Shown: positions 1 to 41,473 of the stretch, one piece after another
Layout: each line of letters begins with the position of its first letter
How positions within the stretch are numbered: position 1 is the first letter of the stretch
Source: Lachnospiraceae bacterium
Lineage (GTDB): Bacteria > Bacillota > Clostridia > Lachnospirales > Lachnospiraceae
Direction: 5' to 3'
NCBI GenBank assembly: GCA_022510605.1
Contig: JAFLTB010000017.1
Span: 1-41,473 of the forward strand
DNA length: 41,473 bases
Program-made: the position numbers and the translations under genes
Notes under the pieces: generated by a model
Told to the model about the DNA's origin: nothing
Seen by the model: the letters and a program-made list of their open reading frames with translations, nothing else
Databases searched by the model: none

Positions 1-520
1 GATTTTGCCTTAATTTATACATACGTTTTGCCATATTTCCGGGGGAAACACTATACTCTGCCGCAAGACGGTTTAATGCTTCCCCCTTCCAGTAACGACG
101 CACAAAAAGGATACGGTCATCAGCGGATAGTGACGCAAGCCATGTATTTATAAATTGTGTCAATTCCTTTTCTTCCATTTTGTGTTCTACCGTAACGGGC
201 GAGGGAATACAGTCCTCCAATTCATCTAATAGCTTCTCCATGCCAGCATAACGCTTTTGCCTGTGATTTTTATTCCAAAGATTGATTGCAATATTACGTA
301 CAACTCTGCCCAACCAGGCACCAAATTTATCTGGACACTGTGGCGGTATCGTATTCCATGCCTGAAGATATGTGTCATTCACACATTCTTCTGCGTCTGC
401 CTTAACAGATAAAATGTTTAACGCAATATTATGGCAAAAAGTTCCATATTTCTTTTCTGTTTCTGAAATTGCTGTTTCATCACGCTGGAAGAATAAGCGG
501 ATAATCTGTGAGTCCTCCAT
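1..520 (-). CDS. ECF-type RNA polymerase sigma factor (3' end cut off)
   Basis: Translating the minus strand from the ATG at 520 gives an open frame to the window edge, about 173 residues. It begins MEDSQIIRLFFQRDE and carries a sigma region 2 signature (VNDTYLQAWNTIPP) followed by a region 4 helix-turn-helix (LNRLAAEYSVSPGNMAKRMYKLR). This is the layout of sigma-70 family ECF factors that direct RNA polymerase to a small regulon. An AGAAGG ribosome site lies just upstream of the ATG. The gene is divergent from trpS, so its promoter must sit in the 136-bp gap, but I found no clear one. The C-terminus lies outside the window, so any anti-sigma partner encoded downstream is not visible. Confidence 0.85.
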   Translation of the reverse strand, partial: MEDSQIIRLFFQRDETAISETEKKYGTFCHNIALNILSVKADAEECVNDTYLQAWNTIPPQCPDKFGAWLGRVVRNIAINLWNKNHRQKRYAGMEKLLDELEDCIPSPVTVEHKMEEKELTQFINTWLASLSADDRILFVRRYWKGEALNRLAAEYSVSPGNMAKRMYKLRQN

Positions 521-656
521 TCTAAACCTTCTTTCCGTAGGGTATATAATTTTGAAAGCTTTCACTTATATAGACAAGATTTCAAAGAAAATATTCCCAC
601 TATTCTAATAAAATTTTAACTTTTTCTAAAAATATTTCCACAGTTTATTATATAAA

Positions 657-685
657 TTGACTTTTCCATCAAATGCCATTAGAAT
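657..685 (+). promoter_or_regulatory. Sigma-A promoter of trpS
   Basis: TTGACT at 657-662, a 17-bp spacer and TAGAAT at 680-685. The predicted transcript starts about 25 bases before the trpS ATG. That leaves no room for a T-box leader, which many Firmicutes trpS genes have, and no T-box sequence was seen. Confidence 0.65.
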
Positions 686-716
686 TATAGTAATGATTAC
701 AAAAGGAGATTGTTTT

Positions 717-1760
717 ATGAAAAAAATCATATTGACCGGCGACCGTCCCACTGGCAGACTTCATGTGGGACATTATGTCGGTTCCCTAAAACGCCGTGTG
801 GAATTACAAAACTCCGGCGAATATGAGGAAATCTATATTATGATTGCCGACGCCCAGGCTCTGACAGACAACGCCGACAACCCGGAAAAGGTGCGCAGTA
901 ACATTTCCGAGGTTGCTCTGGATTACCTGTCCTGCGGCCTCGAGCCGGAAAAATCCACCCTGCTTGTGCAGTCCTATGTGGCCGAGTTGACAGAACTGAC
1001 CTTTTACTACAGCAATCTGGTAACAGTGTCCCGGCTCCAGAGAAATCCTACGGTGAAGTCTGAAATCCAGCAGAGAGGCTTCCATTCCAGCATCCCTGTT
1101 GGCTTTTTCACCTATCCGATTAGCCAGGCCGCCGATATTACCGCCTTTAAGGCGACGACAGTACCAGTAGGAGACGACCAACTTCCCATGATTGAGCAGG
1201 CCAGGGAAATTGTACGCAGTTTCAACTCCACCTATGACAAGGTGTTGGTGGAGCCTAAAGCTCTTTTAGCGGACAACGAAGCTTGCATGCGGCTGCCGGG
1301 CACCGATGGCAAGGCAAAGATGAGTAAGTCCCTGGGCAACTGCATTTATCTGGCCGACGAGCCGGAGGATATTCGCAAAAAGGTCATGAGTATGTATACG
1401 GATCCCGACCACATCCGCATTGAGGACCCGGGCAAGTTAGAGGGCAACACCGTCTTTACCTATCTGGATGCCTTCTGCCGGGATGAACTTTTTGCTGAGT
1501 ACCTGCCGGAATATAACAGTCTGGATGAATTAAAGGATCATTACACAAAGGGCGGACTGGGAGATGTAAAGGTTAAAAAATTCCTGTACTCGGTGCTGAT
1601 GGAGGAGCTTTCCCCGATTCAGGCCAAAAGAAAAGAATTGGAAAAAGATATTCCTGCTGTCATGGAAATTCTTCACAAAGGAAGCATCCAGGCCAGAGAG
1701 GTGGCCGCCCGGACGTTAAGTGAAGTGAAGCAGGCGATGAGGATTAACTATTTTGATTAG
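717..1760 (+). CDS. trpS: Tryptophan--tRNA ligase
   Basis: Cytoplasmic class I aminoacyl-tRNA synthetase that charges tRNA-Trp with tryptophan using ATP. The 347-residue product has the class I signatures in order: HVGH at residues 16-19 (HIGH motif) and KMSKS at 201-205. Between them are the typical TrpS stretches ([36 protein letters not shown]). The length fits the family. The frame is open back to a TTG at 657, but the ATG at 717 has an AAAGGAG ribosome site six bases upstream and follows the predicted promoter, so 717 is chosen. It is transcribed alone and converges on bioY. Confidence 0.97.
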
Positions 1761-1779
1761 TGCGCATTTTAGTGATTTT

Positions 1780-1885
1780 CGCTTTTGGTAGTTTTAAATA
1801 ATCAGAAAAATTCACAAATCGACTCGAGCGGGTGATGCTTCGCATCAAATGCTCTCGCGAACCGACCCCCAAAAGTCAGACCTAA
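1780..1885. other. Intergenic imperfect palindrome between trpS and bioY
   Basis: The gap 1761-1950 between the convergent trpS and bioY genes holds a structured stretch at about 1818-1860. TGATGC and GCATCA pair around a three-base loop, flanked by CGAGC and GCTCTCG that can extend the stem. There is no convincing T-run directly after it on either strand, so it is a weak candidate for a rho-independent terminator. It could be a dispersed chromosomal repeat. No coding frame was recognised here. Confidence 0.4.
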
Positions 1886-1950
1886 AATCTGGCGATTGGA
1901 TGGGAGGTTCTTGTTCAAATATTATACAAAGCAGATATAGTTTTAGGCCG

Positions 1951-2532
1951 CTACCGAACTGCTTTTTTTAGCCGGGCCGAAATAACCGGCCCGGCAGCCA
2001 GTGCCAGTGCCATTTTAATGAAATCCCCAATCAGAAATGGGAATACACACAATTCCAGTGCCGGCAAAAGGGCAGTACCGCTGGAAATGCAAAACCAGGC
2101 TGTTTCAAGGGCATAGGCGACGGCAGTACCCAGAATCATTCCCAAAAAACTGAGATACCATATTCCCCCGCCCCGCTCTACAAAGATTCCACAAATCAAA
2201 ACTGTAAAAATAAACCCAATGAGATATCCTCCGGTGGGGCCGGCCAATTTGCCAACACCGCCGGTCATCCCGGAAAACACAGGGAGACCCACCAGGCCAA
2301 TCAGCAAATACACCAGATAGGTTATGGTGCCCCGCTTCCAGCCAAGAACATAGACACTGATATAGAGCACCAGATTTGTCAGTGAAACAGGCACCGGGCC
2401 AATGGGAATGGACAAGGGTGCCAGAATGCAGGTGATGGCGGCAAAAAGTGCCATGAATACCATATTGGCAGTGGTAAAAAGTTTTCCTTCCTTTAATGTC
2501 ACTATAGTTGCTTTTTCTTTATGTGTCTGCAT
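1951..2532 (-). CDS. bioY: BioY, substrate-binding component of a biotin ECF transporter
   Basis: Polytopic membrane S-component that captures biotin. It normally works with an energising module (EcfA/EcfT), which is not encoded in this window. The 193-residue product has the BioY pattern of six hydrophobic segments. The conserved stretches are APLSIPIGPVPVSLTNL after the first helix and the glycine-rich GLPVFSGMTGGVGKLAGPTG loop. The frame extends 6 codons further upstream, but the ATG at 2532 has GGAGG five bases before it and is preferred. It lies 47 bp after bioB on the same strand and is almost certainly co-transcribed from the BirA-controlled promoter, pairing biotin synthesis with biotin uptake. 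Confidence 0.95.
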   Translation of the reverse strand: MQTHKEKATIVTLKEGKLFTTANMVFMALFAAITCILAPLSIPIGPVPVSLTNLVLYISVYVLGWKRGTITYLVYLLIGLVGLPVFSGMTGGVGKLAGPTGGYLIGFIFTVLICGIFVERGGGIWYLSFLGMILGTAVAYALETAWFCISSGTALLPALELCVFPFLIGDFIKMALALAAGPVISARLKKAVR

Positions 2533-2579
2533 AATTACCTCCAACTTCACAGCATACGGATAAAACCACAGGTAAAACG

Positions 2580-3545
2580 CTATATCGACAGCCCCATATC
2601 CCGCAGCATTGTCATGTCTTCTTCTATGGTATTTCCCACAGTAGTCAACATGTCACCGGTAATCGTGGCATTGACGCCGGACTGAAATATTTTTCGTCCT
2701 CCGTCGGCAAACCGGTTTCGTCCCGCCGCCATAAGCACAAAAGCCGTGGGATTGATATACCGGAAAAGCGCCATAGTCCGCAGGGCCTCCTCTGGCTCCA
2801 CCGCCTTTCTTCCCTCATAAGGAGTCCCTGGAATTGGCGACAGGATATTGATGGGAATGGAATCCACTCCCAGTTCTGCCAGGTCAAAAGCCATGTCCAG
2901 CCTGTCCTCCCAGGTTTCCCCCATACCGATAATCCCACCGGAACACACACCGAGACCTACCTTCTTTGCCAGTTTGATTTCCTGAATCTTTTCATCGTAG
3001 GTATGAGTCGTACAAATATTGGGGAAATTCCTCCGGGATGTTTCAATGTTTTCATGATACCGGGTAACCCCTGCTTCTTTTAACTCCTGTAATTCCGCCT
3101 CGCTCAAAAATCCATGGGAGGCACATAAATGCAGTTCCGGACATGCCTCAGAAATGGCACGGTACGCCTCGGCCGCCTGTCCAAAGTCCGCTCCCAGATT
3201 CCGGCCAGCGGTGACAATGGAATAACGGTGAACCCCTTTTGCCTCATGCTTCCTGGCATCCTCCACAATCTCCTCTTTTGGCAGGAAAGGATATTCCTCC
3301 ACTCCGGTACAGTGATGCCCCGACTGGGCACAGAATTTACAGTCCTCACTGCATCGCCCACTGCGTCCATTGATGATGGAGCACAACTCTACCCGGTCTC
3401 CACACAAAGCTTCACGAATACGGTTGGCTCCCTGTAACACCTCTTCCAAATCCCCCTTTAATAAAAAGGAACAGTCGTCGGTTTTCTTCAGACGAGAGCC
3501 CTGAATAATCTTGTCTGTCCATTCCTGTATGGTCTGTGCCAGCAT
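2580..3545 (-). CDS. bioB: Biotin synthase (radical SAM)
   Basis: Inserts sulfur into dethiobiotin to give biotin, using S-adenosylmethionine and two iron-sulfur clusters. The 321-residue product has the radical SAM CX3CX2C at C65, C69 and C72. It also has the BioB-typical stretches GVHRYSIVTAGRN, YHENIETSRRNFPNICTTHTYDEK and PINILSPIPGTP. The ATG at 3545 is preceded by GGGAGGT. No bioA, bioD or bioF is present here, so the cell may use imported dethiobiotin or have the rest of the pathway elsewhere. It is the first gene of the bioB-bioY operon. Confidence 0.97.
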   Translation of the reverse strand: MLAQTIQEWTDKIIQGSRLKKTDDCSFLLKGDLEEVLQGANRIREALCGDRVELCSIINGRSGRCSEDCKFCAQSGHHCTGVEEYPFLPKEEIVEDARKHEAKGVHRYSIVTAGRNLGADFGQAAEAYRAISEACPELHLCASHGFLSEAELQELKEAGVTRYHENIETSRRNFPNICTTHTYDEKIQEIKLAKKVGLGVCSGGIIGMGETWEDRLDMAFDLAELGVDSIPINILSPIPGTPYEGRKAVEPEEALRTMALFRYINPTAFVLMAAGRNRFADGGRKIFQSGVNATITGDMLTTVGNTIEEDMTMLRDMGLSI

Positions 3546-3609
3546 AATGACCTCCCATTCATTTCACACCATAGCCAGCATATCACTGATGGTGTATGTG
3601 TTTTCCTTT

Positions 3610-3662
3610 TATGTAAACCTGTTTTTTATTTTTAGTATACATATAGCCATCCATTATGTCAA
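3610..3662 (-). promoter_or_regulatory. bioB-bioY promoter with overlapping BirA-type operator
   Basis: On the minus strand there is TTGACA (3662-3657), a 17-bp spacer and TATACT (3639-3634). Overlapping the -10 is a palindrome, TATGTAAAC (3610-3618), 16 bp, GTATACATA (3635-3643). This matches the Firmicutes BirA operator layout of (T)TGTWAAC half-sites 14-16 bp apart. Biotin-loaded BirA bound here would block RNA polymerase, so the operon should be repressed when biotin is plentiful. Confidence 0.85.
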
Positions 3663-3694
3663 CCCTTTTATCCACACTGGTTGACGCTCCTGTT

Positions 3695-4132
3695 TTATTT
3701 TTTCCCTCTTCTGTTTCTTGCGGCTTCCACAATACGATACAGGGTATTTATGTCAAGGGGTTTTGCCAACTGCCCATTCATACCGGCATTTAAGGCCTCC
3801 TCCATACTCTCCGGCCCCACATTTTCCCTCATAGCATAAATTGGCACTGTCCTTCCCTCCGGGTGACGGCTCCTGCGAATGGCGCCTGCCGCCTCATAGC
3901 CATTCATCCCCGGCATCCGGGTATCCAGAAGTATCAGGGCATAGGTACCATCAGATGCCCGTTCAAACATGTCCACTGCCTGTCTGCCATTAGCGGCGCA
4001 ATCCACTGTCCCCCGGACAATCCGGAACATGTCATCTACCAACTCTGAAATAAAGGCATCCGCATCTGCCACCAGCAATTTCATACCACTGAAATTATAC
4101 TGTTTTACAAAAATTTTGTCTGACACCTTCAC
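3695..4132 (-). CDS. Stand-alone response-regulator receiver protein
   Basis: 145-residue CheY-like receiver domain with no output domain. The phosphoacceptor region is intact: acidic pair D23/D25, phosphorylatable D70 in LLDTRMPG, and lysine K124 in LAKPLD. The usual Thr/Ser switch residue after the fourth strand is Arg (R102, in IYAMREN). The start is a GTG with an AGGAG site just upstream; an internal ATG at residue 17 has no ribosome site. Sequence and linker resemble the C-terminal receiver of hybrid histidine kinases, so this may be a detached receiver. No kinase gene is adjacent. The role is unknown; it could act as a phosphate sink or partner of a distant kinase. Confidence 0.8.
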   Translation of the reverse strand: MKVSDKIFVKQYNFSGMKLLVADADAFISELVDDMFRIVRGTVDCAANGRQAVDMFERASDGTYALILLDTRMPGMNGYEAAGAIRRSRHPEGRTVPIYAMRENVGPESMEEALNAGMNGQLAKPLDINTLYRIVEAARNRRGKK

Positions 4133-4285
4133 CGGTCTCCTTTACTTTTTACATGTGTTATGTGTATATACATTGTCTAATTGTATTTCATGACTGATTA
4201 TACTACCAATGCGTATATTTTTCAATTATTTTTCCCGTTTATCCCCTTTTTCCTTTTATATTTTAACGTTTATTCACTATTTCTG

Positions 4286-4314
4286 TTGACAACCGTTAAT
4301 AAGCGTGATAATAT
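4286..4314 (+). promoter_or_regulatory. Sigma-A promoter of the DeoR-type regulator
   Basis: TTGACA at 4286-4291, a 17-bp spacer and TAATAT at 4309-4314, 35 bp before the ATG at 4350. CGTTTATT and CGTTAATA motifs around the -35 could be an operator for autoregulation, but this is a guess. Confidence 0.65.
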
Positions 4315-4349
4315 ATCAATACACCACAAAAAGAAAGGAGCTGTTTTCT

Positions 4350-5132
4350 ATGTTTATTGAAGAAAGACATCAGGCAATTTTAGAAACAATTGCCCAAAAC
4401 GGCAGCATTACAACCAGTGAAATTCAGGAGAAGTATGGAGTCAGTTATGACTCTGCCAAACGAGATTTGCGCATTTTGGAAGAAAAGGGGCTTTTGAAAC
4501 GAACCCACGGCGGGGCAATTCCTCTCCACAAAATCGGATGGGATGGCAATTGCAGTAATTTGACAGGACAGGAACGGGTTGGAAAGAACGTCAAGGAGAA
4601 TTATCTGGCCATTGCTAAAAGGGCCGTCTCCCTCATTGAGGAAAAAGATGTAATCTGGCTTCCTGGCGCCAGCATTGGATTTTTAATGGCCCGGAATATG
4701 CCGCCGGAGCTTCATTGCACGGTTGCAACGAATTCCATTTCTATTGCAGATACATTGCGCCGCCATGAAAATATCACTGTATTGCTCACTGGCGGTGAGG
4801 TACAGAAAAACGGATGCTCCTATGACGCCTTTACCACGCACATGATTCGCCGGCTTCATTTTGACAAAAGTTTCCTGACCTCCGCCTGCATTTCACCATC
4901 CTTCGGCCTTTCCATTCAGAAAACAAGAAATCTGGAACTGACAAAGGCCATTCTGGATAGTTCCAAATCCATTATTGGCCTTTATCCAACAGAAAAAATC
5001 GGCCATGACTCCATTGTCAGTATCTGCCCTGCCGACACTCTGGACATTCTGGTTACCGACTGGAATGCCTCCGAGGATGACTTGAAGGGATTTGACGAAT
5101 TGGGCATTCAGATTGATATTGTGGAGCAGTAA
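4350..5132 (+). CDS. DeoR/GlpR-family transcriptional regulator
   Basis: 260-residue cytoplasmic repressor. The N-terminal winged helix (about residues 1-58) shows the DeoR signature ITTSEIQEKYGVSYDSAKRD, then LRILEEKGLLKRTHGGAI. The C-terminal DeoR effector domain (about 75-250) binds sugar phosphates in known relatives. The ATG at 4350 has AAAGGAG nine bases upstream; the longer open frame from 4305 is ignored because it overlaps the promoter. No sugar kinase or transport gene is next to it, so the regulon cannot be read from context. Its stop codon directly abuts the stop of the convergent spmB, with no intergenic space. Confidence 0.92.
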   Translation: MFIEERHQAILETIAQNGSITTSEIQEKYGVSYDSAKRDLRILEEKGLLKRTHGGAIPLHKIGWDGNCSNLTGQERVGKNVKENYLAIAKRAVSLIEEKDVIWLPGASIGFLMARNMPPELHCTVATNSISIADTLRRHENITVLLTGGEVQKNGCSYDAFTTHMIRRLHFDKSFLTSACISPSFGLSIQKTRNLELTKAILDSSKSIIGLYPTEKIGHDSIVSICPADTLDILVTDWNASEDDLKGFDELGIQIDIVEQ

Positions 5133-5654
5133 TTACAGCCCCACCAAAAGGATAGCGGCGGCCGCCCCGGCAAAGGTGGCCGCCAGCGCTCCTGCCAGCG
5201 TGTACCGACTCTTTGTCACCTTGGCTGTCATGAAATACACACTCATGGTGTAAAAAATTGTCTCTGAACAGCTCATCAGCACCGAAGCCAGCGTTCCCAG
5301 ATAGGAGTCTGTGCCATAGGTCTTGTAGACATCCAGCAAAAGTCCTGTGGCTGCCGAAGAGGAAAACATTTTTACAATGAATAGCGGGAACAACTCTCCC
5401 GGAAAATGAAAGAACTGCACTACTGGGGAAAGCAGTCCGGCAAACCACTCCATGGCTCCGGATTCCCGCAGAATCCCTATCCCCACCATCAGCCCCACCA
5501 GGGTGGGAAGAATCTTATAAACTGTCAGAAAGCCATCCTTGGCTCCCTCAATAAATTCATCGAAAATATCCACTTTTTTGCACATTCCATACCCCACCAG
5601 ATACAGAATTACAAAGGGTATCATACAATCCGATATGTAATATAAAAGTTTCAA
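5133..5654 (-). CDS. spmB: Spore maturation protein B
   Basis: 173-residue polytopic membrane protein of the nucleoside-recognition/Gate family. In Bacillus subtilis SpmA and SpmB are needed for full dehydration of the spore core. The FPLFIVKMFSSSAATGLLLDVYKTYGTDSY stretch and the SCSETIFYTMSVYF motif are typical. The start is TTG at 5654 with AGGGGGG six bases upstream; the TTG overlaps the spmA stop (TTGA), which implies translational coupling. Its presence supports a spore-forming host. Confidence 0.93.
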   Translation of the reverse strand: MKLLYYISDCMIPFVILYLVGYGMCKKVDIFDEFIEGAKDGFLTVYKILPTLVGLMVGIGILRESGAMEWFAGLLSPVVQFFHFPGELFPLFIVKMFSSSAATGLLLDVYKTYGTDSYLGTLASVLMSCSETIFYTMSVYFMTAKVTKSRYTLAGALAATFAGAAAAILLVGL

Positions 5655-6250
5655 TTTCTTCCCCCCTTTCTGCGCCCGCCAACCTTTCTTGCTATTACCG
5701 AAAAAATAACGCCTGCCGCCGTGGAAATGATAGTAGCCACCAGTCCCATTCCAATAATGGCAGTAGGTGCCACGGAGCCATACTGGCTGCGGTAGGCAAT
5801 AATATTGACAGGAATCAACTGCAGCGAGGAAATATTAAGGATGAGAAAGGTACACATATCAGCGCTGGCAATGTGACTGCCATGGTTGAGTTCCTTTAAC
5901 TGCTCCATAGCCTTCAGCCCCACCGGCGTGGCCGCCCAGCCAAGCCCCAGGACGTTGGAAATTATATTGGCGGCCATGTATTCATTGGCCTTGTGGTCCT
6001 TTGGCACCCCAGGAAATAAAAAAGCAAGAACCGGCCGCAGCCCCCTTGTCAGGGCATCGATGATTCCTGCTTTCTTTGCAATATTCATAAGTCCTGTCCA
6101 CATGGACATGATGCCAAGCATTGTAACACAGAGCGTAACCGCTTCCTTTGACGAGTCAATCGCCGCTGTCCCCACCTGGCCCATCCGCCCGGTAAAAGCG
6201 GCAAACAATATGCCGATGAGTATCATAAAGCCCCATAGTTTGTTTAACAT
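5651..6250 (-). CDS. spmA: Spore maturation protein A
   Basis: 199-residue membrane protein, partner of SpmB. Gate-domain features are visible: LNKLWGFMILIGILFAAFTGRM at the N-terminus, a central KEAVTLCVTMLGIMSMWTGL helix, and NVLGLGWAATPVGLKAMEQL. The ATG at 6250 is chosen over the TTG at 6256 because AAAGGG lies seven bases before it and would be only one base from the TTG. It is the first gene of the spmA-spmB pair. Sporulation sigma-E control is known in Bacillus; no clear sigma-E site was recognised upstream here. Confidence 0.93.
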   Translation of the reverse strand: MLNKLWGFMILIGILFAAFTGRMGQVGTAAIDSSKEAVTLCVTMLGIMSMWTGLMNIAKKAGIIDALTRGLRPVLAFLFPGVPKDHKANEYMAANIISNVLGLGWAATPVGLKAMEQLKELNHGSHIASADMCTFLILNISSLQLIPVNIIAYRSQYGSVAPTAIIGMGLVATIISTAAGVIFSVIARKVGGRRKGGRN

Positions 6251-6347
6251 AGGCAAACCCTTTTTCTTTTATTCTATGAAAGAGGGAGGCGTGGTATGAC
6301 GGAAGGAAAGGTCAATATAGGGCAACTATTTTGTAGTTAAGGATATT

Positions 6348-6680
6348 TTAGTTACTGTGTGCAATCTCATATACAAGTTTTAACAAATCTTCTACCTTTT
6401 CCAGAATCCTTGGCTCGAATTTTTCCAATGTTTCCGCAATCCCTTCATCAAACTTGGTACTTCCACGTCCCGTCATGATATAATCTGTGCTTACATCCAG
6501 GGCATCCGCTAAATTTACAAGTGTATGTGCAGAAAATCCCTTTTCATTCCGCTCAATTTCAAATAAAAACTTAGAAGAAATTCCCGCCACTTCTGCCAAA
6601 CGCTCTCTGGAATACCCTCGGTCAAGACGAAGCTGCATAATTCGAAACCCAATTTCCTTGTATCTTAGTTCTTTCTTCAT
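6348..6680 (-). CDS. XRE-family helix-turn-helix regulator
   Basis: 110-residue DNA-binding protein. Residues about 9-68 form an XRE (Cro/C1-type) domain: IGFRIMQLRLDRGYSRERLAEVAGISSKFLFEIERNEKG with ALDVSTDYIMTG closing it. The short C-terminal helix (LEKFEPRILEKVEDLLKLVYEIA) is probably a dimerisation segment. There is no sensor domain. The ATG at 6680 has AGGGGGAA upstream. It sits at the border of the AT-rich peptide island, and the heptamer array at 6812-6924 lies upstream of its promoter, so it is a candidate regulator of itself or of the peptide genes. Confidence 0.85.
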   Translation of the reverse strand: MKKELRYKEIGFRIMQLRLDRGYSRERLAEVAGISSKFLFEIERNEKGFSAHTLVNLADALDVSTDYIMTGRGSTKFDEGIAETLEKFEPRILEKVEDLLKLVYEIAHSN

Positions 6681-6705
6681 ATCCGTAATTCCCCCTATAA
6701 AAGAA

Positions 6706-6734
6706 ATTGTAACCTTTGCATTTCACTATATCAA
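6706..6734 (-). promoter_or_regulatory. Sigma-A promoter of the XRE regulator
   Basis: On the minus strand, TTGATA (6734-6729), a 17-bp spacer and TACAAT (6711-6706), 26 bp before the start codon. Confidence 0.6.
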
Positions 6735-6811
6735 TGAATAATAATTCCTAGTCCCCTTACATATTGTTTAGTAAATTATATATCTTTTTTTATTAGAAAA
6801 CTGATATATTC

Positions 6812-6924
6812 ACTGAACTGTGCTTTTTGGCTACTGAACTGTGCTTTTTGGCTACTGAACTACCAAAAATGATTCATTTTTGCAAAAATACTCGTGTTCA
6901 GTTATTTTTTTTTAACGGTTCAGC
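6812..6924. repeat. Helically phased heptamer array (ACTGAAC / GTTCAGT)
   Basis: A 21-bp unit starting ACTGAACTGTG occurs twice in direct tandem (6812-6832, 6833-6853), followed by a third ACTGAAC at 6854-6860. Two copies in the opposite orientation follow: GTTCAGT at 6896-6902 and GTTCAGC at 6918-6924. Centre-to-centre distances are 21, 21, 42 and 22 bp, so all sites fall on one face of the helix. Between them is a 17-bp palindrome, AAAAATGA-T-TCATTTTT (6865-6881). The rest of the gap 6681-6999 is AT-rich and non-coding. It looks like a multi-site operator rather than a CRISPR, because the repeats are directly adjacent. Confidence 0.7.
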
Positions 6925-6930
6925 AAAAAT

Positions 6931-6960
6931 TTGGTTAGATTTTTGATTATGTGGTATAAT
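6931..6960 (+). promoter_or_regulatory. Orphan plus-strand promoter-like sequence
   Basis: TTGGTT (6931-6936), an 18-bp spacer and TATAAT (6955-6960), directly beside the heptamer array. It points into the 3' end of the S8 protease gene on the opposite strand, and no plus-strand gene follows. It may be a chance match in AT-rich DNA or the start of an antisense transcript. Confidence 0.3.
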
Positions 6961-6978
6961 AAAAAACTAACCTTAGTT
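6961..6978 (-). terminator. Possible weak terminator after the peptide operon
   Basis: On the minus strand AACTAA and TTAGTT pair closely and are followed by a run of T, 22 bases after the stop of the S8 protease gene. The stem is short and GC-poor. Confidence 0.35.
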
Positions 6979-6999
6979 TCCTCTTTATCTGCATCTCAT

Positions 7000-8349
7000 C
7001 TAAAATAATAGTTCAAAATCATTTATGATTCTCTTACAAAACAAATCTGTATCATCAGAAATAATTTTTCGGTTTTCAACATCCACATAATAATCAACTT
7101 CTTCACAATCGTAAATACTGTCCTGTAAATATATAACTCCATCGTACATATAATTCTTATAATACAGTTGAGCAATCTGCGCTATACCAACTTCTTTTGG
7201 CAAATAAACTTCCCCCTTTGTATAAGCATATTTTTCCTCAGAAATAATCAAAAAATTATATCCTTTTCTTTTTAATTCAAGCATAAGTTTTTGAAGCAAA
7301 AAATCCTTATGCGGAATATTATTTCTCACCCCTAATATTGGAGTTTCACATGAACCAACATTTTGAGTCTTTTCTTTTAGCAGTCTTAAATATATTTTTT
7401 CATCCCATAATAATGAGTCAAAATCAGATCTCAACTTATTTATATTTTGTGGGGATAGTGTACCCAAATATGAAATTGCACCAATTTTATCTGCACATTT
7501 TTTTACATCCTCCAATTTGCTAATATCCGATTCTTTTGTTAATGCAATATTAACCATGCTGTTTCTGCCTTTATCTAAGATTTTTTCTCCACACACCCGG
7601 TGCATATTTCTTGTTGATGACATATATATCCACTTTACACTATTAAAATTAAACATATATACCATTTTATCCTTATTAGTAGAGTTATTTTCCAGGCAAT
7701 GCAATAATTGTTTCCATGTGAGTTTGTTATTTTTGTTTAGAATATTATATACGCATGCAGTAACAACTGGTGCAGCAAAACTGTTAGAACCATTAGATAC
7801 AAATCTTTTACCTTCTCTGGTAACAAACGATTGTTTTCCATTTGCCTTTATTTTTTCGAAATCATCGTAACATTTATTCATAAAAAACTCACCATTTGAT
7901 ACTTTATTGGTGTTTGCTACACTTAAGACCCAAAACAATGAACTTGGAAAGGAGCAAAGCCCCTCATTGTTACATGCCGCTACGATGTATGAACTGTTTT
8001 GAGCCAGTAAAGTAATAATTTCGTTTATCTTACTGACCCCTTTATGCAAAGTCCCCAGACTTAAATTAATCAATTTAATATTATTTCTTAAACACCATTT
8101 CAATGCCACATACAACCCCTCCACATCTCCCCGCTTACTTATCAGATCCAGAATTTTTATGCTCACATAAGTTGCGTCTTTAGCATACTTATCAATAATA
8201 CCACAGCATATGGTTCCATGTGTCATTTTTTCATATTTCGTCGTATCCGAAACAACTGCTCCTTCCGAAGTTACCATTAGTTTTGTAACCTTATCAGATA
8301 AATTAAGTATAAAATCATTAATTCCATCATCCACTATAGCTATTTTCAT
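7000..8349 (-). CDS. Cytoplasmic S8 (subtilisin-like) protease with extra C-terminal domain
   Basis: 449 residues. Residues 1-210 are a compact subtilase core with a full catalytic set: D7 in AIVDDGI, H44 in MTHGT, oxyanion N128 in CNNEG, and S190 in GSNSFAAP. There is no signal peptide and no propeptide, so it should work inside the cell, and leader removal from the precursor peptide is the obvious job. Residues about 240-449 are a second domain with TPILGVRNNIPHKD, then LMLELKRKGYNFLIISEEKYAY. This resembles the middle of the TIGR04066-like protein at 10958 (CPIVSIGEYGKD, then LLELRRQFVKLGYSVL). It is the last gene of the minus-strand peptide operon, 24 bp after the exporter. The ATG at 8349 has GGGGAG upstream. 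Confidence 0.88.
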   Translation of the reverse strand: MKIAIVDDGINDFILNLSDKVTKLMVTSEGAVVSDTTKYEKMTHGTICCGIIDKYAKDATYVSIKILDLISKRGDVEGLYVALKWCLRNNIKLINLSLGTLHKGVSKINEIITLLAQNSSYIVAACNNEGLCSFPSSLFWVLSVANTNKVSNGEFFMNKCYDDFEKIKANGKQSFVTREGKRFVSNGSNSFAAPVVTACVYNILNKNNKLTWKQLLHCLENNSTNKDKMVYMFNFNSVKWIYMSSTRNMHRVCGEKILDKGRNSMVNIALTKESDISKLEDVKKCADKIGAISYLGTLSPQNINKLRSDFDSLLWDEKIYLRLLKEKTQNVGSCETPILGVRNNIPHKDFLLQKLMLELKRKGYNFLIISEEKYAYTKGEVYLPKEVGIAQIAQLYYKNYMYDGVIYLQDSIYDCEEVDYYVDVENRKIISDDTDLFCKRIINDFELLF

Positions 8350-8373
8350 ATTCTCCCCTTCTGTCCTTTATTT

Positions 8374-10218
8374 CTATTTATTCCCTTCTGTATATCTTTC
8401 AGCTTGATAGTTGAATAATTCCGCATATCTCCCACTTTTACTTATAAGTTCATTGTGCGTTCCTTTTTCAATTATCTCTCCGTTCTCCAAAACTAAAATA
8501 TAATCTGCCGTTACCACATTTGATAAACGATGTGAAGTAAAGATAACTGTTTTACCTTTTGTCATCTTTGCCATTATTTTAAATATTTTATACTCTGCTT
8601 CCGGATCAAGATAGGCAGATGGTTCATCAAGAACAAGCGCTTCTGCGTTTCTATAAAATGCACGCGCTAACGCCAATTTCTGTTCTTGACCTCCTGATAA
8701 TTGAATGCCGTCACTTTCAAAATTCCTTCCTATATATGTATCCAAATTACCGTCAACAGATTTTAATATATCTTCAGCCTCACATTTATTTAAGATATCC
8801 TTAATTTCTTCATCCGACACAACGGCATTTTTTTTACTGAGTATTACATTGTCTCTAAGCGAAAATCCATAATTCACGTTTTTCTGAAAATAACTTGCGA
8901 ATCTATCTCTATATGAATTAATTTCGTATTCTTTTATATTATAATCATTTACAAGTATGGCACCATCTACTACGTCATATAATCTAAAAAGCAACTTAAT
9001 TAACGTGCTTTTGCCTGCACCATTTAATCCAACAATTGCAACCTTGTCACCCTTTTTTATCTTGAAATTAACATGATTTATTATCATTTTCCCTGTCCCA
9101 GGATACGAAAAAGAAACATTCCTAAATTCTATTTTTTCAATTTCAGTTATTCTTTTTTTACCAATATTTTCGATAACATTTTTATATCCAAAAAATTTTC
9201 TTATATTGTCTACTCTCAATTTATTATCGTATATTCTAATAAATGAACTAAATAAATAAAGTATTCCACTTGTGAGACTTGATAACATGCCTGAGTATAA
9301 AGAGTATTCACCAATTGAATAAATCCCCACCCAAACACTCCGTGCAATTACTAATAAGATAATTCCCATTAAAAGTTCAGGTAGCAAATTTACTGCTACT
9401 AGTATTATATATTGTTTCTTATAAATTTTCTTTCTCTTGTCATAAATACATCTCCATAACTTAATAAATTTTTTTCTGATAATGTTATCAAATTGGTAGA
9501 GGCGCATTTCACCAGCATAGTTTTTATCCATTGATATGGAAAACAAATAATCCCGCTGTCTTTCCTCTTTCATATTTTCCATATTGAAATCAAAAAGCTT
9601 TTTTGTGTAAAATCGGTCTACTAAACTTGCTGGCGAAGTAACGAGGATAAGTAAAGCAACAAAAATCCAATTTACTTTTAATACAACAATAGCTGCTCCA
9701 ATGGCTGTGACTAAAGCTGAACATGCATCCATTAAATTCCATACCATATTGCTTACTGCCTGAATATCCCAGCGGCTTCTCGTAATAACATCATAATATT
9801 CTGGATTATCAAAAAATTTCATGTCCATGGATTGGGCTTTAGCCATGATTTTATCTGACAATCTTTGCTTTATTAATTCTTCATGAAGCAATGATACATA
9901 ATCACTTATTTTCTGAACAATTAGCCCTAATATTGATATAAGAAAAATCCCTAACGACAAAAAAACAATATACTTAAAATTTTCTTTTCGTTTGGACAGG
10001 CTGTCAATGAGTTCTTTTAACATAAATGCAGACACAAAAGTCGTAATAGGTATAAGCAACTGCTTGCATACTCTTATAATAAAATAAAATGGTGATGCTG
10101 CAACGGAGACTTTTATGGCATATGCAATAGTCAAAACAAGGTCATAGGATAGTTTTTTCTTCACTTCACGTTTCTCCCTCTGTTCATTTTCTAAAAAGAT
10201 GGGAAGACATTTACTCAA
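8374..10218 (-). CDS. ABC exporter of the peptide cluster (fused TMD-NBD)
   Basis: 614 residues: an N-terminal six-helix exporter domain (about 25-330) and a C-terminal ATPase domain. The ATPase has Walker A GLNGAGKST (397-405), the LSGGQ signature, Walker B ALVLDEPS and a switch histidine in TSHRLS. No N-terminal C39 peptidase domain is present, so leader cleavage must be done by another protein, plausibly the S8 protease next door. The start is uncertain. TTG at 10218 has GGGAGG twelve bases upstream; GTG at 10164 has AGGGAG nine bases upstream. It lies between the precursor and protease genes and most likely exports the mature peptide. Sequence style matches the two exporters at 23735-27374. 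Confidence 0.93.
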   Translation of the reverse strand: MSKCLPIFLENEQREKREVKKKLSYDLVLTIAYAIKVSVAASPFYFIIRVCKQLLIPITTFVSAFMLKELIDSLSKRKENFKYIVFLSLGIFLISILGLIVQKISDYVSLLHEELIKQRLSDKIMAKAQSMDMKFFDNPEYYDVITRSRWDIQAVSNMVWNLMDACSALVTAIGAAIVVLKVNWIFVALLILVTSPASLVDRFYTKKLFDFNMENMKEERQRDYLFSISMDKNYAGEMRLYQFDNIIRKKFIKLWRCIYDKRKKIYKKQYIILVAVNLLPELLMGIILLVIARSVWVGIYSIGEYSLYSGMLSSLTSGILYLFSSFIRIYDNKLRVDNIRKFFGYKNVIENIGKKRITEIEKIEFRNVSFSYPGTGKMIINHVNFKIKKGDKVAIVGLNGAGKSTLIKLLFRLYDVVDGAILVNDYNIKEYEINSYRDRFASYFQKNVNYGFSLRDNVILSKKNAVVSDEEIKDILNKCEAEDILKSVDGNLDTYIGRNFESDGIQLSGGQEQKLALARAFYRNAEALVLDEPSAYLDPEAEYKIFKIMAKMTKGKTVIFTSHRLSNVVTADYILVLENGEIIEKGTHNELISKSGRYAELFNYQAERYTEGNK

Positions 10219-10260
10219 TTTGCGAAACGTCCTCCCAAATCTTCACAAAATACTAATATG

Positions 10261-10452
10261 TTATTTGCCACTCCATCCAGTTGCATTTACCCTATATGCA
10301 TCCCGCTGAAACATGTATTCTGTATTAACGTCGGTTTCCATATTGACCTTTCCACCACAGGAACAGCGCCCCTTACAAGTAAAACCACTACATGTACAGT
10401 AGGCTTCTACAGATGAAGTCAACATATTAGTTCTTCTGCTTAATTTTTTCAT
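10261..10452 (-). CDS. Cys-rich peptide precursor, CLI_3235-class-like
   Basis: 63-residue precursor beginning MKKLSRRTN. The leader ends near SSVEAY, followed directly by five cysteines: C19, C21, C26, C30 and C32 (CTCSGFTCKGRCSC). The tail after them is rich in polar and aromatic residues with no cysteine. A short basic leader with an EAY element followed by closely spaced cysteines is what I recall of CLI_3235-class bacteriocin precursors. The ATG at 10452 has an excellent AGGAGGTGATAAT site, so the longer frame from 10485 is rejected. The gene is followed by the exporter (42 bp) and preceded by the carrier-related gene, maturase and ligases. The cysteines are likely substrates for the radical SAM maturase; the product structure is unknown. 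Confidence 0.85.
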   Translation of the reverse strand: MKKLSRRTNMLTSSVEAYCTCSGFTCKGRCSCGGKVNMETDVNTEYMFQRDAYRVNATGWSGK

Positions 10453-10539
10453 ATTATCACCTCCTTTCCATAACAACTCCGCCATGACTTTGTGTTTACA
10501 CGAACTTGCAAAGCATAGCAGATCTCTTTGTCACTTTTT

Positions 10540-10560
10540 GAGCCTATGGCTCTGTTTTTT
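10540..10560 (+). terminator. Plus-strand terminator-like hairpin upstream of the precursor
   Basis: GAGCC-TAT-GGCTC followed by TG and six T on the plus strand. It lies in the leader of the precursor gene, which is read from the minus strand, where the hairpin is followed by A instead. If used, it would end an antisense RNA covering the precursor start. On the minus strand it could be a processing or stabilising hairpin. The rest of the 10486-10650 gap also contains an 8-bp inverted repeat, TAGCTTCT and AGAAGCTA (near 10574 and 10617). Confidence 0.4.
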
Positions 10561-10650
10561 ATAGTAACAACTAGCTTCTAATGGTATAATTAATTTATCA
10601 AAACCAATACGTCTAAAAGAAGCTAATTGCTATCTATCGCCGGCAAAATA

Positions 10651-10917
10651 TTAAAAGATATCCTTTTTTTGTTTTGTGTAAATCAAGTAAGCAATTTTTT
10701 TAATTGTAGAAACCCCATAATTCTCTGTCTCTTCAACAGCAAATTGTATCGAATATTCTTTTTCTATTTCCAATAAAAAATAAGCCAACTCCACTGCACT
10801 TAAATTAAAGTTTTTGCCTGTAAGGGGTTTGTTGATATTTTCACTGTTGCAAATACTACTTTTTAAACCGAACTTTTCAACTAATACCTTAAATAATTTT
10901 TCCTCTATTTTCTCCAT
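10651..10917 (-). CDS. Acyl-carrier-related protein lacking the phosphopantetheine serine
   Basis: 88 residues with the four-helix acyl carrier protein pattern (about 5-80). The line-up AVELAYFLLEIEKEYSIQF matches helix II of normal carriers (xVELVMALEEEF). At the place of the DSL motif it reads FNL, so the serine that carries 4'-phosphopantetheine is Asn (N38). It is therefore unlikely to hold an acyl group in the usual way. This matches what I recall as the peptide maturation system acyl carrier-related protein in clostridial peptide clusters. The ATG at 10917 has AAGGAG six bases upstream. A role as a docking or leader-binding module for the maturase is an inference. Confidence 0.8.
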   Translation of the reverse strand: MEKIEEKLFKVLVEKFGLKSSICNSENINKPLTGKNFNLSAVELAYFLLEIEKEYSIQFAVEETENYGVSTIKKIAYLIYTKQKKDIF

Positions 10918-10957
10918 GCCTATCTCCTTATATTTCTCACTTCAATATTTCATTATC

Positions 10958-12025
10958 TTATGATAATTTGTTTATGATATCATTTGCTAACTTTTGAATG
11001 CTTTCTGCAAAAAATGCATTTACATAACTTGTTAAAGGGTATTTTTCTTGCATTTTCTCTATCATTTCTTGGCAATGCAATAAATTTATATGACAAGTTA
11101 TAAATTCTGAATCTTCCCCTATTGCATTCGCATCAATAATTTGATTTGAAATTTCCACTGCATCTAAATTGCAATCATAAGAGTAACGATATTTTTTTAC
11201 TAATTTGTCACCAACTTCCTCATAATTACCATAAAGTACAGAAACAATATTGTAATCTGGCAGCAAGCCCTTCATCGTTAAATAGGACATTGCCCCATAT
11301 CCCAATGTGATTCTGCTATTATATCTATCAATAGAACCCGGTAGTTTTAACAATATAATATCTGGATGATATATTGCTTCATCTTCTCTTATTCTCCCTT
11401 TTAACAAATTAATACCTGATTCTATGCTATCTACAATTCCTGAAAGACAGTAATTGTAGTTGATAACATCCACCAACTCACTATAAGCATAGTCACTGTA
11501 GCACAAAACCGAATAGCCCAATTTGACAAATTGCCTTCGTAACTCCAGTAAGGTATAGATTCCATCTAAATCTTTTCCATATTCTCCAATAGACACAATA
11601 GGGCAACTTGGAGTATTTTCCGATAAAACTTTATTCGTATTTCTGGAAAAAACTACTATCTGTTTATTATATTCTTTACACATTTTTCTCTGTTTTTCCG
11701 AACCGGTATACATAGTCAATATTTTCTTTTCTTTATTCTTTAAAAATTCATGAATCAATATATCAATTTTCTTTTTGTCACAAAGATCAGTGTCTTCTGT
11801 TTCCAAATAAATTAAATAATCATATTTACCAATATTCAATGATTCTAACTTCAAAACTTGTATGCCTAGATTCATAATATTTTTTTGCCTGCAAAGGTCA
11901 TTATTTGATAATCCATTATCTCTAGTCAAACAAACTTCTACTTTATTTCCATCCATTCGCAAATTCCATGCAACCGCAAAAAGCGAATTGTTATATGGCA
12001 ATATTAAATAATTTTTTTTACTCAT
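10958..12025 (-). CDS. Peptide maturation system protein, TIGR04066-like
   Basis: 355 residues, predicted soluble, no signal peptide. The N-terminal half begins with a hydrophobic strand (YLILPYNNSLFAVAWNLR). The C-terminal half carries CPIVSIGEYGKDLDGIYTLLELRR, then GYSVLCYSDYAYSE and PDIILLKLPGSIDRYN, the style of a Rossmann/P-loop-like sheet without a clear Walker A. From memory this is the family found beside CcpM-type radical SAM maturases in clostridial peptide clusters. Its function is not established. Its ATG at 12025 has GAGGTGAG eight bases upstream and it overlaps the maturase gene by 8 bp. The middle part resembles the C-terminal domain of the S8 protease, suggesting both bind the same partner. 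Confidence 0.75.
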   Translation of the reverse strand: MSKKNYLILPYNNSLFAVAWNLRMDGNKVEVCLTRDNGLSNNDLCRQKNIMNLGIQVLKLESLNIGKYDYLIYLETEDTDLCDKKKIDILIHEFLKNKEKKILTMYTGSEKQRKMCKEYNKQIVVFSRNTNKVLSENTPSCPIVSIGEYGKDLDGIYTLLELRRQFVKLGYSVLCYSDYAYSELVDVINYNYCLSGIVDSIESGINLLKGRIREDEAIYHPDIILLKLPGSIDRYNSRITLGYGAMSYLTMKGLLPDYNIVSVLYGNYEEVGDKLVKKYRYSYDCNLDAVEISNQIIDANAIGEDSEFITCHINLLHCQEMIEKMQEKYPLTSYVNAFFAESIQKLANDIINKLS

Positions 12026-13427
12026 AATATTTTCTCACCTCATCCCTCAAAATTAATATTCTTAAATTATCTTCTGTTCCATTTTTAGCACGTTCACAAT
12101 TTGACAATCTTCTAACCTCATCTAATTGATTATCTGCGTCGGCATATTTAGCACATTGCAAACAGTATGTAAAATTCCAGCAATTTTTACACTGCTTTTC
12201 TGTTATCTTGCCTACATTTAATAATTTGGCGGCCTGCTCTAATTTAAACCCTTTAAACACGGAACCAATATTCATATTTTCAGAGACTTCACTTACCCGT
12301 TCGCATGGATAAAAATCGCCATTAATATTAACAAATAATCTATTCTTTCCTGGAATACAGGGCCCCGATGGTGCTGAAATGCTGGGAATATATAACATTG
12401 GCACTAAACGACTTTCAAATTCGTATATACTGCTTAAGTCACGCACTTCTACACTGTCTAAATTAGTGTTTGGATTTCTGACATATGCAAAAATGCTTCT
12501 GAATTTACAATATATATATTTCCACACAAAATTTTCAGAATAAACATTTTGTGTAATTCCACCTGAATCATCAATAATATTTGTATTGACATTACTTAAA
12601 TTCTTCACCCAGCCCTCGCTTACAAATTTTTGAATTTTTTCATAATCAAATTGTGGATCAAGCACCATATTTAACCCGACATATTCATTAAAATACTTAG
12701 GATGCCTGGCAAAAAATTTACGTGTATTTTCCAAAACATCTTTGTAGCTTCCCTTCCCATCTAACGCATACCGTCGATTAATATCATGAATTTCCTCTGG
12801 TCCGTCCATACTTATAGTCAACTGTACCTTGTTTTTTTCAAAAAAAGTTATAACATCATCTGTCAGCAAGGTTCCATTGGTTGTAATTGCATAACTCACG
12901 TCTTTTCCTGCATAAGTTGTGCTTATATACTGTATAATCTTTTTAATCAAAGAAAAATTCAACAGCGGCTCTCCGCCATAAAAGCCTATATTGACTTTTT
13001 TTGTGTCCACAGAATGATACATCAAAAAATCAACTGCTTTTTTTGCAATATCCCAGGTCATTTTTTGGTTCCCATGGGAACGCTGATTACTAACTGTTTT
13101 CATATCAGAATAAATACAATAGGAACATCTTAGATTACATGCCTGAGTTACTTGCAGCGTCATTTTTTCAATACTGCGGTCTAATACATCATCCAAAAAG
13201 CGTGTATAGAAATTTTCTATCTTTTCTATTTCATGGTCCGAAATGATTTTTTTGTTAAGCATTTCAGAAATACATGTACACTCAGTATCATTTACCCGCT
13301 TGTTCTGAATCATTTTATGCAAACAATCGTACTGATACTGTGATATTTCTGAAATACAATTATAATTTGCATCAAAAACATAATATCCATTTATTGTTTT
13401 AATTAATTTTATCAGCAGCCTTTTCAT
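12018..13427 (-). CDS. ccpM: Radical SAM peptide maturase (CcpM-like)
   Basis: 469 residues. An N-terminal segment (1-85) could recognise the leader. The radical SAM core has CX3CX2C at C97, C101 and C104 (QVTQACNLRCSYC) and the GGE SAM-binding motif in GFYGGEPLLN near 150. The C-terminal SPASM-type cysteine region includes YPCERVSE, KQCKNCWNFTYCLQCAKY and a final SNCERA, which would bind auxiliary iron-sulfur clusters. This is the architecture of RiPP maturases that form thioether or C-C links in Cys-rich peptides, and it fits the family named Cys-rich peptide radical SAM maturase CcpM. The ATG overlaps the stop of the upstream gene (ATGA). The likely substrate is the five-cysteine peptide at 10261. 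Confidence 0.9.
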   Translation of the reverse strand: MKRLLIKLIKTINGYYVFDANYNCISEISQYQYDCLHKMIQNKRVNDTECTCISEMLNKKIISDHEIEKIENFYTRFLDDVLDRSIEKMTLQVTQACNLRCSYCIYSDMKTVSNQRSHGNQKMTWDIAKKAVDFLMYHSVDTKKVNIGFYGGEPLLNFSLIKKIIQYISTTYAGKDVSYAITTNGTLLTDDVITFFEKNKVQLTISMDGPEEIHDINRRYALDGKGSYKDVLENTRKFFARHPKYFNEYVGLNMVLDPQFDYEKIQKFVSEGWVKNLSNVNTNIIDDSGGITQNVYSENFVWKYIYCKFRSIFAYVRNPNTNLDSVEVRDLSSIYEFESRLVPMLYIPSISAPSGPCIPGKNRLFVNINGDFYPCERVSEVSENMNIGSVFKGFKLEQAAKLLNVGKITEKQCKNCWNFTYCLQCAKYADADNQLDEVRRLSNCERAKNGTEDNLRILILRDEVRKYYE

Positions 13428-14656
13428 CCCTCTTCCCTCATTTCATTTATAAAAAAATTTGCTTTTCCGTTATGATTTAATAATATATAATCCACGCATT
13501 GAAATTCGTAACCACATTGTTTTAAGTAATCATTATCAAGATAATCAAGAAACTTCTTTTTTATCTCCGATTCCCACCCTTTATATCTTGAGTCCAAGAC
13601 AAATTTTACACTAAATTTATCAATTTCCTTCTGCACTACTTGAAACTGTTGTATAACGGCACCATGTTGTTCATTAATAAACTCAATTGGTTTCAAAAAT
13701 AGATAGCATGGAAGTTCTCCCTCTTTGGTTACTATTTTCTCTGCGCTTCTTCCTTTTTCCAATATTATTTCGCTGTACTGTTTCCTTCCTTTATGAAAAA
13801 CAATTTTCCCCTTATCTCCTATTCTGTAACGAATAAATGGCATTGCATAGTTTGTCAATGATGTAACTACAATCTCTCCATAAACATCTTCTGGATTATT
13901 TTTCAAAATTTCTGTATGTACATTTGATTCTAGACAAACTAATTGTTTATCCGGGTTGCGAAAAGCAATTGCATTTGTCTCAATACTTCCATACAAATTA
14001 CCAATCTTGCACCCAATAGTCGATTTGGTATTATCTTCTAAAGTATTCAATAGTACTTCGCCTGTAAATTCAACGTATTTTAAATTTTTAAATACCGGCA
14101 GTTGATTTTTGATAATGTAATTTAGCAATATATGCATTACACTGGGCTGAATTTGCATCCATTTCGGATCAAAATCATATATCTTTTGATATATCTCCTG
14201 CAAAAATTCAAAAGTCAGGCATTTTTTCGAAATTCCCAAACTTGTCTTTGTGCATATATACGATTCGTTATCATCAATGACTAAATGATTTCCTTTATAC
14301 ACAGTCGTATAAAAATAACAAAATTTATCTTGAGGCATTATCCCATAATACTGTCTCCTCAAATTCCAAAGTTCAATATGCGAATTATTTTCATTTTGCC
14401 TATCCCAAAATATTTTCAGATATTCACCGGAGGTTCCCGATGTTCTTCGTAATATAAGTTTTTCCTGATATTTGTATTGCTTATATCTTGTAGCTAGACA
14501 CTCTTTACCATTAGCCTGAATTGCTTTTTTATCTACAGTCGGAATTGATTCTATCTGCAGATTCATATTAGCAACATTTATATCCTTATATAAGTTTGAG
14601 TAAAAGGGAACATTTTCTTTTGCAAAACATATTATATTATGTACCGCTTCTTTCAT
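13424..14656 (-). CDS. PaaK/CapK-like adenylate-forming enzyme
   Basis: 410 residues, predicted cytoplasmic, of the ANL superfamily branch that includes phenylacetate-CoA ligase and CapK. Visible motifs are the phosphate loop TSGTSG (72-77), LYGSIETNA (adenine/aspartate motif near 215), RYRIGDKGKI near 280, and a lysine near the C-terminus (NHNGKANFF). It would activate a carboxylate as an acyl-AMP. It overlaps the carrier-protein gene by 20 bp and the maturase by 4 bp, so translation is tightly coupled. The activated substrate cannot be read from sequence; the acceptor is plausibly the carrier protein encoded just upstream or the peptide itself. Confidence 0.82.
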   Translation of the reverse strand: MKEAVHNIICFAKENVPFYSNLYKDINVANMNLQIESIPTVDKKAIQANGKECLATRYKQYKYQEKLILRRTSGTSGEYLKIFWDRQNENNSHIELWNLRRQYYGIMPQDKFCYFYTTVYKGNHLVIDDNESYICTKTSLGISKKCLTFEFLQEIYQKIYDFDPKWMQIQPSVMHILLNYIIKNQLPVFKNLKYVEFTGEVLLNTLEDNTKSTIGCKIGNLYGSIETNAIAFRNPDKQLVCLESNVHTEILKNNPEDVYGEIVVTSLTNYAMPFIRYRIGDKGKIVFHKGRKQYSEIILEKGRSAEKIVTKEGELPCYLFLKPIEFINEQHGAVIQQFQVVQKEIDKFSVKFVLDSRYKGWESEIKKKFLDYLDNDYLKQCGYEFQCVDYILLNHNGKANFFINEMREEG

Positions 14657-14924
14657 CTTCTTTCATCCCCTCCAATGTTTTAATTTTCACATTTATACAG
14701 TCAATCAAATTATTTATTTGCCAATTATGATTTAGCATTGTTTCATAATCATCAAAGTAAAAATGATACTCTTCTTCGATATATGAAATAAGTTCTACTA
14801 ATTGCAAAGAATCAAATTCCAGGTCTTCTACCAGGCTCATATTACCTATATCATCCTTTTTTTCTATTTCTTTTTTTGAAATAGACTCTAATATTTCTTC
14901 CATTCTTTTTATTGTACAATTCAT
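14637..14924 (-). CDS. Acyl carrier protein
   Basis: 95-residue acyl or peptidyl carrier protein. The phosphopantetheine attachment motif EFDSLQLVELISYIEEEYHF is intact, with serine S39. The acidic helix II that docks partner enzymes is clear. The ATG at 14924 has AAGGGA six bases upstream. It sits between two adenylating enzymes, so one probably loads it. This is not the fatty-acid ACP: no fab genes are near, and it is AT-rich like the rest of the island. It differs from the serine-less carrier-related protein at 10651, so the cluster holds both a working and a non-working carrier. Confidence 0.87.
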   Translation of the reverse strand: MNCTIKRMEEILESISKKEIEKKDDIGNMSLVEDLEFDSLQLVELISYIEEEYHFYFDDYETMLNHNWQINNLIDCINVKIKTLEGMKEDERSGT

Positions 14925-14968
14925 CTTTTTTCCCTTATACGATTTTCCAAAAATCGCATTCCTTTCTT

Positions 14969-16375
14969 TTAGATTAAAGTCAATAAATTACCATATTGTA
15001 TTTTTCCAGAACTGTTATGCGGTATTTTTTTAATTACATGAATTGAAATTTGAAAATGTGGAATATTCAATTTCCTAAACAATCGTTTTTTTATTAATTC
15101 ACCTTCAATCGGATTGACAATGAAAATATATATTATCCCATCCTTCTCTACGGCTGCGCACTGCACTATTTTAAATTCATCTTTAATAACGGATTCAATA
15201 TCATCCAATTCAATCCTTCTTCCACATATTTTGCAGAATCTTGTTTTTCTTCCCACTAAGTATAAGTAACCATCTTCATCAATATATCCAATATCTCCCG
15301 TATGTAATGTATAACGTTGTTTAACTGATATTAAATCTTTTCTTGATTCCGCATATCCAGCAAAAACACTATCCCCTTCAACAACAACTTCCCCACAACT
15401 ATTGTCATTCTGCGCTTCAAATAACTCTTTTGTGCAATCAATACTAATATTCAAATCAGGTACTGCCTTGCCAACACTGCCAATTTTGTCTTCATGCTTA
15501 TTAAGCAGATAGCAACTAATTCTGGCCGTCGCCTCTGTTTGACCATACATAATATAAAAATTAATACCACTTAGTTTGGCATACTCTAAATATTTTTTTT
15601 GCAAATTGATATTCAATCTCCCTCCCGCCTGCGTCATTACCCTTAACGACGGATATTTTTTATGTCTAAACTTTAGGCGTTCCAGATTTTCATACATACG
15701 TGGAACTCCGGATAGAGACGTAAAATTATTTTTTTCAAAAAAATCCCATGCTTTTCCATCTAAAATAGAAGATTCCGTCAACAATATACTTGCACCACGA
15801 TATAGATATGTATTTACTATGGAGATTCCATATGTATAACTAATGGGCAAATTCAGCGGGCTGACATCATCGCTCCTGATATTTAATGCTTTTATAATAG
15901 CTCTTGCATTGCTCATAAGATTCTTATAACTCAAGCAAACATATTTTCTGTTTCCTGTTGAACCAGATGTAGGTAGCAATAAAGCAATATTCTTATCAAT
16001 ACTATCATTTTTCTTTGCCTCACTCCTACTATTGCTCATCAAATAATAATTCCCATAATGTAAAACGGTGGAATAACCATGAATTTCCTCGTATTTCCCC
16101 CACACGTATTCAGGCCTATAGATGTTACACAAAATTGATATTTGTGCTTTATCTATCTGAGAATCTACCATTATTACTGGTTTTTTGTTTTGTATACAAG
16201 AAATATATCCCAAAACACATTCATAGGTGTTTTCGCAAATAATCATCACTAAACTATTAGAATCGATTTTCTGAGCAAATATCTTCTGTTCCTTATACAA
16301 TGTTAAGTATGAGACCCTTCTGCCTTTATCATCTATTAAAGCAAGTTTCTCTTTATACTGTTTAAAATTCCACAT
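14969..16375 (-). CDS. Acyl-AMP ligase (ANL superfamily)
   Basis: 468 residues with the standard AMP-binding motif order: LLPTSGSTGNRK near 133 (P-loop), YGQTEATARIS, LHTGDIGYIDEDGYLYLVGR, and the catalytic C-terminal lysine K458 in SSGKIQYGNL. The reaction would be carboxylate plus ATP to acyl-AMP, then transfer to a thiol. The next gene, 44 bp downstream, is the carrier protein, which is the natural acceptor. It is the first gene of the peptide operon, preceded by a GGAAAGG site. The substrate could be a fatty, aromatic or amino acid; residues defining the pocket were not interpreted. Confidence 0.88.
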   Translation of the reverse strand: MWNFKQYKEKLALIDDKGRRVSYLTLYKEQKIFAQKIDSNSLVMIICENTYECVLGYISCIQNKKPVIMVDSQIDKAQISILCNIYRPEYVWGKYEEIHGYSTVLHYGNYYLMSNSRSEAKKNDSIDKNIALLLPTSGSTGNRKYVCLSYKNLMSNARAIIKALNIRSDDVSPLNLPISYTYGISIVNTYLYRGASILLTESSILDGKAWDFFEKNNFTSLSGVPRMYENLERLKFRHKKYPSLRVMTQAGGRLNINLQKKYLEYAKLSGINFYIMYGQTEATARISCYLLNKHEDKIGSVGKAVPDLNISIDCTKELFEAQNDNSCGEVVVEGDSVFAGYAESRKDLISVKQRYTLHTGDIGYIDEDGYLYLVGRKTRFCKICGRRIELDDIESVIKDEFKIVQCAAVEKDGIIYIFIVNPIEGELIKKRLFRKLNIPHFQISIHVIKKIPHNSSGKIQYGNLLTLI

Positions 16376-16416
16376 TTATATATTTACCTTTCCATTTTCT
16401 TCTTATCACTATCCCT

Positions 16417-16422
16417 ATTATA
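16417..16422 (-). promoter_or_regulatory. -10-like element before the peptide operon
   Basis: On the minus strand a perfect TATAAT (16422-16417) lies 41 bp before the acyl-AMP ligase ATG, but the -35 position is only TTTTTT, part of the preceding terminator. Either the promoter is activator-dependent or transcription comes by read-through of the terminator just upstream. Confidence 0.35.
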
Positions 16423-16438
16423 ATTATCCCCCATAACC

Positions 16439-16480
16439 AAAAAAACTCCCTAAAGGTAAGAATCTACTTACTTTTAGGGA
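16439..16480 (-). terminator. Rho-independent terminator or attenuator before the peptide operon
   Basis: A 14-bp stem (16447-16460 with 16467-16480, 13 Watson-Crick pairs and one G-U) with a six-base loop, followed on the minus strand by seven T. It lies upstream of the ligase gene and downstream of the lipoprotein, so it separates the two transcripts and could also act as an attenuator. Confidence 0.8.
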
Positions 16481-16535
16481 TATGCCATACACAAACCTTT
16501 ATTTATTTTTGCAAGTTGTCTTTATCAGACCAGAC

Positions 16536-16578
16536 AAAAATACCATGAAACGCTAAAATTTTACACATTTCATGGTAT
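16536..16578 (-). terminator. Rho-independent terminator of the lipoprotein gene
   Basis: ATACCATGAAA and TTTCATGGTAT form an 11-bp stem with a 17-base loop, followed by five T on the minus strand, 24 bases after the lipoprotein stop. Confidence 0.75.
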
Positions 16579-16601
16579 CTAAATCATATCCAGTCTTGTT
16601 A

Positions 16602-17708
16602 TTATTCGTTCAAAATATATTTATATAGATATGGTGTTCCGTACTCATCACTGCTGCGATTCTTATTTGAATACCAGATATAAAATTGCTCCTGATCTTC
16701 TCCAGTCACGAAGGCTCCCTCTATTTTATAGTCTTCATTCTCCAATGCATTATTATTGCTGATTATTAGTTCATCCTGCTCCGTTTTTACATCTGTGCGG
16801 TGAATACCCATTAAATTCACTGTATAGAATGCATTTGATTCTTCATCTGGGATAAAAAACGTATCACCCTTCGTTGTGATAGAATTACAGGATATAGTTT
16901 TTTCTAAAGTCCCTGATGCAATATCAAAGACATTCAGTTTGTCACAATTATCATCTGCCACGGTGTACAAGTTATTCCCCAGTACAAAAGAGCGGACAAA
17001 TGTTAATTCACCCGAATCATTCAGCATAGTCCGAATGCCATCATACATAAGTTTCTTTTTCCCTGTCTTCAAGTTATATAAAGCCCAATTACCCTCTGCA
17101 AAAATCCCCGTTTTATTATCTATCACATGGAACCCATTTAAACGGTTAATTTCACAAGATGCCATATCTTTTCCCAAACCTTCATTTTTAAGTTCTTCTA
17201 CATAACCATTGGGTGAAATAGAGACTAAATGAAAAGACAAATTAAGTTCATCCTCTTCATTTTTGACCGGCTCCTCCTTTGACATCCAAAGATAAAGATT
17301 CCCATCACTGCCAACTACTATTTCAAACGGCGTATCTCCAACTTTAGAAGCCATGCGGCTTAGATTGTCACTCCACGTTGCTTTCTCTTTTTTCCATGTT
17401 CCATCCTCCTGAAGGATACTAACATAATATGCTGTTTCTTTTTTCCCTTCATAAAATGTATACATGGCTGGTTGTCCCATTTCGTTGAGCAGAATACCAC
17501 CTATATATTCTTCTTCATCAAAGTTCAAAGGAATCTGCGTTTCCACATAATTGAAACCTATCGCAGCGGAAGAGACGGTTTCCTGTGTTGTCTCCACTGA
17601 ATCTGAAGAATTACTGCACCCACAGAGCATAATAGCAGAGAATAATGCTGTCAGAAATATTGATACTATTCTTCGATACAATCTTATGTTTTTCATTCTA
17701 CTTATCAT
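16602..17708 (-). CDS. Lipoprotein with a BlaR1-type sensor-like domain
   Basis: 368 residues. The N-terminus is a basic stretch, a hydrophobic helix and a lipobox, IMLCGC, with the lipidated cysteine at C31; the mature protein should be anchored outside the membrane. The remainder is a repeat-rich, probably beta-propeller-like domain (DGNLYLWMS, LVSISPNG, WALYNLKTGKK, NVFDIASGTLEK, LYKYILNE). Its pattern matches the extracytoplasmic C-terminal domain of the BlaR1-like proteins at 29067 and 31280 (DGNIILMP, YDWRAGE, VRNMHTGEVEYT, LQYVIQE). The ATG at 17708 has GGGGGAAAG upstream. It has its own promoter and terminator inside the peptide cluster; an immunity or sensing role is a guess. Confidence 0.8.
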   Translation of the reverse strand: MISRMKNIRLYRRIVSIFLTALFSAIMLCGCSNSSDSVETTQETVSSAAIGFNYVETQIPLNFDEEEYIGGILLNEMGQPAMYTFYEGKKETAYYVSILQEDGTWKKEKATWSDNLSRMASKVGDTPFEIVVGSDGNLYLWMSKEEPVKNEEDELNLSFHLVSISPNGYVEELKNEGLGKDMASCEINRLNGFHVIDNKTGIFAEGNWALYNLKTGKKKLMYDGIRTMLNDSGELTFVRSFVLGNNLYTVADDNCDKLNVFDIASGTLEKTISCNSITTKGDTFFIPDEESNAFYTVNLMGIHRTDVKTEQDELIISNNNALENEDYKIEGAFVTGEDQEQFYIWYSNKNRSSDEYGTPYLYKYILNE

Positions 17709-17741
17709 TTTCTTTCCCCCTTTTTGACATAAACTATATAT

Positions 17742-17770
17742 ATAGTAACCCACAGTAAAATACTTGTCAA
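17742..17770 (-). promoter_or_regulatory. Sigma-A promoter of the lipoprotein gene
   Basis: On the minus strand, TTGACA (17770-17765), 17-bp spacer, TACTAT (17747-17742), 34 bp before the ATG. Confidence 0.75.
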
Positions 17771-17851
17771 TACATAAAATATCCTTTGTGATTTTGCAAT
17801 TTTATTTGCATTATCTTCTGCTTTCCTTCTGCTATAACACAAGAACCAACA

Positions 17852-19219
17852 TCATTCCACATAATTACCAAATGATATATTTAATATATGTATATTTTCG
17901 TTTTGAGGCAAAGTAATTGATATAACTTTTTTATCATTTGATATACTATACTTTCTTTCATAGACCTGCGCCAGTTCCATGCCATTATACTCTTTTGAAT
18001 GATATTGTATTTTTTTTGTAACGTTTTCGCCGAAATCGGCGGAGCCCTTCCAATCGGAAAAATAAATATTTATATTTTCTTCCATATTCTCATAGGCTAT
18101 AGTCAACGTATCTACATCTCTTTTTAACCCATAGCCTTCTATGTATATAAAATCAAATGCCTTATTAATATTGACTACGCTCTGTCCGCAGCACTCCACC
18201 ACTCTTGTATGATATATTTTTAATGGTTCTACACTTGTTTTGTTATAATACTTATCAAGACTTAATTTCCAACAATCCTCTTTGACTGTACGCTGTTCTG
18301 GTTTCTCATTACTTCTCAAAAATTCTATTTCTAAATTGATAGCCTTATTTAATTTATCTAGAAATTCATTTTCCTTTACCCGTCCATCAACAACTTGTTT
18401 CATTGCTAATATTCTGCATAAATTCCATGAAGTAATGATTTCCTTCATCTTCTCCATAATTTCACTATTTTGAATGTAGTATTCCAGAAAATCATAAAAC
18501 TGTTTTCTTCCCCCATAAATCTCTACTAACATTCTATAAAATGGATCACTCCATGCAAACTGTTGTTTCTTAATTGAACACCAAATATTTTCACTCTCTA
18601 TATCATAATAAAATTCCAGCAAACTCTCCTTTTCAACCTTAATAAGCTTATTAATAGATAATTTTAAATTATTTTTATCTATTTCCAATGGCCTTTTGTC
18701 CACCTTGTTTTCCACCGTGTAATACGACAAACCATATAAACCTTTTTTCAAATCATTTATGTCAATGGAACTTCTACATACTAATGGCGCTGTATCTGAA
18801 AAGATATATTTTGCTCCTTCTTTCTTTGTCAAAATTATGCAGTGACGAAAATACTCTATTTGTGCAGGATCAACTTCCTTGTTATGATATTCCCATTTTG
18901 TAGGGCAAAAATACCCATTAATATGCACTATTACCATCTTTCCCATGCTTAATTCATTATCAATAAACTGGATGCCTGTCATAGCATCATCTATAGGTTT
19001 ATATATAAAGCGAATTCCTGTCTTTTTATAAATATCTATTTCTATATCATTATTTTGAACTAGATACTTTTCCCATGGTAATCCATTTTTTATCTTTTTA
19101 ACAAATCTCCATGATTGACTAAATATATCATAAAAATTAGTACAATTAATATTTTTAACTACACTAAGTTCAGAATTTCTATAGCAATCTAATCCATCTA
19201 TCCTAAACGATTCCAACAA
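17852..19219 (-). CDS. BtrH-like acyl-transfer protein (papain-like fold)
   Basis: 455 residues, no signal peptide. The first 160 residues look like the BtrH N-terminal domain: DCYRNSELSV with a candidate nucleophile C12, H126 in YFRHCIILT, and D142 in YIFSDTAP. In butirosin biosynthesis BtrH transfers an acyl group from an acyl carrier protein to an acceptor amine. The C-terminal two thirds are unrecognised, with helical segments and a beta-rich end. The start is a TTG at 19219 with AGGAGG seven bases upstream, well supported. It follows metK by 60 bp with no terminator between, so they are co-transcribed. With a carrier protein and two ligases nearby, an acyl-transfer role in the same pathway is the best inference. 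Confidence 0.65.
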   Translation of the reverse strand: MLESFRIDGLDCYRNSELSVVKNINCTNFYDIFSQSWRFVKKIKNGLPWEKYLVQNNDIEIDIYKKTGIRFIYKPIDDAMTGIQFIDNELSMGKMVIVHINGYFCPTKWEYHNKEVDPAQIEYFRHCIILTKKEGAKYIFSDTAPLVCRSSIDINDLKKGLYGLSYYTVENKVDKRPLEIDKNNLKLSINKLIKVEKESLLEFYYDIESENIWCSIKKQQFAWSDPFYRMLVEIYGGRKQFYDFLEYYIQNSEIMEKMKEIITSWNLCRILAMKQVVDGRVKENEFLDKLNKAINLEIEFLRSNEKPEQRTVKEDCWKLSLDKYYNKTSVEPLKIYHTRVVECCGQSVVNINKAFDFIYIEGYGLKRDVDTLTIAYENMEENINIYFSDWKGSADFGENVTKKIQYHSKEYNGMELAQVYERKYSISNDKKVISITLPQNENIHILNISFGNYVE

Positions 19220-19279
19220 ATGCTCACCTCCTTTCTTTCTAGTTCAGCGCAAAATACATTATATATTTTTTGACAGGAA

Positions 19280-20452
19280 TCACATACCCAAATAGCGATA
19301 TTCAATTTTTTCCCATGGTAAATCCAAATCACTTCTACCAACCTGACCATATACAGCCAGCGGCTCATAAGAAGGTCTACATAAATTAAATTTCTGAATA
19401 ATTGCGGAAGGAGTCAAATCCAACTGTTTTTGCACATTATCTGCTATCTTTGAATCAGAAATTTTTCCTGTCCCAAAGGTGTCCACATATATTCCGATGG
19501 GTTCCACAACTCCAATCGCATACGCCAACTGTACATCTACTCTTTCACATATTCCAGAGGCAACCAGATTTTTTGCAATATACCTTGCCATATATGCACC
19601 ACTACGATCAATTTTTGATGAATCTTTGCCAGAAAAAGCCCCTCCGCCATGGCGTCCGAATCCTCCATATGTATCAACAATAATTTTCCTTCCAGTAAGC
19701 CCACAATCTGCCTTTGCACCTCCTGATACAAATTGTCCAGTTGGATTAATAAACACTTTTGTTGTCTTTGTAATCATATTTTCGGGTATTACTTGCAAAA
19801 TTACATGATTAAATAAGTCCCTGTATAATTGTTCATAACTAATTTCAGGAAGATGTTGGGCGGATAAAACAATAGTTTTACAACTAACTGGTTTCATATT
19901 TTTTGAATATTCAACTGAAATCTGCGCTTTACCATCGGAGAGAATATAATCTATCTCCTTACTCTTTCGCACTGCGTCTAATTTTTTTACAAGCATGTGC
20001 GCCAATATAATTGGTGTTGGCATATAGTCTATGGTCTCATTCGTAGCATAACCATGCATAATGCCTTGGTCACCTGCACCCAAAACATTTTTTGAAACAC
20101 TGTTTTTTGTTTCAAAAGATTGAACTACTCCCCTGTATATATCCTTTGATTGTGGCTCAATATTTATTTCAATTACACAATTTTTTGCTGATAGTCCATG
20201 GTATTCCTCTGTATAACTTTTTTCGCATAACACTCTGCGAACAATTTTAGGTATATCAATATTGGCTTTTGATGAAACTTCTCCTGCCACAATTACTTTT
20301 CCCGGCATAATCATTGTTTCGCAGGCTACCCTTGAATGCGAATCAACCTCCAAGTACGCATCTAAAATTGCATCCGATATTTGGTCACACACCTTATCAG
20401 GATGCCCTTCTGTTACCGATTCAGAACTAAAAACAGTTTCTATGTTACCCAT
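19280..20452 (-). CDS. metK: S-adenosylmethionine synthase, cluster-associated copy
   Basis: 390 residues. Makes SAM from methionine and ATP. Family signatures are intact: SVTEGHPDKVCDQISDA near the N-terminus, GAGDQGIMHGYATNET, GLTGRKIIVDTYGG and GGGAFSGKD. It is full length, so it should be active. The ATG at 20452 has GAGGTGG six bases upstream; a longer frame to 20467 is not preferred. It is AT-rich like the peptide island and lies between the HTH-PurM gene and the BtrH-like gene, far from other housekeeping genes. This suggests a dedicated SAM supply for the radical SAM maturase. Whether the genome has another metK cannot be seen here. Confidence 0.95.
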   Translation of the reverse strand: MGNIETVFSSESVTEGHPDKVCDQISDAILDAYLEVDSHSRVACETMIMPGKVIVAGEVSSKANIDIPKIVRRVLCEKSYTEEYHGLSAKNCVIEINIEPQSKDIYRGVVQSFETKNSVSKNVLGAGDQGIMHGYATNETIDYMPTPIILAHMLVKKLDAVRKSKEIDYILSDGKAQISVEYSKNMKPVSCKTIVLSAQHLPEISYEQLYRDLFNHVILQVIPENMITKTTKVFINPTGQFVSGGAKADCGLTGRKIIVDTYGGFGRHGGGAFSGKDSSKIDRSGAYMARYIAKNLVASGICERVDVQLAYAIGVVEPIGIYVDTFGTGKISDSKIADNVQKQLDLTPSAIIQKFNLCRPSYEPLAVYGQVGRSDLDLPWEKIEYRYLGM

Positions 20453-20486
20453 TGTAAGCCACCTCATTCTTTTGTTTCATTTCTAA

Positions 20487-20514
20487 ATTATAGTAATCTC
20501 TTCTTTAAAAACAA
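20487..20514 (-). promoter_or_regulatory. Promoter of metK-BtrH-like operon
   Basis: On the minus strand, TTGTTT (20514-20509), a 16-bp spacer and TATAAT (20492-20487), 34 bp before the metK ATG. It follows the terminator of the upstream gene, so metK has its own transcript start. Confidence 0.55.
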
Positions 20515-20588
20515 GGTGAAATAAGTATAAAAAACAGGAACAATTTTTCTGATATTTTGGCTCTGTAGTTTTTTCTTTATAGGCACAT

Positions 20589-20619
20589 AAAAAATAGACT
20601 ATTGCAATCAACAGTCCAT
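20589..20619 (-). terminator. Rho-independent terminator of the HTH-PurM gene
   Basis: An 11-bp stem including two G-U pairs (20594-20604 with 20609-20619), a CAAT/ATTG tetraloop, and six T on the minus strand, about 57 bases after the stop codon. Confidence 0.7.
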
Positions 20620-20675
20620 AGTTTGTTTAATTTCCTCTACTGAAAACTTCCCTAACGAAACCTCTCTATTAATTC

Positions 20676-21923
20676 CTACCATAACAATTCATTATAAAAA
20701 TCAACCTTGTGTTGTCCTTTTTCCACCTTTCCTATTGGGTAACAATTGTAGTACTGTCCAATATGTTCCTGAACAGACTTAACATATTCAGGCGACAAAA
20801 CAACACACATACCAACACCGCAATTAAATGTATTTAACATTTCATTGTTGCTAATATTTCCTTGTTTTTTAATAAAATTAAAAATAGGTAATATTTCAAT
20901 GCTTGATAAATCAATTCGTGCACATAATCCATCTGGTATAATTCTGCTCAAATTACCTTGAATCCCTCCCCCTGTTATATGGGCCAGACCATTATATATG
21001 TCCTTTCCAAAAAATTCTTTCAAACATTGATAATATGGCGTATGCGGTTTCATAATTTGCTCAACAAATGTCAATTCTTCAACCTTCTCTAATTTAATTT
21101 CTGGATGTTTATCCATCAATAATCTGATTAATGAGTAACCATTTGTATGCACTCCATTCGATTCAATAGCCAGTACTATATCACCGTCTTTTATTCTATG
21201 ACCATCTATGACACAAGTTCTATCTGCAATACCTGCAATTGTAGACGAAAGAATATAGGTTCCCTCCTGAACCACCTGAGGTTGTATAGATGTTTCACCA
21301 CCAACTAATGAACACTCATTTTCTTTACACGCATTTGCTATTCCCTTTATAAATGCGTTTATAGTATCTTTCTCCGCTTTGCCACACACTATTGTATCCA
21401 ATACTGCCAACGGTTTTGCCCCCATAACAATCACATCATTTACTAAATGGTTAACCATATCATGACAGATAGATTCTGTATAACCATATTCCATAGCCAA
21501 TTTTTGCTTTGAACCAGGTTCTTCTGATTTCAATATCAACACTGGGTTCTCAATATCTTCAAAATTAATATCATACAAAGAGGCAAATGGACCAACTCCA
21601 TTTAAAACCCGTTTATCCTCACTTACCAATAATTTTGACATATCTTTTTTCAAGGAATCAGAATATGAAATGTCAACTCCAGCTTTGTCATAAGACAATG
21701 CCTCTTTATCGCTAATACTCGCCTTCAGCAAATCATCAACAGATACATGCAAGGCCTGCGATAATGCGGGCAAAATTTCAATGTTCGGATAGACAATTCC
21801 ATTTTCCCACTTTGAAACCGCTTGAAATGTTATACCCAATTCATCTGCCAACTTCTGTTGTGTCATATGATTGCGTTTTCGCTGTTCACATATAAATTTA
21901 CCCATCTTTAGATTGTTCAACAT
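20676..21923 (-). CDS. XRE helix-turn-helix fused to PurM (AIR synthetase)-like domain
   Basis: 415 residues with two parts. Residues 1-66 are an XRE DNA-binding domain (MGKFICEQRKRNHMTQQKLADELGITFQAVSKWENG). Residues about 76-415 align along their full length with PurM: SYDKAGVDIS, HLVNDVIVMGAKPLAVLD, CSLVGGET, GVHTNGYSLIR, LAHITGGGI, MLNTFNCGVGM. PurM closes FGAM to aminoimidazole ribonucleotide with ATP. The usual GTDGVGTK loop reads KSEEPGSK (132-139), so substrate binding may have changed. The ATG at 21923 has GGGAGG five bases upstream. No other purine genes are near. It may be a regulator using a PurM fold as ligand sensor, or an enzyme that controls its own expression; the sequence alone does not decide. 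Confidence 0.88.
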   Translation of the reverse strand: MLNNLKMGKFICEQRKRNHMTQQKLADELGITFQAVSKWENGIVYPNIEILPALSQALHVSVDDLLKASISDKEALSYDKAGVDISYSDSLKKDMSKLLVSEDKRVLNGVGPFASLYDINFEDIENPVLILKSEEPGSKQKLAMEYGYTESICHDMVNHLVNDVIVMGAKPLAVLDTIVCGKAEKDTINAFIKGIANACKENECSLVGGETSIQPQVVQEGTYILSSTIAGIADRTCVIDGHRIKDGDIVLAIESNGVHTNGYSLIRLLMDKHPEIKLEKVEELTFVEQIMKPHTPYYQCLKEFFGKDIYNGLAHITGGGIQGNLSRIIPDGLCARIDLSSIEILPIFNFIKKQGNISNNEMLNTFNCGVGMCVVLSPEYVKSVQEHIGQYYNCYPIGKVEKGQHKVDFYNELLW

Positions 21924-21977
21924 TCCTGCCTCCCTGTGTAGTGTCCCATTGATAACCTGCTTTATTTCTTTAGTCTT

Positions 21978-22006
21978 AGGTTAGCAAATAAATGCTTTTT
22001 TCACAA
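21978..22006 (-). promoter_or_regulatory. Promoter of the HTH-PurM gene
   Basis: On the minus strand, TTGTGA (22006-22001), 17-bp spacer, TAACCT (21983-21978). Moderate match; autoregulation by the HTH domain is plausible. Confidence 0.45.
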
Positions 22007-22037
22007 TAACATTTTTTTTGAGATTTTCACTCCTTTT

Positions 22038-22387
22038 TCAACTAAAGGTTGAGGGCTTTTCCGCATAATGCCACAACTGCAGCGTCCGAAAGGTTATATC
22101 GCACTGCTTCCTCTTCTTAGATTTCCAGCCAACCTCCAGCTGCATCCCTCCATAGGGCCCCCAGTTACGGAACATAGTATCGACATTTATAAGAGAGCAT
22201 TCTTTCTGTTTTTTTCATATGGCATCTTTCTCCTTTGTTATTTCCTTCATTCGATTGATAAATGCTATTACATCTAATGCTTTACGACTTGTCCGTTCCA
22301 TACGGCAACCATTTGAATGCGCTGATATCCCATCTCCTTTGGAATCTCCAGAGCCATCTCATTGCCCGGTAATCGTATCAACACCAT
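22038..22387 (-). pseudogene. Decayed minus-strand coding remnants
   Basis: The gap between the HTH-PurM gene and the DUF6056-like gene holds three short minus-strand frames that read like protein but are too short and poorly initiated. They are 22387-22274 (37 codons, contains EIPKEMGYQRIQMVAVWNG), 22301-22215 (28 codons, MERTSRKALDVIAFINRMKE) and 22214-22038 (58 codons, contains FRNWGPYGGMQLEVGW). They lie in successive frames and none has a good ribosome site, which fits one or more genes broken by frameshifts. I do not recognise the family. The plus-strand frame at 22068-22277 is judged a shadow. Confidence 0.3.
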
Positions 22388-23714
22388 AATAATCAGCCAG
22401 GGCCGTATTTATCCAATAGGAGGAATCCTCCTGAATATCCGAAAGTCCTGTTAACGCGTCATGGTGTGAACGCAATGGATATTTATGGGTAATAATTGGC
22501 ACAGCAATGTCTCTGTTACCCTGTGCCCTTTGCTCTAAAATATAGGCTTCCCTTTCCTGGGTTTGTACCGTTATTTCATAACTGTAAATCATAGTGTCTG
22601 CCATGGAAACCAGCATGATAAGGAAGGCGCCTGTTACAACAATGACAAGGGATTTCCTTACATTTTGAGATGACCGTATACGTTCACTTATATATTCATG
22701 GCTGAACAAAGTGCCAACGGCACACACTGCGTAAACACATACAATAAACCATGTCCGCTCAGGCGAAGTCGGCGCCGCCAGCATACAGTAGGCAGACAGG
22801 AGCGAACCTGAAGCATATATGCCCGATTCAAGCCGCATTTCTTTCATGCCTGCCTCTTGCATGTTGTGAGTATACTGCCTGAATAGCACAAGCCAAAGAA
22901 TACAAAGTACCCCAACAAAGCAGACCCAATAATAGTCTATTACAAAAAATTTGAAAAGCAGAGACAGATTTTCACTAATATCCATACGGGCCTGGTTTCC
23001 TGGTGCAAGTACAAGAAAGGCAAATCCCATGAGGCTGCCTGCATAGCCACAGATAATCGGAATACGAATCTTTATTTTTAATGCAAAGCGAAAATAAAGC
23101 AAATACAATGTCAGAATCACCAGCATTCCCGCACTGATATTTTCCATTCCCCAGCCCGCAGCCACACCAAGTATAACAGTAAGGACACCCCAAAGGGGGC
23201 TTTTCATCGTGTCCCCGGAAAAGCAGGCATATCTTCGATAAATATAAACCATTCCCAGAACCGGAATCGATGTCCACAAATAATTGGCAGAGCCACACAT
23301 CCAAAACATAACCTGTCCATAATCCGGCACACAGAACCAAAGCAATATATGAATCCCCAGATACAAAAACAGGCTATGCTTATTAGTACCTTTACAAATA
23401 AAGTATACAAGTCCCGTCACCAGAAAATACGCAATGGTGTTTATAAAATCAAAAACATAGGAAGGCAGGTAGGAAAAGCAGGTGGCAAAGAGAAACCCTT
23501 CTACCCTTCCACCCATATTGCGATAAAACCATACAGCGGAATTTATCACATCCTTCAGGGATGTAATTTTAGCAGTTCCGCCAAATGCAACATGCGGTAT
23601 ATATCTATAGTCATCTGCCAGATAAGGCGTTACATAATTTATCAGAAAAACGCAAACAAAAAGAATTGCTATCGTGCCAACCCATAGAACCCGTTTGTCA
23701 AAATTTTTCTTCAT
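22359..23714 (-). CDS. Polytopic membrane protein, DUF6056-like
   Basis: 451 residues with about 11-12 hydrophobic helices. The first helix is followed by YVTPYLADDYRYIPHVAFGG and then NMGGRVEGFLF. An acidic DD motif after the first helix and a GR motif in the next loop are typical of DUF6056 and related GT-C glycosyltransferase-like membrane proteins. The C-terminus is a soluble tail. The biochemical role is unknown; glycolipid or polymer glycosylation is possible. The ATG at 23714 is supported by GGAAAGG upstream, so 17 codons of longer frame are dropped. It is the last gene of the ABC3-ABC2-DUF6056 operon, 20 bp after the second exporter. Confidence 0.75.
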   Translation of the reverse strand: MKKNFDKRVLWVGTIAILFVCVFLINYVTPYLADDYRYIPHVAFGGTAKITSLKDVINSAVWFYRNMGGRVEGFLFATCFSYLPSYVFDFINTIAYFLVTGLVYFICKGTNKHSLFLYLGIHILLWFCVPDYGQVMFWMCGSANYLWTSIPVLGMVYIYRRYACFSGDTMKSPLWGVLTVILGVAAGWGMENISAGMLVILTLYLLYFRFALKIKIRIPIICGYAGSLMGFAFLVLAPGNQARMDISENLSLLFKFFVIDYYWVCFVGVLCILWLVLFRQYTHNMQEAGMKEMRLESGIYASGSLLSAYCMLAAPTSPERTWFIVCVYAVCAVGTLFSHEYISERIRSSQNVRKSLVIVVTGAFLIMLVSMADTMIYSYEITVQTQEREAYILEQRAQGNRDIAVPIITHKYPLRSHHDALTGLSDIQEDSSYWINTALADYYGVDTITGQ

Positions 23715-23734
23715 ATAAAAACCTAACCTTTCCT

Positions 23735-25543
23735 CTACTGATACCGCCCCGCCTGGACATTCCACATTTCCGCATATATTCCGGATTTTCCAAGCAGTTC
23801 CTTATGGGTTCCCTGCTCCACAATCCGGCCTTCTTTCATCACATAAATGGTATTTGCATTTCGTGTTGTAGACAGCCTGTGGGATATAAAGAGAACTGTC
23901 TTCTCATTTGCCACTTCATTCATTGCCATATTCAGCTTATACTCTGCAATGGGGTCCAGGGCAGAGGAAGGTTCATCCAGAAATACCAGTCCGGCATTTT
24001 TGTAAAAGGCCCTTGCCACCGCAAGCTTTTGTTCCTCGCCGCCGGATAAATCAACTCCGGAATCATCAAACTCCTGTGTCAGCTGTGTATCCATTCCATT
24101 TGGCAGAGTCTGATAACGGGACATAAATCCACTTTTTTCAAAGGCCTGAAGGATTCCTGGTTCATCCTGCTCCTTTACCAAATCCATTACAACATTTTCC
24201 GACACCTTGCCTGCAAACATCTGGAAATCCTGAAATACAATTCCAATATATTTCCGGTACTCATTTATATCAAACTCTTTGATATTGATGCCATTTAATA
24301 AAATTTCACCCCCCGTCGGGTCATACAGCCGAAGCAGCAGTTTTATCAGCGTGGTTTTACCAGCCCCATTATATCCCACCAGAGCAACCTTATCTCTGGC
24401 CTGAATCGTCATATTTATATTTTTAAGAATAAGACTGTCTTCGTTATATCCAAAGGAAACATTTCGGCATTCAAGGGTTCCGGAGCCCTTCGGGATTTCG
24501 CAGGTTTTCCTGTTTTCTATTTTTGTTTCCAGAGCCAAAAAGGTTCTTATTTTTTCCACATACAGGCTCGTCTCCATTGCATATGGCCCTAAATCAATTA
24601 TGGTGCTTAATCCCCTGCGCAGATTGGCCGCTGAATTGTATAACACTACAATTCCGCTAAAAGATATTGCCCCGTATAATACCGAACGAATAATTAAGTA
24701 CAGCACATACACAATATCCAGGGCAAAATCGGACACCAGATATTTCGCCACAAAATCCAGAACAAATCTTTTTTTGCCCATTCGTTTATTAATTTGATAT
24801 AACTCATCATTTGCCTCTTTAAATCCCCTGTGCAATTCAGCAGAAATCTCTTTATTTAACCGCAATTCCTTGGCATATTTTTTAAGATAAAATACCCTTT
24901 TTACACAATCCCTTTTTCTCTCCAGGGGAATTTCTTTCAACTTTATTTTATATTGCCACTTGTTCAGCAAATTTGAAAATATCGTTCGCAGGGCAAAGGA
25001 CAGCGCCACAAAAATAACCGAGGTAATATCCTGGGTGATAAAGAAGGCTCCATAACACGCCAGTACCGTTATGCAGCCAAATACCATCCGGATTAACTGC
25101 TCCGCCCGCTCAATGGCCCGGTCTGCCTGGGATACCGCCATAACAAAATCATTATAATATTCCGTATCATCATAGCAGGCAATATCCACCCTTCTTGCCT
25201 TATCATACAAAAGCATTTTCATCTTTTTCTGCGCAACCGGCAGAAACTTAAGCTTAATAAAATGCTCGTATAAATTGCTGATACCGGCTGCAATAATGTC
25301 CACTGCCAAAAACAGGAGTACCGTATAAAGCACGATTTTGTATGACCTTCCATGCTCTATTGCATCCAAAATAATATAAACGCATATTGTCTGCTCCAAA
25401 AAGTTAATCAGATTATGCCTTACCGCCTCTACGATAACACTGATTCCATATATCGGCGTGGCCCCGAACAGTATTCGCAGTACATACATATTATTTTTCA
25501 AAACACGTCGAATACTCATACTTTGTCTTTCTTCTCTATTCAT
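23735..25543 (-). CDS. ABC exporter, second of a pair
   Basis: 602 residues: six-helix exporter domain, then an ATPase domain with Walker A GYNGAGKTT, signature LSGGE, Walker B LVFLDEPSSALDP and ISHRLS. The end (EMWNVQAGRY) echoes the peptide-cluster exporter (ELFNYQAERY), so they belong to one subfamily. No peptidase domain. The ATG at 25543 overlaps the stop of the upstream exporter by 8 bp and uses GAGGTGG as ribosome site; the frame to 25642 is ignored. Tight coupling suggests it forms a heterodimer with that exporter. The substrate is unknown; no precursor peptide was found beside it. Confidence 0.92.
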   Translation of the reverse strand: MNREERQSMSIRRVLKNNMYVLRILFGATPIYGISVIVEAVRHNLINFLEQTICVYIILDAIEHGRSYKIVLYTVLLFLAVDIIAAGISNLYEHFIKLKFLPVAQKKMKMLLYDKARRVDIACYDDTEYYNDFVMAVSQADRAIERAEQLIRMVFGCITVLACYGAFFITQDITSVIFVALSFALRTIFSNLLNKWQYKIKLKEIPLERKRDCVKRVFYLKKYAKELRLNKEISAELHRGFKEANDELYQINKRMGKKRFVLDFVAKYLVSDFALDIVYVLYLIIRSVLYGAISFSGIVVLYNSAANLRRGLSTIIDLGPYAMETSLYVEKIRTFLALETKIENRKTCEIPKGSGTLECRNVSFGYNEDSLILKNINMTIQARDKVALVGYNGAGKTTLIKLLLRLYDPTGGEILLNGINIKEFDINEYRKYIGIVFQDFQMFAGKVSENVVMDLVKEQDEPGILQAFEKSGFMSRYQTLPNGMDTQLTQEFDDSGVDLSGGEEQKLAVARAFYKNAGLVFLDEPSSALDPIAEYKLNMAMNEVANEKTVLFISHRLSTTRNANTIYVMKEGRIVEQGTHKELLGKSGIYAEMWNVQAGRYQ

Positions 25544-27374
25544 TCGCTGCCACCTCCCCTTCATCATCCAAAGCAAAATAATTTTTTTCCTGAATCCGAT
25601 ACATCTCAGCGTATTTTCCGCCCTTTTGAAGTAATGTGTCATGGGTTCCCTGCTCTATCATTTCTCCCTGCTCCATCATATACACATAATCTGCATCCTT
25701 AACACAGGAAAGCCGATGGGAAATTAATACCGTTATTTTATCCTCCGATGCCTTCAGAATACTGGAAAATAATTTGTCCTCGGAAACAGGGTCCAGGGCG
25801 CTGGAGGGCTCATCGAATATTCCTATCTGGGCAGTCTTTGCAAAGGCTCTGGCAACCACTATTTTCTGATATTCGCCCCCAGACAGCAAAGCCCCATTAT
25901 CGTCAAACTCCTTTGTCAAAACAGTATGGATTCCCTCTGGCAGGGAGTTTATTTTGTCATAAATGCCCGCCAGCTTCAGGACTTCGAGCACCTGCTCATC
26001 GGTTCCCTCTCTCCCCATTAACACATTGCTTTTTATGGTTCCGGGAATAATGACGCCATCCTGAAAGGCGCAGGCAAATAAATTCCGATACTCCGCAAGA
26101 TTATATTCCCTTATATCCCGGCCATTGACATAAATCCTTCCCTCCGTAGGGTCATACAGCCGAAGCAGTAATTTAATAATCGTACTCTTGCCGGCTCCAT
26201 TGTGTCCCACAAAAACAATGCTTTTCTTTCCTTCCACTTCAAAGGATACGTTATGTAAAATATTCTTTTCCCCATCATAGGAAAAGGAAACGTTCTCAAA
26301 TTTAATGGAGGTTATATTTGCATCCGGGTGCAGGCCATCCTGGTTCTCCGGAATTTTTTCCTCGTAATTCATAAATTCTTTCAGGTTCGCTATCAGCATA
26401 CTGTTCTGAGTGCCGCGGTTAATGGCATTGATTACCCTTACCCATACCCAGGAGGCCGTTACCATAACGCTTGTCAAAACGGCCATTTGGGAAAAGGAAA
26501 TCCTGTTTTCCTGTGAAACAAGGGCCCGGTACCCACCATATAATAAGATTCCTTCAAAAATAACCATATAGGAAAATACATACTGCAATATTCCCAGAAT
26601 AAATGCTTTATTAAAATACCTTTTCCATATAGAGGCTTTTCCCTCTATGGCCTCATGGTACTGTCTGCTGATAACATGAAAAATATTGGATAACCGCAGC
26701 TCCTTCACGTATTCCGGAAGGTACATAATTCTGTTTACATACATTAACTTACGCTCAAAGGGCACTGCATCCAGATAGCGTTTATAATAAATCTCGTTCA
26801 TTTTGGGTGCAAAGAAAAAATTACCAATCAGAGGCGCAATGAGAAACACAATTGTCAGCGGATCAATTTCAACCATAGTATAGCACGCAAGAATACCTCC
26901 TATCGTACCTCCTATAACAGCACTCATGTTATCCACCGTATCACACAGCTTATTTCCCATATCATCCAGGGCCACAGAAAATTTGTCATAAAAATCACTG
27001 GTCTCAAAACAGGCAATTTCCATATTCTCTGACTTCTTGTAGACCTTCTCGTACAAACCATGAAAAACCTTAATGTCCAGCAGGGGAAATAAAACATCCC
27101 CACAATAGTACAGGAACAGTTCCAGCAGCAAACTGACGGTTCCAATGACAAGAACTGCAAGCAAAATATCTCCTGTCTCTTTCTCATTTTCTATCGCATC
27201 TAAAATATAGCGCACAAAAAAGGCGCTATAAAATACCCACATTAAATATTCGATAATCTGCTTGACAATAGAGACAATCACTCGTTTCTTTGATAACGAG
27301 GCAGTTAGCCGGACTGCATAAATATTATTTTTCAAAATTTGTTTCGTAAGATTACTTCGTTTCTTTTTGCCCAT
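25536..27374 (-). CDS. ABC exporter, first of a pair
   Basis: 612 residues. The N-terminal membrane domain spans about 20-330. The ATPase domain has Walker A GHNGAGKST, signature LSGGEYQK, a Walker B variant IGIFDEPSSALDP and ISHRLS. The ATG at 27374 has AGGGAGAG four bases upstream. It is the promoter-proximal gene of a three-gene operon. Both members of the pair have complete catalytic motifs, so either homodimers or a heterodimer could hydrolyse ATP. Export of a peptide or lipid-linked compound is likely from the family; nothing here fixes the substrate. Confidence 0.92.
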   Translation of the reverse strand: MGKKKRSNLTKQILKNNIYAVRLTASLSKKRVIVSIVKQIIEYLMWVFYSAFFVRYILDAIENEKETGDILLAVLVIGTVSLLLELFLYYCGDVLFPLLDIKVFHGLYEKVYKKSENMEIACFETSDFYDKFSVALDDMGNKLCDTVDNMSAVIGGTIGGILACYTMVEIDPLTIVFLIAPLIGNFFFAPKMNEIYYKRYLDAVPFERKLMYVNRIMYLPEYVKELRLSNIFHVISRQYHEAIEGKASIWKRYFNKAFILGILQYVFSYMVIFEGILLYGGYRALVSQENRISFSQMAVLTSVMVTASWVWVRVINAINRGTQNSMLIANLKEFMNYEEKIPENQDGLHPDANITSIKFENVSFSYDGEKNILHNVSFEVEGKKSIVFVGHNGAGKSTIIKLLLRLYDPTEGRIYVNGRDIREYNLAEYRNLFACAFQDGVIIPGTIKSNVLMGREGTDEQVLEVLKLAGIYDKINSLPEGIHTVLTKEFDDNGALLSGGEYQKIVVARAFAKTAQIGIFDEPSSALDPVSEDKLFSSILKASEDKITVLISHRLSCVKDADYVYMMEQGEMIEQGTHDTLLQKGGKYAEMYRIQEKNYFALDDEGEVAANE

Positions 27375-27409
27375 TTTTCTCTCCCTCGCTGCCTTCCATT
27401 TGTTGTCTG

Positions 27410-27438
27410 ATTATACCATTCCCTATCGTTTTTTGCAA
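27410..27438 (-). promoter_or_regulatory. Sigma-A promoter of the exporter-pair operon
   Basis: On the minus strand, TTGCAA (27438-27433), 17-bp spacer, TATAAT (27415-27410), 35 bp before the ATG at 27374. Confidence 0.65.
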
Positions 27439-27525
27439 TCTATATCGCACACAATTACTCATAAGCAATCGTCACTTAGCATAGCACGAGGGCACCGCAT
27501 CCGCCTCACTATTCATCAATCTCAA

Positions 27526-28380
27526 CTATTTATTCGATAATGTTAAGCATTCCATATAATAAAATGGTTTTATCCTTTTAACAATTTTCCCTAACGATTC
27601 TTCTTCCTTTTTATTATCATTGTAATCATATAAGATACTTGTCAAATATTCAGGTTGCGATTTGTATACAAATGAAACATAATTTTGACCAAATGCAACA
27701 GATGAAACTTTTGTCTTTTTCAACAATGATATGACATGTTCTTCTAATTCCGAATTACTAAATAATAAAGAGTTTCTAGTTAAACTAATAGAGCCACTTC
27801 CTTCTTCTTTTTGTGCTGATTTATCCGCTTTTGCTAAGCTAATTATTTTGTCAAAATCCTGCTCATACTCTTTTAAACATTCTTCAACGTCAGTGAATAT
27901 CTGTTCTCGATCTGTTTTTATATATGAATTATCACTACTTTCTATTTCTAATAGTAAAGATAAAAGCTCTTCGTTATCCTCTCCCCGAGTCCAAAATAAC
28001 GCATTCGCCGGTTCTTTTAATACAGTAGCATCCATTTTTTTACACATAATAGTATCAGATGAATTATTTTTATATATAAAATCTATACTGAAATCATCTG
28101 ACATATTTGCATTACTTTCAGATGTATCAAATACCAGTTTTTTTATCTTTGTATTATTACATAGTTTATATAACTTAATTACCATTTCCTGATCTGTTAT
28201 CTTTGAATCAAAAAATTCTGATGAAATATGTACTTCAGATATATTATCCGAAGATTGTGTTAACCAATGAGGATAAATAATCACTTTAAATGCCAATATC
28301 CTGATTACAAAAAATAACAATATTAACAAAATTATTATAACCGGAATCATAAATATTTTCTTCTTTTTATTTTTCAACAT
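27526..28380 (-). CDS. Membrane-anchored protein of unknown function
   Basis: 284 residues, not recognised. A lysine-rich start (MLKNKKKKIF) is followed by one strong hydrophobic helix (about 12-32); the rest is polar, so it is probably an N-terminally anchored extracellular or cytoplasmic domain. It is distinctly AT-rich compared with its neighbours. The ATG at 28380 has GGGGAGG eight bases upstream and overlaps the end of the amidase remnant by 14 bp, so the two were translationally coupled. This suggests that it once worked with that amidase, possibly as an immunity or partner protein. Confidence 0.65.
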   Translation of the reverse strand: MLKNKKKKIFMIPVIIILLILLFFVIRILAFKVIIYPHWLTQSSDNISEVHISSEFFDSKITDQEMVIKLYKLCNNTKIKKLVFDTSESNANMSDDFSIDFIYKNNSSDTIMCKKMDATVLKEPANALFWTRGEDNEELLSLLLEIESSDNSYIKTDREQIFTDVEECLKEYEQDFDKIISLAKADKSAQKEEGSGSISLTRNSLLFSNSELEEHVISLLKKTKVSSVAFGQNYVSFVYKSQPEYLTSILYDYNDNKKEEESLGKIVKRIKPFYYMECLTLSNK

Positions 28381-28663
28381 TATTATTGCCTCCCCATTTA
28401 TCATCCAAATATTTAATCAACTTTTCCAAGCTATCCAATTGTGCCTTTTCAGGTTTCTTAGCACCTGCCCCTTGCCAGAAATCTTTAAAATCTTGTACAA
28501 AACTTTCTTCTGAACTGAAATTACCCGTTAAAGCCACCCCTATTCTTCCGGTATTGTTTTTTGCAACATGCTCCCCTTTATAATTAATTGCACGTCCTTC
28601 ATAAATCTTACCATCAGGATATATATAGTGATAGTTTATATCAAATCTGATAATTTGACAACG
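28367..28663 (-). pseudogene. 5'-truncated PGRP / N-acetylmuramoyl-L-alanine amidase remnant
   Basis: Minus-strand frame of 98 codons without a usable start codon; it runs directly back into a TGA. The protein reads FDINYHYIYPDGKIYEGRA, then YKGEHVAKNNTGRIGVALTGNF. This is the C-terminal half of a peptidoglycan-recognition/amidase_2 domain. The N-terminal half, with the first zinc-binding histidine, is missing. It starts immediately after the BlaI-type gene, so the deletion junction lies at about 28665. It overlaps the start of the next gene by 14 bp. It is AT-rich like that gene. Enzymatic activity is not expected. Confidence 0.75.
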
Positions 28664-28676
28664 TCATATTTTCCTC

Positions 28677-29033
28677 TTATTCATTTTCCTCTATAATCCG
28701 CTTTAATTCCTCCAGCTGCCGTTTCGTCAGCTTCTTTTTTCTGGTAAAGGCTGTAACAAACTTGGACAGGGAGCCTTCAAAGCGCTCCTCCACAATCTGG
28801 GTGCTTTCCTGCTCCTGATACTGCTCTTCGCTAATCAGGGAAGTCACCACTGATTTCTGATTTTGGAAAATCCCGGCGTTGCAGAGATTTTTCAACACCG
28901 TATAGGTCGTGGATTTCTTCCATCCAAATTCCTCATTGCAGAGAGCCGCCAGTTCCCCGGACTTTATCGGCTCTTTCTCCCAGATTAGTTTTGCAAAAGC
29001 CAGTTCGCTTTCCGATAAAAAATTATTCCTCAC
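28677..29033 (-). CDS. BlaI/MecI-family repressor (second copy)
   Basis: 118-residue winged-helix repressor. The DNA-binding part is typical of the family: LSESELAFAKLIWEKEPIKSGELA, then WKKSTTYTVLKNLCNAGIF, and a C-terminal dimerisation helix. In known systems the repressor is cleaved when a BlaR1/MecR1 sensor is activated. The start is GTG at 29033 with GGAGG seven bases upstream. It follows two BlaR1-like genes on the same strand by 33 bp and should be in their operon. Its operator is probably at 33519-33571, where the promoter-overlapping repeat differs from the BlaI site at 35730. Confidence 0.9.
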   Translation of the reverse strand: MRNNFLSESELAFAKLIWEKEPIKSGELAALCNEEFGWKKSTTYTVLKNLCNAGIFQNQKSVVTSLISEEQYQEQESTQIVEERFEGSLSKFVTAFTRKKKLTKRQLEELKRIIEENE

Positions 29034-29066
29034 CTTTTTTCCTCCATTCTAAGCATTCGCCATTTA

Positions 29067-31244
29067 TTATTCCTGAATAACATATTGCAGTATACCGCCG
29101 CTCCCACTCCCTAAGTCGGCAGGAAGATAATAATCTTTATTTTCACCTTTATACATATTTCCCCGGAATCCCGTACTGTTTTCCGATAAATAATATACGT
29201 TGTCCTTTTCCGGGTCTACTACTTTGGTAAAAGCAGTTTCTCCGTATTCCGCTTCAAAAACACCCTCACTGGTGGCCATAAAAATATCATTTTCTCTGAT
29301 ACCATAGGAAAATTTCACCGTTTCACCCTGTAAGTCTTCCATTGCAAGGCCGGTATCCAGAGTATATTCTACCTCGCCGGTATGCATATTGCGGACATTC
29401 ATAATCATTTTCGCTTTGCTGGAAGCATCGTCTGTCATAGTGATAAAAAAATTATCCCCCGCTATACACGCTAATTCGTTTTCTTCTCCCTCAAAACTCT
29501 GCATTTTCATACCTTCCTCTCCCGCTCTCCAGTCATATAAACCGGCAATTTGGGAGTCTCCCCCAGGCATCAAAATGATATTTCCATCTGGACAAATGAC
29601 CATCTGATTATAATTCACCGCATCCTCTGCTATCCCATACTCCCGTGCCCTGGCCGGATTTACCGCTGCATATTTTTCTTCTGGCAGTTTTATCTCCGTC
29701 AACTCTCCCGTGGCACGGTCGATGCGAAACAGGTAGTTATGAATCAGATACCTTCGCTTGTCATACTTTTCCGGATTCTTATCATATTCCTCCTGTGAAA
29801 AGGGCATAGTATACTCCCCTGACTGGATATACATATTATCCTGGCCATCGAACTTTATACCCATAAGTTCTATGGGTTTGTCCTTTACTTTTTCCTTGTA
29901 CTCCTCAATGCCTGCCAGTTCCCATTTCTGCCACTGTCCATCTACTCTCTCTGCAATTCCCGGAAATTCCGTCCTGCCATTCTCGTCTTTCAGAAAAACC
30001 GCTTCCAATAAATTACCCCGGGCACTAAGGATTGTCTCACTATACGTGTTTTTTCCGGCCCAGCCAAAAAGAGACTTCACATCCTCTATATAAGACCTGT
30101 CTATCACCTGCTCCACATATACCTCCGACTTGGGTGTATCTTTCTTTGGCATCGGGGTGGCCGCTGGTTCAGACATCACTGAACAGCCAAACAGCAGAAT
30201 CACCGCCGCCAGCAGCAGAGAAGTCGCCGCCGTAGGCTTTCGGTATCGCATCACACTGCGAATCCGGTCCTTTACCACGCCGATACTGAATGCGGTGCTC
30301 TGCCCCAGTCCCTTCCCTCTGGTGGAGGTCAGCGCAATCAGAAGTGACGAATAGCACTTTTTGACATCACCGCCCATGCGGCGAATCACTGCCTCATCGC
30401 AGGACACCTCCATATCCTTTTCCATCAGACGATAGGCAAGCCACATCAGAGGATTAAACCAGTACAGCGAGCACACCAGAAACATAATCGGCTTAATCAG
30501 ATAATCCCGGCGCCGTATATGAATCCGCTCGTGGCATAAAATATATTCTCTGTCCTCTGCCGGTATGTTTTCTGCCAGATATATTTTGGGAGACAACAAT
30601 CCCGCCACAAAGGAATTATCCACCATGGGATGGGTATATACATTATCCTCTATCAACTTTGCATCGGATAATACAAAACGGAGCCGAAGCAGCGAACCCA
30701 CCAGAAAAACTATTAACAGGCAGACGCCAGCACCCCATACCAGTGTCAAAATCCCATCCATAGACAACACCTGTGGTCCTTCACCGATACTTTGCCCGGC
30801 TGTTCCTTCCTGCCCGGAAGCAGTTCCGTTAACGGCACTCTCCCCGGCTGAATTTCCGGCGGAATCCGTGACGGCAGTCTGGTCATAACTCTTTTCCGGC
30901 AGACGGTATCCATTTTTCTGGCCTCCCAGTTGCTGCCGGCTGGCCCTTTCCCATCTGGCCTTCATTCCCTCCACCGTCATTTCCTGCCGGCTCTCGGAGA
31001 CCTTCTCCTCCATTCCATCCGGCAGAAGGTGGTAAATCCCGGCCACCGAAACCGGGCACAAAAGTCGGAGCCCAAGCACCAGCCACAGAACATACATGCC
31101 CATCCGGGGCAGCTTTTTCATAAAGGGCCGGACAAGCAGGAAAAGCAAAACCATCAGCGAAGCGGTTATGCTGGTATCTATGAGATACCGCAGCAAACTG
31201 TTATCCGACACAATTGATATAATTTCCTTTAGCATCTCTCCCAT
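29067..31244 (-). CDS. BlaR1-like M56 metalloprotease sensor, copy B
   Basis: 725 residues. N-terminal membrane helices surround an M56 zinc protease: HERIH with H238, E239 and H242, and downstream DMEVSCDEAV with the probable third ligand E279. A later helix ends in LLFGCSV near 350. The C-terminal 370 residues are extracytoplasmic and lack the penicillin-binding transpeptidase motifs SxxK and KTG of true BlaR1. They form instead a repeat-rich, propeller-like domain ending LQYVIQE. The N-terminal half is nearly identical to the adjacent copy A. The ATG at 31244 has AGGAGG six bases upstream. The likely job is to sense an envelope signal and cleave a BlaI-type repressor. Confidence 0.88.
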   Translation of the reverse strand: MGEMLKEIISIVSDNSLLRYLIDTSITASLMVLLFLLVRPFMKKLPRMGMYVLWLVLGLRLLCPVSVAGIYHLLPDGMEEKVSESRQEMTVEGMKARWERASRQQLGGQKNGYRLPEKSYDQTAVTDSAGNSAGESAVNGTASGQEGTAGQSIGEGPQVLSMDGILTLVWGAGVCLLIVFLVGSLLRLRFVLSDAKLIEDNVYTHPMVDNSFVAGLLSPKIYLAENIPAEDREYILCHERIHIRRRDYLIKPIMFLVCSLYWFNPLMWLAYRLMEKDMEVSCDEAVIRRMGGDVKKCYSSLLIALTSTRGKGLGQSTAFSIGVVKDRIRSVMRYRKPTAATSLLLAAVILLFGCSVMSEPAATPMPKKDTPKSEVYVEQVIDRSYIEDVKSLFGWAGKNTYSETILSARGNLLEAVFLKDENGRTEFPGIAERVDGQWQKWELAGIEEYKEKVKDKPIELMGIKFDGQDNMYIQSGEYTMPFSQEEYDKNPEKYDKRRYLIHNYLFRIDRATGELTEIKLPEEKYAAVNPARAREYGIAEDAVNYNQMVICPDGNIILMPGGDSQIAGLYDWRAGEEGMKMQSFEGEENELACIAGDNFFITMTDDASSKAKMIMNVRNMHTGEVEYTLDTGLAMEDLQGETVKFSYGIRENDIFMATSEGVFEAEYGETAFTKVVDPEKDNVYYLSENSTGFRGNMYKGENKDYYLPADLGSGSGGILQYVIQE

Positions 31245-31279
31245 TTTCTTCCTCCTTTCAGGTGCCACGATGGCGTCGG

Positions 31280-33475
31280 TTATTCTGACTGGGGGGCGTA
31301 TTGCAGCAGTCTGCCCCCGCCTGCCATTTCGGCGGAAAGATAATAATCCTCCCTTTCGCCCTTGTACATATTCCCAAAGAATTCGGTACTATTTTCCGAT
31401 AAATAGTATACGTTGTCCTTTTCCGAGTCTACCACTTTAGTAAAAGAGGTCTCTCCATATTCTGCTTCAAAAATCCCCTCACCGGTGGCTATGAAAATTT
31501 CATTTTCCCTGACCCCAAGGGCAAATTTTGCTATTATTCCCTCTGCAAACACCTCTCTCCATGTAAGGCCGGTATCCAGACTATATTCCGTTTCACCCGT
31601 GTTTATATTGTGTACATTTAACTTAACTTTTGTTGGTTCCGACGGGTCATATTCTATGACAGCACTCACAAAGAAGCCATCACCCGCCGCACACATAGCA
31701 CCGTTTTTCATCTCGGCAAAACTCTGTATCTTTGTACTTGCCTCTCCCGTCTTCCAGTCATATACTCCGCCAATCTCGCTTTTTCCCTCAGGAATCAGAA
31801 GAATATTCCCATCCGGACAAACAGTAAACTGATTATAATTCACCTCATTCTTTGATACTACTTTTGCATTCGCCGGAAATACCTTCGCTATTTTTTCTTC
31901 TGGCAGCTTTATCTCCGTCAGTTCTCCCGTAGCACGGTCAACACGGAACAGATAGTTATGGAGCAGATACCTCTTTTTTTCATATCCCTCCGGGTCCTTT
32001 TCCCATTCCTCTTCGGAATAAAACTCCGTATATTCCCCTGCAGACAAATACAGATTATCCTGACCATCCAGCTGTATATCGAAAGTTTCTATCGGTTTCC
32101 CCTCTACCCTTTTGCCATACTCTTCAAGGCCTGCCAGTTCCCATTTCTGCCACTGCCCATCTACCTCCTCTGCCACAACAGGACAGGACATCTGCTCTTT
32201 TTCCTCCTCTACGTCCGGGTATCCCACCAGCAAAAGATTTCCCTCGGCACTGATTAGAAATTCAGTATAATAATTATCTTCTGGAAAAAAGGCCAGCGCT
32301 CCATCTATCTTAGTCTGTTCATCTATCACCTGCTCCACATATACCTCTGACTTGGATGTATCTTTCTTTGGTATCGGGGTTGCTTCCGGTTCAGACATCA
32401 CCGAACAGCCAAACAGCAGAATCACCACCGCCAGCAGCAAAGAGGTCACCGCCGTAGGCTTTCGGTAGCGCATCACACTGCGAATCCGGTCCTTTACTAC
32501 ACCAATACTGAATGCTGTACTCTGTCCCAGCCCTTTCTGTCTGGCGGAGGTCAGCGCAATCAGAAGTGACGAATAGCGCTTTTTGACCTCTCCGCCCATA
32601 CGGCGAATCACCGCCTCATCGCAGGACACCTCCATATCCTTCTCCATCAGGCGATAAGCAAGCCACATGAAAGGATTAAACCAGTACAGAGAGCACACCA
32701 GAAACATAAGGGGCTTAACCAGATAATCCCGGCGCCGTATGTGAATCCGCTCGTGACACAAAATATATTCCCTGTCCTCTGTCGGTATATTTTCTGCCAT
32801 ATATATTTTAGGGGACAGAAGACCCGCCACAAAGGAATTGCTTACCATAGGATGGGTATATACATTATCCTCTATCTGCTTTGCATCAGATAGAGAAAAG
32901 CGGAGGCCAAGCAGTGACACAATCAGATAAAGCACCAGCAGGCAGACCCCGGCACCCCATACCAGTGTCAAAATCCTATCCATAGACAACGCCTGTGGCT
33001 CTCCTATCGCAACTTGTCCGGCTGTTTTTCCCTGCCCGGAAACACCACCGTTGACGGATTGGGAAACGCTCTCTCCGGCCGGGTTATTTGAGGAATCAGA
33101 GCCCGCCGTCTGGGTATAACTTTTTTCCGGCAGGCGGTATCCATTTTCCTGGCCTCCCAGCTGCTGCCGGCTGGCCCTGTCCCAGTTGGCCTTCATTCCT
33201 TCCACCGTCATTTCCTGCCGGGTCTCGGAGACCTTCTCCTCCATTCCATCCGGCAGAAGACTGTAAATCCCGGCCACCGAAACCGGGCACAAAAGCCGAA
33301 GCCCAAGCACCAGCCACAGAACATACATGCCCATCCGGGGCAGTTTTTTCATAAAGGGCCGGACAATCAGGAAAAGCAAAACCATCAGCGAAGCGGTTAT
33401 GCTTGTATCTATGAGATACCGCAGCAACTCATTATCCGACATAATTGATATAATTTCTTTCAGCATTTCTCCCAT
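31280..33475 (-). CDS. BlaR1-like M56 metalloprotease sensor, copy A
   Basis: 731 residues, organised like copy B: membrane helices, HERIH zinc motif, DMEVSCDEAV, a further helix ending LLFGCSV, then a propeller-like extracytoplasmic domain ending LQYAPQSE. The first 370 residues differ from copy B at few positions, while the sensor domain is diverged (different segments after VEQVID). This is a recent tandem duplication, or one kept similar by gene conversion. The ATG at 33475 has GGGAGGT upstream. It is the first gene of the operon BlaR1-A, BlaR1-B, BlaI. Confidence 0.88.
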   Translation of the reverse strand: MGEMLKEIISIMSDNELLRYLIDTSITASLMVLLFLIVRPFMKKLPRMGMYVLWLVLGLRLLCPVSVAGIYSLLPDGMEEKVSETRQEMTVEGMKANWDRASRQQLGGQENGYRLPEKSYTQTAGSDSSNNPAGESVSQSVNGGVSGQGKTAGQVAIGEPQALSMDRILTLVWGAGVCLLVLYLIVSLLGLRFSLSDAKQIEDNVYTHPMVSNSFVAGLLSPKIYMAENIPTEDREYILCHERIHIRRRDYLVKPLMFLVCSLYWFNPFMWLAYRLMEKDMEVSCDEAVIRRMGGEVKKRYSSLLIALTSARQKGLGQSTAFSIGVVKDRIRSVMRYRKPTAVTSLLLAVVILLFGCSVMSEPEATPIPKKDTSKSEVYVEQVIDEQTKIDGALAFFPEDNYYTEFLISAEGNLLLVGYPDVEEEKEQMSCPVVAEEVDGQWQKWELAGLEEYGKRVEGKPIETFDIQLDGQDNLYLSAGEYTEFYSEEEWEKDPEGYEKKRYLLHNYLFRVDRATGELTEIKLPEEKIAKVFPANAKVVSKNEVNYNQFTVCPDGNILLIPEGKSEIGGVYDWKTGEASTKIQSFAEMKNGAMCAAGDGFFVSAVIEYDPSEPTKVKLNVHNINTGETEYSLDTGLTWREVFAEGIIAKFALGVRENEIFIATGEGIFEAEYGETSFTKVVDSEKDNVYYLSENSTEFFGNMYKGEREDYYLSAEMAGGGRLLQYAPQSE

Positions 33476-33518
33476 TTTTTACCTCCCTTTCCAAGCATTA
33501 CGTTGGAATCAACAAAAA

Positions 33519-33581
33519 GGTCTATAAACAATAGAATTTCTTCTTTGTCAAAATTCTATCATCTATAGACCAATTTGTCAA
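33519..33581 (-). promoter_or_regulatory. Tandem promoters inside a 21-bp inverted repeat (BlaR1-A operon)
   Basis: Two sigma-A promoters in series on the minus strand: TTGACA (33581-33576)-17-TAGAAT (33558-33553), and TTGACA (33551-33546)-17-TTTATA (33528-33523). An inverted repeat of 21-bp arms (33519-33539 and 33551-33571, 17 of 21 positions paired, outer part GGTCTATA) covers the spacer of the first and the -10 of the second. It is well placed to be the operator of the second BlaI-type repressor. Confidence 0.65.
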
Positions 33582-33601
33582 ATGGAAATTTTTTGAATTT
33601 C

Positions 33602-35254
33602 TCACTGGGTCATTTCATCCGTCTGAGGTATTTCATCCATTCCGGTTATAATCCACCGCTCATCAATATACTCGCAGGTATACTGATATCTTTGCTTAAT
33701 TATTTTTGCATCCGTATCCGCATAGAAAACCTTTATTTTTTCCTTGGAGATAATCTCCACCTGCTCCGATGTAATGGCCTTTGCGGCTGAAATGGAACAT
33801 GTCTTTATTTTCTCGCGGATTCCACGCTTATAATAATTTTTTACTAATTCACACTGCTGCTCATACACATCGCTTCCCACATACAGTACCTGCGACATCC
33901 GGTCTGTATTTCCTGTATTGACCGCCTCTGTGAAAATTTCTATGTATTGCCCAAAGGCCTCTTCAATGGCCTGCATATCGACGGAGGAGGCTTCGCTTCC
34001 ATCCACGTTATATACCACCCCTGAATTGGAGACTGTGAAGGAAGGCTGCTCTTTGTTTCCCTGCCCGGCGGTCTGGGCCGCCTTATCATCCTTCTGCTGT
34101 TTCTCCTCACTGCCCACCGCTGCTCCCGTGGCGGTATCTCCCATCTCTGTCAGCTCTGCATTCTTTGTCTCCCCTGCGGATGGGACACTTTTGGTACTGC
34201 AGGTAATGCCCGCCGCTGCCAGTACGAGTAATACAAGGGGAATTGCCACCCAGCGCGAATAACTCCTTTTGCGGCTGAGGGCACGGATTCGTTTCTCCAT
34301 CTCCTTGCCCCGTCTGCTCATGGACATAATCGGATAGCGAAATTCTCCCCAATTGGCGTCTCCCGCCAATCGTACCAGCATTTTGCCATAACAAAAACGT
34401 CTTCTCTCTCCCAGTAACCGGATAACTGTCTCATCGCAGAACAGCTCCGCATCCTTTTTAGAACAGGATACCGCCAGCCACAAAAAAGGATTAAACCAGT
34501 ATACCGATACCAAAAACACCCGAAACATGGCCCAGATGTGGTCCCCATGCCGGTAATGCACATACTCGTGGGTAATCATCTGCTTAATTTCTTCCTCGGC
34601 CGCACTTCCCCCACCATCCCCTGAAACCAGGCCTTCCGGAAGATAAATCGCCGGTCGGAAAAAACCATACAGACATGGATTTGCAATGTCTGGCGTCACA
34701 TATACCCTCACCGTATCCCTTTTCCCGAAGGATATGCGGCTTCTCTTCAGTTTTCTCATCAGAACCACATTGGACAGCACAAACCACAATAAGAGAATCC
34801 CTGAAACAATCAGCCTGCCATTCTTCAAAACTACCCGTCCGTTGGCACTGAGCATGTTAAACAGGCTCCAGGAATCACTTTTCTGTCCATCATCTATATT
34901 CCGCAGTGATAAAGCCGTATCACCTTGGTTCCCTTTCCACTCCACCTGATTGCCTTCGCCGGATGTTCCATCGGAGAAATGCCCCTCCATCCCTCCGGCC
35001 GCCTCTACTGTCTGCCCCGGATTTTTTCCCGCCAGCTCCTCTTCTGGCTGCACCAGAAGCGTCTCGGGAATAATCCCTCCCACACTAAAGGGTGTCGAAA
35101 TGATGTTCACCGGTATCATAAACCGCAGCAGAACCAGAAACCAGAGAGCATATATTCCGGCATATCGTATTTTACCTATGAAAATTTTCCGAATCCCCAA
35201 AATCATCAGCACCAGCAATGAGGATTCCAATGCAAATTCCAAGTCAAAGACCAT
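33602..35254 (-). CDS. BlaR1-like M56 metalloprotease sensor with NTF2-like tail
   Basis: 550 residues. Membrane helices flank an M56 protease with HEYVH (in ITHEYVHYRHGDHIW) and a downstream DAELFCDETVIRLLG. A further helix near 340 is followed by a low-complexity linker and a C-terminal domain of about 120 residues (IEEAFGQYIEIFTEAVNTGNTDRM, ending ITGMDE) that resembles NTF2-like/TcaA-type domains. No penicillin-binding motifs. The ATG at 35254 has AAAGGAAG nine bases upstream; 19 earlier codons are dropped. It follows the first BlaI-type gene by 22 bp and forms a repressor-protease pair with it. Confidence 0.86.
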   Translation of the reverse strand: MVFDLEFALESSLLVLMILGIRKIFIGKIRYAGIYALWFLVLLRFMIPVNIISTPFSVGGIIPETLLVQPEEELAGKNPGQTVEAAGGMEGHFSDGTSGEGNQVEWKGNQGDTALSLRNIDDGQKSDSWSLFNMLSANGRVVLKNGRLIVSGILLLWFVLSNVVLMRKLKRSRISFGKRDTVRVYVTPDIANPCLYGFFRPAIYLPEGLVSGDGGGSAAEEEIKQMITHEYVHYRHGDHIWAMFRVFLVSVYWFNPFLWLAVSCSKKDAELFCDETVIRLLGERRRFCYGKMLVRLAGDANWGEFRYPIMSMSRRGKEMEKRIRALSRKRSYSRWVAIPLVLLVLAAAGITCSTKSVPSAGETKNAELTEMGDTATGAAVGSEEKQQKDDKAAQTAGQGNKEQPSFTVSNSGVVYNVDGSEASSVDMQAIEEAFGQYIEIFTEAVNTGNTDRMSQVLYVGSDVYEQQCELVKNYYKRGIREKIKTCSISAAKAITSEQVEIISKEKIKVFYADTDAKIIKQRYQYTCEYIDERWIITGMDEIPQTDEMTQ

Positions 35255-35276
35255 TACTTCTGTCTTCCTTTCTCTC

Positions 35277-35681
35277 CTAACGTTTCCTTCTCCGACCCTT
35301 TTCTGACTCATTCTCTGCCATCTTTAAGATTTCCTGCAGTTCCTGAATATCCTCCCTGGACAAATCATTCTGGCGCACCAGGGCACTCATCATCATGCCG
35401 ACACTTCCGTCATAAATCCGCTGCAGAAAGTCCCTTGTCTCCTGCACCACTACATCCTCTTTTTGCACTTTGGGATAAAAATATTTTGTCTTTCCCTTTT
35501 CCTCGTATCCAATTAGTTCTTTTTCCGCCATTCTCCGTACCATCGTCGCGCAGGTGCTCTTGCTCCATCCCACCCGCTCGTTTAACAGCGGCACAATCTG
35601 CATCAAAGTCCGGGGGGATTCCTCCCACAGACAATCCATCAGATACCATTCACTATTTGTTACACGAATTTCCTGTTTCAC
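35277..35681 (-). CDS. BlaI/MecI-family repressor (first copy)
   Basis: 134-residue winged-helix repressor: VTNSEWYLMDCLWEESPRTLMQIVPLL, then WSKSTCATMVRRMAEKELIGYEEKGK, and a helical C-terminus for dimerisation. I chose the GTG at 35681 because GGAGG lies five bases upstream; the frame is open to 35714 but earlier starts (GTG 35714, ATG 35693) lack a ribosome site. The C-terminus is followed by the NTF2-tailed M56 protease gene. Its own promoter and the divergent acyltransferase promoter share a matching operator, so it probably represses both. Confidence 0.9.
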   Translation of the reverse strand: MKQEIRVTNSEWYLMDCLWEESPRTLMQIVPLLNERVGWSKSTCATMVRRMAEKELIGYEEKGKTKYFYPKVQKEDVVVQETRDFLQRIYDGSVGMMMSALVRQNDLSREDIQELQEILKMAENESEKGRRRKR

Positions 35682-35729
35682 AATATCCTCCATTTCTGTG
35701 AACTGTTTTCGCACACTAAAAATTTCAAA

Positions 35730-35774
35730 TTACTTTGTAAACCTTATTATAGAGGCTCTAGTTTATTCTGTCAA
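35730..35774 (-). promoter_or_regulatory. Promoter and BlaI-type operator of the repressor gene
   Basis: On the minus strand, TTGACA (35774-35769), 17-bp spacer, TATAAT (35751-35746), then the palindrome TTACAAAGTAA (35740-35730) five bases after the -10. The palindrome overlaps the expected start of transcription. Confidence 0.8.
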
Positions 35775-35830
35775 CCTTTTTGCAATAAAATCTCAAAGTA
35801 AATCTCAGGTGAATTTCAAAGCAAAAACAG

Positions 35831-35875
35831 TTGACAACTTAAACCACATGTCGTATAATCGGTTTACAACGTAAA
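35831..35875 (+). promoter_or_regulatory. Promoter and BlaI-type operator of the acyltransferase operon
   Basis: TTGACA (35831-35836), 17-bp spacer, TATAAT (35854-35859), then TTTACAACGTAAA (35863-35875). The arrangement mirrors the divergent promoter: consensus promoter, GG, then TTACAAxGTAA at the start site. Both should be controlled by the same repressor. Confidence 0.8.
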
Positions 35876-35915
35876 ACTCATGTAGATAAATAATTGGAAG
35901 GAAGGGCTTGGTACG

Positions 35916-36872
35916 ATGAAAGATAACAGTAAGACACAAAAAAGAAAAGGGCTGGACGCCCTGCGGGGAATTGGTATTACAGGCATTGTTTTATATCACT
36001 TATTTCCTTCTGTGGTGCGGGGAGGATTCCTGGGAGTCCCTCTGTTTTTTGTATTATCCGGGTATCTGATGTTCATCACCAGTGAACACAACTGGAAAAA
36101 CGGAGATTTTCATATAGGAAATTACTATATGAAACGAGTAAAAAAAATTGTTCCCCCTCTCTTTACTATGGTAATGGTGGTATGCTGTTATCTCACATTG
36201 ACAAAAAGCAGTCTGCTGATTGGAATACGCAATGAAATCTGCAGTATTTTTTTAGGCTTTGATAACTGGTGGCAAATTGGACAGAAGGCTTCCTATTTTA
36301 CAAAGCTGGCAAATGCATCGCCTTTTACCCATCTCTGGTTTCTGGCGGTTGAAATCCAGTTTTACATATTGTGGCCTGCCCTGTTTTTGCTTTACAGAAA
36401 ATGCTGTCAGGCCATAGGAGACAGGAAAATGTGCTTTGCCTTTTTGGCGCTTGCCCTTCTCTCCGCAGGGAAAATGGTATTTTTGTATACTCCGGGGGAA
36501 GACCCTTCCCGGGTCTATTACGGCACGGACACTATGGCATTTCCACTGTTTATCGGAATGTTTCTGGGGGCTGTCAGACAGCAATTCACTGCCATGCGTT
36601 TTACCATCAGAAAAAAAGCATTTCCACTGTTTGGCATGTTTTTGCCGATTATCTGCCTTTTATTTTTTACCGTAGATGGACAGTCGCCGCTTCTTTATCA
36701 GGGGGGGATGTTTTTTGTCAGCCTGTTTTTCGCATGTATGGTGCTTATCATTGAAAACCAGGAAACTCAGCCGGGAAACTTGCCCGAACCAGTTCTTCTT
36801 TCCCTGCTCGGAAAGAAAAGTTATGGGATTTATCTGTGGCACTATCCGCTTATCATTTTAGGCCTGATATAA
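35916..36872 (+). CDS. Membrane acyltransferase, OatA-like N-terminal part
   Basis: 318 residues of the acyltransferase-3 family. The family start GLDALRGIGITGIVLYHLFP contains the catalytic histidine; GVPLFFVLSGYL and a final YGIYLWHYPLIIL are also typical. About nine hydrophobic helices are visible. The protein ends directly after the YLWHYP motif, where relatives usually continue with one or two more helices, so it is slightly short. In OatA-type enzymes this domain moves acetyl groups across the membrane to a fused SGNH domain; here that domain is the next gene, 15 bp downstream. The ATG is preceded by GGAAGGG at nine bases. It is under the BlaI-type operator. Confidence 0.85.
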   Translation: MKDNSKTQKRKGLDALRGIGITGIVLYHLFPSVVRGGFLGVPLFFVLSGYLMFITSEHNWKNGDFHIGNYYMKRVKKIVPPLFTMVMVVCCYLTLTKSSLLIGIRNEICSIFLGFDNWWQIGQKASYFTKLANASPFTHLWFLAVEIQFYILWPALFLLYRKCCQAIGDRKMCFAFLALALLSAGKMVFLYTPGEDPSRVYYGTDTMAFPLFIGMFLGAVRQQFTAMRFTIRKKAFPLFGMFLPIICLLFFTVDGQSPLLYQGGMFFVSLFFACMVLIIENQETQPGNLPEPVLLSLLGKKSYGIYLWHYPLIILGLI

Positions 36873-36887
36873 GGAATGGAGGATACT

Positions 36888-37604
36888 ATGGAAAAAAGAA
36901 AGAAAATCATAAAATATATTGGCATCCTTGCCCTGCTCTGCTGTACTGCCATTGGATGCTATGGTATTATCAGCGCCCCGGCCTCCGACCAGTCGGAACT
37001 GGAGGAGGAACTGATGCGCAATGAACAACTTCTGGAGCAGTCCGACTCCCTGTCGGAAACCGAAACTGCCTCTGAGGCAGAAACTTCCTCTGAGACACAG
37101 CCCCCTGCAACGGGAGCGGCAGTAGAGGAAAAAACACCCGAGAGAACAATTACAGTCATTGGCGATTCTGTGTTTCTGGGAGCGGCACCCGCCTTTAAGA
37201 AACTGGAAAAAAATGCGGTGATTGATGCCAAAATCTCCCGCCAGGTGTATCACGGTATCGACGTGGCCAGGAAATTGAACAAAAAACATAAATTAGGAGA
37301 TACCGTAATCATTTCTTTAGGCACCAACAGCAATTTTAATCCTGCCACCGGCCAGGAGCTGCTGGATTATCTGGGAGCGGAGCGAACCATTTACTGGATT
37401 AACGTATATGGAAAAAATCTGGACATCCAACAGCAGGTGAATGCCACGATTCAGAAACTGGCAAAAAAAAATGACAATGTACATGTAATTTCCTGGGCCG
37501 ATGAGGGCAAAAAACATCCGGATTGGTTTTATCAGGATGGCGTACATCTAAACACCAGGGGCCAGCCCGGATTTGCTGAATTTATTGAAGAAAATATAAA
37601 CTAA
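36888..37604 (+). CDS. Membrane-anchored SGNH esterase/acetyltransferase
   Basis: 238 residues. An N-terminal helix (8-28) anchors the protein, an acidic Ser/Glu-rich linker (33-85) follows, then an SGNH domain with GDSVFLGAA (S94), a GTN block and DGVHLN (D217, H220). In OatA-type proteins this extracytoplasmic domain puts acetyl groups on peptidoglycan muramic acid, which lowers lysozyme sensitivity. The ATG at 36888 has GGAGG five bases upstream and is preferred to the ATG at 36876. With the upstream acyltransferase it would form a two-gene version of OatA. Substrate peptidoglycan versus another polymer cannot be decided. Confidence 0.85.
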   Translation: MEKRKKIIKYIGILALLCCTAIGCYGIISAPASDQSELEEELMRNEQLLEQSDSLSETETASEAETSSETQPPATGAAVEEKTPERTITVIGDSVFLGAAPAFKKLEKNAVIDAKISRQVYHGIDVARKLNKKHKLGDTVIISLGTNSNFNPATGQELLDYLGAERTIYWINVYGKNLDIQQQVNATIQKLAKKNDNVHVISWADEGKKHPDWFYQDGVHLNTRGQPGFAEFIEENIN

Positions 37605-37656
37605 ACAAAAAAGCGCCCTGCGGTATGAAATTTCATTCATACGCAGGGCACTTTTC
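37603..37656. terminator. Bidirectional terminator between convergent operons
   Basis: GCCCTGCGGTATGAA (37615-37629) pairs with TTCATACGCAGGGC (37636-37649), with one bulge. Plus-strand reading gives a short T-run (ACTTTTC); minus-strand reading gives a strong one (TTTTTTGTTT). It ends the SGNH gene and also the Ig-like protein gene. Confidence 0.85.
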
Positions 37657-37714
37657 ATTTCACAATCATATTTCTATTTCACTCTGTCTACTCCGCTGTA
37701 ACGTTTCCCACAAT

Positions 37715-39439
37715 TTAATCGTCGATGGTTACCGTTGCCATTACAGTGGTAGTGCTGGATGTTACCGTTGCATTAATGTGTCCTATATAATATGTCTCAC
37801 CATCGTAATAAGCACTGCTCAGAATGTATGTACCAGCCTTTAAGTACAGTTTATTGCCAGAGCCATACTCGTTGTCATCATCATCATACCAGTAACCAAA
37901 ATCAGAAGCATCTACATTGGCATTATTTGTCGTCACGGTAATCGGATATACCGGAAGGGTATAGTCCACACCCGACCTGGTTCCACTCACCTGTACAGTA
38001 ACCACGTCTCCCTCTGCGTAATAACCATACGCATAGGACTCGTAAGTACCATCCGCCAAGCGAATCGAGTAAGCACCCTTGCTGTCCGCATACGCATAAT
38101 CAGATGTTATATAACGGTTTGCCTTGTCCGTATTCTCAAATCTAACATCGGCATATGGCAGGGCATTTCCCCTGGCGTCCTTAATAACACCGGAAATGGT
38201 TCTTCCTTCCTTGATAGATGCTGACAGAACCGCTGTCGTCTTAATAGACTCATTATCGCTGTCTGTAACCTGTACGGTGATGCCGTACTCTCCTGCCGCT
38301 GGCAAGTCGCCTTCCAGCCAGCTGCCAGACATCTCAAGTCCTTGCGCATTGCCCTGAATCTCATAATCATACCAGCCGCTTCCGCCTATTGCATAGACCT
38401 TTTTATCCACATAATATTTGCCGTCCGTATTTGTTATACCGTAAATTGGTGCACATGCCGCCGCAATTGTGTTTTCACTGCCGACGAGCCAGGTTATATT
38501 ATAGGTATAACTATTTCCCAGTTCATCCTTGGCCACAACTTTTCCATGGAAGGTACCAGCTCTCGTTGGCTTTCCGGTAAATCTTACATAAGTCCCACTA
38601 TCGCTTACTTTACTGGAAATTCCATCCGGCAGTCCCGACACTGAATAAGTACAGTAGCCCAAACCATCATCATATAATCTCCGGTCTACAGAATCATTTA
38701 CCATATCCGTGTAAATATACTCGCTGGAATCATATGTATAGTTAAAGGCTCCTTTGCTGTATACTGTTTCTTTGGAAAGTGTACCGCTCCCCTGCAGTCC
38801 CTGCACCGTCACCTGTACAAATTGATTCTCAGAAATGGAACTCTCGCTGTCCAGTGTAAGCATGTAAGTACGCTTGTCCGAAGTAGAAACCCTGTCGATT
38901 TTTAAGGTGCGGTTATAACTTCCTGTTTCATACACCTTACTCTTTACAGTAAAGTTGCTGTCAGACAGCGCCTGAGCTGCACTGAGACTTACCTGAACTG
39001 TACGGCTGTTTAACACCGACACGGAAGATATGGTAATGGCAGTAGGCGTTTTCTTTTTATTATTATCTGCTTTTTTCTTTACGGTTACCTTCACTGATTT
39101 CTTATAGGTTTTCTTTCCCACCTTAATTTTAGCGGTTACCGTTGCCTTACCTTGCTTTGCTCCCTTAATTGTTACGCCCTTATTGGACTTTTTGGAAAGC
39201 TTCACAATCTTTTTCTTTTTAGCCTTCTTGTCTACTGACCATGTTACCTTTTTGGCCTTAGCATTTTTCACTGTAACTTTCTTTTTCTGCCCAACCGCAA
39301 GATCGAGTTTCTTTTTGCTGAGCTCCACTGTCTTCTTCTTTGCCTTCTTTGCCTTTTTTGCCTCTACCGGGCTTGACACCGGAAGCATGAATGCCAGTGC
39401 AAACACCAGAATCAGGCAAAGTGTTCTTTTCATCTTCAT
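37715..39439 (-). CDS. Secreted lysine-rich multi-domain Ig-like protein
   Basis: 574 residues. A signal peptide (1-27, ending EAKK) leads to a lysine-rich BIG2-like (bacterial Ig) domain at about 35-125, with KKVTWSVDKKAK and GVTIKGAKQGKATVTAKIKVG. Further Ig-like modules follow, one of cadherin/He_PIG type around 250-330. A carboxypeptidase-regulatory-like fold stands at about 420-500 (ISGVIKDARGNALPYADVRF). There is no LPXTG sorting signal or C-terminal anchor, so it is either secreted or held by charge. The ATG at 39439 has GAGG seven bases upstream. Probably a cell-surface adhesin or structural protein. Confidence 0.75.
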   Translation of the reverse strand: MKMKRTLCLILVFALAFMLPVSSPVEAKKAKKAKKKTVELSKKKLDLAVGQKKKVTVKNAKAKKVTWSVDKKAKKKKIVKLSKKSNKGVTIKGAKQGKATVTAKIKVGKKTYKKSVKVTVKKKADNNKKKTPTAITISSVSVLNSRTVQVSLSAAQALSDSNFTVKSKVYETGSYNRTLKIDRVSTSDKRTYMLTLDSESSISENQFVQVTVQGLQGSGTLSKETVYSKGAFNYTYDSSEYIYTDMVNDSVDRRLYDDGLGYCTYSVSGLPDGISSKVSDSGTYVRFTGKPTRAGTFHGKVVAKDELGNSYTYNITWLVGSENTIAAACAPIYGITNTDGKYYVDKKVYAIGGSGWYDYEIQGNAQGLEMSGSWLEGDLPAAGEYGITVQVTDSDNESIKTTAVLSASIKEGRTISGVIKDARGNALPYADVRFENTDKANRYITSDYAYADSKGAYSIRLADGTYESYAYGYYAEGDVVTVQVSGTRSGVDYTLPVYPITVTTNNANVDASDFGYWYDDDDNEYGSGNKLYLKAGTYILSSAYYDGETYYIGHINATVTSSTTTVMATVTIDD

Positions 39440-39557
39440 ACTTCAACCTCTTTTCTGCATGGCTTATAGCCATTGCTTATTTATTTGTATATTACAGTCA
39501 TATATTTTATCAAAAAAAGTATTTTTTGTAAACCGTTTTTTACAGTTAGTTGGGCAT

Positions 39558-39576
39558 AAAAAGGAGCTGCTGCTCC
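39558..39576 (-). terminator. Terminator after the broken LRR gene
   Basis: GGAGC-AGCA-GCTCC followed by five T on the minus strand, 55 bases after the end of the leucine-rich-repeat gene. Nothing else was seen in 39440-39630. Confidence 0.7.
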
Positions 39577-39630
39577 ATAGATGAGATGAATGCCATCCAT
39601 TTTGCAACAGCCCCAATATCAAACAATACT

Positions 39631-40988
39631 TTATGAAACCCTTATAATCCTGCTGTTTTTTCCTTTCCAAGGAAAGCCATATGCTTCTTTTATTCCTTTT
39701 ACCCTGTAGTATCCGCTCTTTTTCGCTATATATTTACCGGTTTTTGTTGTAGCAATTTTCTTATATGGGCCTCCCTTTTTCTCCGCATAGTAAATCCAGT
39801 ATTCCGATGTGTTCTTACCCTGCGACCAGCTTAGTTTATTCCTGCTACGGGTAACTGAAACCCTGGATGGTGGATTGATGGAAATCACCTTTACTTTTTT
39901 CATTCCCACGTTGGATTCTGTATAATGCCCATTATCCTCTAAAAGCATAACATCATCTTCATCATTCACGTCTAGTTTTTCAATTTGCGGACGCTTAAAT
40001 TTTGAAGCATATTTCAGCACTTTAGAACCCTTTTGTGCCACAATTGCCTTTGCGTTGATATAATATGCCCCCTCATCATGTCCCATAATCGTATCCTTTG
40101 ATACCTTAGTATCCTTGCCCGTCACGACCAGATAATCACATAGCATCATCTCCTGCTGCCACATGGTAAATGTTTTTACAGAGGGTGGCACAATCAAATT
40201 TCGAATCCGTGAATAATCAAAGGTTCCCTCTGCTACCTCAATTTTTTTTAATCCTTTTTTCCATGTAACAGAGGAAACTTTTTTCGGATTGTTCGCCCAT
40301 TGAAAAAAATATCCTGCATATTTTGGGTTTTCTTTGACGCAAAAACCACTTTCCCAGTAATACCCTGAAAAGCCCTTGCTCCAATTTGCACCTTTTCAGA
40401 ATTAACTACCACTTTTTTTATTCCTGTACAGCCGGCGAAGGAGTCCCAAATTGTTTGTACGCTTTGGGGAATGACCACTTTTCTTATTCCTGTACAGCCC
40501 CCAAACGCCTCTGCACCTATTTCCAACAGGCCCTTTGACAAGGTGACCTCCTGAATACTGGCGGACTCATAAAAAGCACACATTTTAATCCATTTTACTG
40601 TCTGTGGTATAACAATTTTTTTAACTTGACTGTTTTCCTGTAAAACACGATATGTTTTCTTTAGTTTTTCACCTGCATCCGAGCGCGGGGCGGACAGCAG
40701 TTCCCTCTCTTCTCTGGGGCAATCATCATAGTCTAACTCGCCAGCACCAATAGTAGTTACTGTATTCCCGGAAATCTGGGAAGGAATAGAAACAACGCTT
40801 TGATTTGATGTGATTTTGGTAATACATATTTCCTTTTCCCTTCCTGGTATCATTGCATATTGATAAACCACACCATCTATAGCTTCTGTCGCCGTTCCCT
40901 GAACAATTCCCTGTATTTCTGAATTTTCAAATGATGCCAAAACTATCACTGAACTCAGAAATATAAAAAGTAAACATAATTTCTTCAT
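39631..40988 (-). pseudogene. BspA-type leucine-rich-repeat secreted protein, broken by a frameshift
   Basis: The upstream part (40988-40248, 246 codons) starts with a signal peptide and contains LRR_5 repeats: VKKIVIPQTVKWIKMCAFYE, then LLEIGAEAFGGCTGIRKVVIP. It runs out of frame at a run of four A (coding strand) at 40331-40328. One added A would continue in the frame reading SKKNPKYAGYFFQWANN, then VTWKKGLKKIEVAEGTF and IVPPSVKTF. That is the frame of the downstream 188-codon segment ending at 39631, which has a fibronectin-III-like tail. The frameshift lies in a homopolymer, so it may be a sequencing error, a phase-variation site or true decay. Reported as a single broken gene. Confidence 0.8.
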
Positions 40989-41196
40989 AGAAATGTAAGC
41001 ACCCCCCTCTGCGCATAGAACACTTTATTTTTCCTTCTGAATAATTATGGATAGTATAACATGGTTTTTCTTTTTTTCCCAGTTTTTTCAGGGCGAGAAA
41101 AATAACATTGTACTGAAACGCCCTTGTGCTCAAGCCCCCGGAGAGACCTCCACCCCCCTGCGTCAAAGTCCTCTCTGGGGAATTACTATTTTTGGA

Positions 41197-41225
41197 TTGA
41201 CATAGTGACAAATCCTTGTTAAGAT
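41197..41225 (+). promoter_or_regulatory. Sigma-A promoter of the partial right-end gene
   Basis: TTGACA (41197-41202), 17-bp spacer, TAAGAT (41220-41225). The remaining part of the 40989-41320 gap has a hairpin-like CCCCGGAGAG / CTCTCTGGGG pair near 41138-41180 but no T-run and no recognised gene. Confidence 0.6.
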
Positions 41226-41320
41226 GACTACTATAGAAGTCATTTTATGTGATTACATAATCCGAGAGGAAAAGGTGAGAAAGTAAAGCGTAATAATAAG
41301 AGAAAAAGGGGGAAATGAAT

Positions 41321-41473
41321 ATGAAGAAATTCGCTTATATAACATCTATATTTGCACTGGCAATATGCGCCATCCTGATATGGGATACGTCGGGTTCCGC
41401 CAAAACTAAAAGTAAAAGCAAGAAGGGCATAGCATACTTTAATGAACCCGCTATTGGCTTTGCAGCGGAGGAG
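41321..41473 (+). CDS. Secreted protein (3' end cut off)
   Basis: Fifty-one codons to the window edge. The start MKKFAYITSIFALAICAILIW is a signal peptide with a cleavage site near GSA-KTK, followed by a lysine/serine-rich stretch (KTKSKSKKG). The ATG has AGGGGG eight bases upstream. The rest of the protein lies outside the window; the family cannot be named. Confidence 0.7.
   Translation, partial: MKKFAYITSIFALAICAILIWDTSGSAKTKSKSKKGIAYFNEPAIGFAAEE

Follow-up and report, generated by a model that had tools for sequence, protein, structure and literature searches.

A carrier-protein module in a divergent CcpM-type radical SAM peptide cluster of a Lachnospiraceae bacterium

SacP23 of Paenibacillus polymyxa #23 is an antimicrobial peptide that was expressed in Bacillus subtilis (m/z 3404), and its N-terminus is blocked, according to the available part of the paper (PMC10731318). 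A cluster of Roseburia intestinalis L1-82 is an earlier listed system of the CcpM type (PMC4573289, available part). Both systems share with the locus described here a radical SAM maturase, TIGR04066, a carrier-related protein, an ABC exporter, and an S8 protease, and SacP23 also shares a CLI_3235-type precursor. The core of our cluster is already published in SacP23-type systems. However, their gene lists, so far as the available text of the two papers gives them, include no AMP ligase, ordinary acyl carrier protein (ACP), PaaK, or BtrH, unlike the present locus (PMC10731318, PMC4573289).

The DNA analysed here, called the window, is a stretch of 41,473 nucleotides from a Lachnospiraceae bacterium. 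An initial annotation, made from the letters alone, had described in it a CLI_3235-like peptide cluster extended by an acyl-activation module. We compared this cluster with related loci in other genomes.

The core system and the layout of the locus

Twelve genes (MetK counted) lie in a row on the minus strand at 7000-20467 of the window (Table 1). Each gene named in the initial annotation was found as an open reading frame at its place on this strand; the lipoprotein-like gene was absent from that list. Four system-specific models matched proteins of the window with E-values of 9e-6 or better, all below the curated cut-offs, and the TIGR04068 score of the CcpM-like protein exceeds that of the next family by 258 bits. 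Because all four scores fall short of the cut-offs, the locus should be regarded as a divergent relative and not as a plain member; judged by these scores, the window holds a divergent CLI_3235/CcpM peptide system. The exporter and the S8 protease both lie within the locus. The family scans agree, for the four system-specific models at scores under the cut-offs, with the core that had been named (precursor, CcpM-like enzyme, TIGR04066-like protein, carrier-related protein, exporter, and S8 protease).

Table 1. Genes of the cluster and the neighbouring HTH-PurM gene, with positions in the window
Feature	Position	Strand	Evidence
S8 (subtilisin-like) protease, likely leader removal	7000..8349	-	PF00082 E 1.2e-16; best NCBIfam match QhpE 72.5 bits, below cut-off
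ABC exporter, permease and ATPase	8374..10218	-	PF00005 and PF00664 above cut-off
Cys-rich precursor peptide, 63 aa	10261..10452	-	TIGR04065 25.8 bits (cut-off 26); sequence read
Carrier-related protein without phosphopantetheine Ser	10651..10917	-	TIGR04069 36.9 bits (cut-off 70); Ala at the Ser place
TIGR04066-like protein	10958..12025	-	TIGR04066 90.4 bits (cut-off 200) across residues 5-355
CcpM-like radical SAM maturase	12018..13427	-	TIGR04068 457.8 bits (cut-off 500); PF04055
PaaK-like adenylate-forming enzyme	13424..14656	-	NF045666 71.5 bits, below cut-off
Acyl carrier protein (ACP), DSL attachment site	14637..14924	-	PF00550 21.7 bits (cut-off 20.8); motif
AMP-binding acyl ligase (AMP ligase)	14969..16375	-	PF00501 E 2.1e-40; acyl- and A-domain-ligase matches
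Lipoprotein-like protein	16602..17753	-	No family above thresholds; "lipoprotein" by eye from N-terminus
BtrH-like papain-fold transferase candidate	17852..19219	-	PF14399 21.7 bits, E 2.5e-4 (gathering cut-off 29.7)
Second methionine adenosyltransferase (MetK)	19280..20467	-	TIGR01034 489.4 bits (cut-off 309.4, passed)
HTH-PurM fusion	20676..21923	-	Passes its family cut-offs

The precursor was read as 63 aa from an ATG behind a ribosome-site-like GGAGG, and the listed open reading frame of 74 aa starts at 10485. The genes of ACP and PaaK overlap by 20 nt, those of PaaK and CcpM by 4 nt (ATGA), and those of CcpM and TIGR04066 by 8 nt. ACP, PaaK, CcpM, and TIGR04066 are tied together by these overlaps, which bear out the earlier proposal that ligases, carrier, and maturase form one unit. 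The G+C content is 0.29-0.36 across 7-22 kb and 0.38-0.50 in the preceding 7 kb and the following 5 kb, with another drop to 0.34 at 27-29 kb. An Rfam comparison gave no match. In addition, a whole spmA-like gene (named by eye) adjoins the cluster at 5651-6256, and a second ABC exporter gene, which resembles the exporter of locus L040 (tblastn 300 bits), lies outside the low-G+C stretch at 23735-25642.

The window ACP has the attachment motif FDSL, which supports the functional carrier protein proposed earlier, and the carrier-related protein has Ala at the same place in the alignment. Among the carrier-related proteins, this Ser was missing in 32 of the 33 aligned cases. The exception is that of L221, which has a Ser at the aligned place with no D before it. 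Those of L046, L052, L219, and L222 had appeared to be Ser-bearing in a simple motif test; the sequences were read and have no Ser there.

Solved relatives of the PaaK A1 profile are phenylacetate-CoA and PaaK-like ligases. Like the window protein, the BtrH-like proteins of L040, L149, and L230 score under the PF14399 cut-off, and a protein of L081 passes it (34.0 bits). The window BtrH-like protein also matched L158:15173-16102 (pairwise BLAST, E 5e-10, with no composition correction). Its Cys12 and His126, candidate catalytic residues of a papain-like site, are common to one protein of the carrier cluster L158. A lipoprotein-like gene is also present at the corresponding place in L040. Homology of the window protein with its counterparts in L040 and L081 was considered and is not established, since the similarity is weak or absent.

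Recurrence of the carrier module in CcpM loci

To estimate how often the module occurs with CcpM, TIGR04068 was used in searches against four genome samples, which overlap in some genomes. At E 1e-60, matches were found in 22 of 391 class genomes and 3 of 39 genus genomes; at E 1e-70, 21 of the 397 family genomes and 2 of the 31 from the order of G217 had a match. The regions retrieved were 20 for the 41 class matches, 19 further ones for the 34 family matches, and L230. In total, 46 loci were read widely (the window, L040-L059, L006, L008, L131, L133, L149, and L211-L230), some of them cut by contig ends; L149 begins just before PaaK. Loci L131, L133, and L149 entered through PaaK searches, and the CcpM searches recovered the same genes. 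The count covers the 34 loci that scored at least 280 with a profile built from the CcpM proteins of the window and L040. Excluded beforehand were L045, whose CcpM is split into two fragments, and 11 loci in which the radical SAM enzyme is distant; neither PaaK nor ligase was found in any of these 12.

A PaaK gene directly before CcpM was found in 6 of the 34 loci (the window, L040, L131, L133, L149, and L230), and in all six the two genes overlap or are at most 25 nt apart. The AMP ligase was present in three (the window, L040, and L230), each of which has PaaK, and so was an ACP with a DS site. There were BtrH-like genes in five loci (the window, L040, L149, L230, and L051) and MetK in two (the window and L040). 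The ligase was found in 3 of 6 loci with PaaK versus 0 of 28 without it (Fisher 0.003), and the BtrH-like gene in 4 of 6 versus 1 of 28 (Fisher 0.002); neither test takes kinship into account, and the loci were not sampled at random. L131 and L133 almost duplicate each other; with one of them dropped the values were 0.002 for the ligase and 0.0006 for the BtrH-like gene. The PaaK gene of L230 was found by a profile search. With the same profile, 61 short CcpM loci with 1.5-kb flanks were searched, and PaaK was found in the same six. None of them showed the ligase, because it lies farther out than 1.5 kb. Within the genus, PaaK lies just upstream of CcpM in all three CcpM-bearing genomes among 39. 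Since PaaK and ligase are both missing from 28 of the 34 loci, the module is optional. In L131 and L133, PaaK and CcpM are not accompanied by a nearby ligase, DS-site ACP, or BtrH-like gene, and thus PaaK has no need of these partners in the same locus. Elsewhere in the genomes of L131 and L133 there are PaaK loci that do include ACP- or BtrH-like genes.

The BtrH-like gene of L051 is a separate case. It is part of a PKS protein (14966-19901) that ends in a carrier domain and then a BtrH-like domain (domains by eye), as expected for an enzyme acting on carrier thioesters. This PKS, with a Ser-bearing ACP on its side, stands beside the CcpM cluster with IS genes in between. We left it out as support for the set.

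Two loci, both from another order than the window, are parallel to it. L040 (G217) has nearly the same gene order at protein identities of 22-50%: ABC, MetK, LoaP antiterminator, BtrH-like, lipoprotein-like, AraC-type regulator, AMP ligase, ACP, PaaK, CcpM-like, a protein at the TIGR04066 place, a 48-aa Cys-containing peptide, and GNAT. Its BtrH-like protein is at the edge of detection (PF14399 15 bits; E 2e-5 with a profile built for this analysis). Its TIGR04066-like protein is 22% identical to that of the window, and neither this protein nor the 48-aa peptide matched any model in the family scan. In L230 (G818), ACP, PaaK, and CcpM (469 bits) are contiguous and are followed by TIGR04066 (252.7 bits, above the cut-off), the carrier-related protein (TIGR04069 25.3 bits, below the cut-off), the precursor (TIGR04065 19.5 bits), S8, and two ABC genes; the AMP ligase, the BtrH-like gene (PF14399 17.5 bits), and a nitroreductase-like gene (by eye) are divergent, and the L230 stretch has no MetK. 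The PaaK and ACP genes overlap in L040 and L230, as in the window.

Proposed pathway and its alternatives

From the genes, their order and overlaps, their recurrence, and the ACP serine, all observed directly, we infer a pathway of five steps. The CcpM-like enzyme, judged by its family, would form thioether cross-links on the Cys-rich core. A small or fatty acid would be adenylated by the AMP ligase and loaded onto the adjacent ACP. The PaaK-like enzyme might then carry out a second activation or a condensation, acting on either the carrier or the peptide; this is the least clear step, its gene being coupled to both the ACP and the CcpM genes. An amine of the peptide could receive the ACP-bound acyl group through the BtrH-like transferase, by analogy with BtrH of butirosin. 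The simplest choice of acceptor would be the N-terminal amine, because the L149 precursor, recognised by reading with no model match, has no Lys. Finally, the S8 protease may cut off the leader, and the product may leave through the ABC transporter. In butirosin, likewise, a carrier-bound acyl group is handled by a papain-like transferase of the BtrH_N type, although the acceptor there is an aminoglycoside amine, and the window differs in its sub-cut-off BtrH match and two AMP-forming enzymes (PMC10318531, PMC8430323, available parts). BtrH is termed an ACP:aminoglycoside acyltransferase, with a domain close to the C39 and C70 families (PMC10318531, available part).

Our best reading of the sequence is that a carrier-bound acid would be placed on a radical SAM peptide, most simply on its N-terminus. 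The initial annotation had offered a carrier-delivered group or an activated carboxyl end; we favour the former, and both stay conditional. That this is a sactipeptide- or ranthipeptide-type radical SAM cluster with a free-standing carrier-protein acylation module built in seems to us a balanced proposition, about evenly poised between right and wrong. The fuller version is more tentative: a ribosomal/thiotemplate hybrid, assembled at least twice, in which a BtrH-like enzyme of papain fold draws its building block from a dedicated ACP, itself supplied by two adenylating enzymes, and attaches it to the N-terminus of a radical SAM cross-linked peptide. Against acylation of the peptide stand L131 and L133, where PaaK occurs apart from the rest of the module, the window BtrH-like match under the Pfam cut-off, and L051, where a Ser-bearing ACP and a BtrH-like domain lie on the far side of IS genes and PaaK is missing.

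PaaK might instead activate the peptide's own carboxyl (C-terminus or Asp/Glu), leading to an ester, an amide, or ring closure, and the ligase, ACP, and BtrH-like protein would add a separate group in some clusters only. PaaK is the most constant addition, it abuts CcpM, and in L131 and L133 it is there with the rest of the module missing. In addition, the L040 PaaK also matches the BagE/FevW bagremycin/ferroverdin synthetase (61.4 bits, far below the cut-off of 800), which is an ester-forming ligase. Nevertheless, gene overlap links PaaK just as closely to the ACP in the window, L040, and L230, and an AMP ligase and an ACP are frequent at those PaaK loci of the genus and family that lack CcpM; we consider this alternative unlikely. 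We think it similarly improbable that two pathways are adjacent, with the module making an independent small molecule that is co-expressed, and perhaps co-exported, with the peptide. The module does make something without CcpM at many loci, so that a separate product is possible, and its parts occur without CcpM in the same genome (L078 and L080) and family; L158, with PaaK and another radical SAM enzyme, resembles a free-standing carrier pathway. However, PaaK and CcpM are closely coupled in all six loci, their pairing recurs with different ligase subfamilies, and the window unit has a single exporter. The low G+C of the stretch, and the location of a relative of its MetK on an element that looks mobile, might suggest a chance juxtaposition in a low-G+C island. 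According to the initial annotation, this would hold if homologous core clusters never carried the ligase, carrier, and BtrH set and these genes had separate conserved neighbours elsewhere; core clusters with the set do recur, in L040 and L230 from another order, and we give chance almost no credence.

Origin, accessory genes, and known acylated peptides

L040 and L230 have ligases with 52% identity to each other, and the window ligase groups with family ligases of non-CcpM loci. A single clade of the three ligases was rejected (log-likelihood 232 lower, AU p 0.02, with long branches present). One origin of the PaaK-CcpM loci was not rejected in the CcpM tree (AU p 0.43) or in the PaaK tree (AU p 0.16 for five loci, 0.11 for six loci, and 0.058 for a four-locus subset). 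Meanwhile, the window and L040 share 51% identity in MetK, and each of the two proteins is at least as close to housekeeping copies. The ligase at least, and MetK perhaps, probably joined twice or was replaced, and the set was probably assembled at least twice. Assembly more than once argues for a joint function, and it is better evidence for this than a single inherited operon. In plasmid searches, the CcpM and ligase queries found only distant kin (best below 60% identity), and the BtrH-like query had no match.

At E 1e-20, PaaK kin turned up in 14 of the 39 genus genomes and 8 of the 391 class genomes, and at E 1e-40 in 10 of the 397 family genomes; the genome of the window has three further PaaK genes. 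Many of these kin lack CcpM and neighbour ACP, AMP ligase, BtrH-like, S8 protease, or leucine-rich-repeat protein genes. Sets of PaaK, ACP, ligase, and BtrH without CcpM indicate that the module is a general building set, taken up by some CcpM clusters. In the genus, L078, L080, L116, L120, and L122-L126 have PaaK near large S8 proteases, often with an ACP or AMP ligase, and several also have leucine-rich-repeat proteins. L158 (2729-17889 of G580:C67) has two or three BtrH-like proteins, two AMP ligases, three ACPs, a radical SAM enzyme (not CcpM), PaaK, an ABC transporter, and a protein that we take to be FkbH-like; it looks like a free-standing carrier pathway.

The genome of the window also has a housekeeping MetK (G000:C1:39062-40222), and that of G217 has two MetK genes as well. 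A second MetK of G425 is 77% identical to that of the window and is on an element without peptide genes. This stretch (L167, 2093-10609 of G425:C15) splits spmA by about 8 kb and has, by eye, a PRPP synthetase-like gene and a serine recombinase gene. The dedicated metK of the initial annotation is supported by the MetK of the L040 operon, but the G425 copy speaks against it; the window MetK may supply SAM for the maturase or may be a passenger. A reading of it as a self-resistance copy was considered and set aside. The HTH-PurM fusion, earlier counted as part of the system, is probably outside the unit. It occurs in 5 of 39 genus genomes, the other four of which have no CcpM, and a terminator-like hairpin lies between it and metK, although such sites are not enriched (7 found vs 5.4 expected from shuffles). 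The fusion is found in the window, L171-L174, and L181, and the copy of L181 stands first in a stretch that also includes AMP ligase and ACP genes.

The extension of a known peptide system is real and recurring. We found no report of a ligase/ACP/PaaK/BtrH extension of a CcpM cluster in the accessible open-licence PMC literature, and as far as searched it is unreported there. If our reading is true, a radical SAM maturase with ligase, ACP, PaaK, and BtrH at its side would represent a new route to acylated cross-linked peptides. The module may also illuminate the largely Ser-less carrier-related protein of CcpM systems, and the six PaaK-CcpM loci make up a shortlist for further work. Furthermore, the blocked N-terminus of SacP23 makes N-terminal chemistry worth a look (PMC10731318, available part). 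The available text of PMC9505594 calls lipidation still very rare among ribosomal peptides and names no radical SAM enzyme with an AMP ligase, ACP, PaaK, and BtrH among acylated RiPPs. As proposed for the window, the selidamides, lipolanthines, and goadvionins of that paper are ribosomal peptides that gain an acyl group; unlike the window, the selidamides use GNAT enzymes, and the lipolanthines and goadvionins are polyketide hybrids (PMC9505594).
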